64,000 nt of DNA from Erodium maritimum (lineage: Eukaryota; Streptophyta; Magnoliopsida; Geraniales; Geraniaceae), in contig OY997591.1 in the NCBI GenBank assembly GCA_963921825.1, positions 34,555,825 through 34,619,824 on the forward strand. The letters run 5' to 3'. A program made the position numbers and the translations under genes. Shown here in pieces: positions 1-64,000 of the stretch (the stretch's first letter is position 1; every line of letters begins with the position of its first letter). Below the pieces are notes generated by a model, which did no database searches, was not told the origin of the DNA, and saw only the letters and a program-made list of their open reading frames with translations.

Positions 1-700
1 TTTGAGCGAAAGGTGCAAATTTTCATTAATCAAATTGTTTCAATACAAAAGAGTGCATCAGAGACTCTCTGACCACAAAGAATAGGGCAAGAACACTTAA
101 GAATGTTCGCCATTCTTTTCATAATAGAACCGTCCTCGACGGTATTGAATTGGTGCCCCATGGGCAAGGACAGAATATGGGTGGGGGGAACGGGGTACCA
201 GATATCAGAGACCTCGACGGTAATGGTGATGGTGGGAGGCAAAGCATCGTCTGGAGACCCCTCCCAGGGCCGGCCAGTCCTTGATGCTCCCCTCCCTAGG
301 AAAATTCTCGATTTTATGTTCAGTAGGCATGGCGACGACGGCTGCAGGGATGTCGACGTCTTCAAGTGGCTTGACAGTTGGTTGACGTCCTCGGTTGCTT
401 CTTCTCCAAGTAACTCCCTCCCTGCCTTCGTTCCTCCAAACCTAGTTGGCATCAGAAGCGGCGACGACGACGACTGCTTCAAGTGTGTCGGCGGCAGCAT
501 CAAGGACGACGGTTGTAGAGACGGAAACCCCCAGGGCAACGGGATCAGGCGCGCGTCAAGGGTGGCGACAACGACTGCAGAGACGTCGGCGGCGTCAGGC
601 GGCTTGAAGGTTTGTTGACGCCGAGGTGAGCCAGACGACATCCATCGGGTTTGCAGAGGGGGGACCGAACAGGATCGATAGACGCGTCGGTGTTGGTGGG
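1..700 (-). mobile_element. 3' part of a non-LTR-like repeat (copy A)
   Basis: Read on the minus strand, this block ends at the left window edge. Positions about 100-310 match two other places in the window (about 5640-5850 and 47660-47870), all in the same orientation. Shared stretches include GGAGGGGTCCCTA-like and TGGTACCCCGTTCCC-like segments. An ATG-started frame of 203 codons (641 down to 30) runs through it. Its last third resembles the frame in copy B in protein terms (WEGS..DALP, then WYPVPP). No known domain is visible. A LINE or LINE-derived origin is inferred from copy B, which has a T-tract at its left edge and candidate target duplications. The upper boundary near 700 is approximate. 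Confidence 0.4.
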
Positions 701-1076
701 GGAGAGTCCTCGGCGCGGTGGCTAGCTGCGGTCCAAGAGGAACCCTAGCAGAGAAAACTCGTAGGCCCGAGAGGAACCCTAGCAGAGAAAACTCGCGCAG
801 GACTCAAAAGAGATGTGCCGATGAGATGATGGATAGAGAAGAGAAGAAGAACCATGGCATAGACTATGGCAATTACCATATCCATAGCTATGGTGGTGCA
901 GACGGCAGAAGAGACTCAAAACCCTAGCAGAGCAAAAAGTGAGAAAATTATGGGTGTTTTTGTTTGTTATTTATGTATATTTGTAGAAATATTATTGATT
1001 TTATTTATTAATTAGTGTTTTAAATATGAATTATATAAATTCAATAAAAGTATAGTTAATTATTCAGTCAATATCT
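701..1076. other. Non-coding DNA with a short direct repeat
   Basis: No gene is visible. A 26-bp segment containing AACCCTAGCAGAGAAAACTC occurs at 736-761 and again at 770-795. A partial third match (AAACCCTAGCAGAG) lies near 918-932. From about 940 the sequence is AT-rich and featureless. Confidence 0.5.
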
Positions 1077-1260
1077 ACGCATAATTAAAATCAGAGATTC
1101 GCATCACAATTCATCATAATCAACACGCATAATTAAAATCAGAGATTCACATCACAATTCATCATAATCAACACATGATCGCGAACCCCTAACCCTGAAC
1201 TCACATCACAATTCATCATAATCAACACATGATCGCGAACCCCTAACCCTGAACTCATGA
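1077..1260. repeat. Short tandem repeat, 48-54 bp units
   Basis: Two 48-bp units (1077-1124, 1125-1172) that differ by about one base are followed by a 54-bp unit (1173-1226) and a partial copy. All share CATCACAATTCATCATAATC. The later units add a piece with CGCGAACCCCTAACCCTGAAC, so the array looks like two overlapping duplications. I see no coding content. Positions 1261-1480 also hold nothing recognisable except a possible PIF end at 1270-1279. Confidence 0.8.
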
Positions 1261-1481
1261 TCCCACTGTGTACATGCTCTTACAGTTTATGGTTTGCGGT
1301 TCCAAGCACTCGTAATGTTGAGGGCTGGTTTGCTCAAGTTGTTGTAGCTATTTGGTTTTAGTCTATACTTGTGTTTCATGGTCCCTTTTAGGGATGATAG
1401 AGATGTAAATCTATTACCATTTGTCCCTAAAGACATTACCAGGAAATATAAAACAATCAATGTGAAGAGAAATTGCAGAGT

Positions 1482-1487
1482 TTTATT
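1482..1487 (-). terminator. Putative poly(A) signal of the CIPK gene
   Basis: AATAAA on the minus strand, about 220 nt downstream of the CIPK stop codon, in AT-rich sequence. This is a normal distance for a plant 3' UTR. Plant signals are loose, so other nearby sites are possible. Confidence 0.4.
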
Positions 1488-1708
1488 AAGTTAATCGATT
1501 GCTACATTGTCATATTGTGGGTACAGTAGAAGCAAATCAGAAGACACCATAACCATTTCCATGTACAGCAATATCTATTTGTCAAGCATGTGTCTACCAA
1601 ACAAAGCAAAAATCATTAGCCACCTAACTAAGCTGCTAACTCGATCGCAATTCCTTGGACATGAGGAGGTCACCACCACTCCCTCTACCTTTTCACCAAT
1701 TCCAGGCC

Positions 1709-3013
1709 TCAAATTGCATCATTGTGCCATGAAAGAACAATGTCATGAAGCCCAGATTTGATGTCACCCCAATGAAGCTCCTCAAAATCTACACCACCAT
1801 CAACCACCTTCACCTCCACCAGCAACAGTGACGGAGCCACCTCCAGAACCTCCACAAGCACCACCAATTGCCCCTTCCCCAGCCCTATAGTCCCACCTTT
1901 TCCTTCCTCCACCCTGTACCCCAATTTCCCTCCTGTTTCCTTCACCCTCCCGAGAACCTTCTCCACAGGAGCCATGGAGGTGAATCTCTTCTCCTTCTTG
2001 CTCGAGGACTCGAACAGACCCGACAGATTCAACCCCGACGACAGGGAAATTATGTCAAATGCATTCATCACCGGAGCCACGCCTGAAACCATGTCAAAGT
2101 TAGCTCCTTTGGCGGCCAGTGCTTCTGATTCCAGCAAGCTAATTTGGGGGCTCAATTTTAGGGATCTCTTGAACCACGAGGTTTGCATTAGGGCTTCGAT
2201 GCTCATTCTAGAATTCGGATTCGGATCCAGAAGCTTATAAATCAGATTCCGAGCACCCTTTGGGATGCAAGCCGGGAATTCGTAATCCCGCCGGTGGATT
2301 TTCTTATACATGGCGGCGAGATTGCTGTCGTCGAATGGAAGAGATCCTGCAAGCAACACATAGAGCATGACACCACAAGACCACGCGTCGGCCTTGGACC
2401 CGTCGTATCCGCCTCGGCGGCAGGCGACCTCAGGCGCCGTGTAGGCCGGAGTGCCGCAGGAGGTGTGGAGCAGGCCGTCCTTGAGCTGCTCCGGAAGAGC
2501 CGAGAGGCCGAAGTCGGAGACCTTAAGGTTGCCGTCCTTGTCGAGGAGGAGATTCTGGGGCTTGACGTCGCGGTGGGCGACGCCGTTCTGGTGGCAGAAA
2601 TGGAGGGCGGAGACCAATTGCTGGAAGTAGCGGCGGGCGGCGGGCTCGTTGAGGCGGCGGAGACGGCGGAGCTTGGCGAAGAGCTCGCCGCCGGAGGCGA
2701 AGTCGACGACGAGGTAGATCTTGGATTTGGTGGCCATGACCTCGTGGATTTTGAGGATGTTGGGGTGGGAGTGGAGGCGGCGCATGGCGGCGACCTCGGC
2801 GATGATGCGGGGCTCCATGGAGGCGTCGGTGGTGGACTTGTCGATGACCTTGATGGCGACGGGGGAGTGGTCGGCGAGGGAGCGGGCCTCGTAAACCTTG
2901 GCGAAGCTGCCGCGGCCGAGGACGCGGCCGAGCTCGTACTTGCCGAGGAGGCTGATGGTGTCGGAGGTGGTGCGGCGAAGAGGAGGAGGGGTTTGTGGGA
3001 CCCCAGATCCCAT
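1709..3013 (-). CDS. CBL-interacting serine/threonine protein kinase (CIPK4/CIPK7-like)
   Basis: A 434-residue SnRK3-family kinase. Such kinases are recruited by calcineurin B-like calcium sensors and phosphorylate targets such as transporters. The Gly-rich loop GRGSFAKV is at residues 33-40, the ATP-binding Lys in VAIK at 55, HRDVKPQN at 147-154 with catalytic Asp149, DFG at 167-169, the activation segment [11 protein letters not shown] at 186-196, and [13 protein letters not shown] at 211-223. The CBL-binding NAF motif (NAFDIISLS) is at 317-325. A C-terminal regulatory region ends near [15 protein letters not shown]. The length fits the family (about 420-450), and the single uninterrupted exon fits the intronless CIPK clade. 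The start is chosen because the ATG sits in a strong context (CCACCATGGG), 63 bp below a TATA box. HRDV replaces the usual HRDL, a mild change. It looks intact. The CIPK4/7 placement rests on remembered similarity ([25 protein letters not shown]). The 5' half is GC-rich. Confidence 0.95.
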
Positions 3014-3075
3014 GGTGGTGGACTAGTGGAGCTGCGCACAGACTTGAGATCTCAATTGAGGCTTCGCAATTTGGG

Positions 3076-3082
3076 TTTTATA
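3076..3082 (-). promoter_or_regulatory. TATA box of the CIPK gene
   Basis: TATAAAA on the minus strand, 63 bp before the start codon. That predicts a transcription start near 3045-3050 and a 5' UTR of about 35 nt. Only about 155 bp of unique DNA separates it from the Harbinger element at 3239. Confidence 0.6.
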
Positions 3083-3738
3083 CTACGGAGGAGAGAGCGT
3101 CCCTCTCCGCCTCTCTGCTTGGTTTCGTCGCACTCTCGTTATTCGCACTCAATCATCTGCTTTTCGGTATTTCCGGAAATACCCTTCCTTACTTTTACTG
3201 TTTTTTTTTATGCTGGGGAGGGGCCATAAGTATTGTTAGAGCATGTATAATGGAAAGGCTCTGGATGAGGCCTTGCCCTGACGTCCTTGTGTTGATTGGA
3301 TAAAAGTGAGGTCGTAGAGCTTCAGAATAGTGGGTGTTTTGCAATGAGAGGATCTGGGGCTGATGCCCTTGTGCTGATTGGATGGTGAGTTATTATTAAT
3401 TGATATTTTGCTGTTTTATTTAATTATTTATCAAAACCCGTTTCAATTATTTAAAATATAAACAAATGTGGAAAAAATAATTAATGACAATAAAAAATAA
3501 TAAATATATTTAACAAGAATAAAAATAAACTTGAACTTTTATTAATCCCCTTTTAATACAACCCATAAAAAACCAGCTCCAAGAGTACAAACGACTACTC
3601 GTCGTCACGGAAACCAGCTCTATATAGACCCCATAAGTGCTCCATAAGATCATTTTGTAGTTGCATGTGGGTCTCAGGATTTATGACACTTTGTTGACAA
3701 TCCACTCGTTGTTGGTATGCCAATGGCCCTCCGTGGTG

Positions 3739-4995
3739 TTATCGTTCTGGCGGTGTCCAATTCGGCATTTCTGGAGGTTGCTCGTACAACAACTCCTCAT
3801 CCCTATACTCGTACTGGTCGCACTCATCCTCTACAATCATGTTGTGTAGAATGATGCAAGTGTGCATGATATCAACCAAAGTGTTTGGGCTCCAAGTCCG
3901 AGCGGGACGGGAAATGATGTGCCACCTTGCTTGAAGTACTCCAAAAGCCCTTTCAATATCTTTCCGAGCACCTTCTTGGCATTTAGCAAACAACTTCTCT
4001 TTGGGCTCGTAGGGATGCCGAATAGTCTTCATGAACCGTGCCCATGTTGGGTAAATGCCGTCCACCAAGTAATAAGGTCGGTCGTACCGATGGCCGTTGA
4101 TAACGTACTCCACAGATAGCTCATGCTCGTAGTAAGTGTCTTGGAATAAGTGGCTGTTGTTGAGGACGTTGATGTCGTTGTTCGAGCCAGCCATCCCAAA
4201 AAACGCATGCCAAATCCGTAAATCACGAGATGCTACAGCTTCAAGCATAACCGTCTTCTCCTTGTGGTGACTTCCCCGTCCATGGGCTCCTTGGTCTTTG
4301 GTTGGGCAGTTCTTCCACTTCCAATGCATGCAGTCAAGACTCCCCGTCATTCTGGGAAATCCTCGGTTGTACCCTTCTCGGAGTAAGTTGTCCATGTCAG
4401 CCGGTGTGGGTGTACGCTCATACTCGGCTCTGAATACCTCGATGATGGTCTTGCAAAACTTACGTAAACATCAAGTATGGTGCTTACCCCAATGTGCAGA
4501 GTTTCGTCCAATGAATCGACCGAGCACCCATACGCAAGCATCCGTATCGCGGTGGTGCACTTCTGTTCCATTGATAAGCCCGGCCGTGAGGCCGCGTCGG
4601 GCTTCAGAACGAAGTAATAGTCGTGTTCCTTTACCTTGTCCATAATCCGTTGAAAAAGTGGTCTGCACATACGGAACCGACGCCTAAACATATCAAGGTC
4701 ATATATGGGTTGATCAAAAAAATAGCTCCTCATTAATTGGTTGTGGGCTTCAGCACGACCTCTGTTAATCTCTCATCGCATTGGTTCACCGCGGACGGCC
4801 CTCTCGATCCTTGGCATTGCTCTCTGCATGCTCCTCTCAATCCTCAACCGGAGTCGTTGCTCAATTGGCCGCATTCGGGCTGCCATCTCCTCATATGTCG
4901 GCAGTTGGGCTTCCATCTCCTCATACGTCGGCATTCGGGAAGTCATCTCCTAATATGTCGGAACCTCAACGCGGACATAACCTCATCATCGGACA
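3739..4995 (-). pseudogene. PIF/Harbinger transposase (DDE superfamily), decayed
   Basis: The C-terminal 218 codons (4395-3739) show the plant Harbinger nuclease fold: GSLDCMHWKWKNCP, GSNNDINVL, YYLVDGIYP, KDIERAFGVLQARW and HTCIILHNMIVED. These supply the expected acidic residues. The N-terminal half lies in another frame (4733-4347: FRRRFRMCRPLFQRIMD, then LAYGCSVDSLDETLHIG). A one-base loss near 4465-4470 separates the halves. The likely original start is the ATG at 4995 (MSDDEVMSAL). Between it and 4733 there is at least one more frame change and two or more in-frame stops, so the gene is dead. Its N-terminal region repeats the motif PTYEEM. A TATAAATA box at 5079-5086 sits about 85 bp above the ATG. 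Confidence 0.85.
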
Positions 4996-5078
4996 TTTTG
5001 GAAATTAGAGAGTAGAATGTGGGAATGAAAGAGTGAAATTGGAGATTGGGTGTGAAAAAAATGAGGTTGGGGTTGGAG

Positions 5079-5086
5079 TATTTATA
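5079..5086 (-). promoter_or_regulatory. TATA box of the Harbinger transposase
   Basis: TATAAATA on the minus strand, about 85 bp upstream of the inferred ATG at 4995. A matching TATAAATA (9756-9763) occurs at the comparable end of the PIF-like element at 7364-10075. Confidence 0.45.
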
Positions 5087-5366
5087 GGGTTTAAAATGTT
5101 TTGGATTTAATTTTAAAAAAATAGTCGTTATCGACTGTTGTCTAACGGTCAGACTTGCCACGTGTCGCCACGCGAGAGGATGGGAGCGAGACAGGGCCGA
5201 GGGGCGCGAGCCCGGCCCGCGAGCGAGGGGCGAGGGCTGAGGCCAGGACCACGTGTTTCAAGGCCGAGGACCGCGTAAAACTAAGCCCACAGTGGTACGG
5301 CCCGAGGGCCGCGGACCACAAGCGCGTGGGTCGGGGGCGAGGGCCGACCCGTTGTTCTTGCTCTTA

Positions 5367-5520
5367 CAATCCCCCTACTAGGGTGGTAGGTCTTTCGACT
5401 GTTTCTTATTTGTTCTAAACTTATCATTTAAGGGTTTCTACCGGGAGAGTTCAGGCGGGTAAAATCCAATCGAGATGGAATTATTTCCTCTCTTTCAATC
5501 TATAAATACAACTAAATGTT
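5367..5520. other. Unassigned spacer
   Basis: DNA between the Harbinger target duplication and the next element. Apart from a TATAAATA at 5503-5510, I see nothing in it. Confidence 0.4.
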
Positions 5521-7305
5521 CTTTTTTTGAATGATAAATTGCAATTATATTAATCATTAAGAACGATTACATTGAAATGTCTCGAGGAACATGTTCATCT
5601 ATCATGTAAGGTCAGTATAAGCGAACAGTGGTTCATTGACCTTTTTAGTACTAGAACCGTCATGGACGATATTGTGACACCCCATGGGAGTAGAAAGAAG
5701 GCTAGGAGGGGGAACGGGGTACCAGAGATCCTGAGGGACCTGGACAGTAGTAGTGGTGGTGAGAGGCAATGCATCTTCTAGGGACCCCTCCCAAGGCCAG
5801 TACCTGACGCTCCATTGATACCTCATTCCTCCAAGCTGGGCATCTCTCCCGCCTGTGAGATGACGTGCCAACTAGACGCAGGCACCAGCACCCACCATCC
5901 ATCAATAGTTGCGCTCCTCTGAACCCTTAGCGCCAAATTCTGCACAGCACGCGCTCCGAGGTGGTCGCAGCCACCACCTCCACTTCCACCCCACTCCCGC
6001 AATCGTAGGGCAGCAATCGAATCAGCAGAGAGCTGATCTCCACCAGGCCCTCGTCGGATGTTCCCATGTACAAGCTCTTGCGTAGGACCACCCAGGGAGG
6101 TTTATCGTGGGCCTTAGGTCGGTATCCCAGGTGAGGGCTCGAGGATCCAGGTTAGGTACCAGGTCCATTGTTACCCTAGTCCCCATCCCCCAAGATGACC
6201 GCGCCTTAGGTATCGGGTCCATTGTCACCAGGGGTGGGGCATCCCGTGCCTGCCCCCAACCCAAATCCTCACCAACTCCACTAGCCCCTCCGAAGGACCA
6301 CGAAAGCATCCCATCCGGGCGCCTGACGCGAGGGAGATACCCTCGTGCCGCATTGGAGTGCAGTAGTGGAGAGCCACCATCCCCACCAGCGGCGGCATGG
6401 CCGGTTCCGCTAGATGGTATTCAAACCCGTCTCCGCCTCCGTGCCCATCCACGCCGAACGAACATGGAGAAGACTTCCACCATGCTCCTTATCACCCTAT
6501 AGCAGTCGGAAACCAAGCGTTGAAACCGGGTTTTCAACAGTGTGACCGAGGAGAATGTCGAGGTCTCTGTCACGTCCTGAAGCATCCCCTCTTGCACGAA
6601 ACGAGGGGGGCAACCACTGGACACGCAACTCCACGCTGTGTCCCCGTTAACCCGTCTACCAGAGCAAGGTTGTGGTGATCCCGGGGAGACGGGTTATGGT
6701 TCGGTTCATGGTGCGGTACTCCATGGCGTGAGGTTGAAGGCATCCGACCCCCCTCGCGCCAGTGCAGCACGCATTACGGCACCGTGCTACGGAGGCGGGG
6801 ATGGGACAAAATACTTGACTGACGTCGGCCAGGGAAATCCTTGAGGCCTAGAGAGCCCTGGTGGTCCCAAAGAGGCCAAATCAGGGTCCGACGAGAGGCT
6901 CGATAGGGGAGGTAAGGGCGATACGCGCGGAAGGGGAGGCGCACGCGATAGTGGAGGCGACATGCTCTCCGGAGCAGGGAGGCCAGACGACACCAGTGAA
7001 AGGTTTTGGGGATTGACTGCGGCCGGGTCGAGAGGCGACGAGACAACGAGGGGGGGGGGGGGCGGAGAAGCGAAGATGTCGAGGTTTGTGGAATACTCCT
7101 CCATTCCCATCTGTATTTAATCCTTGCACCAGGTGTGGTCTGTGATGATGTCGGTTGGATGGGATAGGCGAAAATAGGGACTGCAAAACCGACAATTTCA
7201 GGCGGCGCAGCAGCGGTGATGGTAGATGGAAGCTCCATAGCGGCTAGGGTAGACTAGGGCTAGGGTAGGCTCTCAAGGCTCGAGAGAGTATATTTTTTAG
7301 ACTCG
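5521..7305 (-). mobile_element. Non-LTR (LINE-like) element, degraded (copy B)
   Basis: On the minus strand its 3' end is an A-tract (T-run at 5522-5528). Candidate target duplications TAAATGTT flank it (left near 5513-5520, right near 7306-7313), an inexact and short match. The 3' part (5640-5850) is shared with copies A and C. The 5' end has an ATG at 7238 followed by proline-rich frames (ASPPPPPLVV, then DPAAVNPQN), as in many plant LINE ORF1 N-termini, but frames switch often and I cannot identify a domain. No reverse transcriptase or endonuclease motif is visible anywhere in 1.8 kb. Classification is inferred from the tail and the duplication only. Confidence 0.4.
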
Positions 7306-7480
7306 TTAAATGTTGTTCTTAATTGAACACGGAGAACTATTGTTTTTGTAAATTCACTTATAAGAGCATGTTCACCGTGTAGTGGTTCAAGTTCTTTAAA
7401 ACTGTTTTGAATTTTATGTTGAGGAATTGATGTCTAGGTTTATGTGTTTAAATTTGTTGATTTTCATACTGTAGAGATCT

Positions 7481-9317
7481 CTTTTTTATCAGCTAAAATA
7501 AGCATTTTATTCAACCAAAACAATACATTCTAAAGGAGAATTACAATCGAGGGAAGAAGAGAGGAAACAAGAAGGGAGCAGGCGAGGGTCCACTAGATAA
7601 GGGCTTGATACGCTTTGCTAGTAACCTTATCATTCATCGAAGAAGTGAAACCTAACGACTTGCAAAGAGCCCAAACCCTTTTAGCCTCAGATTATTTCCG
7701 GAATGAGCGAGAGGGACTAACATCTTTGCGGGCCTTTAAATGCTTAAGACGACTATTTTTAAGTGTTTATTCTTCCATTTGGGGCGAGGAAGAAGCGAGT
7801 CAACATCAAGCATAGGCGAATCGATCTTAGCAATAAAAGAGGAGAAATAGGAGTCTACCGCCGCTGGAGAGGAGGGCTTGTGAGCATCCACAAAATTAAC
7901 CAGTTGACTAAGGCCTTGGCCCAACCCGCATGGGCCATCACTGGAAGGGCCGACCCAGGGAGAGGGCCGACAGACCCAAACGAGAGGGAATCAGATAGAT
8001 GGATCTTCTAAGGGGTGTCGAGGGAATTGGGAACAGAGGGTCGCGTCTTGGAATTAGAAGAGTCGTGCGTCTTGAAAGAAGAGTCGCGCGTCTTGGAACT
8101 CACAGCACGTCGAGCCTTGGCGGAGGAAGGATCGAGGTTGAAGGGAGAAATTGGCGGCGAGCGACGATGCAATCTAAATTGGGAAGTCGGCGATGTTGGG
8201 AAAGAATCGAGGGGATCGGAGGAAATGCCAAGGCCATCTTCTGAACAATTAGCCCAAGTTCTCTATCCTCGAGATCGCAATCCTCAGGAATAAGGGGATG
8301 AGGGTTAGAGGGAACCAAATGGGGCTCCAGTCCTGAGACCAAGGTTTCAAAGTAGGATCCCTCCACTTCAAGATTAACCTTCAAGTTTTCCTGAACCAGG
8401 TGTCGAGTAAAGGCGACCCCATAAGCCTTGTCAAGTCTCTTGAAAGAGGAAGAACAGGGGTGAACAACGATGGGGATCCCAACAGTTGCTGCAATATTTT
8501 GGATAGAAGTAGTGGACCAACCGGAAAAGGGAATCCCAATAATCAAGAGCCACCTGAAGCAACATCCATCAAGAACGGAGTTAACGGCCGGGAAGAATTC
8601 AATGAACCAAAGGCGCAGCTCCGGCCATTTATTTTCCTCAGAGGATTTTAAGGACGAGAGATCCTTGAACGTGATCAGAAAAGATCTGTAGCCAAGGTCC
8701 GCTAGCTTGATCGACGATTGCAGATAAGGAGGGAATTCTTCCCAGATGGAAGTCGTGGATTAACATCTAGTCGCAACTCCGATAACTGAGGTTTTGAGAA
8801 TGGCCGAGAAAAAAGGATTGGGGGATCCAGTGCATGCTAAGTCTAGTTTAGAGTCGACGAGAGAAATGGTTGACGCCTGAGAACCGGAAACCACGTCCTT
8901 GAAGGAGGGACAAGCTAAAGAGAGACGAGCTAAGGAAGCATGAGGGCGTCCTTCAAAAGGGGTCGTGATCGAGGTAAGAGCAGGTCGAGAGCGAGCAGGG
9001 CCCATTGAGTAATCCACAATCAGGCGAGAGGATCCTTGGAGAGTGCGATAAAGAGCTGATGTTGCCGAAGAAGCTATCTCCACATTGGAGAAGAAGACAA
9101 AGCCAAATTTCTTACCGGAGCGAGAGAGCGAAGACGGGAGAAGAGCTCGGTTAACCTGACCGAAGGCAATGAAGAGGGCAAAGAGCTTCTCTTGAATGAA
9201 GTCCAGGGGTATGTTGCAGACAAAGAGACAGGAGGATGGAGAGTTTGCCTGAGGAGAGGTTGGAGGGAGAGGGGGAGAGGAAGGTTCAAGAGGTTCCATC
9301 TTCTTCCTTATCACCAC
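7481..9317 (-). mobile_element. ORF1-only LINE-derived element
   Basis: The minus-strand element ends in a short A-tract (T-run 7482-7487). It is flanked by degenerate 14-bp duplications: TACTGTAGAGATCT (7467-7480) and TACTGTAAGGTTCT (9318-9331), 11 of 14 matching. Its whole 1.84 kb is filled by an ORF1-type protein gene that begins almost at the 5' end. There is no endonuclease or reverse transcriptase. It is inserted inside the PIF-like element. Confidence 0.6.
7593..9299 (-). pseudogene. LINE ORF1 with RNA recognition motif, degraded
   Basis: The start is taken as the ATG at 9299 (MEPLEPSSPPLPP). Upstream GTG codons in frame are less likely. An RRM follows: RNP2-like LFVCNI near residue 25 and RNP1-like KKFGFVFF near residue 62. 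Such RRMs mark the ORF1 of plant L1-type LINEs and bind the element RNA. The first frame ends at 8760. A second conserved block (IGIPFSGWSTTSIQNIA, then DKAYGVAFTRH) lies at 8546-8350 in another frame, and the C-terminus (RVWALCKSLGF, then SKAYQALI and stop at 7593-7595) in another. At least two or three breaks separate these blocks, so it is a pseudogene. Confidence 0.65.
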
Positions 9318-10078
9318 TACTGTAAGGTTCTTTATAGAGTTTTTAGGGATACTTGTCGACTAATGGGATGATTAATATTATTTCTTTGAATTATTTAAAT
9401 ATAAAAATAAAACAAAAATCTAATTAAAAAACAGGTAAATAATATCGACTAGTGAATAATATGCATAGAGAATATATTGCGCCCATGTATGGTTACGGCT
9501 AAAAATACGGTTGCGCGTACAGGTTTGGGACCATACTAGACTGCATGTACAAGTTGTGGCTTATAGGTTGGTTGATGTGTAACATACGTTGAAACCCCCC
9601 AGGCTGCTTTGCATTGGAATAGTCTGGAATCATATTTCGAATATAGTCGTCGCCAGATATTTTTTAGCGGGGATGAAGGCTTAGAACAAGTTTTTGAGCT
9701 AGAGATATTTAAGATGAAGAGATATTGTGGATGGAATGATGATGTGAGGTGTTGATATTTATAGATTTTCAATTTAGACTATTATTAAACATTAAACATT
9801 TATTGAAAAACAAAAACAAAACAATTTTAGTCGTTGGAGCCAACGACTTTTTTTCCTTTCAAATCAACTGCCGCATGGCGCCTCACCAGGGCTGGTTGGG
9901 GATCGAGAATCGCTTGGTTCGGTGCCCTATAGGGAACAAAACTATGTAGTGTCGGATCCTGGTTCCTTAAATAAGAACTCGAACCACGCATCCTCCCCCT
10001 CACACCGTGGGCTCCTCAATACCCGTTCCTCGAGTCGGGGAATCGATGCCCAATCTGAGCAAGATGTACATGCTCTAA

Positions 10079-11825
10079 GATAAATTTTACACTAACGCAT
10101 ATACTTCAAAATATATATGATACTGTTTTTGAAAGACAAATGAATATATAATGATCTTACCTTCGAAATGTAGAAAAAAGTAAAAGGGTTGACGAATTAG
10201 CACACTTATTACAAAATAAATAAATTGGTATAATGTTAACCCTTACACGAACAAAGGCTAAAAAGCCAATCACAGATAATGAGTCTAATATATCCTATAC
10301 CCAGATATTCCATCCATGAAGTAAACACCACCGTTTAACATGAGTTCGATAATCAAGAAGAACTACATAGAACATCGGATCATGATATTCTGGTAATATA
10401 CAAGCGTAAGTAAATTCTATACTAGTGAAATCTCGTCTCACACTAGATCAAATCATGGATAGCTCCAAACATCAACCTACATAGCGCACACAACAATCAT
10501 AAATCCCCAAATCGTCCGGTCGGCTTGAAACACACAAGAGAATCGAGAAAACACTTCTACCATATTTATATCTCGTCAATTGAAAATCAAGACATGTGAA
10601 TGTCGGAAATCCTAGATAAGTTCATTAAATAGCTAAAGTTTTCATTTTTACCAACTCTAACCTAGAACTTGATATACACCCAAGATATGAAATAGCTAGC
10701 ACATGAAATCGGGTTTTAAAATCATGAAAGTTCGACACACAAAGTAAGAAAATCATGCGTGAACATCATTTAGCTTAAATATAGACAAATACCCATACAA
10801 CCAAGTGGATGCTAATTAAACTCAAAAGACCCAAATCATGTAAATAACATCACTAAACTAAAATTAACCATAAACCCTTGCATCAATGTAAAAGAAATCA
10901 AGATTTACACAACACCTATGACCAACGTTTGAAATCCAAGGTCATGCATTCCAAATACTACTCAAGCATATCAAAAATCCTAGTTTTATAACAAAATAGA
11001 GAAGAATAGATATTAGAACCGTGATTGGGTTGAAAAACCCAATAAAAAAACTATTCTAGCTTGCAAACCCATCATCTCCAACTCCCTAAAGCTTCAACCC
11101 ATGAAAATAGAGATGGTGGGAGGCTCATGGATGGTTAAAAGTTCCTTTTATAACCAAAAATATGGCCTCAAATGATATATTTTCTCTAAAAAATGAAGAA
11201 CACTGAAGAAAAAAACAGAGGAGAAGAAGAAAAAATAAAATAAAATGTTCAAATTAATATTTTTTTATGAAAAATCTGGTATGGAATCCTCAAAACAAAT
11301 CCAAACTATCCTATATATAAGCTATAATTAAATGAAAAATAAAATGGTGCTTCAAATTAATGTGACGCGAATGATCTGGTGCGGCGTACTCACGAGAATC
11401 ACATGGAACCAGACACCTCGTCCATTCGATCGCGTGGGCAGAAGATCCATGGCTGAGAAAAGAAGTCAACTTATACGAAATAAACAGCCGGATCTGGTCT
11501 CCTGCACACTCATCTCATCCAAGAGCCAGGGAATGAGCGAACGCACAATAGGTCATGGTGCTGCACCACACTGGATTTGTTTTGGAGCATATTTTTTCAC
11601 TTTTTATTTTACGCTTGAAATGCTCCATTTGTGCTCCGGTTGACCTCGTTCTTGCACCAATATTTTTCTTTTTTCGCGGCCTACAAAACTAGACCAATGA
11701 TGAATATATTTAGAACCCTTGAAATTGTCTACTAAGAACGAGGTTTTGCGTAATTATTAAATAATTCTAAAAATATAAAAACTAGGTACAAACATGGTAA
11801 AAATATGGCGGGTAATGGTCTAATT
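10079..11825. other. AT-rich non-coding DNA, probable LTR
   Basis: No gene is visible on either strand. On the minus strand a TATAAAAGG-like box near 11150 precedes about 1 kb of AT-rich sequence, as expected for an LTR promoter plus transcribed part. I assign it tentatively to the 3' LTR of the Tat-like remnant. Confidence 0.35.
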
Positions 11826-11840
11826 AACTAGGACAAATTT

Positions 11841-14237
11841 TTGGTTAAATATTTAACACAGAAAAAAAAAACGCTCTGAAAACCCTCTCGGGTGCTTACA
11901 TACCCTCCTAGGGTTTCCACATTTTCTACCTCCATTTTCACCCATGGCCGCCCGCCGCCCAGGCTCACCAATCGTCGTTGATTCCTTAATCCCGTCCCCG
12001 ACCTCATTTCGTCCTGCTCCTCTCTTTGCATCGACGGTCTTCTCCTCCCGGCGTCAACTCTGTGGCAGTCGTTCTCGTGTCGAGCTCTCCTCGTCCGCCC
12101 GAGCGCGCGCCGTCTCCACAACGAGCCCCGGTCACGCCCCTGTCAGTTCTTCAACAGATATGTCGTCCACCGGTCCCATTTGCTCGGAAATGGAAGGTAA
12201 CGACCATATCCAATCCATTGAGACTCGTCCATAGTCCCAGTCCCCAGCTCCGGCGAACTTCCTGCCTGAGGTATTCTTCCCGGCGCCCTCTCATATTATA
12301 TCTCGTCGTCCAACAGAACAGGGTCGGCCCACGGGTAACCTGTCCTCTTGGAAGGACAAACCAGGCGGGGTCCCGACAAGGATCGTTGCCATTCTACGGT
12401 CGCAGCCACCAGCGCATCCTCGAGGAAGCCGGCCGGAGTCGCCATCGGTCCACACTGATCAGCCGCCGGTCTCTCAGCCTCGGTCGCCGGTGGCGGGGTC
12501 CTAGCACCGCCCCTTAGTAAGTCTGACAACGGGGTCGTCCAGCCGATCGACAAGTGGGATTGGAGAGAGCTCGGTCCGTATTGCTCCGGTCCTGGACTGG
12601 GAGGAAAAAGATGATTAAGTGGTGGTCCCGGTGGAGGCGGTCCTGACGATCAAAAAGGGGACCTACCAGTTCTCACTGGCGGGCCGGGTCGCATGAAATC
12701 GGAACCATAACCAGAATGCGGTCTGCGCGATGATGCTGCATAAATTGAAGGTAGACGGCATTCAGGTTGAGTTCCTGTCCCCGGAGGTCACTGGTTATCA
12801 TTTCCCATCTACTGCAACGATGGAGAATATCCGACATCGGGGGCCCTGGATTTTCAAGTGATATCCAGTGCTTCTGGAACCCCTCAGGCCGTACATTCAG
12901 GTGCAGGAGATTGAATTTAATCACATTGAGCTGGGTGTCCGTGCCATGAACGTCCCGTCAGGGGTCAGAACCCCGGAGATCCGGAGTCTTATTGCTGCTA
13001 ATATTTGGGTCCAGGTGATGTCGGCTCCTATTCCGTTTGTCCGTCGGGAGGACATGTTTCTATGGCTGCGGGTACGGATGGAGCTGAACCAACCTCTTCG
13101 ACAACGCCTCCGCCTTCGGTTCCCGGACACGGTTACCTCCTCACTGATTGAGTTTCAATATGAAAGGCTCACAGATCTTTGTCGCAGGTGTGGGAGGATG
13201 ACACACCGGATTACGGGGTGCACGTTGAACTTACTAGGAATAGGTCGGGAGGAGGTCCGTTATGACGCTACGATCATGGTGCCAAGGCAATTGGATGTGG
13301 ATAGGTTGCTGAAGACCGTATGGCCTGCCTCCCTTTCCCGGGAACCGGTGGATATGGATGATCTCCTGAATGGGCTCTCACTGAACCCTATAGTCCGTTC
13401 TAGGGAGATCGTCATGGGGGATGGCTTTTCTACAGTAGACGTTCTGTCGAAGTCTGACGATCTGGCTAAGACTACCTCAGGAGGGGTGGTCATTTGTTTA
13501 CAGGATGGAGAGGACCGGGATTGTGGAGGACCACCGGGGTTTACAAAGCCTGACAATCTGGCTAACATCCACCGTGCTGGAAACCCTCCTTTCTCTGACG
13601 AACCCGAAGACACCTCAGAGACTCGGGTAGGGAAGGAGAAAGACCCCAAGGAAGTTTCGGGGAATGCTGACCCCATTCGAGGGAAGGGTAAGAGATCTAC
13701 ACTGCACACAAGGAGCGGGTCGTTGTATGCTCGCCCGCCGGGGGAGAAGAAGTCGCGGGATCACCTGGTCCCTCCTCTAGACTTCACCCAGCTAACCAGC
13801 ATTGTAGGGGACCAAGAGAAGAAGGCGGAGGCAGTACAACCTCCAATGCAGGAATGATTCGACCCGGTAGGGGTGAGGGAGCAGATGGCGGACTATACCC
13901 ACAAACCCGGGATAGCCAGTGTTGGGTGGTCCCGGGCAGCCTGCATCAACAACTCATCTTTTTTATCTGCTTTCTTATTCTCTGCTTTATTTCTGGAACA
14001 ATTTATCATTTCTTTTGGTTATGTACTTTTATTTTCTGTCTTACTGTTTTGAGACGATGGTAAGGAGTTGTCTTGAGTGTTTGCCAACGATTACAAGTAG
14101 GCTATTATTATGGGTCCATGAGCACTGGACTTGCTACGGTCGGTCCAGACACATGTCTGGAACCCTGGGCGTTTACGCCCTCCCTTGTTTGATTACCTTT
14201 GGGTATTAATACTATCTCTGGTTACCCGTTTAAAAAA
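11841..14237 (+). mobile_element. ORF1-only LINE-derived element with exact target duplications
   Basis: Flanked by an exact 15-bp duplication AACTAGGACAAATTT (11826-11840 and 14238-14252), with an A-tail at 14232-14239. The 3' end reads TTGATTACCTTTGGGTATTAA, then a short A-run, typical of plant L1-type LINEs. The 2.4-kb body holds one ORF1-type gene followed by about 380 bp of 3' UTR. No endonuclease or reverse transcriptase is present. The exact duplication makes it younger than the 7481 copy. It is inserted into the LTR of the Tat-like remnant. Confidence 0.8.
11944..13857 (+). pseudogene. LINE ORF1 (DUF4283-like region plus CCHC knuckle), broken
   Basis: The ATG at 11944 opens a Ser/Pro/Arg-rich N-terminus (MAARRPGSPIVVDSL). 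The best-preserved part is 12862-13857. It has a DUF4283-like segment (GPWIFK at its start, then LEPLRPYIQVQEIEFNHIEL) and a CCHC knuckle (C-X2-C-X4-H-X4-C) at 13180-13221: CRRCGRMTHRITGC. A long charged C-terminus follows. Such proteins are the nucleic-acid-binding ORF1 product of plant LINEs. An in-frame TGA at 12859-12861 lies inside the DUF4283-like region, where Trp is expected, and the N-terminal part is split over frames, so the gene is broken. Confidence 0.7.
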
Positions 14238-14277
14238 AACTAGGACAAATTTACGCTCATCAAGTTCCCACGCACTT

Positions 14278-15013
14278 AAACCTTGCTTGCCCTCGAGAAA
14301 ACTAAGATAAGTACCAAGGTAATCTCGGCGACATAAAATTCCCTACGAGGATCCTAGCGGCTCTGGATCATTAAATGCAATAAATTATGCATTTGCTGAT
14401 TCAATTAACCTACTAAAAGATCTCATACAAACGCACAAGCAAATAAAAAACAAATATCTACGACTCAAGCAAGGCGTGTGATTTATTAACAATATTGGCC
14501 TAGAGCTCGCTAATGGAGTGAAGTCCCTCATCATTTCTCTCCACTTTCTGTTAACCATTATTTACTTGTTTTAGATTAAGAGTGTATATGTGGTGGTCTA
14601 CAAAATGAAATGAAATGTCTAGAAAAATTTCAAGCTTCCCTATCATCATTTAGCCCTTTGCTCTCTCGGTCCTAACATATTAGCGATACTAATCATGAGC
14701 ATATATAGACTCATTCACAAATCACACGATTGGGTGTTGTCATGCAATTACATTTCCTTGGGACTATGTGAATTGTAAACCCATCTAGTTCCTTTATGAG
14801 TCAAGTGGTAGACCAAAGTTTTGTTTGATTTTTTCGATTACGTGTAGAAAACTTTGGGTTACTAAGAGAGGCTGGGGGTTCACCTTTTATTACTCTTTCA
14901 GAGGTTCCAGGTGTGAGGTTCATTCTGCATACAAATCGTCGCACCTCACAACCTTTCACAAACAAAGCTTTTATTAGACCCCTTTCCCCAAGAACTATAC
15001 TTAATTTCCAGTA
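14278..15013. other. Non-coding interior of the Tat-like remnant
   Basis: AT-rich, without reading frames or recognisable motifs. It continues at 43294 on the far side of the copia element, because 15014-15018 and 43289-43293 are the same CATAG. Confidence 0.4.
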
Positions 15014-15018
15014 CATAG

Positions 15019-16706
15019 TGTTAGTCTTAGTGCCCATAGTTCAATCCTAAATGTCCAAATGTATATATCATCGTTAGCAATAAAATTAAAGCGGCTCTAT
15101 ATTACTTATGTGTTGGAGTAATATATCGATGTGTGCTCTGATCTATGCCCACCATGCGAATAGAACCATAGATCGAGATAGATCACACTCTATGGGTCCC
15201 TAGTCAACAAAGCTTCACTAGAAGCGACTAGTATGAAAGATGGCTCTTTATGGCTTACGTTCTGTTAGTCATTGGAATGGGATTCCGGAGTCTGATCATA
15301 GATATTATGTGGGACATGATATTGGACGACCCGCCCTGAATATGTGCCATAGATTAAGTCATGAACATATTCAGTGTCGTAGCTTGTCATGTATCCTTAG
15401 ACCAAGGAGTCTTTGTGATCGGTATGTAGTCAACAACTGAGTTTGACCTGGGCCTAACGTTGTCCGTAATAGGGCTTCCATAACGGCCAGGATTGGCTTA
15501 GGGACGGGCTACATGAGTGACACGAAAGGCGGCTAAGGGATTTATCCCTCATACTAAGGTATGGGAAAGATATCGGTTCTCGGCCGCTTGATCGAGAGTG
15601 ACTGAAAGAATAGCATGACCATGCACATGATAATGGGTATCATATCTTCAGTCATCTCACATATCAAGGAACGGTGATTGAGAATAATAAGGATGACGGC
15701 TCTATGCCTTATCTCAATCAGGATATCGGAGATAAAAGGATAATGACAGGGATGACGGAAAGGTTAGAATCGACAGGGTCGATTCGTTATGCAGTGTCAG
15801 GCAATACTAAAGTCTCGTTAGTTGCCACTTAAATAGGATCAAGTAAAATGGGATTTTACGTTGATCTATTGACATGCATAAACCTAAGGGTCACACCGGA
15901 GGATGAAACTCATTGACACATTTATGGAGAATGGCCAAAAGGGAGTTGTCTCGGGACATGACCAAAACTGGGTTTTGGGTCATGTGCCCGTAAGTGAATA
16001 GGACTTTACGGATCGAGACAAGGCTTGGAGTCTTGGGATTGATCGCGTCGGATAATGTTGGACATTTCCGGTATGGAAGGCTTGGAGGCGATGAGCGAAT
16101 CACGGGACCTCGTTGGAAATGGCCACGGGCCATGTTCCAAGAGGCACATGAAAGACCCATGCAACCAAGGCCCATGGAACTAATTAATCAAGTCTTGATT
16201 AATTAGTACTAAGCAAGCAAGACAAGGATTAAGGTGTTGGTGATTCACCACCTAACCCAATCTTGTCTTGCCATACTTTGTCCTATTTACACCTTACTTG
16301 ACACCATACTTGTCCCATGCCTTTAGTTGGACAAGTATGTGTTTTGTTATGTTTAAGTCATCTTTTTTCAACATAACAAACACAAGACAAGAATAGGAAA
16401 CACAACTTCTCTCTCCCTTCCCTTGCAATTTCGGGTTTGGCAAGCTTCCACCTCCATTTTTGTGTTCTTGAGTCCTCAAAGAGAAGAACTACGTGGCTTT
16501 GATTCCCATGTGGATACGTAGGCGTCTTGGAGACTCAAGCCAATCATTCGTTACCCGGTGTTCTTGTTTTGGTAAGAACTAGTGCTGAATTTTTCTCTTG
16601 TGAATCCATTATTTGTTAGTTGTTTCATGGTTTTAATCGTCTCTTGGTTTTCCTTGATTTTCCGCTGCGAGTTGGTTCATCTCCAACCCTACCTCGAGAC
16701 CCAACA
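15019..16706 (+). repeat. Copia 5' LTR
   Basis: Long LTR of 1,688 bp with 5'-TG and CA-3' ends, starting TGTTAGTCTTAGTGCCC. It matches the split 3' LTR (21781-22101 plus 41931-43288) and, more distantly, the LTRs at 60572-62179 and 45497-47153. Confidence 0.95.
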
Positions 16707-16707
16707 G

Positions 16708-16719
16708 TGGTATCAGAGC
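16708..16719 (+). other. Copia primer-binding site
   Basis: TGGTATCAGAGC, complementary to the 3' end of initiator Met tRNA, one base after the 5' LTR. Confidence 0.95.
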
Positions 16720-18259
16720 CGTGCTACCTTCGTGATTCACAAGACGGTGTTCAAAGTTTCGGTTTTGCTTGAAAGTTTCGTTTTTGGCATGTTGTGCTAA
16801 ATTAATTGATAACATGTTTTAAATACTTGTTTATGGATTTAATGCATGTAAAATGAATTTTTGAAAATTATTTCAAATCTGGAAATTTTGAAAAAAATTT
16901 GATTTTTCGGGTCTCGGGAGCGGGACTCTCGGGGAGCCGAAACCGGGACCGAACGGGGCTCCGTTGGACGGAGCTAGGCCAAGCATGACCATTGGATGGT
17001 TGATATTCCAAGGCTAAACCATTTTGTTAGTTATGACGAGTTTAGAACCGTCATGACGAACTCGAAGATCAAATGTTCAAAAGTTTCATTTTTGAACGGT
17101 TTCGATAAACCGAGCATCAAAAAGTTTCGAAACTTGGCTATTAATTAAAACCGGAAAATCACATGATGTTTGATAACATGTTTGTTTGATAACACGATGT
17201 GTGATGTGTTGTTGGCATGGTGTACATAATAGCCCCGAGCTCAATTTAATTATTTATCGCTTTTCACGGCCTGCGAGCCGTTAGTGTTAGCGTGTAATTA
17301 TTCTTTCAAGGTGTGGTCGTCGAACCACTTGTTTGTAATATTTATTTATTCCCGACCTGCGAGTCGTGTATTAAATTGTAATATTTTACTCAAGATGAAG
17401 AAAGGGCGAAAAGGTCATTTGGTGGCTTTTCGGGTGTTGGCATCGGCTTGGAGTCGGTGGAGCTCAAGAAGCTAGTGGGAGTTAGTTTAGGGGGCTATTA
17501 TGTGCATATTTATCGCTTTATGCTTGGTTTAGTTTATGCATGATTAATTCTATGTGTTTTAGAATTGCATGCTAAACTTTATTTACCGAGCATATCACCT
17601 CACATGCAAAGATAAAATTGGAATTTTAATCCTTGTGTGTGAGCCCTTAGAATCGTCATTACATTGGATGTAGTTGACGGGTTCGAAGGAAGAATTACAT
17701 TGGATGTAATTTGAGGCATCATTGCATTTGGAATGTAGTTGATGTGCTCATCGCATCTAGGATGTGTCAAAGTTTTAAACACAACCGGACAAGTAAAAAC
17801 GGGTCATATCCGATACCTCCCAATTATCAACACCTTACTACCTCCCCGTCCTATGGGTGTCGTGCGCATTAGCGGAGCATCCATGGGAAAGCGGGGTAGT
17901 AGGTTTGGACGACATATGTGGGTGTCGTGCGCATTAGCGGAGCACCTACATAGTGACGGGCCATAGTTGAAAATTGGTGGACCCGACTACGATTCTCAGC
18001 CTGAGGTTGAGCTAGGGTAACAGATAGGGTAAGCCGTGTACATAAGTGCATACCCTAGCCAAGAGTCACATTGGATGTGATTGGATGGAGTCCTACCTAC
18101 ATAGCTCGATTAAGTGGTGAGCATTAGTTCAGCTTAATCGAGTGAATCAAGGATCTTGGTTTCAGATTCTAAAGGTTTAGAATTGATTGTTGGTGTTTAA
18201 GCTTGATCTTCATAAAATTTATTCAGTTTACTGATTGAATTTTATCTGTTGTAGATCAA
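16720..18259 (+). other. Copia leader, non-coding
   Basis: A 1.5-kb stretch between the primer-binding site and the gag ATG, conserved at 62193-63727 in the second copia element. It contains a 26-bp direct repeat (17854-17879 and 17919-17944, core TCGTGCGCATTAGCGGAGCA). It also has several imperfect ACATTGGATGT motifs near 17660-17720 and 18066. Confidence 0.75.
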
Positions 18260-21200
18260 ATGGCAAATTCAGCGAACATTAATAGTTTGTCATTAAAAAC
18301 CATTCTTGACAGGGTCAAGCTAAATGGGACAAACTATTTGGACTGGTACAGAATTTTGAGGATAGTCCTCAAGTCTGAATGCAAAGAATATGTCCTTGAC
18401 AAGGCTGTCTCTAAGACCATATCAGAGTTACATGAAGTGTCATTAACTGCTGAGAAGAATATCTCAGGGATCTGGGATCCAAGGATATTCTGATGGTCAA
18501 CAAGGGAATTGGAAGTGGCAAGGGCTGGGCCCATGCGCACTTGGCAGGAAAGATGAGACACCTGAGAATGTCTGCTTCTACAGCCAACAGCCTGGTCATT
18601 GGAACCGGGATTACAGGAAGTTCACGGCTGATCTGAAGAAGGGCAGTGGGACTGCGCCTTCATCAAATAGCGTGGATGATCTGAAGAAGGGCAGTAGGAC
18701 TGCGCCTTCATCAGGAAACCTGGATGATCTAAGGAAGGGCGGTGGGACCGTGCCTTCATTCGGTATTAACTCTATAGAGCTACATCTCTCTACTTCCAAA
18801 GATTCATGGGTATTAGATACCATGACTGAATCTCACACATGCACTAATATATGGTGGCTGAAAGTAGGAGAGATTTGGAAAGCACGAAATGGACCTCAGA
18901 GTTGTGGCAACTGCTGTAGGATCCATGAGTCTTGCTTTGCCAAGAGGCCTTGTCTTAGTATTGTATAATGTATATTGCATACCTACTTTTAGTAGGAATA
19001 TTATATCTGTATCCGTGTTTGACAAGGAAGGATATAATGTTAATATTGGAAATGGAGTTTTCAATGTTCTATGCAATGATATGTTTTATACCAGTACTGA
19101 CATGGTTGGAGGATTGTACATATTAGATATGGGTAACAATGCCTCAAGTTCTATATATTCCGTTAATACCAAGAGGTCTAAATCCAACGATTTAAACCTA
19201 ACTCTGTTATGGTACTGTCATTTGGGTCGCATAAACAAGAAGCGCCTATCAGCACTTCAGAAGTGCGGGCTTTCAGGTTCATTCGAATTCCATTCGATCG
19301 ATAGGTGCAAGGTTTGTTTGATGGGCAAAATGACTAAAGTGCCCTTTATCGATCGCGATGAAAGGGCGGGTGAATTATTGGGGCTGATACACTCGAATGT
19401 GTGTAGACCAATAACTTCACTTGCCAGGAGGGGTTTTAGCTACTTTATCACATTTACTGATGATTACAGTAAATATGGTTATGTCTATTCGGTGAGACAT
19501 AAGTCTGAAGCTTTTGATAAATTCAAAGAGTTTAAGACTATAGTAGAAAGCCAGCTCGACAAAGGTATTAAGGCACTTCGATTGGATCAAGGTGGACTAT
19601 ACTTGACCACAGAGTTATTAGATCATCTAAAAGAGAATGGGATCCTTTTGGAATGGACTCCTCCTGGGACACTGTAGATGAAAGGTGTAGCCAAACGGAG
19701 AAATCGGACATTGTTAGACAATGATCCGTTCCATTATTAGTTGGACTGATCTCCCAATCTCTTTCTGGGATTATGCTCTAGAGACGACCACATTCATAGT
19801 GAATCGGGCTTCGACGAAGGGTGTGGAAGGGATACTATTTTTAAATGGTACGGGATGATGCCCGCTTTGTCCTTCCTAAAGATTTGTGGTTGCGAGGCTT
19901 ATGTGAAACATTTGGTTTCGACTAAGCTCGAACCAAGATCTGAGATATGCACCTTCGTGTGGTATCCTAAAGCAACAAGGGGATACTACTTGTACAATCC
20001 CAGTGAGAAAATGGTGTTCGTCGCATGGGGTGGGGTCTTTATGGAAAAGGAGATTTGTTTCCAAAGACGTCATTGGGAGGACTGTGCATCTCGAAGAAAT
20101 TCAGGATGGTACAGATCTGTCTAAACCAATTGGCAACCCAGTAGAAAGGAGCCAGAGATTGTCGTAGAGTGAGAACCAATTCCTGTTACAATTCCGGAAG
20201 GTCCAAGGCGATTTGAAAGGGTCAATCTTCCACCTCCAAGATATGGTATCCGGAGGTGACAATGAAGTCATGGTGGATCAAGATGATCCAGCCACCTTTC
20301 AAGAAGTCGTGGATGGGCCCGACTCCGAGTTATGGTTGGGAGCCATGAGGGAGGAAATGCAATCCATGTCGGACAACCGAGTCTGGGAACCGGTTGATCC
20401 CATCAATGGTGTGAGGACCATCGGATGCAAATGGATCTTCATGGTGAAGATGGACATGGACGGCAACCCTCTGACCTACAAAGCTCAACTGGTGGCGAAA
20501 GGTTATAGACATGGATTGACTATGAGGAAACCTTCTCCTTAGTGGCTATGGTCAAAATCGATCCAAATTCTTCTTGACATAACTGCGTATTATAATTACG
20601 AGATATGGCAAGTGGATGTCAAAACCGCTTTCCTAAATGGAAATTTGACTGAGTACGTTTGTATGTCTCGGCCCAAAGGTTTTGACGATCCGAAGAATAA
20701 AGGAAAGATTTATAAGTTGTTGAAATCCATTTATGGATTGAAACGAACTTCTCGGAGTTGGATCCTTCGTTTTGATGAAGCTGTAATTGGATTTGGCTTA
20801 ATCAAGAACGAGGATGAATCTTGCGTTTATAAGAAGGCTAGTGGGAGCAAGATTACCTTTCTGGTTCTCATTGAAAACGACATCACAACCTTGCACGAGA
20901 CTAAAGCTTGGTTGAGGAAGTGTTTTTCAATAAAGGACTTAGGCGATGCTTCTTATATCTTTAGGATTAAGATATGTAGAGATCGCACCAAGAGGGTCTT
21001 GGATTTAAGTCAGGGAACCTATGTGAACAAGGCATTGAGTAGGTTCTTAATGCTCGATTCAAAGAAAGGACTCTTACCCGCTAGTCATGGCATTCATCTC
21101 AGCAAGACTCGGTGTCCTAAGACAGCTGATGAGCTGAAAATGATGATGAGAATCCTATGCGCCTAGGGGCAGGATCGATCATATATGCCATGACATGTAT

Positions 21201-21650
21201 GAGACCGGACGTCTCGTAAGCCTTATGTTGTACCAGTAGACATCATTCTAACCCGGGGGAAAGATGATGCTGAACTAGTTGTCGAAGGATGAGTAGACGC
21301 TAGTTTTCCAAGACAAATCCAGATGACTTTAGAAGTCAGTCAGGATATGTGTTTACGCTGAATGGCAGAGCTTTAGCTGGGAGAGCGTAAAGCAAGATAT
21401 CATTGCCGAATCTACGATAGAGGCCAAGTACATGGATGCTGCAGAGGCAGCTAAGGAGGCTATGTGGATTTGGAAATTCATGGCAGGGCTGGGTGTAATT
21501 AAAAATCCATCCAGCCCGGTGAATCCATTTTGCGACAACACAAGGGCCATTGCGCAAGCTAAAAGCCCAGATCGCATAACAAATCCAAACATGTACTGCG
21601 GCGTATCCACCTCATCAGAGAAATACTGAACTGAGGTGAAGTGAAGATAA
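18260..21650 (+). pseudogene. Copia gag-pol remains
   Basis: A gag N-terminus (KLNGTNYLDWYRILRIVLK) starts at 18260. A protease-like segment lies near 18800-18850. The pre-integrase region (LLWYCHLGRINKKRLSALQK) and integrase core (FITFTDDYSKYGYVYSVRHK) cover 19180-19680. Reverse transcriptase covers about 20290-21160 (GCKWIFMVKMDMDGNPL, WQVDVKTAFLNGNL), and RNase H about 21400-21640. Order is the copia order, with integrase before reverse transcriptase. The coding region is broken in about ten places. Confidence 0.85.
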
Positions 21651-21767
21651 CATATATTGCAACAGATGATAACATAGCCAACCCTTTGACTAAGGCAGTG
21701 TCACTGCCTGAACATGTTAGACATGTAAAGTCGATGGGGACATATTGGAGTTTAGATTGGAACTAAG

Positions 21768-21780
21768 GAAAGTGGGAGAT
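21768..21780 (+). other. Copia polypurine tract
   Basis: GGAAAGTGGGAGAT directly before the 3' LTR at 21781. It is the expected plus-strand priming site. Confidence 0.85.
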
Positions 21781-22101
21781 TGTTAGTCTTAGTGCCCATA
21801 GTTCAATCCTAAATGTCCAAATGTATATATCATCGTTAGCAATAAAATTAAAGCGGCTCTATATTACTTATGTCTTGGAGTAATATATCGATGTGTGCTC
21901 TGATCTATGCCCACCATGCGAATAGAACCATAGATCGAGATAGATCACACTCGATGGGTCCCTAGTCAACAAAGCTTCACTAGAAGCGACTAGTATGAAA
22001 GATGGCTCTTTATGGCTTACGTTCTGTTAGTCATTGGAATGGGATTCGGAGTCTGATCATAGATATCATGTGGGACATGATATTGGACAACCCGCCCTGA
22101 A
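21781..22101 (+). repeat. Copia 3' LTR, first piece
   Basis: Starts TGTTAGTC and matches 15019-15339. It is interrupted after CTGAA (22097-22101), the target site of the gypsy array. Confidence 0.95.
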
Positions 22102-22684
22102 TGTCACGCCCCAATTTCAGCGAACCGAAACTAGGGACGCGAACGTTTAAAAAGTTACAAGACTGAAACCTGTTTTCGATAAATCACCTAAAAAGTCAGT
22201 TTAGTTCCACAAAAGAATAAAAAAAAAAATTACACCTCAAAAGAAAAGTCCCACACTTGGGCAAACCGAGATACACGTCTCTAGACTCAAACACCCAGCA
22301 ACCCGCTTCAAGCTCTTCAAGCTTCAGAAGCTCACCTAGTCCAGACTACGAACGGTACCTGTAGGAAAAGCAGCTAGGGGTGAGCGTTCGCTCACCACCA
22401 CAGATAACATACTGACTACGGCATAATTAGTAGACAAAGCCAATGACACTAACAACGACTCAAAGACACACACACGACCAGTCTTTTCCTCAACTGACTC
22501 AACACTCGGATACGTTATGTAGACCCCACACTACGATCGACGACCTCCTCCAAGACACGACTGACCATACAATACCAAACAAGATCACAAAGGATCGCAA
22601 ACCGGCTGCTCAGTAACCAATCTCTGTCTCTCGCCCTTTACCGATCATAGACGTGGTCAGGCGGTCGACCTGTCGCGCAACTTC

Positions 22685-22831
22685 TCCCGATCCCAGTCGG
22701 GAGGCTAACCCACAACCTCTCCGCTTCACCCGATCCCAGTCGGGTGGTTAGCCACACCCGCGCGTCCTTCCCCCGATCCCAGTCGGGGAGCTAGCCCACA
22801 ACCCCTCCGCTTCTCCCGATCCCAGTCGGGA
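22685..22831. repeat. Four tandem LTR hairpins with covarying stems
   Basis: Four inverted repeats with a constant TCCCAG loop: 22685-22702 (TCCCGA/TCGGGA), 22728-22745 (ACCCGA/TCGGGT), 22771-22788 (CCCCGA/TCGGGG) and 22814-22831 (TCCCGA/TCGGGA). The closing pair is T:A, A:T, C:G, T:A, so both arms change together. The same set occurs in LTR 2 (from about 31130) and LTR 3 (from about 39575). On the element's sense strand this lies 580-730 nt before the LTR end, in the region expected to be transcribed as leader. Confidence 0.9.
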
Positions 22832-24793
22832 GGCTAGCTACACCACACAACCTCCACCAGCAACCAGTAACCAATCACAAACACAAACAAGTTCAAACAG
22901 ACAGTAACGACACCGGTGACAGTTCCACAGGCACTCAAGGCCAACAAAACACCGACAACCAAACACAGGTTCAACCATCCTACGGGCCCTCATGGTCACC
23001 CAAGACACCAACGATAAAGTACGGGTTCAAACTCCACGGGCACTCACGGCCACCAAAACACCAAAACGACAACACGGGCTCTCATGGCCACCCCAAACTC
23101 AACAATGAATAAAACGGGCTCTCAAGGCCACCCAAACTCAATCAACAATTAACGCACAACAACCTCCGGGCATGGTCATATGCCTCCAGTAACACAGTTA
23201 ACGCTAAGTTTTCTGCTCCTACGACACTACTAAGTGTCACATGCATTTCCAGTATTCGTTACATTCCCGTATCATGCGTTTCTAATAGTCGATAACCTAA
23301 ATAACCCACGACACCCCGGTGTCACATGCAATTCTACAGTTAACTTTCCCTAGTCAGGGCCGAGATCCGGCTACTTTTCCCTACCTCGAAAGCAACTCCA
23401 GAAGCGCTCCACTAAACCCGAGATGAAACGCAGTCACTCGCCGAGCCTCCCTTTGCCTCGGTCCGCAGCACGATCTAAAAGAACACAGATTTAACTCACT
23501 TTAAACTAGTACGAACCGGTCGAAAATAAATAACTCAACGCCCAAGTTAATAACGGTTCCGCCGTTAAGTTAACGGCTACGATTTGTCCATTTTAAACTT
23601 GACAGTTGTCGTTTACACTCGAGCGGGATAAAAGTCGGGTTACGACGGATCGGGTTCGAGCACCCGCGCACCGAACCCAGGTTTGATCTAAACCCAGTTT
23701 AAACCCCTTTTTAACTTAAAACCGTCGTTGAACACCCTTGCTTTAATTAATTTCGTCTTTGATTTTAAAACAAAACGGTTTCCTTCCGTTCGTTTCCAAA
23801 CTCGATATTTTGGTCCGGAACCCTTATAAAGTCGATTTGATTTCGTTTCCCCCCTTTTTGATTTAACTTAACTCGAGTCTAACTTTAATAAACGACTTTC
23901 GTTTTAAAACCCGTTAAACTTAACCCGACCTAGTTTTAACGATAACGATTTTCTTTAGGTCCGAACGATAAGGATCTAACATTTATTCTAAAGTCGATTT
24001 TCAATTTACAACCAGTTTTAATCCTTCCTTTTTCACCCTTAACAGATCAAAACAAACGTAAATGACATAATAATAACTTAAAAATTTGTGTTCTTCGTTA
24101 CAGAATCTTTACACTTCAAAATTACAATAACCCAACAATCCTTCAACAAACCGAGATCCCGTTTCTGGTTCTGTTCCTTTCCATTTCCAAAGTCCCATTC
24201 CGTCCCAACCAGATCCAGAACAGAGCGTTCTATCACCGATCGGATCTGAATGGACTCGGGAAAGGGAGAATAAGAGAAGAGGGACGAGCTCGGTTTTGGT
24301 CCGGCCGACCACCGGCGATGCCGTTATCGGCCGAAGTTCCACAGGCCGAGAACTCACCGTACCGACACGGTGGAGACGGTGGAGAGTGGCGGTGTACGGC
24401 TCGGGTCCGGACGACTCGTCTCGTTCCGGGTCCGACGAGCTCGCCGGTGACGGCGGGAGCTCGGTTCGCGTTCGGGTGAAGGGGAGGCGATGTTCGGTCG
24501 GAGTTTGGTGAGGAAGACGAAGGAAAGAGAGACAGGGAGGTCGGAGACGGGAAACGGGGCGGTGACACGTTAGGGTTTCGGGACGGAACCGATGGTGAAC
24601 AGCCGGGTTTTTGGACGGAGACGGTGAGATGGGTCGGAAGATGAAGGGGAAGGATGGGACGAGGGTTGAGAGGGGTGTGGAGGCCGGAAACGGCGGTGGC
24701 CGGTGCTGGTTCGGCGGAGAAGACGAAGGAGGAGAGGGAGTGAGGTCGAGAGAATCGAAGGGTAGAGAGAGGGAGGCTGCGGCGTGTTCTGAT

Positions 24794-24815
24794 GCTGAAA
24801 CCCTAGGGTTTCAGC
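24794..24815. promoter_or_regulatory. Perfect 22-bp palindrome with two telo-boxes (LTR 1)
   Basis: Core AAACCCTAGGGTTT with matching flanks gives a perfect 22-bp palindrome. AAACCCTA is the plant telo-box, known to bind TRB-type Myb proteins and to occur in promoters of growth-related genes. It recurs at 33240-33261 and 41685-41706. A role in LTR transcription is inference. Confidence 0.6.
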
Positions 24816-24993
24816 TTATATCAGACACGCTGGGCCGAGCCCTCTTGGGCCTCAGTCGAAGAACGGGCCTAAGGCCCAAACGGCTGGTTGGCCGAAACAG
24901 GCCTGGCCTGTCCATTTTTTTTTTGTTTTTTTTTTTTTTTTTTTGCTTCACCACTTGTTTCAAACATCAACCCTACAGTTTTCGGGTTTTAAA

Positions 24994-27900
24994 TTAATAC
25001 CCTAATGAAACGAAGCGGGTTTTACAATCTACCCCCCTTAAAGGAATTTCGCCCACGAAATTTAAAACAGGCGTACCTTGGGAAACGAATAGGGCGGGAT
25101 ACTTCGCGCGAATCTCGTCCTCGCGCTCCCAAGTTGATTCAGCTCCGTGGTGCTTCCACTGTACTCGTACCAAGTGGATAATCTTGCCTCCCCGCAGAAT
25201 CTGCTCCCGCGTATCCATAATCCGAATCGGCTGCTCCTCATAGGAGACATCATCAGCAATCTCGATATCTGTCCACTCAATGACGTGGGAGGGGTCTGCA
25301 TTGTACTGCCGCAACTGAGACACGTGGAAGACGTTATGGACTCTCCCAAGTTGCGGTGGCAACGCCAGACGATAAGCCACTGTTCCCACTCTGCCCAAAA
25401 TCTGGAACGGGCCAATGTATCTCGGAGCCAACTTGCCCCCGCTTCGCCTGAACCGCACCAGCCCCTTCCTCGGGCTCACCTTCAGGAACACGTGATCCCC
25501 GACTGCAAACTCAAGGGGTCGACGTCGCCTGTCGGCATAACTCTTCTGTCGGCTCTGTGCTGTCCTCAGCCGATCGCGGATCAGTGCGACTTTCTCCGTC
25601 GTCTCTCTGACAAGATCTGGCCCCAGCAGACTCTTGTCCCCCACCTCTGCCCAGCACACTGGTGACTGACACGGCCTCCCATACAACGCTTCGAAAGGTG
25701 CCATCCCGATACTGGCTTGGAAGCTGTTGTTGTAGGCGAACTCGGCCAACGGCAGGTGGGTCTCCCAAGATCCCCTGAAATCCAGTACACATGCTCGCAG
25801 CATGTCCTCTAAGATCTGAATGGTACGCTCCGACTGACCGTCTGTCTGAGGATGATGCGCTGTACTGAGTAGCACCTCGGTCCCCAATGCCTTCTGCAAA
25901 CTCGGCCAAAACCTGGACGTGAAGCGGGGATCCCTGTCAGACACTATCGACACCGGGACCCCGTGGAGACGCACTATCTCCTGAACGTACAAACTGCTCA
26001 ACTTGTCCACTGGGTCGGTCATCCTCATAGCCAGGAAGTGGGCCGACTTAGTCAACCGGTCGACTACCACCCACACGGCGTCGTTTCCCTTGGGTGATCT
26101 CGGTAGTCCACACACGAAGTCCATCGTAATGTGTTCCCACTTCCACTGAGCAATCGGTAGTGGCTGTAACAATCCCGCTGGACGCTGATGCTCGGCCTTC
26201 ACCTGCTGACAGACAAGGCATCTCGACACAAACTCTGCGACTGCTCTCCTCATACCGCGCCACCAGTAGTGCCGTCTGAGGTCACGGTACATCTTGGTGC
26301 CCCCCGGATGCACTGTGAGACGCGAATGGTGTGCCTCTCGTAACACGGCGTCTCTACAGTTAACCGGTACGAACAGCCCCCCGCGGTATCGTAGTCCCCA
26401 GTCAGTGCTGTCCTGCCAGCCCACCACCTCGTCACCCCTGACGACTCTCTCGCGTATCTCTGATGCTTCGACGTCCTCTGTCTGCGCCTCCAGCACTTGG
26501 GCAAGCAGTGAGGGCTGAGCCACTAGTGAGCACATGGCAACACCGCCAGTAACCTCCTCTAGCTCAAGCCCGAACGTGCTCAGCTCCCCCATCATGCCCC
26601 ACTCTCGGACAGATATGCTGGCGAGGCTCGGAGCCGACTTCCTACTCAAGGCGTCGGCGACAACGTTCGCCTTGCCTGGGTGGTAGTGTAGCTCGAAGTC
26701 GTACTCCTCGAGTAGTTCCATCCACCGTCGCTGACGCATATTCAGGTCTCGCTGGGAAAATATGTACTTGAGGCTCTTGTGATCCGAGAACACCTGAAAC
26801 CCCTCGCCGTACAGATAATATCGCCAGCTCTTCAGTGCAAACACGACTGCTGCTAGCTCCAAGTCGTGGGTTGGATAGTTGCGCTCGTGTATCTTCAACT
26901 GCCTGGAGCCATAAGCCACAACTCTGCCCGACTGCATCAGCACGCAGCCCAGTCCCTCTCCGGACGCATCGCAGTAAACATCATAACCAATTCCTCGCTC
27001 GGGCACCACTAACACTGGAGCTGTAGTCAGCCGAGTCTTCAGCTCCGCGAACGCACGCTCACAGTCGTTTGTCCACACGAACCCGACACCCTTGCGCGTC
27101 AACAGAGTCATCGGTGCGGCTAGTCGTGCAAAATCTTGGACAAATCGCCTATAGTAGCCTGCCAATCCCAGAAAGCTGCGGATCTCGAAAACACTCGTGG
27201 GCCGTGCCCACTTCGAGACCGCGTCGACCTTCGACGGATCGACCAGGATACCGTCACGGGATACAATGTGGCCGAGGAACCTCACCTCAGAGAGCCAGAA
27301 CCCGCACTTCTCCCGGTTGGCATATAGCTGATGTTTGCGCAGCAGTGTTAGCACAGCCCTCAGATGGGCCTTATGCGCTGCCTCGTTCTGCGAATATATC
27401 AGGATGTCATCCACAAATACCACCACAAACTGATCTAGGTACGGCCGGAAGATGCTGTTCATCAGGTCCATGAACGCTGCTGGCGCGTTCGTCAGTCCGA
27501 ATGGCATCACTAGGAACTCGTAGTGCCCATAGCGTGTCCGGAATGCAGTCTTTGCGACGTCTCCCTCACGGACTCGCAACTGATAATAACCGGATCGCAG
27601 ATCGATCTTCGAGAAGTGAGTCGCCCCTCTCAACTGGTCGAACAAGTCGTCGATCCTCGGCATCGGGTACCGGTTCTTCACCGTAACCCGGTTTAGCTTC
27701 CGGTAATCTATACACATCCGTAGCTCTCCACTCTTCTTCTTCACGAAGAGTGCTGGTGCTCCCCACGGCGATGTACTCGGACGGATAAACCCCTTCTGCT
27801 GAAGCTCCCCCAGCTGACGCTTCAGCTCAGTCAACTCGGCCGGTGCAAACCTGTAAGGCGCCATCGATATCGCCGCCGTTCCCGGCACTAGGTCAATCCC

Positions 27901-29784
27901 GAACTCCACCTCACGAATCGGTGGCAGCCCGCTCAACTCCTCAGGAAAGACCTCGGGGAACTCGCATACCACTCTCGGTAACTCTCGGCTCTGCACAGCC
28001 GGTACTTCCTCCTCTGCGGACAACGCCGACAGGAGGACCCCACTCTTGCTTCCCAGCACGCACGTCACCTTCGTACCGCCCACTGTCACTGTCACTCGTC
28101 GTCTATAGCAATCGATGTTGGCTCGGTACCTCGACAGCCAATCCATACCCAAAATCACATCAAAGGTAGTCATCCCTAACACGAGAAGATCCCCAGGGCA
28201 AGGACAGTCTGCGACTCTAATCTCGCAGGCACGACATACTCTAGTCAACGATGCACCACCCCCAACTGGGGTGTCCAGACATAGAGGTGGGCTCAACGGC
28301 TCTAAGCTCAACCCCAACCTCTCGGCACAACTCGACGAAATAAAAGAGTGCGACGCCCCGGTATCAAACAAGAATAAAGCCCATAAGTGATACAATAAAC
28401 ACGTACCCTGGATGGTCTCGCGGTACGTGCTAGTTCCTGGGGCTCTAGAGTCGGTGACTGCATAGACTCTCCCCTGCGAGGCCTGCTGCCTCTGACCCGG
28501 CGCGCTGGCCGCTGAATACCCGTGACTCTGCTGCTGTCTCGGAACCGGTGCGCTCGTAGAAGGCTGTGACGGTCTGGACTGCTGACCCTGACGAGGACGT
28601 CCCCTGGGCGACTGTACGGTCCGCGACTGCTGCGGTCGCTGCGCTGATGTTGCCCTCGACGGCTCACGGCACCATGCAATGGTGTGCCCAACCTGGCCGC
28701 ATCGAAAACAGCTGATCTCGTTGGCTCTCAACTCCGTGCCCTGGCTGGTCCGGCTGGTCGCTGGCCGCGCCGTAGGTACTCCTTCCATCGGGCACTCGCG
28801 CCGGAAGTGGCCTTGCTGCCCGCAAGTAAAGCACGCCGGCGCCCTCTCTGGTGCGACTGGCCCAACTGCTGCCACTGAACCCCGCTGTCTCGATCCACTC
28901 TGATGAGGCGGTGGTCGGAAGGATCCCGCGGTCCTTTGCCTCCGCGAGTCTCGTGAGTCTGACGGTCCGGTCCAACTGATCGGTCGAGGTCGGACCTCAC
29001 GGCCCCTGGCTGCATCCCGGATGCCCTGCTCCACTGTAGCCGCGGTGTCCACTAGATCGGTATACTTCCGTATCCTCAAGGCGAGAACCTGGTTCCGGAT
29101 GCCCAGCCTCAGTCCGTCCTGGAACCGTAGGCAACGGTTCGTCTCGCTCGACACCATCTCAGGCGCGAATCTGGCCAAGGCTGTGAACCTGGCCTCGTAC
29201 TGTGCCACTGTCATCTCTCCCTGCTCCAGGTATAAGAACTGCCGATGTCGCTCCAGCCGAGCCGACTCGGGAAAGTACTGTGCCATGAATACCTCCTGGA
29301 ATACGCTGTAGTTGTATCCGACTGTGTCCTTCACCCGCCCCCACCAGTGGTAGGCGCTGTCTCTCAGCTGATGGGCCGCGAAGGACACTCTCCGACGGCC
29401 ATCCTCGACACCCAAAGTGTCCAGGTCTCGTGTGACCTGCTCTATCCATCGCTCGGCTAGGTCGGGATTTGGCTCCCCGACAAAAACAGGTATCCCGAGC
29501 TTCAGGAAATCGAGTAGCGCTCGGGAGGTAAGATCCTCTGTCTGAGCGGCCCTCATCGGAACTGCGACTGCCTCTGGTGCTGGCGAAGCCGACTCTCGGC
29601 TGGCGATGACCGCCACTAAACTCTGAACGGTCCTGGTAAGCTCATCCAGGGCAGTCATCACTGGAGGGTCCGCGACTGGCGGAACACTGGGGGTACCTGC
29701 AGATGGCCCCGCATCACTTCTCCCGTCTCCTCCGACGGGAGTGCCCTGTGCCTCCGCGTAGTCGGCGGGCTCGACGACTGGCAC
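24994..29784 (-). CDS. Gypsy gag-pol reading frame, copy 1
   Basis: One frame of about 1,596 codons. Rough residue positions: gag domain 110-235; two CCHC knuckles near 321 and 361 ([28 protein letters not shown]); aspartic protease [12 protein letters not shown] near 474; reverse transcriptase 640-810 with FVDDILIYS near 788; RNase H from about 935 ([13 protein letters not shown]); integrase zinc finger ending CLVCQQVK near 1188; integrase core from about 1205; and a chromodomain-like C-terminus near 1530-1575 ([20 protein letters not shown]). The polyprotein would build the particle and carry out reverse transcription and integration. Such C-terminal chromodomains are known to steer integration to heterochromatin. 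The frame runs through the purine tract into the LTR. Confidence 0.85.
25027..25043 (-). other. Gypsy polypurine tract, copy 1
   Basis: Minus strand: CTTTAAGGGGGGTAGAT immediately before the 3' LTR (TGTAAAACC). The same tract lies at the comparable place in copy 2 (33472-33488). Confidence 0.8.
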
Positions 29785-30531
29785 CCTCCCTGGTGCCCCT
29801 GCTGATCGCCCCCGCCGGCCTCACGTGGGTGCATGACCCTGCGTTCCTGATGCTCGTCCGCGCCTTCCGCGAGCCATGAACAGTATCCTCTGCACGGATA
29901 CACGCAAACGTTCAGTTTGCGAACTCAAATAAAGGCGACAAGTTCAAAAACGCCAACGCTCACACGGTCTAAGTTTACTCTATCGCGTATGTCACTAAGG
30001 CGCCACACCGCTCAAGCTAAACATACCTTATATATAGTATTAGTATACGAGACCACACCGACATATACCACACAAGCGACGACAAACCAACCAGAGTCGA
30101 ACCTTGCCCACCGGGCCAACCAAAATCGAACATACGCCTACAGGGCCAAACAAGTTCAAGACTTGCCAAACGGGCCAACAACCTTAACCCTTTTCCGCTT
30201 CATAAAAAAAAAACCTCATTTCTTGGCCTCAGGTGGTTACAACCCCGTCCAGGCGTCCCCGAACTACGTTGTGTGGCCACTTGATACCAACACCGTCACG
30301 CTCGACCACAGGAGCGCTCCTTAGTCGAGTCGCGACAGTTTAAAAACGTTTCACGCAGCAACACACAAACATTGTGCCAGTAGCCCCGTACTGCACAAGC
30401 ACAAACAAACAGGACTCAAATCCTAACGGGTCTACACCCGAGTTCCGACTTGCGTACCCCACGCAGGACGGGACTCTACCGACTCGACTCTCCCACCTAA
30501 TTGACGTGTAGTCCGAGGTGTGAAACCTCGC
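29785..30531 (-). other. Gypsy leader, copy 1
   Basis: Untranslated leader between primer-binding site and gag. It contains short repeats of the form GGGCCAACC near 30100-30180. These are related to the tandem GGCCCGGTGGGCG motifs in the gypsy at 49951. Confidence 0.6.
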
Positions 30532-30543
30532 GCTCTGATACCA
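30532..30543 (-). other. Gypsy primer-binding site, copy 1
   Basis: TGGTATCAGAGC on the minus strand, three bases inside LTR 2. It matches initiator Met tRNA. The equivalent in copy 2 is 38977-38988. Confidence 0.9.
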
Positions 30544-30546
30544 AGC

Positions 30547-33471
30547 TGTCACGCCCCAATTTCAGCGAACCGAAACTAGGGACGCGAACGTTTAAAAAGT
30601 TACAAGACTGAAACCTGTTTTCGATAAATCACCTAAAAAGTCAGTTTAGTTCCACAAAAGAATAAAAAAAAAAAATTACACCTCAAAAGAAAAGTCCCAC
30701 ACTTGGGCAAACCGAGATACACGTCTCTAGACTCAAACACCCAGCAACCCGCTTCAAGCTCTTCAAGCTTCAGAAGCTCACCTAGTCCAGACTACGAACG
30801 GTACCTGTAGGAAAAGCAGCTAGGGGTGAGCGTTCGCTCACCACCACAGATAACATACTGACTACGGCATAATTAGTAGACAAAGCCAATGACACTAACA
30901 ACGACTCAAAGACACACACACGACCAGTCTTTTCCTCAACTGACTCAACACTCGGATACGTTATGTAGACCCCACACTACGATCGACGACCTCCTCCAAG
31001 ACACGACTGACCATACAATACCAAACAAGATCACAAAGGATCGCAAACCGGCTGCTCAGTAACCAATCTCTGTCTCTCGCCCTTTACCGATCATAGACGT
31101 GGTCAGGCGGTCGACCTGTCGCGCAACTTCTCCCGATCCCAGTCGGGAGGCTAACCCACAACCTCTCCGCTTCACCCGATCCCAGTCGGGTGGTTAGCCA
31201 CACCCGCGCGTCCTTCCCCCGATCCCAGTCGGGGAGCTAGCCCACAACCCCTCCGCTTCTCCCGATCCCAGTCGGGAGGCTAGCTACACCACACAACCTC
31301 CACCAGCAACCAGTAACCAATCACAAACACAAACAAGTTCAAACAGACAGTAACGACACCGGTGACAGTTCCACAGGCACTCAAGGCCAACAAAACACCG
31401 ACAACCAAACACAGGTTCAACCATCCTACGGGCCCTCATGGTCACCCAAGACACCAACGATAAAGTACGGGTTCAAACTCCACGGGCACTCACGGCCACC
31501 AAAACACCAAAACGACAACACGGGCTCTCATGGCCACCCCAAACTCAACAATGAATAAAACGGGCTCTCAAGGCCACCCAAACTCAATCAACAATTAACG
31601 CACAACAACCTCCGGGCATGGTCATATGCCTCCAGTAACACAGTTAACGCTAAGTTTTCTGCTCCTACGACACTACTAAGTGTCACATGCATTTCCAGTA
31701 TTCGTTACATTCCCGTATCATGCGTTTCTAATAGTCGATAACCTAAATAACCCACGACACCCCGGTGTCACATGCAATTCTACAGTTAACTTTCCCTAGT
31801 CAGGGCCGAGATCCGGCTACTTTTCCCTACCTCGAAAGCAACTCCAGAAGCGCTCCACTAAACCCGAGATGAAACGCAGTCACTCGCCGAGCCTCCCTTT
31901 GCCTCGGTCCGCAGCACGATCTAAAAGAACACAGATTTAACTCACTTTAAACTAGTACGAACCGGTCGAAAATAAATAACTCAACGCCCAAGTTAATAAC
32001 GGTTCCGCCGTTAAGTTAACGGCTACGATTTGTCCATTTTAAACTTGACAGTTGTCGTTTACACTCGAGCGGGATAAAAGTCGGGTTACGACGGATCGGG
32101 TTCGAGCACCCGCGCACCGAACCCAGGTTTGATCTAAACCCAGTTTAAACCCCTTTTTAACTTAAAACCGTCGTTGAACACCCTTGCTTTAATTAATTTC
32201 GTCTTTGATTTTAAAACAAAACGGTTTCCTTCCGTTCGTTTCCAAACTCGATATTTTGGTCCGGAACCCTTATAAAGTCGATTTGATTTCGTTTCCCCCC
32301 TTTTTGATTTAACTTAACTCGAGTCTAACTTTAATAAACGACTTTCGTTTTAAAACCCGTTAAACTTAACCCGACCTAGTTTTAACGATAACGATTTTCT
32401 TTAGGTCCGAACGATAAGGATCTAACATTTATTCTAAAGTCGATTTTCAATTTACAACCAGTTTTAATCCTTCCTTTTTCACCCTTAACAGATCAAAACA
32501 AACGTAAATGACATAATAATAACTTAAAAATTTGTGTTCTTCGTTACAGAATCTTTACACTTCAGAATTACAATAACCCAACAATCCTTCAACAAACCGA
32601 GATCCCATTTCTGGTTCTGTTCCTTTCCATTTCCAAAGTCCCATTCCGTCCCAACCAGATCCAGAACAGAGCGTTCTATCACCGATCGGATCTGAATGGA
32701 CTCGGGAAAGGGAGAATAAGAGAAGAGGGACGAGCTCGGTTTTGGTCCGGCCGACCACCGGCGATGCCGTTATCGGCCGAAGTTCCACAGGCCGAGAACT
32801 CACCGTACCGACACGGTGGAGACGGTGGAGAGTGGCGGTGTACGGCTCGGGTCCGGACGACTCGTCTCGTTCCGGGTCCGACGAGCTCGCCGGTGACGGC
32901 GGGAGCTCGGTTCGCGTTCGGGTGAAGGGGAGGCGATGTTCGGTCGGAGTTTGGTGAGGAAGACGAAGGAAAGAGAGACAGGGAGGTCGGAGACGGGAAA
33001 CGGGGCGGTGACACGTTAGGGTTTCGGGACGGAACCGATGGTGAACAGCCGGGTTTTTGGACGGAGACGGTGAGATGGGTCGGAAGATGAAGGGGAAGGA
33101 TGGGACGAGGGTTGAGAGGGGTGTGGAGGCCGGAAACGGCGGTGGCCGGTGCTGGTTCGGCGGAGAAGACGAAGGAGGAGAGGGAGTGAGGTCGAGAGAA
33201 TCGAAGGGTAGAGAGAGGGAGGCTGCGGCGTGTTCTGATGCTGAAACCCTAGGGTTTCAGCTTATATCAGACACGCTGGGCCGAGCCCTCTTGGGCCTCA
33301 GTCGAAGAACGGGCCTAAGGCCCAAACGGCTGGTTGGCCGAAACAGGCCTGGCCTGTCCATTTTTTTTTTGTTTTTTTTTTTTTTTTTTGCTTCACCACT
33401 TGTTTCAAACATCAACCCTACAGTTTTCGGGTTTTAAATTAATACCCTAATGAAACGAAGCGGGTTTTACA
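30547..33471 (-). repeat. Gypsy LTR 2 (shared between the two interiors)
   Basis: 2,925 bp. It serves as 5' LTR of the interior on its left and 3' LTR of the one on its right. It differs from LTR 1 by a few substitutions and A/T-run lengths. Confidence 0.9.
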
Positions 33472-36400
33472 ATCTACCCCCCTTAAAGGAATTTCGCCCA
33501 CGAAATTTAAAACAGGCGTACCTTGGGAAACGAATAGGGCGGGATACTTCGCGCGAATCTCGTCCTCGCGCTCCCAAGTTGATTCAGCTCCGTGGTGCTT
33601 CCACTGTACTCGTACCAAGTGGATAATCTTGCCTCCCCGCAGAATCTGCTCCCGCGTATCCATAATCCGAATCGGCTGCTCCTCATAGGAGACATCATCA
33701 GCAATCTCGATATCTGTCCACTCAATGACGTGGGAGGGGTCTGCATTGTACTGCCGCAACTGAGACACGTGGAAGACGTTATGGACTCTCCCAAGTTGCG
33801 GTGGCAACGCCAGACGATAAGCCACTGTTCCCACTCTGCCCAAAATCTGGAACGGGCCAATGTATCTCGGAGCCAACTTGCCCCCGCTTCGCCTGAACCG
33901 CACCAGCCCCTTCCTCGGGCTCACCTTCAGGAACACGTGATCCCCGACTGCAAACTCAAGGGGTCGACGTCGCCTGTCGGCATAACTCTTCTGTCGGCTC
34001 TGTGCTGTCCTCAGCCGATCGCGGATCAGTGCGACTTTCTCCGTCGTCTCTCTGACAAGATCTGGCCCCAGCAGACTCTTGTCCCCCACCTCTGCCCAGC
34101 ACACTGGTGACTGACACGGCCTCCCATACAACGCTTCGAAAGGTGCCATCCCGATACTGGCTTGGAAGCTGTTGTTGTAGGCGAACTCGGCCAACGGCAG
34201 GTGGGTCTCCCAAGATCCCCTGAAATCCAGTACACATGCTCGCAGCATGTCCTCTAAGATCTGAATGGTACGCTCCGACTGACCGTCTGTCTGAGGATGA
34301 TGCGCTGTACTGAGTAGCACCTCGGTCCCCAATGCCTTCTGCAAACTCGGCCAAAACCTGGACGTGAAGCGGGGATCCCTGTCAGACACTATCGACACCG
34401 GGACCCCGTGGAGACGCACTATCTCCTGAACGTACAAACTGCTCAACTTGTCCACTGGGTCGGTCATCCTCATAGCCAGGAAGTGGGCCGACTTAGTCAA
34501 CCGGTCGACTACCACCCACACGGCGTCGTTTCCCTTGGGTGATCTCGGTAGTCCACACACGAAGTCCATCGTAATGTGTTCCCACTTCCACTGAGCAATC
34601 GGTAGTGGCTGTAACAATCCCGCTGGACGCTGATGCTCGGCCTTCACCTGCTGACAGACAAGGCATCTCGACACAAACTCTGCGACTGCTCTCCTCATAC
34701 CGCGCCACCAGTAGTGCCGTCTGAGGTCACGGTACATCTTGGTGCCCCCCGGATGCACTGTGAGACGCGAATGGTGTGCCTCTCGTAACACGGCGTCTCT
34801 ACAGTTAACCGGTACGAACAGCCCCCCGCGGTATCGTAGTCCCCAGTCAGTGCTGTCCTGCCAGCCCACCACCTCGTCACCCCTGACGACTCTCTCGCGT
34901 ATCTCTGATGCTTCGACGTCCTCTGTCTGCGCCTCCAGCACTTGGGCAAGCAGTGAGGGCTGAGCCACTAGTGAGCACATGGCAACACCGCCAGTAACCT
35001 CCTCTAGCTCAAGCCCGAACGTGCTCAGCTCCCCCATCATGCCCCACTCTCGGACAGATATGCTGGCGAGGCTCGGAGCCGACTTCCTACTCAAGGCGTC
35101 GGCGACAACGTTCGCCTTGCCTGGGTGGTAGTGTAGCTCGAAGTCGTACTCCTCGAGTAGTTCCATCCACCGTCGCTGACGCATATTCAGGTCTCGCTGG
35201 GAAAATATGTACTTGAGGCTCTTGTGATCCGAGAACACCTGAAACCCCTCGCCGTACAGATAATATCGCCAGCTCTTCAGTGCAAACACGACTGCTGCTA
35301 GCTCCAAGTCGTGGGTTGGATAGTTGCGCTCGTGTATCTTCAACTGCCTGGAGCCATAAGCCACAACTCTGCCCGACTGCATCAGCACGCAGCCCAGTCC
35401 CTCTCCGGACGCATCGCAGTAAACATCATAACCAATTCCTCGCTCGGGCACCACTAACACTGGAGCTGTAGTCAGCCGAGTCTTCAGCTCCGCGAACGCA
35501 CGCTCACAGTCGTTTGTCCACACGAACCCGACACCCTTGCGCGTCAACAGAGTCATCGGTGCGGCTAGTCGTGCAAAATCTTGGACAAATCGCCTATAGT
35601 AGCCTGCCAATCCCAGAAAGCTGCGGATCTCGAAAACACTCGTGGGCCGTGCCCACTTCGAGACCGCGTCGACCTTCGACGGATCGACCAGGATACCGTC
35701 ACGGGATACAATGTGGCCGAGGAACCTCACCTCAGAGAGCCAGAACCCGCACTTCTCCCGGTTGGCATATAGCTGATGTTTGCGCAGCAGTGTTAGCACA
35801 GCCCTCAGATGGGCCTTATGCGCTGCCTCGTTCTGCGAATATATCAGGATGTCATCCACAAATACCACCACAAACTGATCTAGGTACGGCCGGAAGATGC
35901 TGTTCATCAGGTCCATGAACGCTGCTGGCGCGTTCGTCAGTCCGAATGGCATCACTAGGAACTCGTAGTGCCCATAGCGTGTCCGGAATGCAGTCTTTGC
36001 GACGTCTCCCTCACGGACTCGCAACTGATAATAACCGGATCGCAGATCGATCTTCGAGAAGTGAGTCGCCCCTCTCAACTGGTCGAACAAGTCGTCGATC
36101 CTCGGCATCGGGTACCGGTTCTTCACCGTAACCCGGTTTAGCTTCCGGTAATCTATACACATCCGTAGCTCTCCACTCTTCTTCTTCACGAAGAGTGCTG
36201 GTGCTCCCCACGGCGATGTACTCGGACGGATAAACCCCTTCTGCTGAAGCTCCCCCAGCTGACGCTTCAGCTCAGTCAACTCGGCCGGTGCAAACCTGTA
36301 AGGCGCCATCGATATCGCCGCCGTTCCCGGCACTAGGTCAATCCCGAACTCCACCTCACGAATCGGTGGCAGCCCGCTCAACTCCTCAGGAAAGACCTCG

Positions 36401-38229
36401 GGGAACTCGCATACCACTCTCGGTAACTCTCGGCTCTGCACAGCCGGTACTTCCTCCTCTGCGGACAACGCCGACAGGAGGACCCCACTCTTGCTTCCCA
36501 GCACGCACGTCACCTTCGTACCGCCCACTGTCACTGTCACTCGTCGTCTATAGCAATCGATGTTGGCTCGGTACCTCGACAGCCAATCCATACCCAAAAT
36601 CACATCAAAGGTAGTCATCCCTAACACGAGAAGATCCCCAGGGCAAGGACAGTCTGCGACTCTAATCTCGCAGGCACGACATACTCTAGTCAACGATGCA
36701 CCACCCCCAACTGGGGTGTCCAGACATAGAGGTGGGCTCAACGGCTCTAAGCTCAACCCCAACCTCTCGGCACAACTCGACGAAATAAAAGAGTGCGACG
36801 CCCCGGTATCAAACAAGAATAAAGCCCATAAGTGATACAATAAACACGTACCCTGGATGGTCTCGCGGTACGTGCTAGTTCCTGGGGCTCTAGAGTCGGT
36901 GACTGCATAGACTCTCCCCTGCGAGGCCTGCTGCCTCTGACCCGGCGCGCTGGCCGCTGAATACCCGTGACTCTGCTGCTGTCTCGGAACCGGTGCGCTC
37001 GTAGAAGGCTGTGACGGTCTGGACTGCTGACCCTGACGAGGACGTCCCCTGGGCGACTGTACGGTCCGCGACTGCTGCGGTCGCTGCGCTGATGTTGCCC
37101 TCGACGGCTCACGGCACCATGCAATGGTGTGCCCAACCTGGCCGCATCGAAAACAGCTGATCTCGTTGGCTCTCAACTCCGTGCCCTGGCTGGTCCGGCT
37201 GGTCGCTGGCCGCGCCGTAGGTACTCCTTCCATCGGGCACTCGCGCCGGAAGTGGCCTTGCTGCCCGCAAGTAAAGCACGCCGGCGCCCTCTCTGGTGCG
37301 ACTGGCCCAACTGCTGCCACTGAACCCCGCTGTCTCGATCCACTCTGATGAGGCGGTGGTCGGAAGGATCCCGCGGTCCTTTGCCTCCGCGAGTCTCGTG
37401 AGTCTGACGGTCCGGTCCAACTGATCGGTCGAGGTCGGACCTCACGGCCCCTGGCTGCATCCCGGATGCCCTGCTCCACTGTAGCCGCGGTGTCCACTAG
37501 ATCGGTATACTTCCGTATCCTCAAGGCGAGAACCTGGTTCCGGATGCCCAGCCTCAGTCCGTCCTGGAACCGTAGGCAACGGTTCGTCTCGCTCGACACC
37601 ATCTCAGGCGCGAATCTGGCCAAGGCTGTGAACCTGGCCTCGTACTGTGCCACTGTCATCTCTCCCTGCTCCAGGTATAAGAACTGCCGATGTCGCTCCA
37701 GCCGAGCCGACTCGGGAAAGTACTGTGCCATGAATACCTCCTGGAATACGCTGTAGTTGTATCCGACTGTGTCCTTCACCCGCCCCCACCAGTGGTAGGC
37801 GCTGTCTCTCAGCTGATGGGCCGCGAAGGACACTCTCCGACGGCCATCCTCGACACCCAAAGTGTCCAGGTCTCGTGTGACCTGCTCTATCCATCGCTCG
37901 GCTAGGTCGGGATTTGGCTCCCCGACAAAAACAGGTATCCCGAGCTTCAGGAAATCGAGTAGCGCTCGGGAGGTAAGATCCTCTGTCTGAGCGGCCCTCA
38001 TCGGAACTGCGACTGCCTCTGGTGCTGGCGAAGCCGACTCTCGGCTGGCGATGACCGCCACTAAACTCTGAACGGTCCTGGTAAGCTCATCCAGGGCAGT
38101 CATCACTGGAGGGTCCGCGACTGGCGGAACACTGGGGGTACCTGCAGATGGCCCCGCATCACTTCTCCCGTCTCCTCCGACGGGAGTGCCCTGTGCCTCC
38201 GCGTAGTCGGCGGGCTCGACGACTGGCAC
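33439..38229 (-). CDS. Gypsy gag-pol reading frame, copy 2
   Basis: Same 1,596-codon frame and domain order as copy 1, displaced by exactly 8,445 bp and reading the same throughout as far as I can compare. The close identity suggests a recent duplication, recent gene conversion, or an assembly duplication. Confidence 0.85.
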
Positions 38230-38991
38230 CCTCCCTGGTGCCCCTGCTGATCGCCCCCGCCGGCCTCACGTGGGTGCATGACCCTGCGTTCCTGATGCTC
38301 GTCCGCGCCTTCCGCGAGCCATGAACAGTATCCTCTGCACGGATACACGCAAACGTTCAGTTTGCGAACTCAAATAAAGGCGACAAGTTCAAAAACGCCA
38401 ACGCTCACACGGTCTAAGTTTACTCTATCGCGTATGTCACTAAGGCGCCACACCGCTCAAGCTAAACATACCTTATATATAGTATTAGTATACGAGACCA
38501 CACCGACATATACCACACAAGCGACGACAAACCAACCAGAGTCGAACCTTGCCCACCGGGCCAACCAAAATCGAACATACGCCTACAGGGCCAAACAAGT
38601 TCAAGACTTGCCAAACGGGCCAACAACCTTAACCCTTTTCCGCTTCATAAAAAAAAAACCTCATTTCTTGGCCTCAGGTGGTTACAACCCCGTCCAGGCG
38701 TCCCCGAACTACGTTGTGTGGCCACTTGATACCAACACCGTCACGCTCGACCACAGGAGCGCTCCTTAGTCGAGTCGCGACAGTTTAAAAACGTTTCACG
38801 CAGCAACACACAAACATTGTGCCAGTAGCCCCGTACTGCACAAGCACAAACAAACAGGACTCAAATCCTAACGGGTCTACACCCGAGTTCCGACTTGCGT
38901 ACCCCACGCAGGACGGGACTCTACCGACTCGACTCTCCCACCTAATTGACGTGTAGTCCGAGGTGTGAAACCTCGCGCTCTGATACCAAGC

Positions 38992-41804
38992 TGTCACGCC
39001 CCAATTTCAGCGAACCGAAACTAGGGACGCGAACGTTTAAAAAGTTACAAGACTGAAACCTGTTTTCGATAAATCACCTAAAAAGTCAGTTTAGTTCCAC
39101 AAAAGAATAAAAAAAAAAAATTACACCTCAAAAGAAAAGTCCCACACTTGGGCAAACCGAGATACACGTCTCTAGACTCAAACACCCAGCAACCCGCTTC
39201 AAGCTCTTCAAGCTTCAGAAGCTCACCTAGTCCAGACTACGAACGGTACCTGTAGGAAAAGCAGCTAGGGGTGAGCGTTCGCTCACCACCACAGATAACA
39301 TACTGACTACGGCATAATTAGTAGACAAAGCCAATGACACTAACAACGACTCAAAGACACACACACGACCAGTCTTTTCCTCAACTGACTCAACACTCGG
39401 ATACGTTATGTAGACCCCACACTACGATCGACGACCTCCTCCAAGACACGACTGACCACACAATACCAAACAAGATCACAAAGGATCGCAAACCGGCTGC
39501 TTAGTAACCAATCTCTGTCTCTCGCCCTTTACCGATCATAGACGTGGTCAGGCGGTCGACCTGTCGCGCAACTTCTCCCGATCCCAGTCGGGAGGCTAAC
39601 CCACAACCTCTCCGCTTCACCCGATCCCAGTCGGGTGGTTAGCCACACCCGCGCGTCCTTCCCCCGATCCCAGTCGGGGAGCTAGCCCACAACCCCTCCG
39701 CTTCTCCCGATCCCAGTCGGGAGGCTAGCTACACCACACAACCTCCACCAGCAACCAGTAACCAATCACAAACACAAACAAGTTCAAACAGACAGTAACG
39801 ACACCGGTGACAGTTCCACAGGCACTCAAGGCCAACAAAACACCGACAACCAAACACAGGTTCAACCATCCTACGGGCCCTCATGGTCACCCAAGACACC
39901 AACGATAAAGTACGGGTTCAAACTCCACGGGCACTCACGGCCACCAAAACACCAAAACGACAACACGGGCTCTCATGGCCACCCCAAACTCAACAATGAA
40001 TAAAACGGGCTCTCAAGGCCACCCAAACTCAATCAACAATTAACGCACAACAACCTCCGGGCATGGTCATATGCCTCCAGTAACACAGTTAACGCTAAGT
40101 TTTCTGCTCCTACGACACTACTAAGTGTCACATGCATTTCCAGTATTCGTTACATTCCCGTATCATGCGTTTCTAATAGTCGATAACCTAAATAACCCAC
40201 GACACCCCGGTGTCACATGCAATTCTACAGTTAACTTTCCCTAGTCAGGGCCGAGATCCGGCTACTTTTCCCTACCTCGAAAGCAACTCCAGAAGCGCTC
40301 CACTAAACCCGAGATGAAACGCAGTCACTCGCCGAGCCTCCCTTTGCCTCGGTCCGCAGCACGATCTAAAAGAACACAGATTTAACTCACTTTAAACTAG
40401 TACGAACCGGTCGAAAATAAATAACTCAACGCCCAAGTTAATAACGGTTCCGCCGTTAAGTTAACGGCTACGATTTGTCCATTTTAAACTTGACAGTTGT
40501 CGTTTACACTCGAGCGGGATAAAAGTCGGGTTACGACGGATCGGGTTCGAGCACCCGCGCACCGAACCCAGGTTTGATCTAAACCCAGTTTAAACCCCTT
40601 TTTAACTTAAAACCGTCGTTGAACACCCTTGCTTTAATTAATTTCGTCTTTGATTTTAAAACAAAACGGTTTCCTTCCGTTCGTTTCCAAACTCGATATT
40701 TTGGTCCGGAACCCTTATAAAGTCGATTTGATTTCGTTTCCCCCCTTTTTGATTTAACTTAACTCGAGTCTAACTTTAATAAACGACTTTCGTTTTAAAA
40801 CCCGTTAAACTTAACCCGACCTAGTTTTAACGATAACGATTTTCTTTAGGTCCGAACGATAAGGATCTAACATTTATTCTAAAGTCGATTTTCAATTTAC
40901 AACCAGTTTTAATCCTTCCTTTTTCACCCTTAACAGATCAAAACAAACGTAAATGACATAATAATAACTTAAAAATTTGTGTTCTTCGTTACAGAATCTT
41001 TACACTTCAGAATTACAATAACCCAACAATCCTTCAACAAACCGAGATCCCATTTCTGGTTCTGTTCCTTTCCATTTCCAAAGTCCCATTCCGTCCCAAC
41101 CAGATCCAGAACAGAGCGTTCTATCACCGATCGGATCTGAATGGACTCGGGAAAGGGAGAATAAGAGAAGAGGGACGAGCTCGGTTTTGGTCCGGCCGAC
41201 CACCGGCGATGCCGTTATCGGCCGAAGTTCCACAGGCCGAGAACTCACCGTACCGACACGGTGGAGACGGTGGAGAGTGGCGGTGTACGGCTCGGGTCCG
41301 GACGACTCGTCTCGTTCCGGGTCCGACGAGCTCGCCGGTGACGGCGGGAGCTCGGTTCGCGTTCGGGTGAAGGGGAGGCGATGTTCGGTCGGAGTTTGGT
41401 GAGGAAGACGAAGGAAAGAGAGACAGGGAGGTCGGAGACGGGAAACGGGGCGGTGACACGTTAGGGTTTCGGGACGGAACCGATGGTGAACAGCCGGGTT
41501 TTTGGACGGAGACGGTGAGATGGGTCGGAAGATGAAGGGGAAGGATGGGACGAGGGTTGAGAGGGGTGTGGAGGCCGGAAACGGCGGTGGCCGGTGCTGG
41601 TTCGGCGGAGAAGACGAAGGAGGAGAGGGAGTGAGGTCGAGAGAATCGAAGGGTAGAGAGAGGGAGGCTGCGGCGTGTTCTGATGCTGAAACCCTAGGGT
41701 TTCAGCTTATATCAGACACGCTGGGCCGAGCCCTCTTGGGCCTCAGTCGAAGAACGGGCCTAAGGCCCAAACGGCTGGTTGGCCGAAACAGGCCTGGCCT
41801 ATCC

Positions 41805-41846
<42 letters not shown>

Positions 41847-41925
41847 TCACCACTTGTTTCAAACATCAACCCTACAGTTTTCGGGTTTTAAATTAATACC
41901 CTAATGAAACGAAGCGGGTTTTACA
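38992..41925 (-). repeat. Gypsy LTR 3
   Basis: 2,934 bp, the outer 5' LTR of the array on the minus strand. It differs from LTR 2 by a few substitutions and a longer T-run (about 41808-41843). It abuts the right CTGAA duplication (41926-41930). Confidence 0.9.
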
Positions 41926-41930
41926 CTGAA

Positions 41931-43288
41931 TATGTGCCATAGATTAAGTCATGAACATATTCAGTGTCGTAGCTTGTCATGTATCCTTAGACCAAGGAGT
42001 CTTTGTGATCGCTATGTAGTCAACAACTGAGTTTGACCTGAGCCTAACGTTATCTGTAACAGGGCTTCCATAACGGCCAGGATTGGCTTGGGGACGGGCT
42101 ACATGAGTGACACGAAAGGCGGCTAAGGGATTTATCCCTCATACTAAGGTATGGGAAAGATATCGGTTCTCGGCCGCTTGATCGAGAGTGACTGAAAGAA
42201 TAGCATGGCCATGCACATGATACTAGGTATCATATCTTCAGTCATCTCACATATCAAGGGACGGTGATTGAGAATAATAAGGATGACGGCTCTATGCCTT
42301 ATCTCAATCAGGATATCGGAGATAAAAGGATAATGACAGGGATGACGGAAAGGTTAGAATCGACAGGGTCGATTCGTTATGCAGTGTCAGGCAATACTAA
42401 AGTCTCGTTAGTTGCCACTTAAATAGGATCAAGTAAAATGGGATTTTACGTTGATCTATTGACATGCATAAACCTAAGGGTCACACCGGAGGATGAAACT
42501 CATTGACACATTTATGGAGAATGGCCAAAAGGGAGTTGTCTCGGGACATGACCAAAACTGGGTTTTGGGTCATGTGCCCGTAAGTGAATAGGACTTTACG
42601 GATCGAGACAAGGCTTGGAGTCTTGGGATTGATCGCGTCGGATAATGTTGGACATTTCCGGTATGGAAGGCTTGGAGGCGATGAGCGAATCAAGGGACCT
42701 CGTTGGAAATGCCCACGGGCCATGTTCCAAGAGGCCCATGAAAGGCCCATGAAAGGCCCATGGAACTAATTAATCAAGTCTTGATTAATTAGTACTAAGC
42801 AAGCAAGACAAGGATTAAGGTGTTGGTGATTCACCACCTAACCCAATCTTGTCTTGCCATACTTTGTCCTATTTACACCTTGACACCATACTTGTCCCAT
42901 GCCTTTAGTTGGACAAGTATGGGTTTTGTTATGTTTAAGTCATCTTTTTTCAACATAACAAAGACAAGACAAGAATAGGAAACACAACTTCTCTCTCCCT
43001 TCCCTTGCAATTTCGGGTTTGGCAAGCTCCCACCTCCATTTTTGTGTTCTTGAGTCCTCAAAGAGAAGAACTACGTGGCTTTGATTCCCATGTGGATACG
43101 TAGGCGTCTTGGAGACTCAAGCCAATCATTCGTTACCCGGTGTTCTTGTTTTGGTAAGAACTAGTGCTGAATTTTTCTCTTGTGAATCCATTCTTTGTTA
43201 GTTGTTTCATGGTTTTAATCGTCTCTTGGTTTTCCTTGATTTTCCGCTGTGAGTTGGTTCATCTCCAACCCTACCTCGAGACCCAACA
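41931..43288 (+). repeat. Copia 3' LTR, second piece
   Basis: Resumes the copia LTR at TATGTGCCATAGATTAAG exactly where 22101 stopped and ends CCCAACA. The outer duplication CATAG follows at 43289-43293. Confidence 0.95.
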
Positions 43289-43293
43289 CATAG

Positions 43294-44146
43294 TGTGTGT
43301 AATTTTGAAAAATTGGTACCACAAACGCACAATGGGACTAATCACTTGAACTCGACTAGATTTATAATTTACCAAAACACACAGATTGATCCCTCAACAA
43401 CAAGCATGTGAACTAAACACTTTCTAAATATGACAAGTGAAATAAGTCTATTGTCTCCTAATTAAACCCATAATAGGAAGAAAAAAACCAAGATAGAATC
43501 AGGCGGGTGATGATAAAGAGAATTGAAACATTCGTCATAATCTAGCATCTCATAATCATTTTGTACCCGAGTAAAGTGATAAAACTTATACACAATATAT
43601 AGATTCTTAATACTACCAACAACAAATCCTTCATTCATTCCTCAAAACCGCAAATGATAAAAAGAAATATGCTCCCAACTTGCTCATATTGACCAAAATT
43701 GGTTATCCAAGGTTTACACACAAAATAAGACTCAAGACTCCTAGTTATTGGATAAGGTGGCATGCATTCTCACAAGTCCACAGATAAATGATGCACGAAA
43801 ATGCTCAAACAAGATCCAATATCTCTACAACACGACAAATCCTAACATGCATCATTTAATTTAGAGTAACTATCTTAAACAATTACGATCTAAAGGATTA
43901 GAAATACCGACCCTTTTAATGTGGACGCTATAATTGGACTTCAATTGAGAAATACGGGGATTCTCCTAGTTTACAAGCCAAGTGAATGAAAAAGTTGCCT
44001 TCATGAATTCTCCAGGTGAGAACTCTTATCCATAATTCAATGAATCAACTCTTCCAATCACCTACAAAAGATGCAAGAAAACATAATAGATCAAAAAGGT
44101 AATTAAGCTAGCTAAAAATGTGCAAAATACTAATGACGCTTGTTAC
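43294..44146. other. Non-coding interior of the Tat-like remnant
   Basis: Continuation of 14278-15013. AT-rich and without coding frames. It ends at the tRNA-Asp-type primer-binding site. Confidence 0.4.
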
Positions 44147-44164
44147 TCCTCGGCAACGGCGCCA
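44147..44164 (-). other. Primer-binding site of Athila/Tat type
   Basis: Minus strand TGGCGCCGTTGCCGAGGA, close to the TGGCGCCGTTGCCGGGGA known from Athila/Tat elements. It lies three bases from a TG terminus at 44168. Confidence 0.6.
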
Positions 44165-44325
44165 TCTTGATGTGTGAGGATAACTAAGTGTTGAATTCCT
44201 CTTTTACCGTGCATCAGGACACGATCATCAAGCAATATAAAAAAAATTAAGTACCTAATGTTGTCGTTTCCCCGACCCTGAACTAAAGAACATATGGTGC
44301 TATTTGGTGCTTCCCTCAACAATAG

Positions 44326-45316
44326 CCAAAGGTGGAGATTGTTGGTACATCTGTATTGGATACATTTGAGCCAAGCCAAGATGTTATCCAGATTTTCAAC
44401 AAACATCATGGTGGAACCGAGCAAAGCTAATAGAAGATGCCAACACAAGATGTTAGTGACATTACAATGGTTGGTAGTACATGCGTGAGAATTAATTGAA
44501 AATATCTATTGATCGTCCATCTTTATATAGGGAAGATATGTTTCCTATTATAATAGATACTCATTGATTAGATTTCTACTTGTATTAGGAAACAAGATGA
44601 TTTACTTTCCAAAATTAGTAGAGATATATGTAGATTCTTATGGATCTATTTAAGGAAGTGTTGCTGAACCAAGAAACTAGTTGATGATCAAGGAAACTAG
44701 AGATTCATCTAAATCATGATTCTGAAGTTACTAAACCCTAAGAGGCGCGACGTTGTGAAGCAAACTAGTACTATATATACCGTGAAAACGTAACAAGCTA
44801 GGGTTGATCGCACCATTGATTATCTGTCGATCATATTGGTTTGAAGAAGACCTCTTATTGTGTAGTTTATTTTCTTTCATGAATGTAGTGGTCTCAAGCA
44901 TGTAAGACTAGCGTGTTGAGGAACTGAATGAAAGAAAGAAAAGTAACTGCCTGAGTGCTCATGCAACCTATCGTAATTGATCAAGCATTGGAGCTATAAA
45001 TTTGGTGATTGAAGCATCACAACCAGTTTAGCAGACCAAGAACTATCTGAGACTAAAGGAGCTCGAAGAGTAAGACTAAGATGGAATCTTAGGGTTATGG
45101 GGAGTCTCTGATCTAGGTTTGCTCTTGTAATAATAGCGTGAAGTGATCTGGATTATCTGTAAACTTGTATGCTGATTGATTACACTATAGTGGAAAACCT
45201 TTCCACTAGCAAAGTTCCCCCAGATGTAGGTATGTTGTACCGAACTAGGTAACCAATCTCGTGTTGTTCATGTGTGATTGATTCCTGTTAATACTGTTTC
45301 CATTATATTGTTAGCA
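44326..45316 (+). mobile_element. Copia-type LTR fragment with purine tract, unrelated family
   Basis: A purine tract CCAAAGGTGGAGAT (44326-44339) is followed by TGTTGGTACATCTG. The far end has the hallmark of many copia LTRs: GGAAAACCTTTCCACTAG near 45193, then CCCCCAGATGTAGGTATGTTG. The right limit (about 45316) is uncertain. Nothing of the interior beyond about 40 bp remains. Whether it is a truncated element or a recombination product cannot be told. It is old and broken. Confidence 0.55.
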
Positions 45317-45359
45317 ATATGTTAGTCCAAAAGTTATAAAATATTGAATGACATCTTGC

Positions 45360-47153
45360 CCACACAATTGAGTAGAATTTCAAAAACCATAAGAAAGAAT
45401 TTAAATCATACTATCAAACAACATGCAAAATCAAGCAAAACCGAAACTACAAGCAAAATTTTGTGAATCCAAGAGATATCACGACTATGATACCACTGTT
45501 GAGTCTCGATGAAGACTATGAAAATGTATTTTGCAGCGGAAAATAACTCGAGGCCATGCATGAAATACTACCACGATTAGATTCAGAAAATAAAACTGAA
45601 ATCATCATTTCTTACCAAAGCAAGGACACCGTGTAAGGAATGATCGGGCTTGAGTCTCCAAGATGCCTACGTATCCTTCTAGGAATCAAAGCCACATAGT
45701 TCTAATGTTAGAGGACTCAAGAACACAAAAATGGAGGAGAAATGAAGTGTTGGTCGAAATTTAAGGGAGTGAGAGAAGAAGTGTTGCTCTTCCTTTTTTG
45801 TGTGTTTGTCTTATGTTGATTAGAAAGACCCTTATGTCATTTTATCCCATCAATATAATAAACAATTAGTATATAGGACAAGGATGATGCAAAGTAGTTA
45901 GAAGTTGATGATGAGTTGGTAGCTTGGATCACCAACTACCTAATCTAACTAATTAGTTAGAACCATTTCGTTGAAGACTTAACTAGTTGGTTCCATGGGC
46001 CTTTGGTGGCATGGGCCTCCCATAAGCTTTGCGGGTGATGGCCCGTGGCCATTCCCAACGGGTTACCATGACGCACTTATCGCCTCCCACGCCTTCTATC
46101 CTGGATATGTCCAATATTATCCGAAGAGATCGTTCCCAAGACTTGAAGTCTTGTCTCGATCCATAAAGTCCTAATTACTTACAGGCACGTGACCCCAAAC
46201 CCAGTTTTGGTCATGTACCGTGTCAACTTGCCACTTGACCATTCTCCATAAGTGTGTTAATGAATTTCATCCTCCAGTGTGACCCTTAGGTTTATGCATG
46301 TCGATAAATCAACGTAAAATATCATTTAACTTTATCCTACATAAGTGGAAACTAACGAGACTTTAATATTGCTTAAGACTGCATAGCAAATCGACCATGT
46401 CGATTTTAACCTTTATGTCGTCTATGTCACTATCCTTTTATATCTGATATCTCGATTGAGATAAGGCATATAACCGTCATCCTTATTATTCGCAATCATT
46501 GTTCCTTGATATGTGAGATGACTGAATCTTTGATACCCAATATCAAGTGCATGGCCATGCTATTCTTTCAGCCACTCTCAATCATGTGGCCCAGAATCGA
46601 TATCTTTCTAATACCATAGTATGAGGGATAAATCCCTTAGCCATCTTTCGTGTCACTCATGCAGTCCGTCCCCAAGCCAATCATGGCCGTTATGGAAACA
46701 CTGTCACATGCAACGTTGGGCTCAAATGAAACTCAGTTGTTTACTACATAGCAATCACAACGACTCCTTGGTCTAAGGATACATGACAAGCTACGACATT
46801 ACATATATTCATGACTTGATCTATGATACATATTCATGTCGGGTCGTCCAATATCATGTCCCACATGATATTTATGATCAGACTCTAGAATACCATTCCA
46901 ATGACTAATAGAATGTGAGCCATAGAGTCATCTTTCATATTAGTCGTTTATATTTAAACTATGTTGACTAGGGACCCACCAAGTGTAATTCCTTTCGATA
47001 TATGGTTCTACTTCGCATGGTGGACATAGATCGGAACACGCTTCGATGAATTATTCCAACACATAAGTAATATAAAACCGCTTTACTTTTATTTCCAACG
47101 ATGATATATACATTTGGATGTTCACGTTTGAACTATGGGCACTAAGACTAACA
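45360..47153 (-). mobile_element. Reversed copia LTR plus leader fragment (same family as the copia at 15019)
   Basis: The LTR spans 45497-47153 (minus-strand 5' end TGTTAGTCTTAGTGCCC, 3' end CTCAACA). A decayed primer-binding site (about 45483-45495) and roughly 120 bp of leader lie to its left, then homology stops. It is visibly more diverged from the 15019 family than the 60572 copy is, so it is an older insertion. The rest of the element is missing. Confidence 0.85.
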
Positions 47154-47162
47154 CTCCGATCT

Positions 47163-47327
47163 TCAGGAATCATGCATATCGCCTTCAAACTCTATTTCTT
47201 CGACATTACCAGATAAACGAAGTGTATTCGGGCCACCATATGCACCCAAAACCACCTTTGGCAACCACCGCTCGTCGAAAAATAAATCCTCATCAGCACA
47301 GACCTTGATCGTCTTGAAAAATCGATT
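47163..47327 (-). pseudogene. Possible host-gene scrap, unidentified
   Basis: A 54-codon minus-strand frame ending in TGA: it includes ADEDLFFDERWLPKVVLGA and ends EFEGDMHDS. Just upstream a neighbouring frame reads DSSDLESVESIFQDDQGL, also protein-like, so one frameshift may lie between them. I do not recognise the protein. There is no nearby ATG and the piece stops beside the reversed copia LTR (47153). It could be the last exon of a dead gene or part of a transposon. Confidence 0.3.
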
Positions 47328-47551
47328 CTACCGACTCTAAATCAGAAGAATCTAATAATAAATGATGATAATACTACCAAAAACGAGTTAGGCAAACGAA
47401 ATTGATGGATTGTAATAGAAGAAGTAGAAGAATGATCGACAACAATAACAAGTTTTTTTTTGGGCTTGATTTGCTTGTAAATATTGATATTAATTAAATT
47501 AAAATCGTTAATCTAACTTTCCTATAAGTGGGGAACAATTTTTCTCGTCTT

Positions 47552-48010
47552 TTTTTTAGCGTAAGTTGCAAATTTAATTAAACTTCAAAAAAAAAAAAAC
47601 GATGTGCATCAAGGAACATGCTCCCTGTCAACTAAAGAAGGACAATATGGAACCGAAGTTGTACTACTAGAACCGCCACTGACGGTATTTGGATTCCATA
47701 AGGGTCAACAATAAAAACGAGTGCGAAGATCGTACTGAAGGTCCTGCTCCGAAAATTGTCGCAACAGTAATGGCCAAAGATTTCTCCAGTAGTAGGGGGA
47801 GGCAAAACACCGTTTAGGGACCCCTCCCAAGGCTAGTCCCTGATGCTCGGCTAGTCAATCATTCTTCCTGGAGGGGTTGCTTCCCCGCCCTTTCCAGATC
47901 AGCCCGCAGAACTCCAATTGCCGACCTCTTTAGTGTTCCAATGGCCGTGCTCCCCCCATATCTAGGCCGACTAGCTGGGGGCGGTGGAACTTTAACAATT
48001 CGTCCTCCAC
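47552..48010 (-). repeat. Non-LTR-like 3' end (copy C)
   Basis: The third copy of the 3' segment seen at 100-310 and 5640-5850, same orientation. Shared marks are a T-run at the left edge (about 47551-47559), ACTAGAACCG.C...GACGGTATT, and GGGACCCCTCCCAAGGC.AGTCCCTGATGCTC. Right of about 47900 it adds a short minus-strand frame (VPPPPASRPRYGG). Boundaries are approximate. Confidence 0.5.
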
Positions 48011-49420
48011 CTCTAAACTCATCATAAATGACCGTTAGAATTTTAACAATCGAACCAATAAAGAGCTGATCTTGGTATTGAATAAAAGAAATGCATATTT
48101 CATACTTTATCAATTTGATAAAGATGAACCTGATATTTATTATTTTTTGCATTAATATCTCGCAAGGATATTGACTGATACAAAATTCGAAAAAAAAAAA
48201 AGGAAAGATGGGAAGGAATCAAGAATATCCTGAAAGCAAGTTTGGGTAGAGAATGACCTCCTCTTCCAATGGAGGAAATTAAACCTCTTTACTTTATATG
48301 AAAGGTACAAGTAGTGATGGTGATCGGTAATTAAGAGTATAGTGACAGGGTAATTGATTAATAAACAAAAATATCTTGTTATAAACAAAAATATCTTTCC
48401 CTTGACTCCGACCTGAAAACTCTAGGAACCACGTTAATGGGACTCCCACTAGATTCCTATTTTAATTTTGGGAGAACCTTGGTATCTCTAGTGCATGCTA
48501 GTTGTCTCCACCAGCTGCCTCTGCCTCTGCCTCTGCTTTTTGGCTTTTTATTGTTAATTCCGAGGTCAAACATCACGAGCCTATATGCAGTTTGTTTACA
48601 ATAATATCTCAAAGTTGAGGGTATTTCTGTCATTCCGAATAGTGGTAGTAGGAAGTGTTTCCTAGGTGCATACGATGATGAGTCCAAGGTCTCTATTCTG
48701 TCGGTTGTTAGTTAGTCGGCCTGCAATATGCTGTGTAAGCAACTTCAATCGGAGATCCGTGTATTAGGGTCTTTCATCGGAGATCGGTTGTCCTCACCGA
48801 GTTATCTTTCTCAATCTTTCCCATCAACCCAAACTATCAGGTGTAGCAATCAAGTGTTCGATCGAAGAAAGAAAAAAACACTGTTAAACTAAGGGTGAGA
48901 TGAACGGCTGATGAGGAAGAACGCTTATGCCTAACACGACTCAACAACGTTTTCTATAGCGTCGGTTGGAAGGGAAAGAAGACAAAGCAGTGGAAGGTCG
49001 TCTGCACGAAGCTTGGTCTGCGAAGTGATGCCGAGAGCATTCCCAACGTCGAGTGTGAAAAACGGTTGCCATTCGAGGTTAGGCAAGAGCGCATGTGAGC
49101 GATGTGACACTCTTCTATCAAAAGGGACACCTCGTTCTTGTCCAATGACGTCAAAGCAGTTCACACAACCATTATCGTTGCCCTTAGTCGGAAACGTTTA
49201 AAGCTTTAGTTTATTCGTTTTAAATTTTAATTTCCTATTGTAGTTGTTACTTTGCTATTGTAGTTTAATGTAACCACTATTTGTTTGAATGAATGTTCTT
49301 TATAAAAAAAATTATGTTTCGAGCAACAATTATCTGTAGCGCTATCGACTCGTAAAATGAACATGCACCCACCCGTATCTTCGTCGGCGCAACCTAGACG
49401 CAACCCAAACGTCTCTTCCT
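48011..49420. other. Uninterpreted, AT-rich DNA
   Basis: Several short frames on the minus strand (around 48152-48388, 48457-48687 and 48931-49164) lack known motifs or supporting context. I see no gene, RNA or repeat I can name. Confidence 0.4.
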
Positions 49421-49915
49421 ATAAATAGTCTCATTCTTTTTTCGTTTATTCACACCTCTCATTTCCTATCCTCCTTCATTTCTCCACCTCCATTTATAGC
49501 TCAAAATAGGAACTCTACGATGCATAACAACGCCTTGGTCGGCAGTGGAAGAAACCCACCTTGTGCTGATATGACTTGAGTATGCGGAGGTCAGCGAAGA
49601 GTACTGGGTTAACATTTACTAACAATACCCGAGGACTGCCGATCCGAATATAAACCGACGGTCCTAAGCCCAACTTAAGGATCATTTGGTAAGAAAAACA
49701 AGAAGGTGAAGAGATTCGACGATATCTACCGACGCCGTGTCCAACAACGCCTTCCCAACACAACTGATCGGGAAATATTTGATACAACCTTTGTCGAGTA
49801 CCACATGATGTATCGTAATCAATTCAATAAATTATATTGATGGGATCTTCTCAAAGATGAAGCGAAGAGGCGTCTCAACATCGGAATAATTAAAGTCTTT
49901 AAAAATTCAATATTA
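49421..49915 (+). pseudogene. Possible decayed transposon ORF with SANT-like start
   Basis: A TATAAATAG box at 49422-49430 is followed about 90 bp on by an ATG (49519). One frame reads TPWSAVEETHLVLI, then LEYAEVSEEYWVNIY. A later frame reads FVEYHMMYRNQFNKLY, then WDLLKDEAKRRLNIG. This layout recalls the Myb/SANT-like ORF1 of plant PIF/Harbinger transposons (PW..EE, W...S, FW..I). It is broken by several stops and a frame change, and no terminal repeats were found, so the assignment is weak. Confidence 0.25.
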
Positions 49916-49950
49916 ACTTAACCTTGTAATTGTCTATGTAATGTCGTCTT

Positions 49951-52940
49951 TGTAAGAACCACTCCCGGTCAACGCCAGTCAAATCGGCAAAAAACAGGAA
50001 AATTTAAATTTTTTGGACAGACACTTAAATAAACCTAAATTTGACCCCGAGGGTCATACCGGACCTAAGCTGACCCCGATATCGATCAAAGTGAGTTCTG
50101 GGGGACTCGGGGCAACTTTCTGACCAATTTGGGAAATGTTGACTTTTTGCCGAAAAAGTCAACCGAGCGACGTTTTGGTCCGTTTGATGTGCGTTTTGGA
50201 TCCAAAAAGCTTAGCCGTCGTTACAGCGGTCTTAGTTGAGCCGTTTCCTTGTAGCCCGTGAAGTTTCGTAATTTCTTGGAAAATGGGCCCGTTCGGGGCC
50301 CGAGACGGCCGAATTTCGCGAATCTGATTGAAAAATATCTAGAAGATATCTCCCAAAAGGGGTGGGATCCACTTGCCACATGTCACACAAGTGGTGGTGT
50401 TAGGTTTTTTGAACAAAACAAGAGAATACTACATGGGGGGGGGGTTCGACCACTTATAGGAAAAAGGAAAAAAAGAAGAGAAAATAGAGAGAGAAAGAAG
50501 AGAGAAGAAGGAGAAAGAGAAAAAGGAGAAGAAGAGAAGAAAGGGGTAGAGTTTTTCGATCTCCTGACGATCAAACCAACGAATCGTTTCAACGATTGAG
50601 GAATCGAGGTCCGTCATCATTGCCTACGGTGAGAACCTATTCGATTTTCGTTTTAATATGTTTAAAAGTTAGGGTTTGGGTTGAAACGAGTAGGCTATGG
50701 ATGATTTGAGGTGTGGGGTTCGTTGGAGGCGTTTTGGAGCGAAAAATGTGCGATTTCCGGTGACCGGAGGCTTAGGGGAGCTCCGGCCACCGTGGGTGGT
50801 GGCTGGCCGGAGCTAGGACCGGCCACCATGGTGGTGAACCGGTCCAAAACCGATCCAGCCACCCACGGCTAAGGGTGGCCGGGTGGGGCCCACATGTCGG
50901 GTCTCAGGTTTTTCGTGTTCGGGTGGTTTAGGACGATCCCCAAGTCCTTAATCCACACCCGGAACGAATTTTGTAATTAAATTGTGAAAGTTGGAATTTC
51001 GGGTTTAGAAACTTTAAACGCGAATTAAACCGCTCGGAAGTCGGAAATTGATTCCGTCGATTGCATTGGAACCCTCGAATTATTCTAAGATCGTAGAAAC
51101 GAAAACGGGAATTTTCGTAGCCCCGGAAGGGCGTTTTCCAATCCCGAGCAGATTCGCTGAGCCGGGCGAATCGGGAAGTTTGGGAGTGATCGACATTGTC
51201 GGGGTTGAGTCTGGGAGTCAAATTCATTAAAATTCCACTTTGTCTGCAAACTTAAAAAGTGTTTTAATTGTGATCTTGTTAGATCGTGCCGAGGACCGCG
51301 GCAAGGGAAAGCTAGGCGAGTGATCGCGAGCACGCCGGAGCTTGGGCGTGGACTTTTGGGAAAGCATTACGAGGTAGGGAAAAGTAGCCGGATCTCGGCC
51401 TTGACTAGGGAAAGTTAACTGTAGAAATGCATGAGACACTTAGTAGTGTCGTAGGATAAGTAAGTTATCGAACACTAGAAATGCAGGCGACACCTAGTGG
51501 TGTCGTATGATACGAGAACATATAGAACAATAGAAAGGCATGTGACACTTAGTAGTGTCGTAGGATAAGTGAACTTATCGAACAATAGAAGTATTGGTGG
51601 CATTTGGTTGTGCCCGGAGGTTGTTTCAATTGTTGGTGTCTTGGGTGGCCATGAGTGCCCGTGGGGAGTTGAACCCGTATTTTTTACTGTTTGTGTGTCT
51701 TGGGTGGCCATGAGTGCCCGTGGGGAGTTGAACCCGTATTTTACTGATTGTGTGTCTTGGGTGGCCATGAGTGTCCGCGGGGAGTTGAACCCGTATTTTA
51801 CATTTTGTGTGTCTTGGGTGGCCATGAGTGCCCGTGGGGAGTTGAATCCGTAATTTTACTGTTTGTGTGTCGTGGGTGGCCAGGTGTGCCTTTGGGGCGT
51901 TAAACCCGTGTGTTACTGTTGGTGTGTCGTGGGTGGCTATGAGTGTCGTTGGGGTGTTGGACCCGTGTTTTACTGTTTGTGTGTCGTGGGTGGCCAGGTG
52001 TGCCTTTGGGGTGTTGAACCCGTGTGTTACTGTTTGGTGTGTCGTGGGTGGCCATGTGTGCCTGTGGGGTGTTAAACCTGCGTTGTCGCTTGTTGATGAA
52101 CTTTGGTTGTGATTGCCATTGCCTGAGGTTGGGGGCCCGTCTGACAATAAAGGGGTCCTGTGGTCACGCGCGTGGGGGTTGGCTAGCCTTCCGGGTTAAC
52201 CACCGGTAAAGTTGTGCATTCTTCGGCGATGAAGGGCGGCTCCCCTTCCAACCAGCTATCGGAAAAGGATTGCGTTATATATCGCTAACAGGTCGACCGC
52301 CTGGCCTGACAGAGATCGGGGGAAGTAGCGTGGGGCAGGCTCGAGCCCGACCGGTTAGCAACCGACACTGAGCAGTTGGAGTGCGATCCTTTGTGATCTT
52401 GTTTGCCGTGTGCGATCCTTTGTGATCTTGGGTGTTGTGTGGTTATTATTCGCATTTTGGGTTGAGGTCGTAACCGTTGTGTCGGGTCTACATTACACGT
52501 CCGGGTTTGAGTTGGTTGGGGAAAGTAACAGTTTTTGTGTGACAGTTGGGTTACTTGAGTTTGGGGATAGTAGTCCCCGATGTTTGGGTTGTTGTCGGTG
52601 TTTCCGGCATTTTCTACTAGTATGTCGTAGTCAGTCTGGTATCCGTGGTGGTGAGCGAACGCTCACCCCTAGCTGCTTTTCGTACAGGTACTGGTCGCGA
52701 GACGGACTAGGGGAGCTCTCGAAGCTTAAAGAGCTGGGAGCGGGAGTCCGGGTTTTTGGGAGTTTAGCGGCGTACGCTCTAGTTTTTGTCCGCTTGTTTT
52801 GGACGTGTTTTCAGTTGTAAAATATTATTTTGGTTAACTTAAGTGGAAATTTTAAGTGGTTTACTAAAATGTTTGAAAATTGTTTTACTGTTTCATCGTT
52901 CGCATTCCGGGTCCGCTTATACCGAATTCGGGGCGTGACA
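49951..52940 (+). repeat. Gypsy-2 5' LTR
   Basis: 2,990 bp from TGTAAGAACCACTCCCGG to GGGGCGTGACA. It shares blocks with the 22102 family: a block around the GACACTTAGTAGTGTCGTA motif and TAGCCGGATCTCGGCC (about 51370-51460), and the inverted repeat GTGAGCGAACGCTCAC (about 52650-52665). It includes the tandem repeat at 51630-52095. Confidence 0.85.
51630..52095 (+). repeat. LTR tandem repeat, about 57-bp units
   Basis: About eight units around GGTGGCCATGAGTGCCCGTG, then GAGTTGAACCCGTATTTTAC and TGTTTGTGTGTC. The 3' LTR has a longer array at about 59890-60475. The motif is the reverse of the GGGCACTCACGGCCACC motif in the 22102 family LTR. The open frames across it on both strands result from the repeat and are not genes. 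Confidence 0.85.
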
Positions 52941-52943
52941 GCT

Positions 52944-52955
52944 TGGTGTCAGAGC
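52944..52955 (+). other. Gypsy-2 primer-binding site
   Basis: TGGTGTCAGAGC, one base from the initiator Met tRNA match, three bases after the LTR. Confidence 0.85.
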
Positions 52956-53299
52956 TCGAGGTTTCACACCTCGGACTGGACGTCAATTAGGTGGGGAGAG
53001 TTGAGTCGTTAAAAGTCTCGTCGTGCGTTTGTGGGCAAGTCGGAAACCTCGTGTAGACCCGTAGTGACATGAGTCATGTTTGTTGTTGTGTGTATGTGCA
53101 GTATTGTTATTACTGGCATACTGGTTGTGTGTTGCTACGTGAAACATTTTTAAGCTGTCGCGACTCGACTCAGGGGCGCCCCTGTGGTCGAACGCGACGG
53201 TGCTGACATCAAGTGGGTACGATGCAGTTCGTGGACGCTTGGACCGGGTTGTAACTACTTGATGTCAAAAATGAGGTTTTATGATGAAAGGGAGAAAAG

Positions 53300-53510
53300 T
53301 TTTTAAATTGGTTGGCCCTTTGGGCGTGTGTGTAAATTTGTTGGCCCGGTGGGCGTGTTTTTAATTTGTTGGCCCGGTGGGCGTGTTTTAAAATTGGTTG
53401 GCCCTGTGGGCGTGTATTTAAATTTGTTGGCCCGGTGGGCGTATTTTGAAATTGGTTGGCCCGGTGGGCGTGTTTTGGTTTTGGTTGGCCTTGTCGGCTT
53501 GTGATTGAGG
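53300..53510 (+). repeat. Short tandem repeats in the gypsy-2 leader
   Basis: About six units of roughly 30-40 bp built on TTGGTTGGCCCGGTGGGCGTG. The equivalent motif occurs in the leader of the 22102 family. Confidence 0.75.
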
Positions 53511-53879
53511 TTGGATGACTCGAATTTGTCTGTGAATTGTTGTGCGTGTGATCTATAATTTTGGTGATCGAGCGTGTGTGACGCTTAAGGTTGGTTTTGG
53601 GGTTAAAAAGGGGGTAAAAATCGAGTCTGAAACGAATTTGGGTTTAGGGTTCCTGTCTTGTTCCACCGTCTTGATTGTGCAGTTTGAGTGTTGGTTTTAC
53701 GTGGCTGTGTTAATGATTGTGCTGGTTGTAGAGGCCGTAAGTTCGGTGTTAAAGGGTGAGGTCTTGGGTTCGAGACTTATCAATAACCTACGGTAATGAT
53801 ACAACGCCTCGGTGTGAGAGTCTCACCATGGAGAGGGATTAGGGTTGATGCGCCGCGGCGCCATGCGAACTAGGTTTCC

Positions 53880-54015
53880 CCTATGCGAACGGGTGTTCGG
53901 GGGTTCCCTCACGTGAACAGGTGGTTTGAGGTTTCCTTCATGTGAGTGGGTTATTCGAGGTTTCCCTCGCGTGAACGGATGGTTTGAGGTTTCCTTCACG
54001 TGAGTGGGTTATTTG
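53880..54015 (+). repeat. Short repeats of about 30-40 bp
   Basis: Units of the form GGTTTGAGGTTTCCTTCACG with TGAGTGGGTTATT lead into the 85-bp array that follows. Confidence 0.6.
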
Positions 54016-54440
54016 AGGTTTCCCTACGTGATCGGGTAATTGGGTTATTGAGGTTGTGAGCAATAGTGGTTTGCTGAGTTGAGAACATGATCCCCGTTTG
54101 AGGTTTCCCTACGTGATCGGGTAATTGGGTTATTGAGGTTGTGAGCAATAGTGGTTTGCTGAGTTGAGAACATGATCCCCGTTTGAGGTTTCCCTACGTG
54201 ATCGGGTAATTGGGGTATTGAGGTTGTGAGCAATAGTGGTTTGCTGAGTTGAGAACATGATCCCCGTTTGAGGTTTCCCTACGTGATCAGGTAATTGGGT
54301 ATTGAGGTTGTGAGCAATAGTGGCTTGCTGAGTTGAGAACATGATCCCCGTTTGAGGTTTCCCTACGTGATCGGGTAATTGGGGTATTGAGATTGTGAGA
54401 AATAGTGCTTTGCTGAGTTAAGAACATGATCCCCATTCGA
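54016..54440 (+). repeat. 85-bp minisatellite, about five units
   Basis: Unit landmarks GATCCCCGTTTGAGGTTTCC recur with the shared TCCCC at 54091, 54176, 54261, 54345 and 54430, a period of 84-85 bp. It sits between leader and protease, where gag would be expected. Confidence 0.9.
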
Positions 54441-54539
54441 GGTTTCCCTTACGTGAGCGAGTATTTGAGGTACTGATAGCGTGAGCAGTGTGACGTGTTG
54501 AGTATCAGGTTTGAGGTAGTGGTTTGCCCTGGTTAGATC

Positions 54540-54660
54540 GGTAAGTCATTAGTGCTTTACTAGTATGCCATAACCGAACGGGTGTCCGTGGAGGTGAGCA
54601 GAACGCTCATCCCCTTTACTACTTTTCCCGTAGGGGACGAGTAGCGAATACTGGTTTGGT
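54540..54660 (+). repeat. LTR-like fragment inside the gypsy-2 interior
   Basis: Contains TTACTAGTATGCC, GTCCGTGGAGGTGAGCAGAACGC and a GTAGGGGAC segment in the same order as 52613-52690 of the 5' LTR, at lower identity. It looks like a piece of a related LTR lying next to the protease region. Confidence 0.55.
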
Positions 54661-54699
54661 TGCGGAAAGTTATAAGTAAATGCATAGAGGATCGTGTGA

Positions 54700-57600
54700 G
54701 GGTTGTGCTATACCTTATCGGTGTGACTAATGGAGTGGTAGTTCGGTTTCTTATTTGGGCGCCATTTTTATTGGATACCGGGGCGTCACACTCGTTGGCT
54801 TCGTCAAGTTGTACGGAGATGTTGGGGCTGAATTTAGAGTCGTCGAGTCCACCCCTGCGTCGGGACACGCCGGTGGGTGGTGATGTGGTGTTGACTAGGG
54901 TCTGTCGTGCCTGCGAAGGTAGAGGAGCGAACTGATACAGGAGGTTCGAGAGAGGGCTCAAGAACCCTGATGCTGGATCGAGTCCGCACCCCGAGATTTC
55001 GGGTATGTTCGGATTTGGTGGGCACGACGGCGGTAGTGGAGCGAGGTCTTGGAGAGACTGCGAGAGTCCGTGAGGTTCGACAGTGACTGAGCTTGTGCGT
55101 GTATCCGTGGGAAGGATACTTACGAAATAACCGCCTTTGCGTGATCTTGGGAATGGATTGGCTGGTGAAGTACCGAGCCAATAACGACTGTTACGGGCGA
55201 CGAGTGACGGTGTCAACAGGCAGCACCAAAGTTTCGTGTATTCTGGGCAGTAGGAGCGGAGTCCTCCTATCGGCATTGTCCGTAGTGGAGGAAGTATCGG
55301 CCGTGCAGAGCCGAGAGTTACCGCGAGTGGTGTGCGAGTTCCCCGAGGTCTTTCCTGAGGAGTTGAGCGGGTTGCCCCCAGTTCGTGAGGTGGAGTTCGG
55401 GATTGACCTGATGCCGGGAACGGCAGCGATATCGATAGCGCCTTACAGGTTCGCGCCAGCAGAGTTGACCGAGCTGAAGCATCAGCTCGAGGAGTTTCGG
55501 GAGAAGGGGTTTATCCGGCCGAGCACATCGCCGTGGGGAGCGCCAGCACTCTTCGTGAAGAAGAAGAGTGGAGAGCTTCGGATGTGCATCAACTACCGGA
55601 AGCTGAACCGGTTTACGGTGAAGAACCGATACCCGATGCCGAGGATTAATGACTTGTTCGACCAGTTGAGAGGGTCGACCTGCTTCTCGAAGATCGATCT
55701 GCGATCCGGATATTACCAGTTGCGAGTCCGAGAGGGGGACGTCGCAAAGACTGCATTCCGGACACACTATGGGCATTACGAGTTCTTGGTGATGCCATTT
55801 GGATTGACGAACGCACCTGCAACGTTCATGGATCTGAATGAATAGTATATTCCGGCCGTTCTTAGATCAATTTGTGGTGGTGTTTGTAGACGACATCTTG
55901 ATCTACTCGCAGAACGAGGCGGCGCATGAGGAACATCTGAGGGCTGTTCTGACCCTGCTGCGCACACATCAGCTATGTGCAAACCGGGAGAAGTGCGAGT
56001 TTTGGCTCGCTGAGGTGAAATTCCTCGGTCACATTGTATTCCGTGACGGTATACTGTTCGATCCGGCGAAGATCGACGCGGTTTAGAAGTGGGCACGGCC
56101 CACGAGTGTCTTCGAGATCCGCAGCTTCTTGGGGTTGGCAGGCTATTATCGGCGGTTTATCCAGGACTTTGCGCATCTAGGCGCGCCTATGACCCTTTTT
56201 ACGCGCAAGGGAGTCGGGTTTGTGTGGACGGAGGATTGTGAGCATGCGTTCACGGAGCTGAAGGCTCGTCTGACTACCGCTCCAGTGTTGATGGTGCTAG
56301 AGCGAGGGGTCGGGTACGCGGTCTATTGTGACGCGTTCAGGGAAGGACTGGGCTGCGTGTTAATGCAGTTAGGTAAGGTGGTTGCCTACGGCTCCAGGTA
56401 GTTGAAGATGCACGAGCGCAACTATCCTACCCATGACCTGGAATTAGCAGCAGTAGTGTTCGCGCTGAAAGGCTGGCGGTATTATCTGTATGGCGAGAGA
56501 GTTCAGGTGTTCTCGGATCACAAGAGCCTTAAGTACATCTTGTCCCAACGAGACCTGAACATGGGCCAGTGGCGATATGTGGAACTACTTGAGGAGTACG
56601 ACTTTGAGCTACTCTACCATCCGGGTAAGGCGAATGTAATTGCCAACGCCTTGAGTGGGAAGTCGATGTCGTGTCCTGCTAGCATCTCAGTCCGGGAGTG
56701 GGACATGATGGGAGAGCTGGGCATGTTCGGGTTGGAGCTAGAAGAGGTTACCGGCGGCGTGGCCACGTGCTTCTTGGTGGCTCAGCCCACCCCTGCTTGG
56801 CCGGGTGATAGAGGCACAACCGGTGGATGTCGAGACGACAGAGATCCGAGAGAGAGTTGCCGGCGGTGTGACGCCGAGGGCTGGGATCGTCGTGCTAATT
56901 GGGAGTTACGGTATCGTGGAGGTTTGTTCGTATCGCGTGACGGTGGAGGCGACGAGCTGCGAGAGTCGCATTATTCGCGTCTGACAGTGCACGGGGGTAG
57001 CACTAAGAGGAGCGCGACATCAGGCGGCATATCTAGTGGAGCGGGATGCGGAGAGCGGTTGCAGAGTTAGTATCGCGGTGCCTCACTCGTCAGCAGGTGA
57101 GAGCCGAACGACAGCGTCCCGCTGGCTTATTGCAACCACTACGGGTTGCACAGTGAAAATGGGGGCACGTCACGATGGATTTCGTGAGCGGTTAGCCGAG
57201 TTCGCCTACAACAACAGCTTTTAGGCCAGTATCAGGCTGGCACCGTTCGAAGCGTTGTATGGTAGGCCATGTCGGTCGCCGTGTGCGGGGCGGAAGTGAG
57301 GAATGAGGGTTTACGGGGTCTATAATTGGGCCGAGAGACAACTGAGTCGGTCGTGCCGAAGCGTGAGCGGTTGAAGACGGCTCAGAGTCGGCAGGAGCTA
57401 TGCTGACAGACAACACGGACCTCTCGAGTCAGCAATCGGTGACCATGTATCCCTGGAGGTGAGTCCGACAGGTGGACTGGTGCGTTTCAATCGCGGCGGA
57501 GGCAGGTTAGCCCCGCGGTGTATCGAGCCTTTCAAGGTCTTGAGTAGAGTGGGCAGATGTCGAGGTAACGGATGATGTCTCATGTAAGGAGAAACCGGTT

Positions 57601-57745
57601 TGGGAAATGGATCCACGGGAGAAGGTCCTGCGCGGAAAGGTTATCCGCTTAGAACGGGTGCAGTGGCGGCACCACGAGGCTGAGTCGACTCGGGAGCGCA
57701 AGGACGAGGTTCGCGCGAAGTACCCCGATCTGTTCGACTCTTGAG
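54700..57745 (+). pseudogene. Gypsy-2 pol remains
   Basis: Protease (LLDTGASHSLASSS) lies near 54770-54810. Reverse transcriptase spans about 55370-56090 ([17 protein letters not shown], then [13 protein letters not shown]), RNase H about 56300-56670 ([16 protein letters not shown]), integrase about 56930-57250, and a chromodomain-like C-terminus about 57610-57745. It is close in sequence to the pol of the 22102 array. It is broken in many places (well over ten). Confidence 0.85.
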
Positions 57746-57780
57746 GTACGTGTGTTTTAAATTTCTCGGACGAAATTCCT

Positions 57781-57796
57781 TTAAGGGGGGGTAGAT
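57781..57796 (+). other. Gypsy-2 polypurine tract
   Basis: TTAAGGGGGGGTAGAT immediately before the 3' LTR at 57797. Nearly the same tract is used by the array at 22102. Confidence 0.85.
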
Positions 57797-60571
57797 TGTA
57801 AGAACCACTCCTGGTCAACGCCAGTCAAATCGGCGAAAAACAGGAAAATTTAAAATTTTGGGACTAACACTTAAATGAACCTAAATTTTACCCCGAGGGT
57901 CATACTGGACTTAAGTTGACCCCGATATCGATCAAAGTGAGTTCTGGGGGACTCGGGGCAACTTTCTGACCAATTTGGGAAAGGTTGACTTTTTGCCGAA
58001 AAAGTCAACCGAACGACGTTTTGGTCTGTTCGAGGTCCGTTTTGGATCCAAAAAACTTATCCGTCGTTATAGCGGTCTTAGTTGAGCCGTTTCCTTGTTG
58101 CCCATGAAGTTTCGTAATTTCTTGGAAAATGGGTCCGTTCGGGGCCCGAGACGATCGAATTTCGCGAATCTGACTGAAAAATATCTAGAAGATATTTTCC
58201 AAAAGGGGTGGGACCCTCGCGCACAGCAGCTGTGGTTGCATAGCCGCGGAACACTTGTTGGTTCACATCAGCTCCAACACTCTGTCACATGAACACTCCA
58301 AACCTTAGGCAACTCATTTAAGTCTATCCCCACACCCACTCATGCAGGGCAAAACTTCCTAACACGATGTTTAACCAAAGAGACAAAGCAAAACAAAGAA
58401 ACTCAGAGATGGCAACAACATTCTGACATGAACTTTCACATGTGAGTGAGTACTATCAATTAATAGACCCTCTCCCCCATCACAAAAATATCAATCCTTG
58501 ATACTCTCACAATCTTCCTCCCAAAAACCTTATAATGTCCAGTCCAGCTATAAGAGATCATCATTTTAGCTCCATGGATGTTACTCAATTACAGTATACT
58601 GTTTACTGTAAAATGCACAACTTCATCTCCATTACCATATTTTCATTTGGACCTAAGTAATCATATCAAAAACATGATTGATGCATGAATAATGGTAGCT
58701 GAATTTCTACTTTTCTGTGAAAATCTCCAACATTTGACTAATCAACCCACAAAGAAAGGGGTAGAGTTTTTCGATATCCCGATGATCCAACCGACGGATC
58801 GTCTCAACGATTAAAGAATCGAGTTCCCGTCATCATTCCCTACGGTGAGAACCTATTCGATTTTCGTTTTGATATGTTTAAAAGTTAGGGTTTGGGTTGA
58901 AACGAGTAGGCTATGGATGATTTGAGGTGTGGGGTTCGTTGGAGGCGTTTTGGAGCGAAAAATGAGCGGTTTCCGGTGACCGGAGGCTCGGGGAAGCTCC
59001 GACCACCGTGGGTAGTGGCTGGCCGGAGCTAGGACCGGCCACCATGGTGGTGAACCGGTCCAAAACCGGTCAAGCCACCCACAGCTAAGGGTGACCGAGT
59101 GGGGCCCACGTGTCGGGTCTCGGGTTTTTCGTGTTCGGGTGGTTTAGGACGATTCCTAAGCCGTTAATCCACACCCAGAACGAATTTTGGAATTAAATTG
59201 TGAAAGTTGGAATTTCGGGTTTAGAAACTTTAAACGCGAATTAAATCGCTTGGAAGTCGGAAATTGATTTCGTCGATTACATTGGAACCCTCGAATTATT
59301 CTAAGATCGTAGAAACGAAAATGGGAATTTTCGGAGTCCCGGAAGGGCGTTTTCCAATCCCGGGCAGATTTGCTGAGCCGGGCGAATCAGGCCTTTCCGG
59401 GCCCATTATTGACAATGTCGAGTAATTGGGAAGTTTGGGAGTGATCGACATTGTCGGGATTGAGTTTGGGCGTCAAATTCATTAAAATTCAGCTTTGTCT
59501 ACAAACTTAAAAAGTGTTTTAATTGTGATCTTGTTAGATCGTGTTGAGGACCGCGGCAAGGGAAAGCTAGGCGAGTGGTCGCGAGCACGCCGGAGCTTGG
59601 GCGTGGACTTTTGGGAAAGCGTTACGAGGTAGGGAAAAGTAGCCGGATCTCGGCCTTGACTAGGGAAAGTTAACAGTAGAAATGCATGAGACAGTTAGTA
59701 GTGTCGTATGATAAGTAAGTTATCGAACACTAGAAATGCAGGCGACACATAGTGGTGTCGTATGATACGAGAACGTATCGAACAATAGAAAGGCATGTGA
59801 CACTTAGTAGTGTCGTAGGATAAGTGAACTTATCGAACAATAGAAGTACGGGTGGCATTTGGTTGTGACCGGAGGTTGTTTGAATTGTTGGTGTCTTGGG
59901 TGGCCATGAGTGCCCGTGGGGAGTTGAGCCCGTATTTTTTACTGTTTGTGTGTCTTGGGTGGCCATGAGTGCCCGTGGGGAGTTGAACCCGTATTTTACT
60001 GATTGTGTGCCTTGGGTGGCCATGAGTTCCCGTGGGGAGTTGAACCCGTATTTTACTGTTTGTGTGTCTTTGGTGGCCATGAGTGCCCGTGGGGAGTTGA
60101 ACCCGTATTTTACTGTTTGTGTGTCTTGGGTGGCCATGAGTGCCCGTGGGGAGTTGAACCCGTAATTTTACTGTTTGTGTGTCGTGGGTGGTCAGGTGTG
60201 CCTTTGGGGTGTTGAACCCGTGTTTGGTTGTGCCCGGAGGTTGATTGAATTGTTTGTGGTTGTGGGTGGCCATGAGTGCCCGTGGGGAGTTGAATTCGTA
60301 TTTTACCGTTGCGTGTCTTGGGTGGCCATAAGTGTCGTTGGGGTGTTGGACCCGTGTTTCACTGTTTGTGTGTCGTGGGTGGCCAGGTGTGCCTTTGGGG
60401 TGTTGAAACCGTGTGTTACTGTTTGGTGTGTCGTGGGTGGCCATGTGTGCCTGTGGGGTGTTAAACCTGCGTTGTCGCTTGTTGATGAACTTTGGTTGTG
60501 ATTGTCATTGCCTGAGGTTGGGGGCCCGCCTGACAATAAAGGGGTCATGTGGTCGCGCGCGTGGGGGTTGG
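57797..60571 (+). repeat. Gypsy-2 3' LTR, interrupted
   Basis: Matches 49951 onward except for an exchanged block at 58217-58750. It ends in TGGGGGTTGG where copia-2 begins. The missing last part should lie beyond the window. Confidence 0.85.
58217..58750. other. Foreign 534-bp block in the gypsy-2 3' LTR
   Basis: The flanks AAAAGGGGTGGGA (left) and AAGAAAGGGGTAGAG (right) match the 5' LTR, where about 170 bp (50371-50540) lies between them. Here the space holds unrelated AT-rich DNA with no reading frame, terminal repeat or duplication that I can see. Its source is unknown. Confidence 0.7.
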
Positions 60572-62179
60572 TGTTAGTCTTAGTGCCCGTAGTTCAATCA
60601 TAAATGTCCAAATGTATATATCATCATTAGCAATAAGATTAAAGCGGCTTTATATTACTTATGTGTTGGAGTAATATATCGATGTGTGCTCTGATCTATG
60701 CCCACCATGCGAATAGAACCATAGATCGAGATGGATCACACTCGATGTGTCCCTAGTCAATAAAGCTTCACTAGAAGCGACTAGTATGAAAGATGGCTCT
60801 TCATTGCTTACGTTCTGTTAGTCATTGGAATGGGATTCCGGAGTCTGATCATAGATATCATGTGGGACATGATATTGGACGACCCGCCCTGAATATGTGC
60901 CATAGATTGAGTCATGAACATATTCAGTGTCGTAGCCTGTCATGTATCCTTAGACCAGGGAGTCTTTGTGATCACTATGCAGTCAACAACTAAGTTTGAC
61001 CTGAGCCTAACGTTGTCCGTAACAGGGCTTCCATAACGGCCAGGATTGGCTTGGGGACGGGTTGCATGAGTGACACGAAAGACGGCTAAGGGATTTATCC
61101 CTCATACTGAGGTATGGTAAAGATATCGGTTCTCGGCCGCTTGATCGAGAGTGACTGAAAAAATAGCATGGCCATGCACATGATACTAGGTATCATATAT
61201 TCAGTCATCTCACATATCAAGGAACAGTGATTGAGAATAATAAGGATGACGGCTCTATGCCTTATCTCAATCAGGATATCGGAGATAAAAGGATAATGAC
61301 AGGGACGAAGGAAATGTTAGAATCGATTGGTTTGATTCGCTATGTAGTGTCAGGCAATACTAAAGTCTCGTCGGTTGCCACTTGTTGATGAAACTCATTG
61401 ACACATTTATGGAGAATGGCCAAAAGAGAGTTGTCTCGGGACATGACCAAAACTGGGTTTTGGGTCATGTGCCCGTAAGTGAATAGGACATTACAGATCA
61501 AGACAAGGCTTGGAGTCTTGGGATTGATCGCGTTGGATAATGTTGGACATTTCCGGTATGGGAGGCTTTGAGGCGATGAGCACGTCACGGGACCTCGTTG
61601 GGAATGGCCATGGGCCATGTTCCAAGAGGCCAATGAAAGGCCCATGCAACCAAGGCCCATGGAACTAATTAATCAAGTCTTGATTAATTAGTACTAAGTA
61701 AGCAAGACAAGGATTAAGGTGTTGGTGATTCACCACCTAACCCATCTTGTCTTGCGATACTTAGCACCATACTTGTCTTACTTCACACCATGCTTCACAC
61801 CTTACTTGTCCTTGATGGTTGTTGATGGTTTAAGTCATCTTTTTCCTACAACAAATCACAAGACAAGAATAGAAACACAACTTCTCTCCCTCTCACACTA
61901 CAATTTCGAGTTTGGCACATTTCCTCCCTCTTGTTGTGTTATTGAGTCATCTAAAGAAGAACTACGTGGCTTTGATTCTAATTGGATACGTAGGCATCTT
62001 GGAGACTCAATCCGATCATCGTTTCTTTGGTGTTCTCTTCCTTTTCTTGAACTAGTTGGTAAGGAAACATCCATATTGTTTATTCTCTTGTGTATCTAAT
62101 ATTTGGTAGTGTTCTATGACATGGTCTCGAGTTATTTCCGCTGCAAGTATGTGTTCATACCCTCCATCGAGACCCAACA
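60572..62179 (+). repeat. Copia-2 5' LTR
   Basis: 1,608 bp, TGTTAGTC to CCCAACA, clearly alignable with 15019-16706. Confidence 0.9.
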
Positions 62180-62180
62180 G

Positions 62181-62192
62181 TGGTATCAGAGC
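62181..62192 (+). other. Copia-2 primer-binding site
   Basis: TGGTATCAGAGC, initiator Met tRNA type, one base after the LTR. Confidence 0.95.
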
Positions 62193-63727
62193 CGTGCTAC
62201 CTTCGTGATTCACAAAAGAACTTTCGGTTTTGCTTGCTAGTTTCGGTTTTGCATGTTAATTTGCTAAATTGTTTGATAACATGTTTTAAATTCTTTTTTA
62301 TGGGTTTAATGCATGAAAAATGAATTTTTGAAAAGTTTATCAAATTTGGAATTTTTGAAAAAAATTTGATTTTTCGGGTCTCGGGAGCGGGACTCTCGGG
62401 GAGCCGAAACTGGGACCGAACGGGGCTCTGTTGGACGGAGCTAGGCCAAGCATGACCATTGGATGCTCAATATGCCTAGCTAAACCGTTTTGTTAGTCAT
62501 GACGAGTTTGGAACCGTCTTGACGAACTCAAAAATCAAATGTTCAAAAGTTTCAATTTTGAACGGTTTCGATAAACCGAGTATCAAAAATTTTCGAAACT
62601 TGGAAATTAATTAAAACCGGAAAATCACATGATGTTTGATAACATTCTTGTTTGATAACACGATGTGTGATGTGATGTTGGCATGGTGTACATAATAGCC
62701 CCGAGTTCGATTTAATTATTTATCGCTTTTCACGGCCTGCGAGCCGTTAGAGTTAGCATGTAATTATTTTTTCGAGGTGTGGTTGTCGTACCACTTATTT
62801 GTAATATTTATTAATTCCCGACCTGCGAGTCGTGTATTAAATTGTAATATTTTACTCAAGACGAAGAAAGGGCGAAAAGGTCATTTGGTGGCTTCTCGGG
62901 TTTTGACATCGGCTTGGAGTCGGTGGAGCTCAAGAAGCTAGTGGGAGTTAGTTTAGTGGGCTATTGTGTACATATTTAACGCTTTATGCTTGGTTTAGTT
63001 TTTGCATGATCATTTCTATGTGTTTTAGAATTGCATGCTTAACTTAATTTACCGAGCATATAACCTCACATGCAAAGATAAAATTGGCTTTAATCATTGT
63101 CTGTGAGCCCTTAGAATCGTCATTACATTGGATGTAGTTGACGGGTTCGAAGGAAGAATTACATTGGATGTAATTGGAGGCATCATTACATATGGAATGT
63201 AGTTGATGTGCTCATCGCATCTAGGATGTGCCAAAAGTTTAAAACACAACCGGACAAGTAAAAACGGGTCATGTCCGATACCTCACAATTATCAACACCT
63301 TACTACCTCCCCGTCCTATGGGTGTCGTGCGCATTAGCGGAGCATCCATGGGAAAGCGGGGTAGTAGGTTTGGACGACATGTGTAGGTGTCGTGCGCATT
63401 AGCGGAGCACCCACATAGTGACAGGCCATAGTTGAAAATTGGTGGACCCGACTACGATTCTCAGCCTGAGGTTGAGCTAGGGTATCAGATAGGGTAAGCC
63501 GTGTACATGAGTACATACCCTAGCCAAGAGTCACATTGGATGTGATTGGATGGAGTCCTACCTACATAGCTCGATTAAGTGGTGAGCATTAGTTCAACTT
63601 AATCGGGTGAATCAAGGATCTTGGTTTTAGATTCTCAAGGTTTAGAATCAATTGGTTTGTGTTTGAACTTGATCTTCATAAAATTTATTCAGTTTATTGA
63701 TTATATTTTGTTTGTCGTGTAGATCAA

Positions 63728-64000
63728 ATGGCAAGTATTTCAGCGAACAATAGTAGTTTGTCACTAAAAACCATTCTTGATAGGATCAAGCTAAGTGGGA
63801 CAAACTACTTGGACTGGGACAGAAACTTGAGGATAGTCTTCAAATTCGAGCACAAAGAATATGTCCTAGACCAGGCTATCCCCGAGGAGCCAGCTAATAA
63901 TGCCATTAGGGCCATTAAGGATGCATACCAAAAGCACCTTAGCGATTCTATAGATGTGGCATGTATTATGCTGGGCTGCATGGAGTCTGATCTCCAAGAC
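63728..64000 (+). CDS. Copia-2 gag, N-terminal part
   Basis: ATG at 63728, open for 91 codons to the window edge. It begins MASISANNSSLSLKTIL, continues KLSGTNYLDWDRNLRIVFK, and is homologous to the gag start at 18260. It extends further than the gag remains of copia-1, through YVLDQAIPEEPANNAIRAI. Such proteins form the particle shell. Confidence 0.8.
   Translation, partial: MASISANNSSLSLKTILDRIKLSGTNYLDWDRNLRIVFKFEHKEYVLDQAIPEEPANNAIRAIKDAYQKHLSDSIDVACIMLGCMESDLQD

What the first reader, a model, noticed from the sequence alone, without database searches (positions are those of the whole stretch)
7481..14237. ORF1-only LINE elements resembling 'half-L1' parasites
The insertions at 7481-9317 (RRM-type ORF1, 14-bp degenerate duplications) and 11841-14237 (CCHC-type ORF1, exact 15-bp duplications and A-tail) each hold an ORF1 gene that fills the element, and neither has endonuclease or reverse transcriptase. 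5' truncation cannot produce this, since truncation removes ORF1 first. Mammals have ORF1-only L1 derivatives (HAL1). Two unrelated ORF1 types here suggest that ORF1-only LINEs arose more than once in this plant. The element at 5521-7305 may be a third.
Basis: partly seen in the sequence, partly recalled or inferred. Interest (0 to 1): 0.7.

Follow-up and report, generated by a model that had tools for sequence, protein, structure and literature searches.

The report
ORF1-only LINE families in a plant
Two kinds of jumping element in this plant carry only the RNA-binding half of a LINE and have nevertheless spread to many places, which suggests they borrow the copying enzyme of other LINEs, as 'half-L1' elements do in mammals.

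Summary
A (11841-14237, DUF4283 + CCHC ORF1) is a multicopy family: 37 of 40 scored copies reach the same 3' end without ORF2, 6 of 8 inspected have their own 10-16 bp target duplications, and the ORF1 core is under purifying selection (dN/dS 0.40; shifted frames 0.70, 1.04). B (7481-9317, RRM ORF1) belongs to a large clade: its ORF1 C-terminal motif has 474 places. Of the 100 listed, 40 run into a 3' end within about 400 bp, 60 are unresolved and none was seen with ORF2. Two relatives lie between exact 16-bp duplications; ORF1 is strongly constrained (0.15-0.28). C (5521-7305) is a multicopy retroposon without coding signature, so not ORF1-only. No full LINE with the A or B 3' end was found, so the helper is unidentified. 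Two-ORF L1s exist here (3 found). Unexpectedly, an abundant L1 lineage lacks ORF1: 20 scored copies start at one fixed 5' end about 460 bp before ORF2. ORF1-only and ORF2-only L1s thus coexist. HAL1 is the mammalian precedent; I found no plant report in the open library searched. Mutual help between the halves is untested.

The parts
11826..11840 (+). target-site duplication, 5' copy, of element A
   Evidence: exact 15-bp repeat AACTAGGACAAATTT
11841..14237 (+). element A: ORF1-only LINE (DUF4283 + zf-CCHC_4), no ORF2, A-tail
   Evidence: 37 of 40 scored places reach the same 3' end; Pfam; no ORF2 remnant
12556..13206 (+). conserved ORF1 core of A (aligned with L008 element positions 700-1341)
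   Evidence: position from alignment; dN/dS 0.40, bootstrap 0.31-0.54; shifted frames 0.70 and 1.04; Pfam hits in L008 and L005
12868..13857 (+). longest ORF1 fragment of the window copy of A (329 aa) with the CCHC knuckle
14238..14252 (+). target-site duplication, 3' copy, of element A
7467..7480 (.). degenerate duplication flanking the 3' end of element B
   Evidence: 11 of 14 identical to 9318-9331
7481..9317 (-). element B: ORF1-only LINE (RRM + part of DUF4283), no ORF2
   Evidence: relatives L015 and L016 are complete with exact 16-bp TSDs
8763..9317 (-). N-terminal ORF1 fragment of B with the RRM
   Evidence: PF00076 34.6 bits; RRM region of 5 copies dN/dS 0.28
8103..8546 (-). middle ORF1 fragment of B, DUF4283-like
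   Evidence: PF14111 19 bits in the window copy, below cut-off; 27.9 bits, over the 27.2 cut-off, in relative L011
9318..9331 (.). degenerate duplication flanking the 5' end of element B
5521..7305 (-). element C: noncoding 1.8-kb retroposon, not ORF1-only
   Evidence: 7 near-full-length places, window included, the other 6 at 79-87% identity; no coding signature; 8-bp duplication at 5513 and 7307

Best explanation
Elements A and B are members of two separate families of non-autonomous L1-type retrotransposons that keep a LINE ORF1 and a LINE-like 3' end but have no ORF2. The likely cycle: the element RNA is translated into ORF1 protein (DUF4283 + zinc knuckle in A, RRM + DUF4283 in B), which coats its own RNA. 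The endonuclease/reverse transcriptase of another L1 of this genome then copies that RNA at a nicked target, starting at the A-tail, and leaves 10-16 bp duplications. Shown here: multicopy status, shared ORF1/3'-end junction, target duplications, A-tails, absence of ORF2 in the copies read, and purifying selection on ORF1. Inferred: binding of its own RNA and supply of ORF2 protein in trans. The helper L1 was not identified.
For: A: 37 of 40 scored places reach query position 2391-2397; 14 span almost the whole element; identity 77-91% apart from the window copy itself (three separate 5' pieces, 71-72%). TSDs of 10-16 bp at 6 of 8 A loci. Of 76 exact A 3' ends, 20 that were not copies were read: 0 of 20 have ORF2 within the element part seen, and 9 of 20 have an exact repeat of 10-17 bp around a shorter derivative. 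B: 474 sites of the ORF1 C-terminal motif with up to 2 mismatches, reversed-pattern control 0. Of the 100 listed sites, chosen without regard to the tail, 40 are followed by a 3' end within about 400 bp. 65 places match a C-terminus-to-3'-end junction pattern, control 0. L015 and L016 are complete, with exact 16-bp TSDs, 1.77 and 1.75 kb. Selection: A core dN/dS 0.40 (0.31-0.54); B C-terminus 0.15 (0.10-0.22), B RRM 0.28 (0.20-0.37), shifted frames 1.0-1.6 for B. No ORF2 remnant. Canonical two-ORF L1s exist in the same genome and were found by the same kind of lists.
Against: No full L1 with the A or B 3' end was found, so descent from, and dependence on, a given L1 is not shown. Low dN/dS would also arise if the source were an undetected full L1 or a host gene. 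60 of 100 listed B motif sites remain unresolved and 374 were not listed. 12 of the 14 B 3' ends read were found with a query that contains ORF1, so they could not have shown ORF2 instead; of the 2 picked by tail alone one has ORF1 and one (L088) has neither ORF. An exact TSD was found at 2 of 5 B copies tested. One A copy (C1:85237857, minus strand) has about 3.2 kb of unread extra sequence between its ORF1 region and a 3' end. The copies whose frames were inspected are broken. Tails of A, B and the two L1 families are not significantly alike (best p 0.044 in 10 tests).
Confidence: 0.8

Rival explanations
1. The copies are dead retrocopies made repeatedly from a few full-length L1s (or from an ORF1-only transcript of them, for example by splicing or early polyadenylation); ORF1-only elements are not themselves masters.
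For: The copies inspected are decayed; very low dN/dS in B is what an autonomous source would give. 5' ends of L015 and L016 lie within about 15 nt of the ORF1 start codon, leaving little room for a 5' promoter. Two A deletion derivatives (L069, L074) have different breakpoints, so some deletions arise singly.
Against: Copies about 70-94% alike carry the same junction. Three shorter derivatives of A share one deletion junction, and several have their own TSDs, as expected if elements without ORF2 act as masters. No full source was found.
Confidence: 0.25
2. B elements are processed pseudogenes of a host RRM gene.
For: RRM domains are common in host proteins (one search lists many); very short 5' UTR; A-tail and TSD fit retroposed mRNA.
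Against: Part of the LINE ORF1 domain DUF4283 lies in the same protein; one fixed 3' end with a LINE-like AATAAA/A-tail layout across diverged copies; hundreds of copies; RRM-type ORF1 is published for plant L1 (BNR; seen only as a title in reference lists). No host gene search was made here.
Confidence: 0.07
3. Element 5521-7305 is a third ORF1-only LINE.
For: Same layout: A-tail, duplications in some copies, 1.8 kb, multicopy.
Against: No frame on either strand shows constraint in 7 full-length copies or in 10 copies over the 3' half; many stops; only a below-cut-off, implausible Pfam hit.
Confidence: 0.05

Closest known systems
HAL1 (half-L1) of mammals
   Same: Non-autonomous L1 derivative encoding only ORF1p; arose independently several times (PMC5753468, passages read; it cites Bao and Jurka 2010, not held).
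   Different: Here the ORF1s are the plant types (DUF4283 + CCHC; RRM + DUF4283), two types occur in one genome, no parent L1 with the same ends was found, and shorter derivatives share the tail of A.
Plant two-ORF L1, e.g. Celine of poplar
   Same: ORF1 with DUF4283, poly(A) tail, TSDs of 10-30 bp (PMC11288735, passages read).
   Different: Celine has ORF1 and ORF2 in one element; A and B lack ORF2.
BNR-type L1 with an RRM in ORF1 (Beta vulgaris)
   Same: RRM in ORF1 (title seen in reference lists only; paper not read).
   Different: BNR is described as a LINE family, with ORF2 from recall; no ORF2-bearing RRM element was seen here.
Plant SINEs sharing LINE 3' ends
   Same: Non-autonomous, LINE-type 3' end and A-tail; shared 3' ends of plant SINEs and L1s are described in PMC3747384 (passages read).
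   Different: A and B encode a constrained protein and are 1.7-2.4 kb long.

Membership tests
HAL1-like ORF1-only LINE | encodes L1-type ORF1 and no ORF2 | tested here: met
   Pfam; no ORF2 remnant
HAL1-like ORF1-only LINE | multicopy with a shared ORF1/3'-UTR junction | tested here: met
   A: 37 of 40; B: 65 places; 40 of 100 listed sites, 60 unresolved
HAL1-like ORF1-only LINE | LINE-type integration: A-tail and target-site duplications | tested here: met
   A 6 of 8 loci; B 2 of 5 exact, the window copy being degenerate
HAL1-like ORF1-only LINE | derived from an identifiable L1 sharing its ends | tested here: inconclusive
   no sharing with 30 zf-RVT loci except one weak hit of L013 on L060, nor with 3 two-ORF L1 tails; only part of the LINEs could be read
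HAL1-like ORF1-only LINE | mobilised by ORF2 protein of another L1 | not testable with these tools
   needs a retrotransposition assay
two-ORF plant L1 | endonuclease and reverse transcriptase in the same element | tested here: not met
SINE | short and noncoding | tested here: not met
   coding constraint in A and B
SINE | pol III promoter | not tested
   no search for A and B boxes was made
processed pseudogene | derived from a host gene mRNA | tested here: inconclusive
   host gene search not done; DUF4283 in B points to a LINE

The most novel reading that the evidence does not exclude
The L1 system of this plant has split: ORF2-only L1s (fixed 5' leader, constrained ORF2, no ORF1) and ORF1-only elements propagate as separate units, and the ORF1-only elements supply ORF1 protein in trans to ORF2-only L1s while taking ORF2 protein from them, a two-part retrotransposon.
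Probability: 0.12. Interest if true: 0.9.

Novelty: new variant of a known kind. Interest (0 to 1): 0.62.

Why it matters
It suggests that ORF1-only L1 parasites are not a mammalian peculiarity and can arise with quite different ORF1 proteins. Finding constrained ORF1-only families beside ORF1-less L1s in one genome offers a natural system for asking what ORF1 protein does, whether it acts on its own RNA, and whether an L1 can do without it. Standard annotation would probably label such copies as truncated LINEs or as DUF4283 genes.

Tried and rejected
Element C as a third ORF1-only LINE: rejected. Sharing of 3' ends between A, B, C and two L1 families: pairwise tail alignment against mononucleotide shuffles gave p 0.044-0.964 in 10 comparisons, nothing after correction. 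A common 3' hairpin: single-sequence folds differ between families and between copies of A, so I make no claim. Host-gene origin of B: judged unlikely, not searched. ORF1 upstream of the ORF2-only L1: A and B ORF1 proteins have no convincing hit in the 4 fetched loci L083-L086. The idea that the 79 B motif sites without a detected tail were full LINEs: two were read and both are ORF1-only (one of them is also among the 18 of 79 that fit the junction pattern); 60 of 100 stay open. A shared second deletion in L069 and L074, which I first assumed: not borne out, their 5' breakpoints differ. The notebook says 28 of 30 zf-RVT loci share one 3' end; recounted it is 26 of 30. It also calls that L1 family 'dominant'; I now say only 'abundant among those sampled'. 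Bao and Jurka 2010 and Smyshlyaev 2013 were not held.
Full report
SETTING. I call 11841-14237 element A, 7481-9317 element B (minus strand) and 5521-7305 element C (minus strand).

OBSERVATION. A lies between exact 15-bp duplications at 11826 and 14238 and ends in an A-tail. B lies between 14-bp sequences that agree at 11 of 14 positions. A carries a zf-CCHC_4 knuckle (43 bits); relatives L008 and L005 also carry DUF4283. B carries an RRM (35 bits; 60 bits in relative L015); DUF4283 matches weakly in the window copy (19 bits) and just over its cut-off in relative L011 (27.9 against 27.2). No part of a 1354-aa ORF2 from this genome matches A, B, C, L013, L015 or L016 at E<=10, while two control LINEs match strongly.

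ELEMENT A IS A FAMILY. A search with A scored 40 of 2669 first-look candidates. 37 of the 40 places, the window included, reach the same 3' end (query 2391-2397); 14 also start within 68 bases of the 5' end; identities are 77-91% apart from the window copy, with three separate 5' pieces at 71-72%. An exact repeat of 10-16 bp flanks 6 of the 8 inspected copies; L003 gave only a doubtful 8-mer and L008 none. A 3'-end pattern has 76 exact matches, control 0. I read about 1.4 kb at 20 of the 3' ends that were not copies. Within those 1.4 kb none shows ORF2 in the element by reading frames or by tblastx against the 30 L1 loci; one distant match in L065 lies about 870 bp upstream of its A-like part and outside the element as bounded by its 13-bp duplication. 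L072 and L080 show ORF1 and the A tail without a break; L064, L066 and L079 share one internal deletion junction (A about 648 joined to 1837); L069 and L074 have two other deletions with different 5' breakpoints; L065, L073, L075, L077 and L081 have another body on the same 230-base tail; the remaining eight are short, partial or mixed. Nine of the 20 have an exact repeat of 10-17 bases around a shorter element (the 10-mer of L073 is marginal). One further copy, C1:85237857 (minus strand), has about 3.2 kb of unread extra sequence before a 3' end.

ELEMENT B BELONGS TO A LARGE CLADE. Close copies are few, but related 3' ends are many: 78 matches to a 31-base tail with up to 2 mismatches, control 0. 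I read upstream of 14 B-type 3' ends: the window, L010-L020, L087 and L088. 13 have the ORF1 C-terminus directly upstream, L088 only a short tail; but 12 of these were found with a query that contains ORF1, so only L087 and L088 are unbiased (one of two). The better test starts from ORF1: its C-terminal motif has 474 places with up to 2 mismatches, control 0, of which 100 were listed. 21 of the 100 have a recorded 3' end 182-225 bases on, 18 more fit a C-terminus-to-3'-end pattern that has 65 places and control 0, and L092, from the remainder, was read and is also ORF1-only: 40 of 100. L093 was read too and agrees (it is one of the 18). 60 are unresolved. None of the 100 has a listed ORF2 start or zf-RVT within 6-8 kb downstream, though those capped lists mainly sample one L1 lineage. 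L015 and L016 are complete: 1770 and 1746 bases (A-tail included) between exact 16-base duplications, with the 5' end within about 15 bases of an ATG that opens ORF1; the same script found none at L013, L010 or the window copy, whose repeat is too degenerate for it.

SELECTION. Pairwise dN/dS (Nei-Gojobori; codons with gaps or stops skipped; mutation bias not modelled). A core: 0.40 (bootstrap 0.31-0.54), against 0.70 and 1.04 in shifted frames; the A N-terminal part (0.76), C-terminal part (0.65) and 3' UTR (0.55-0.83) show little or no constraint (10 sequences, and with another averaging). B C-terminus: 0.15 (0.10-0.22) against 1.63 and 1.36 (12 sequences). B RRM: 0.28 (0.20-0.37) against 1.01 and 1.49 (5 sequences). 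C: 0.55-1.03 in every window and frame of 7 copies, and 0.56-0.91 for 10 copies over the 3' half. So ORF1 of A and B was kept functional along the lines that produced the copies; C is noncoding.

WHERE IS ORF2? A zf-RVT search scored 150 of 12902 candidates and gave 30 loci. By their tails 26 of 30 end alike, unlike A, B or C. I read further upstream at four loci. In three (L083, L084, L086; the fourth, L085, shows host-like frames by eye) ORF2 begins 449-519 bases after a shared 5' motif, with no ORF1 in between. Two of these three, L084 and L086, are among the four loci whose own tail differs. A search with the L083 leader plus ORF2 start scored 40 of 483 candidates: 20 places, the query included, begin within the first 33 query bases and run on into ORF2; 11 of the 20 have a listed zf-RVT 3.48-3.79 kb on. 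The other 20 scored places have another or a truncated leader, and whether they have ORF1 is mostly unknown. A second leader type (L084) has 5 such copies, query included, and one interrupted. ORF2 is strongly constrained in 12 of the sampled loci (0.18 against 1.21 and 1.76 in shifted frames), at least 4 of which have an ORF1-less leader. L083 ORF2 has endonuclease, RVT_1, zf-RVT and RNase H-like domains. Canonical two-ORF L1s also exist: 3 of the 150 listed DUF4283 places (of 12439 candidates) have a listed zf-RVT 4.1-4.8 kb downstream; their tails have no blastn match to the loci held. None of the 40 A places lies within 9 kb upstream of a listed ORF2.

HOW IT MOST LIKELY WORKS. Element RNA makes ORF1 protein, which binds the RNA; an L1 ORF2 protein supplied in trans copies it at a nicked site. 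The integration marks, the junctions and the selection are shown; RNA binding, trans supply and the identity of the helper are inferred.

WHAT IS KNOWN. HAL1 of mammals encodes only ORF1p and arose several times (PMC5753468, passages); L1 likely provides the machinery (PMC4161310, passages). A review of land-plant elements says L1 has two ORFs and, in the passages I saw, names no ORF1-only class (PMC9033089). Four searches for plant ORF1-only, HAL1-like, ORF1-less or non-autonomous LINEs found no such report (27 and 62 each listed one paper on another subject), in an open-access library that lacks most subscription journals, so 'not in print' is not established.

VERDICT. The bolder reading, a split L1 whose halves help each other, is compatible with the data, but nothing here shows complementation and the ends do not match.

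Noticed in passing
L083:2271-6809; L084 and L086; coordinates: An abundant L1 lineage of this genome is ORF2-only: fixed 5' leader of about 450-520 bp, no ORF1, constrained ORF2, with at least two unalignable leader types joined to homologous ORF2.
   Followed up: partly
L064, L066, L069, L074, L079 and L065, L073, L075, L077, L081: A swarm of shorter derivatives shares the A 3' tail: three share one deletion junction, two have other deletions, five have a foreign body; several have their own target duplications.
   Followed up: partly
window 5521-7305; L022-L032: A noncoding 1.8-kb A-tailed retroposon family with 3292 first-look candidates in the genome; origin unknown.
   Followed up: partly
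window 24994-38229: Two identical 1596-aa gag-pol frames (0 differences over 4791 bases) with an 8445-bp period and further repeats near 22.7, 31.1 and 39.6 kb: looks like a tandem array of one LTR retrotransposon sharing LTRs.
   Followed up: partly
window 51636-52078 and 59891-60467: Two arrays of the same 57-bp tandem repeat unit about 8 kb apart.
   Followed up: no
window 3739-4733 (minus strand): Two ORFs that look like a Harbinger-type transposase (recalled, not searched).
   Followed up: no
window 30-641: Translation resembles the 3' part of the element C family; probably another fragment of it (seen by eye).
   Followed up: no
L003 (C7:15798952-15799296): A DUF4283 ORF1 of a different LINE lies about 0.4 kb downstream of an A copy, so A probably inserted beside or into the 5' part of another LINE.
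   Followed up: partly
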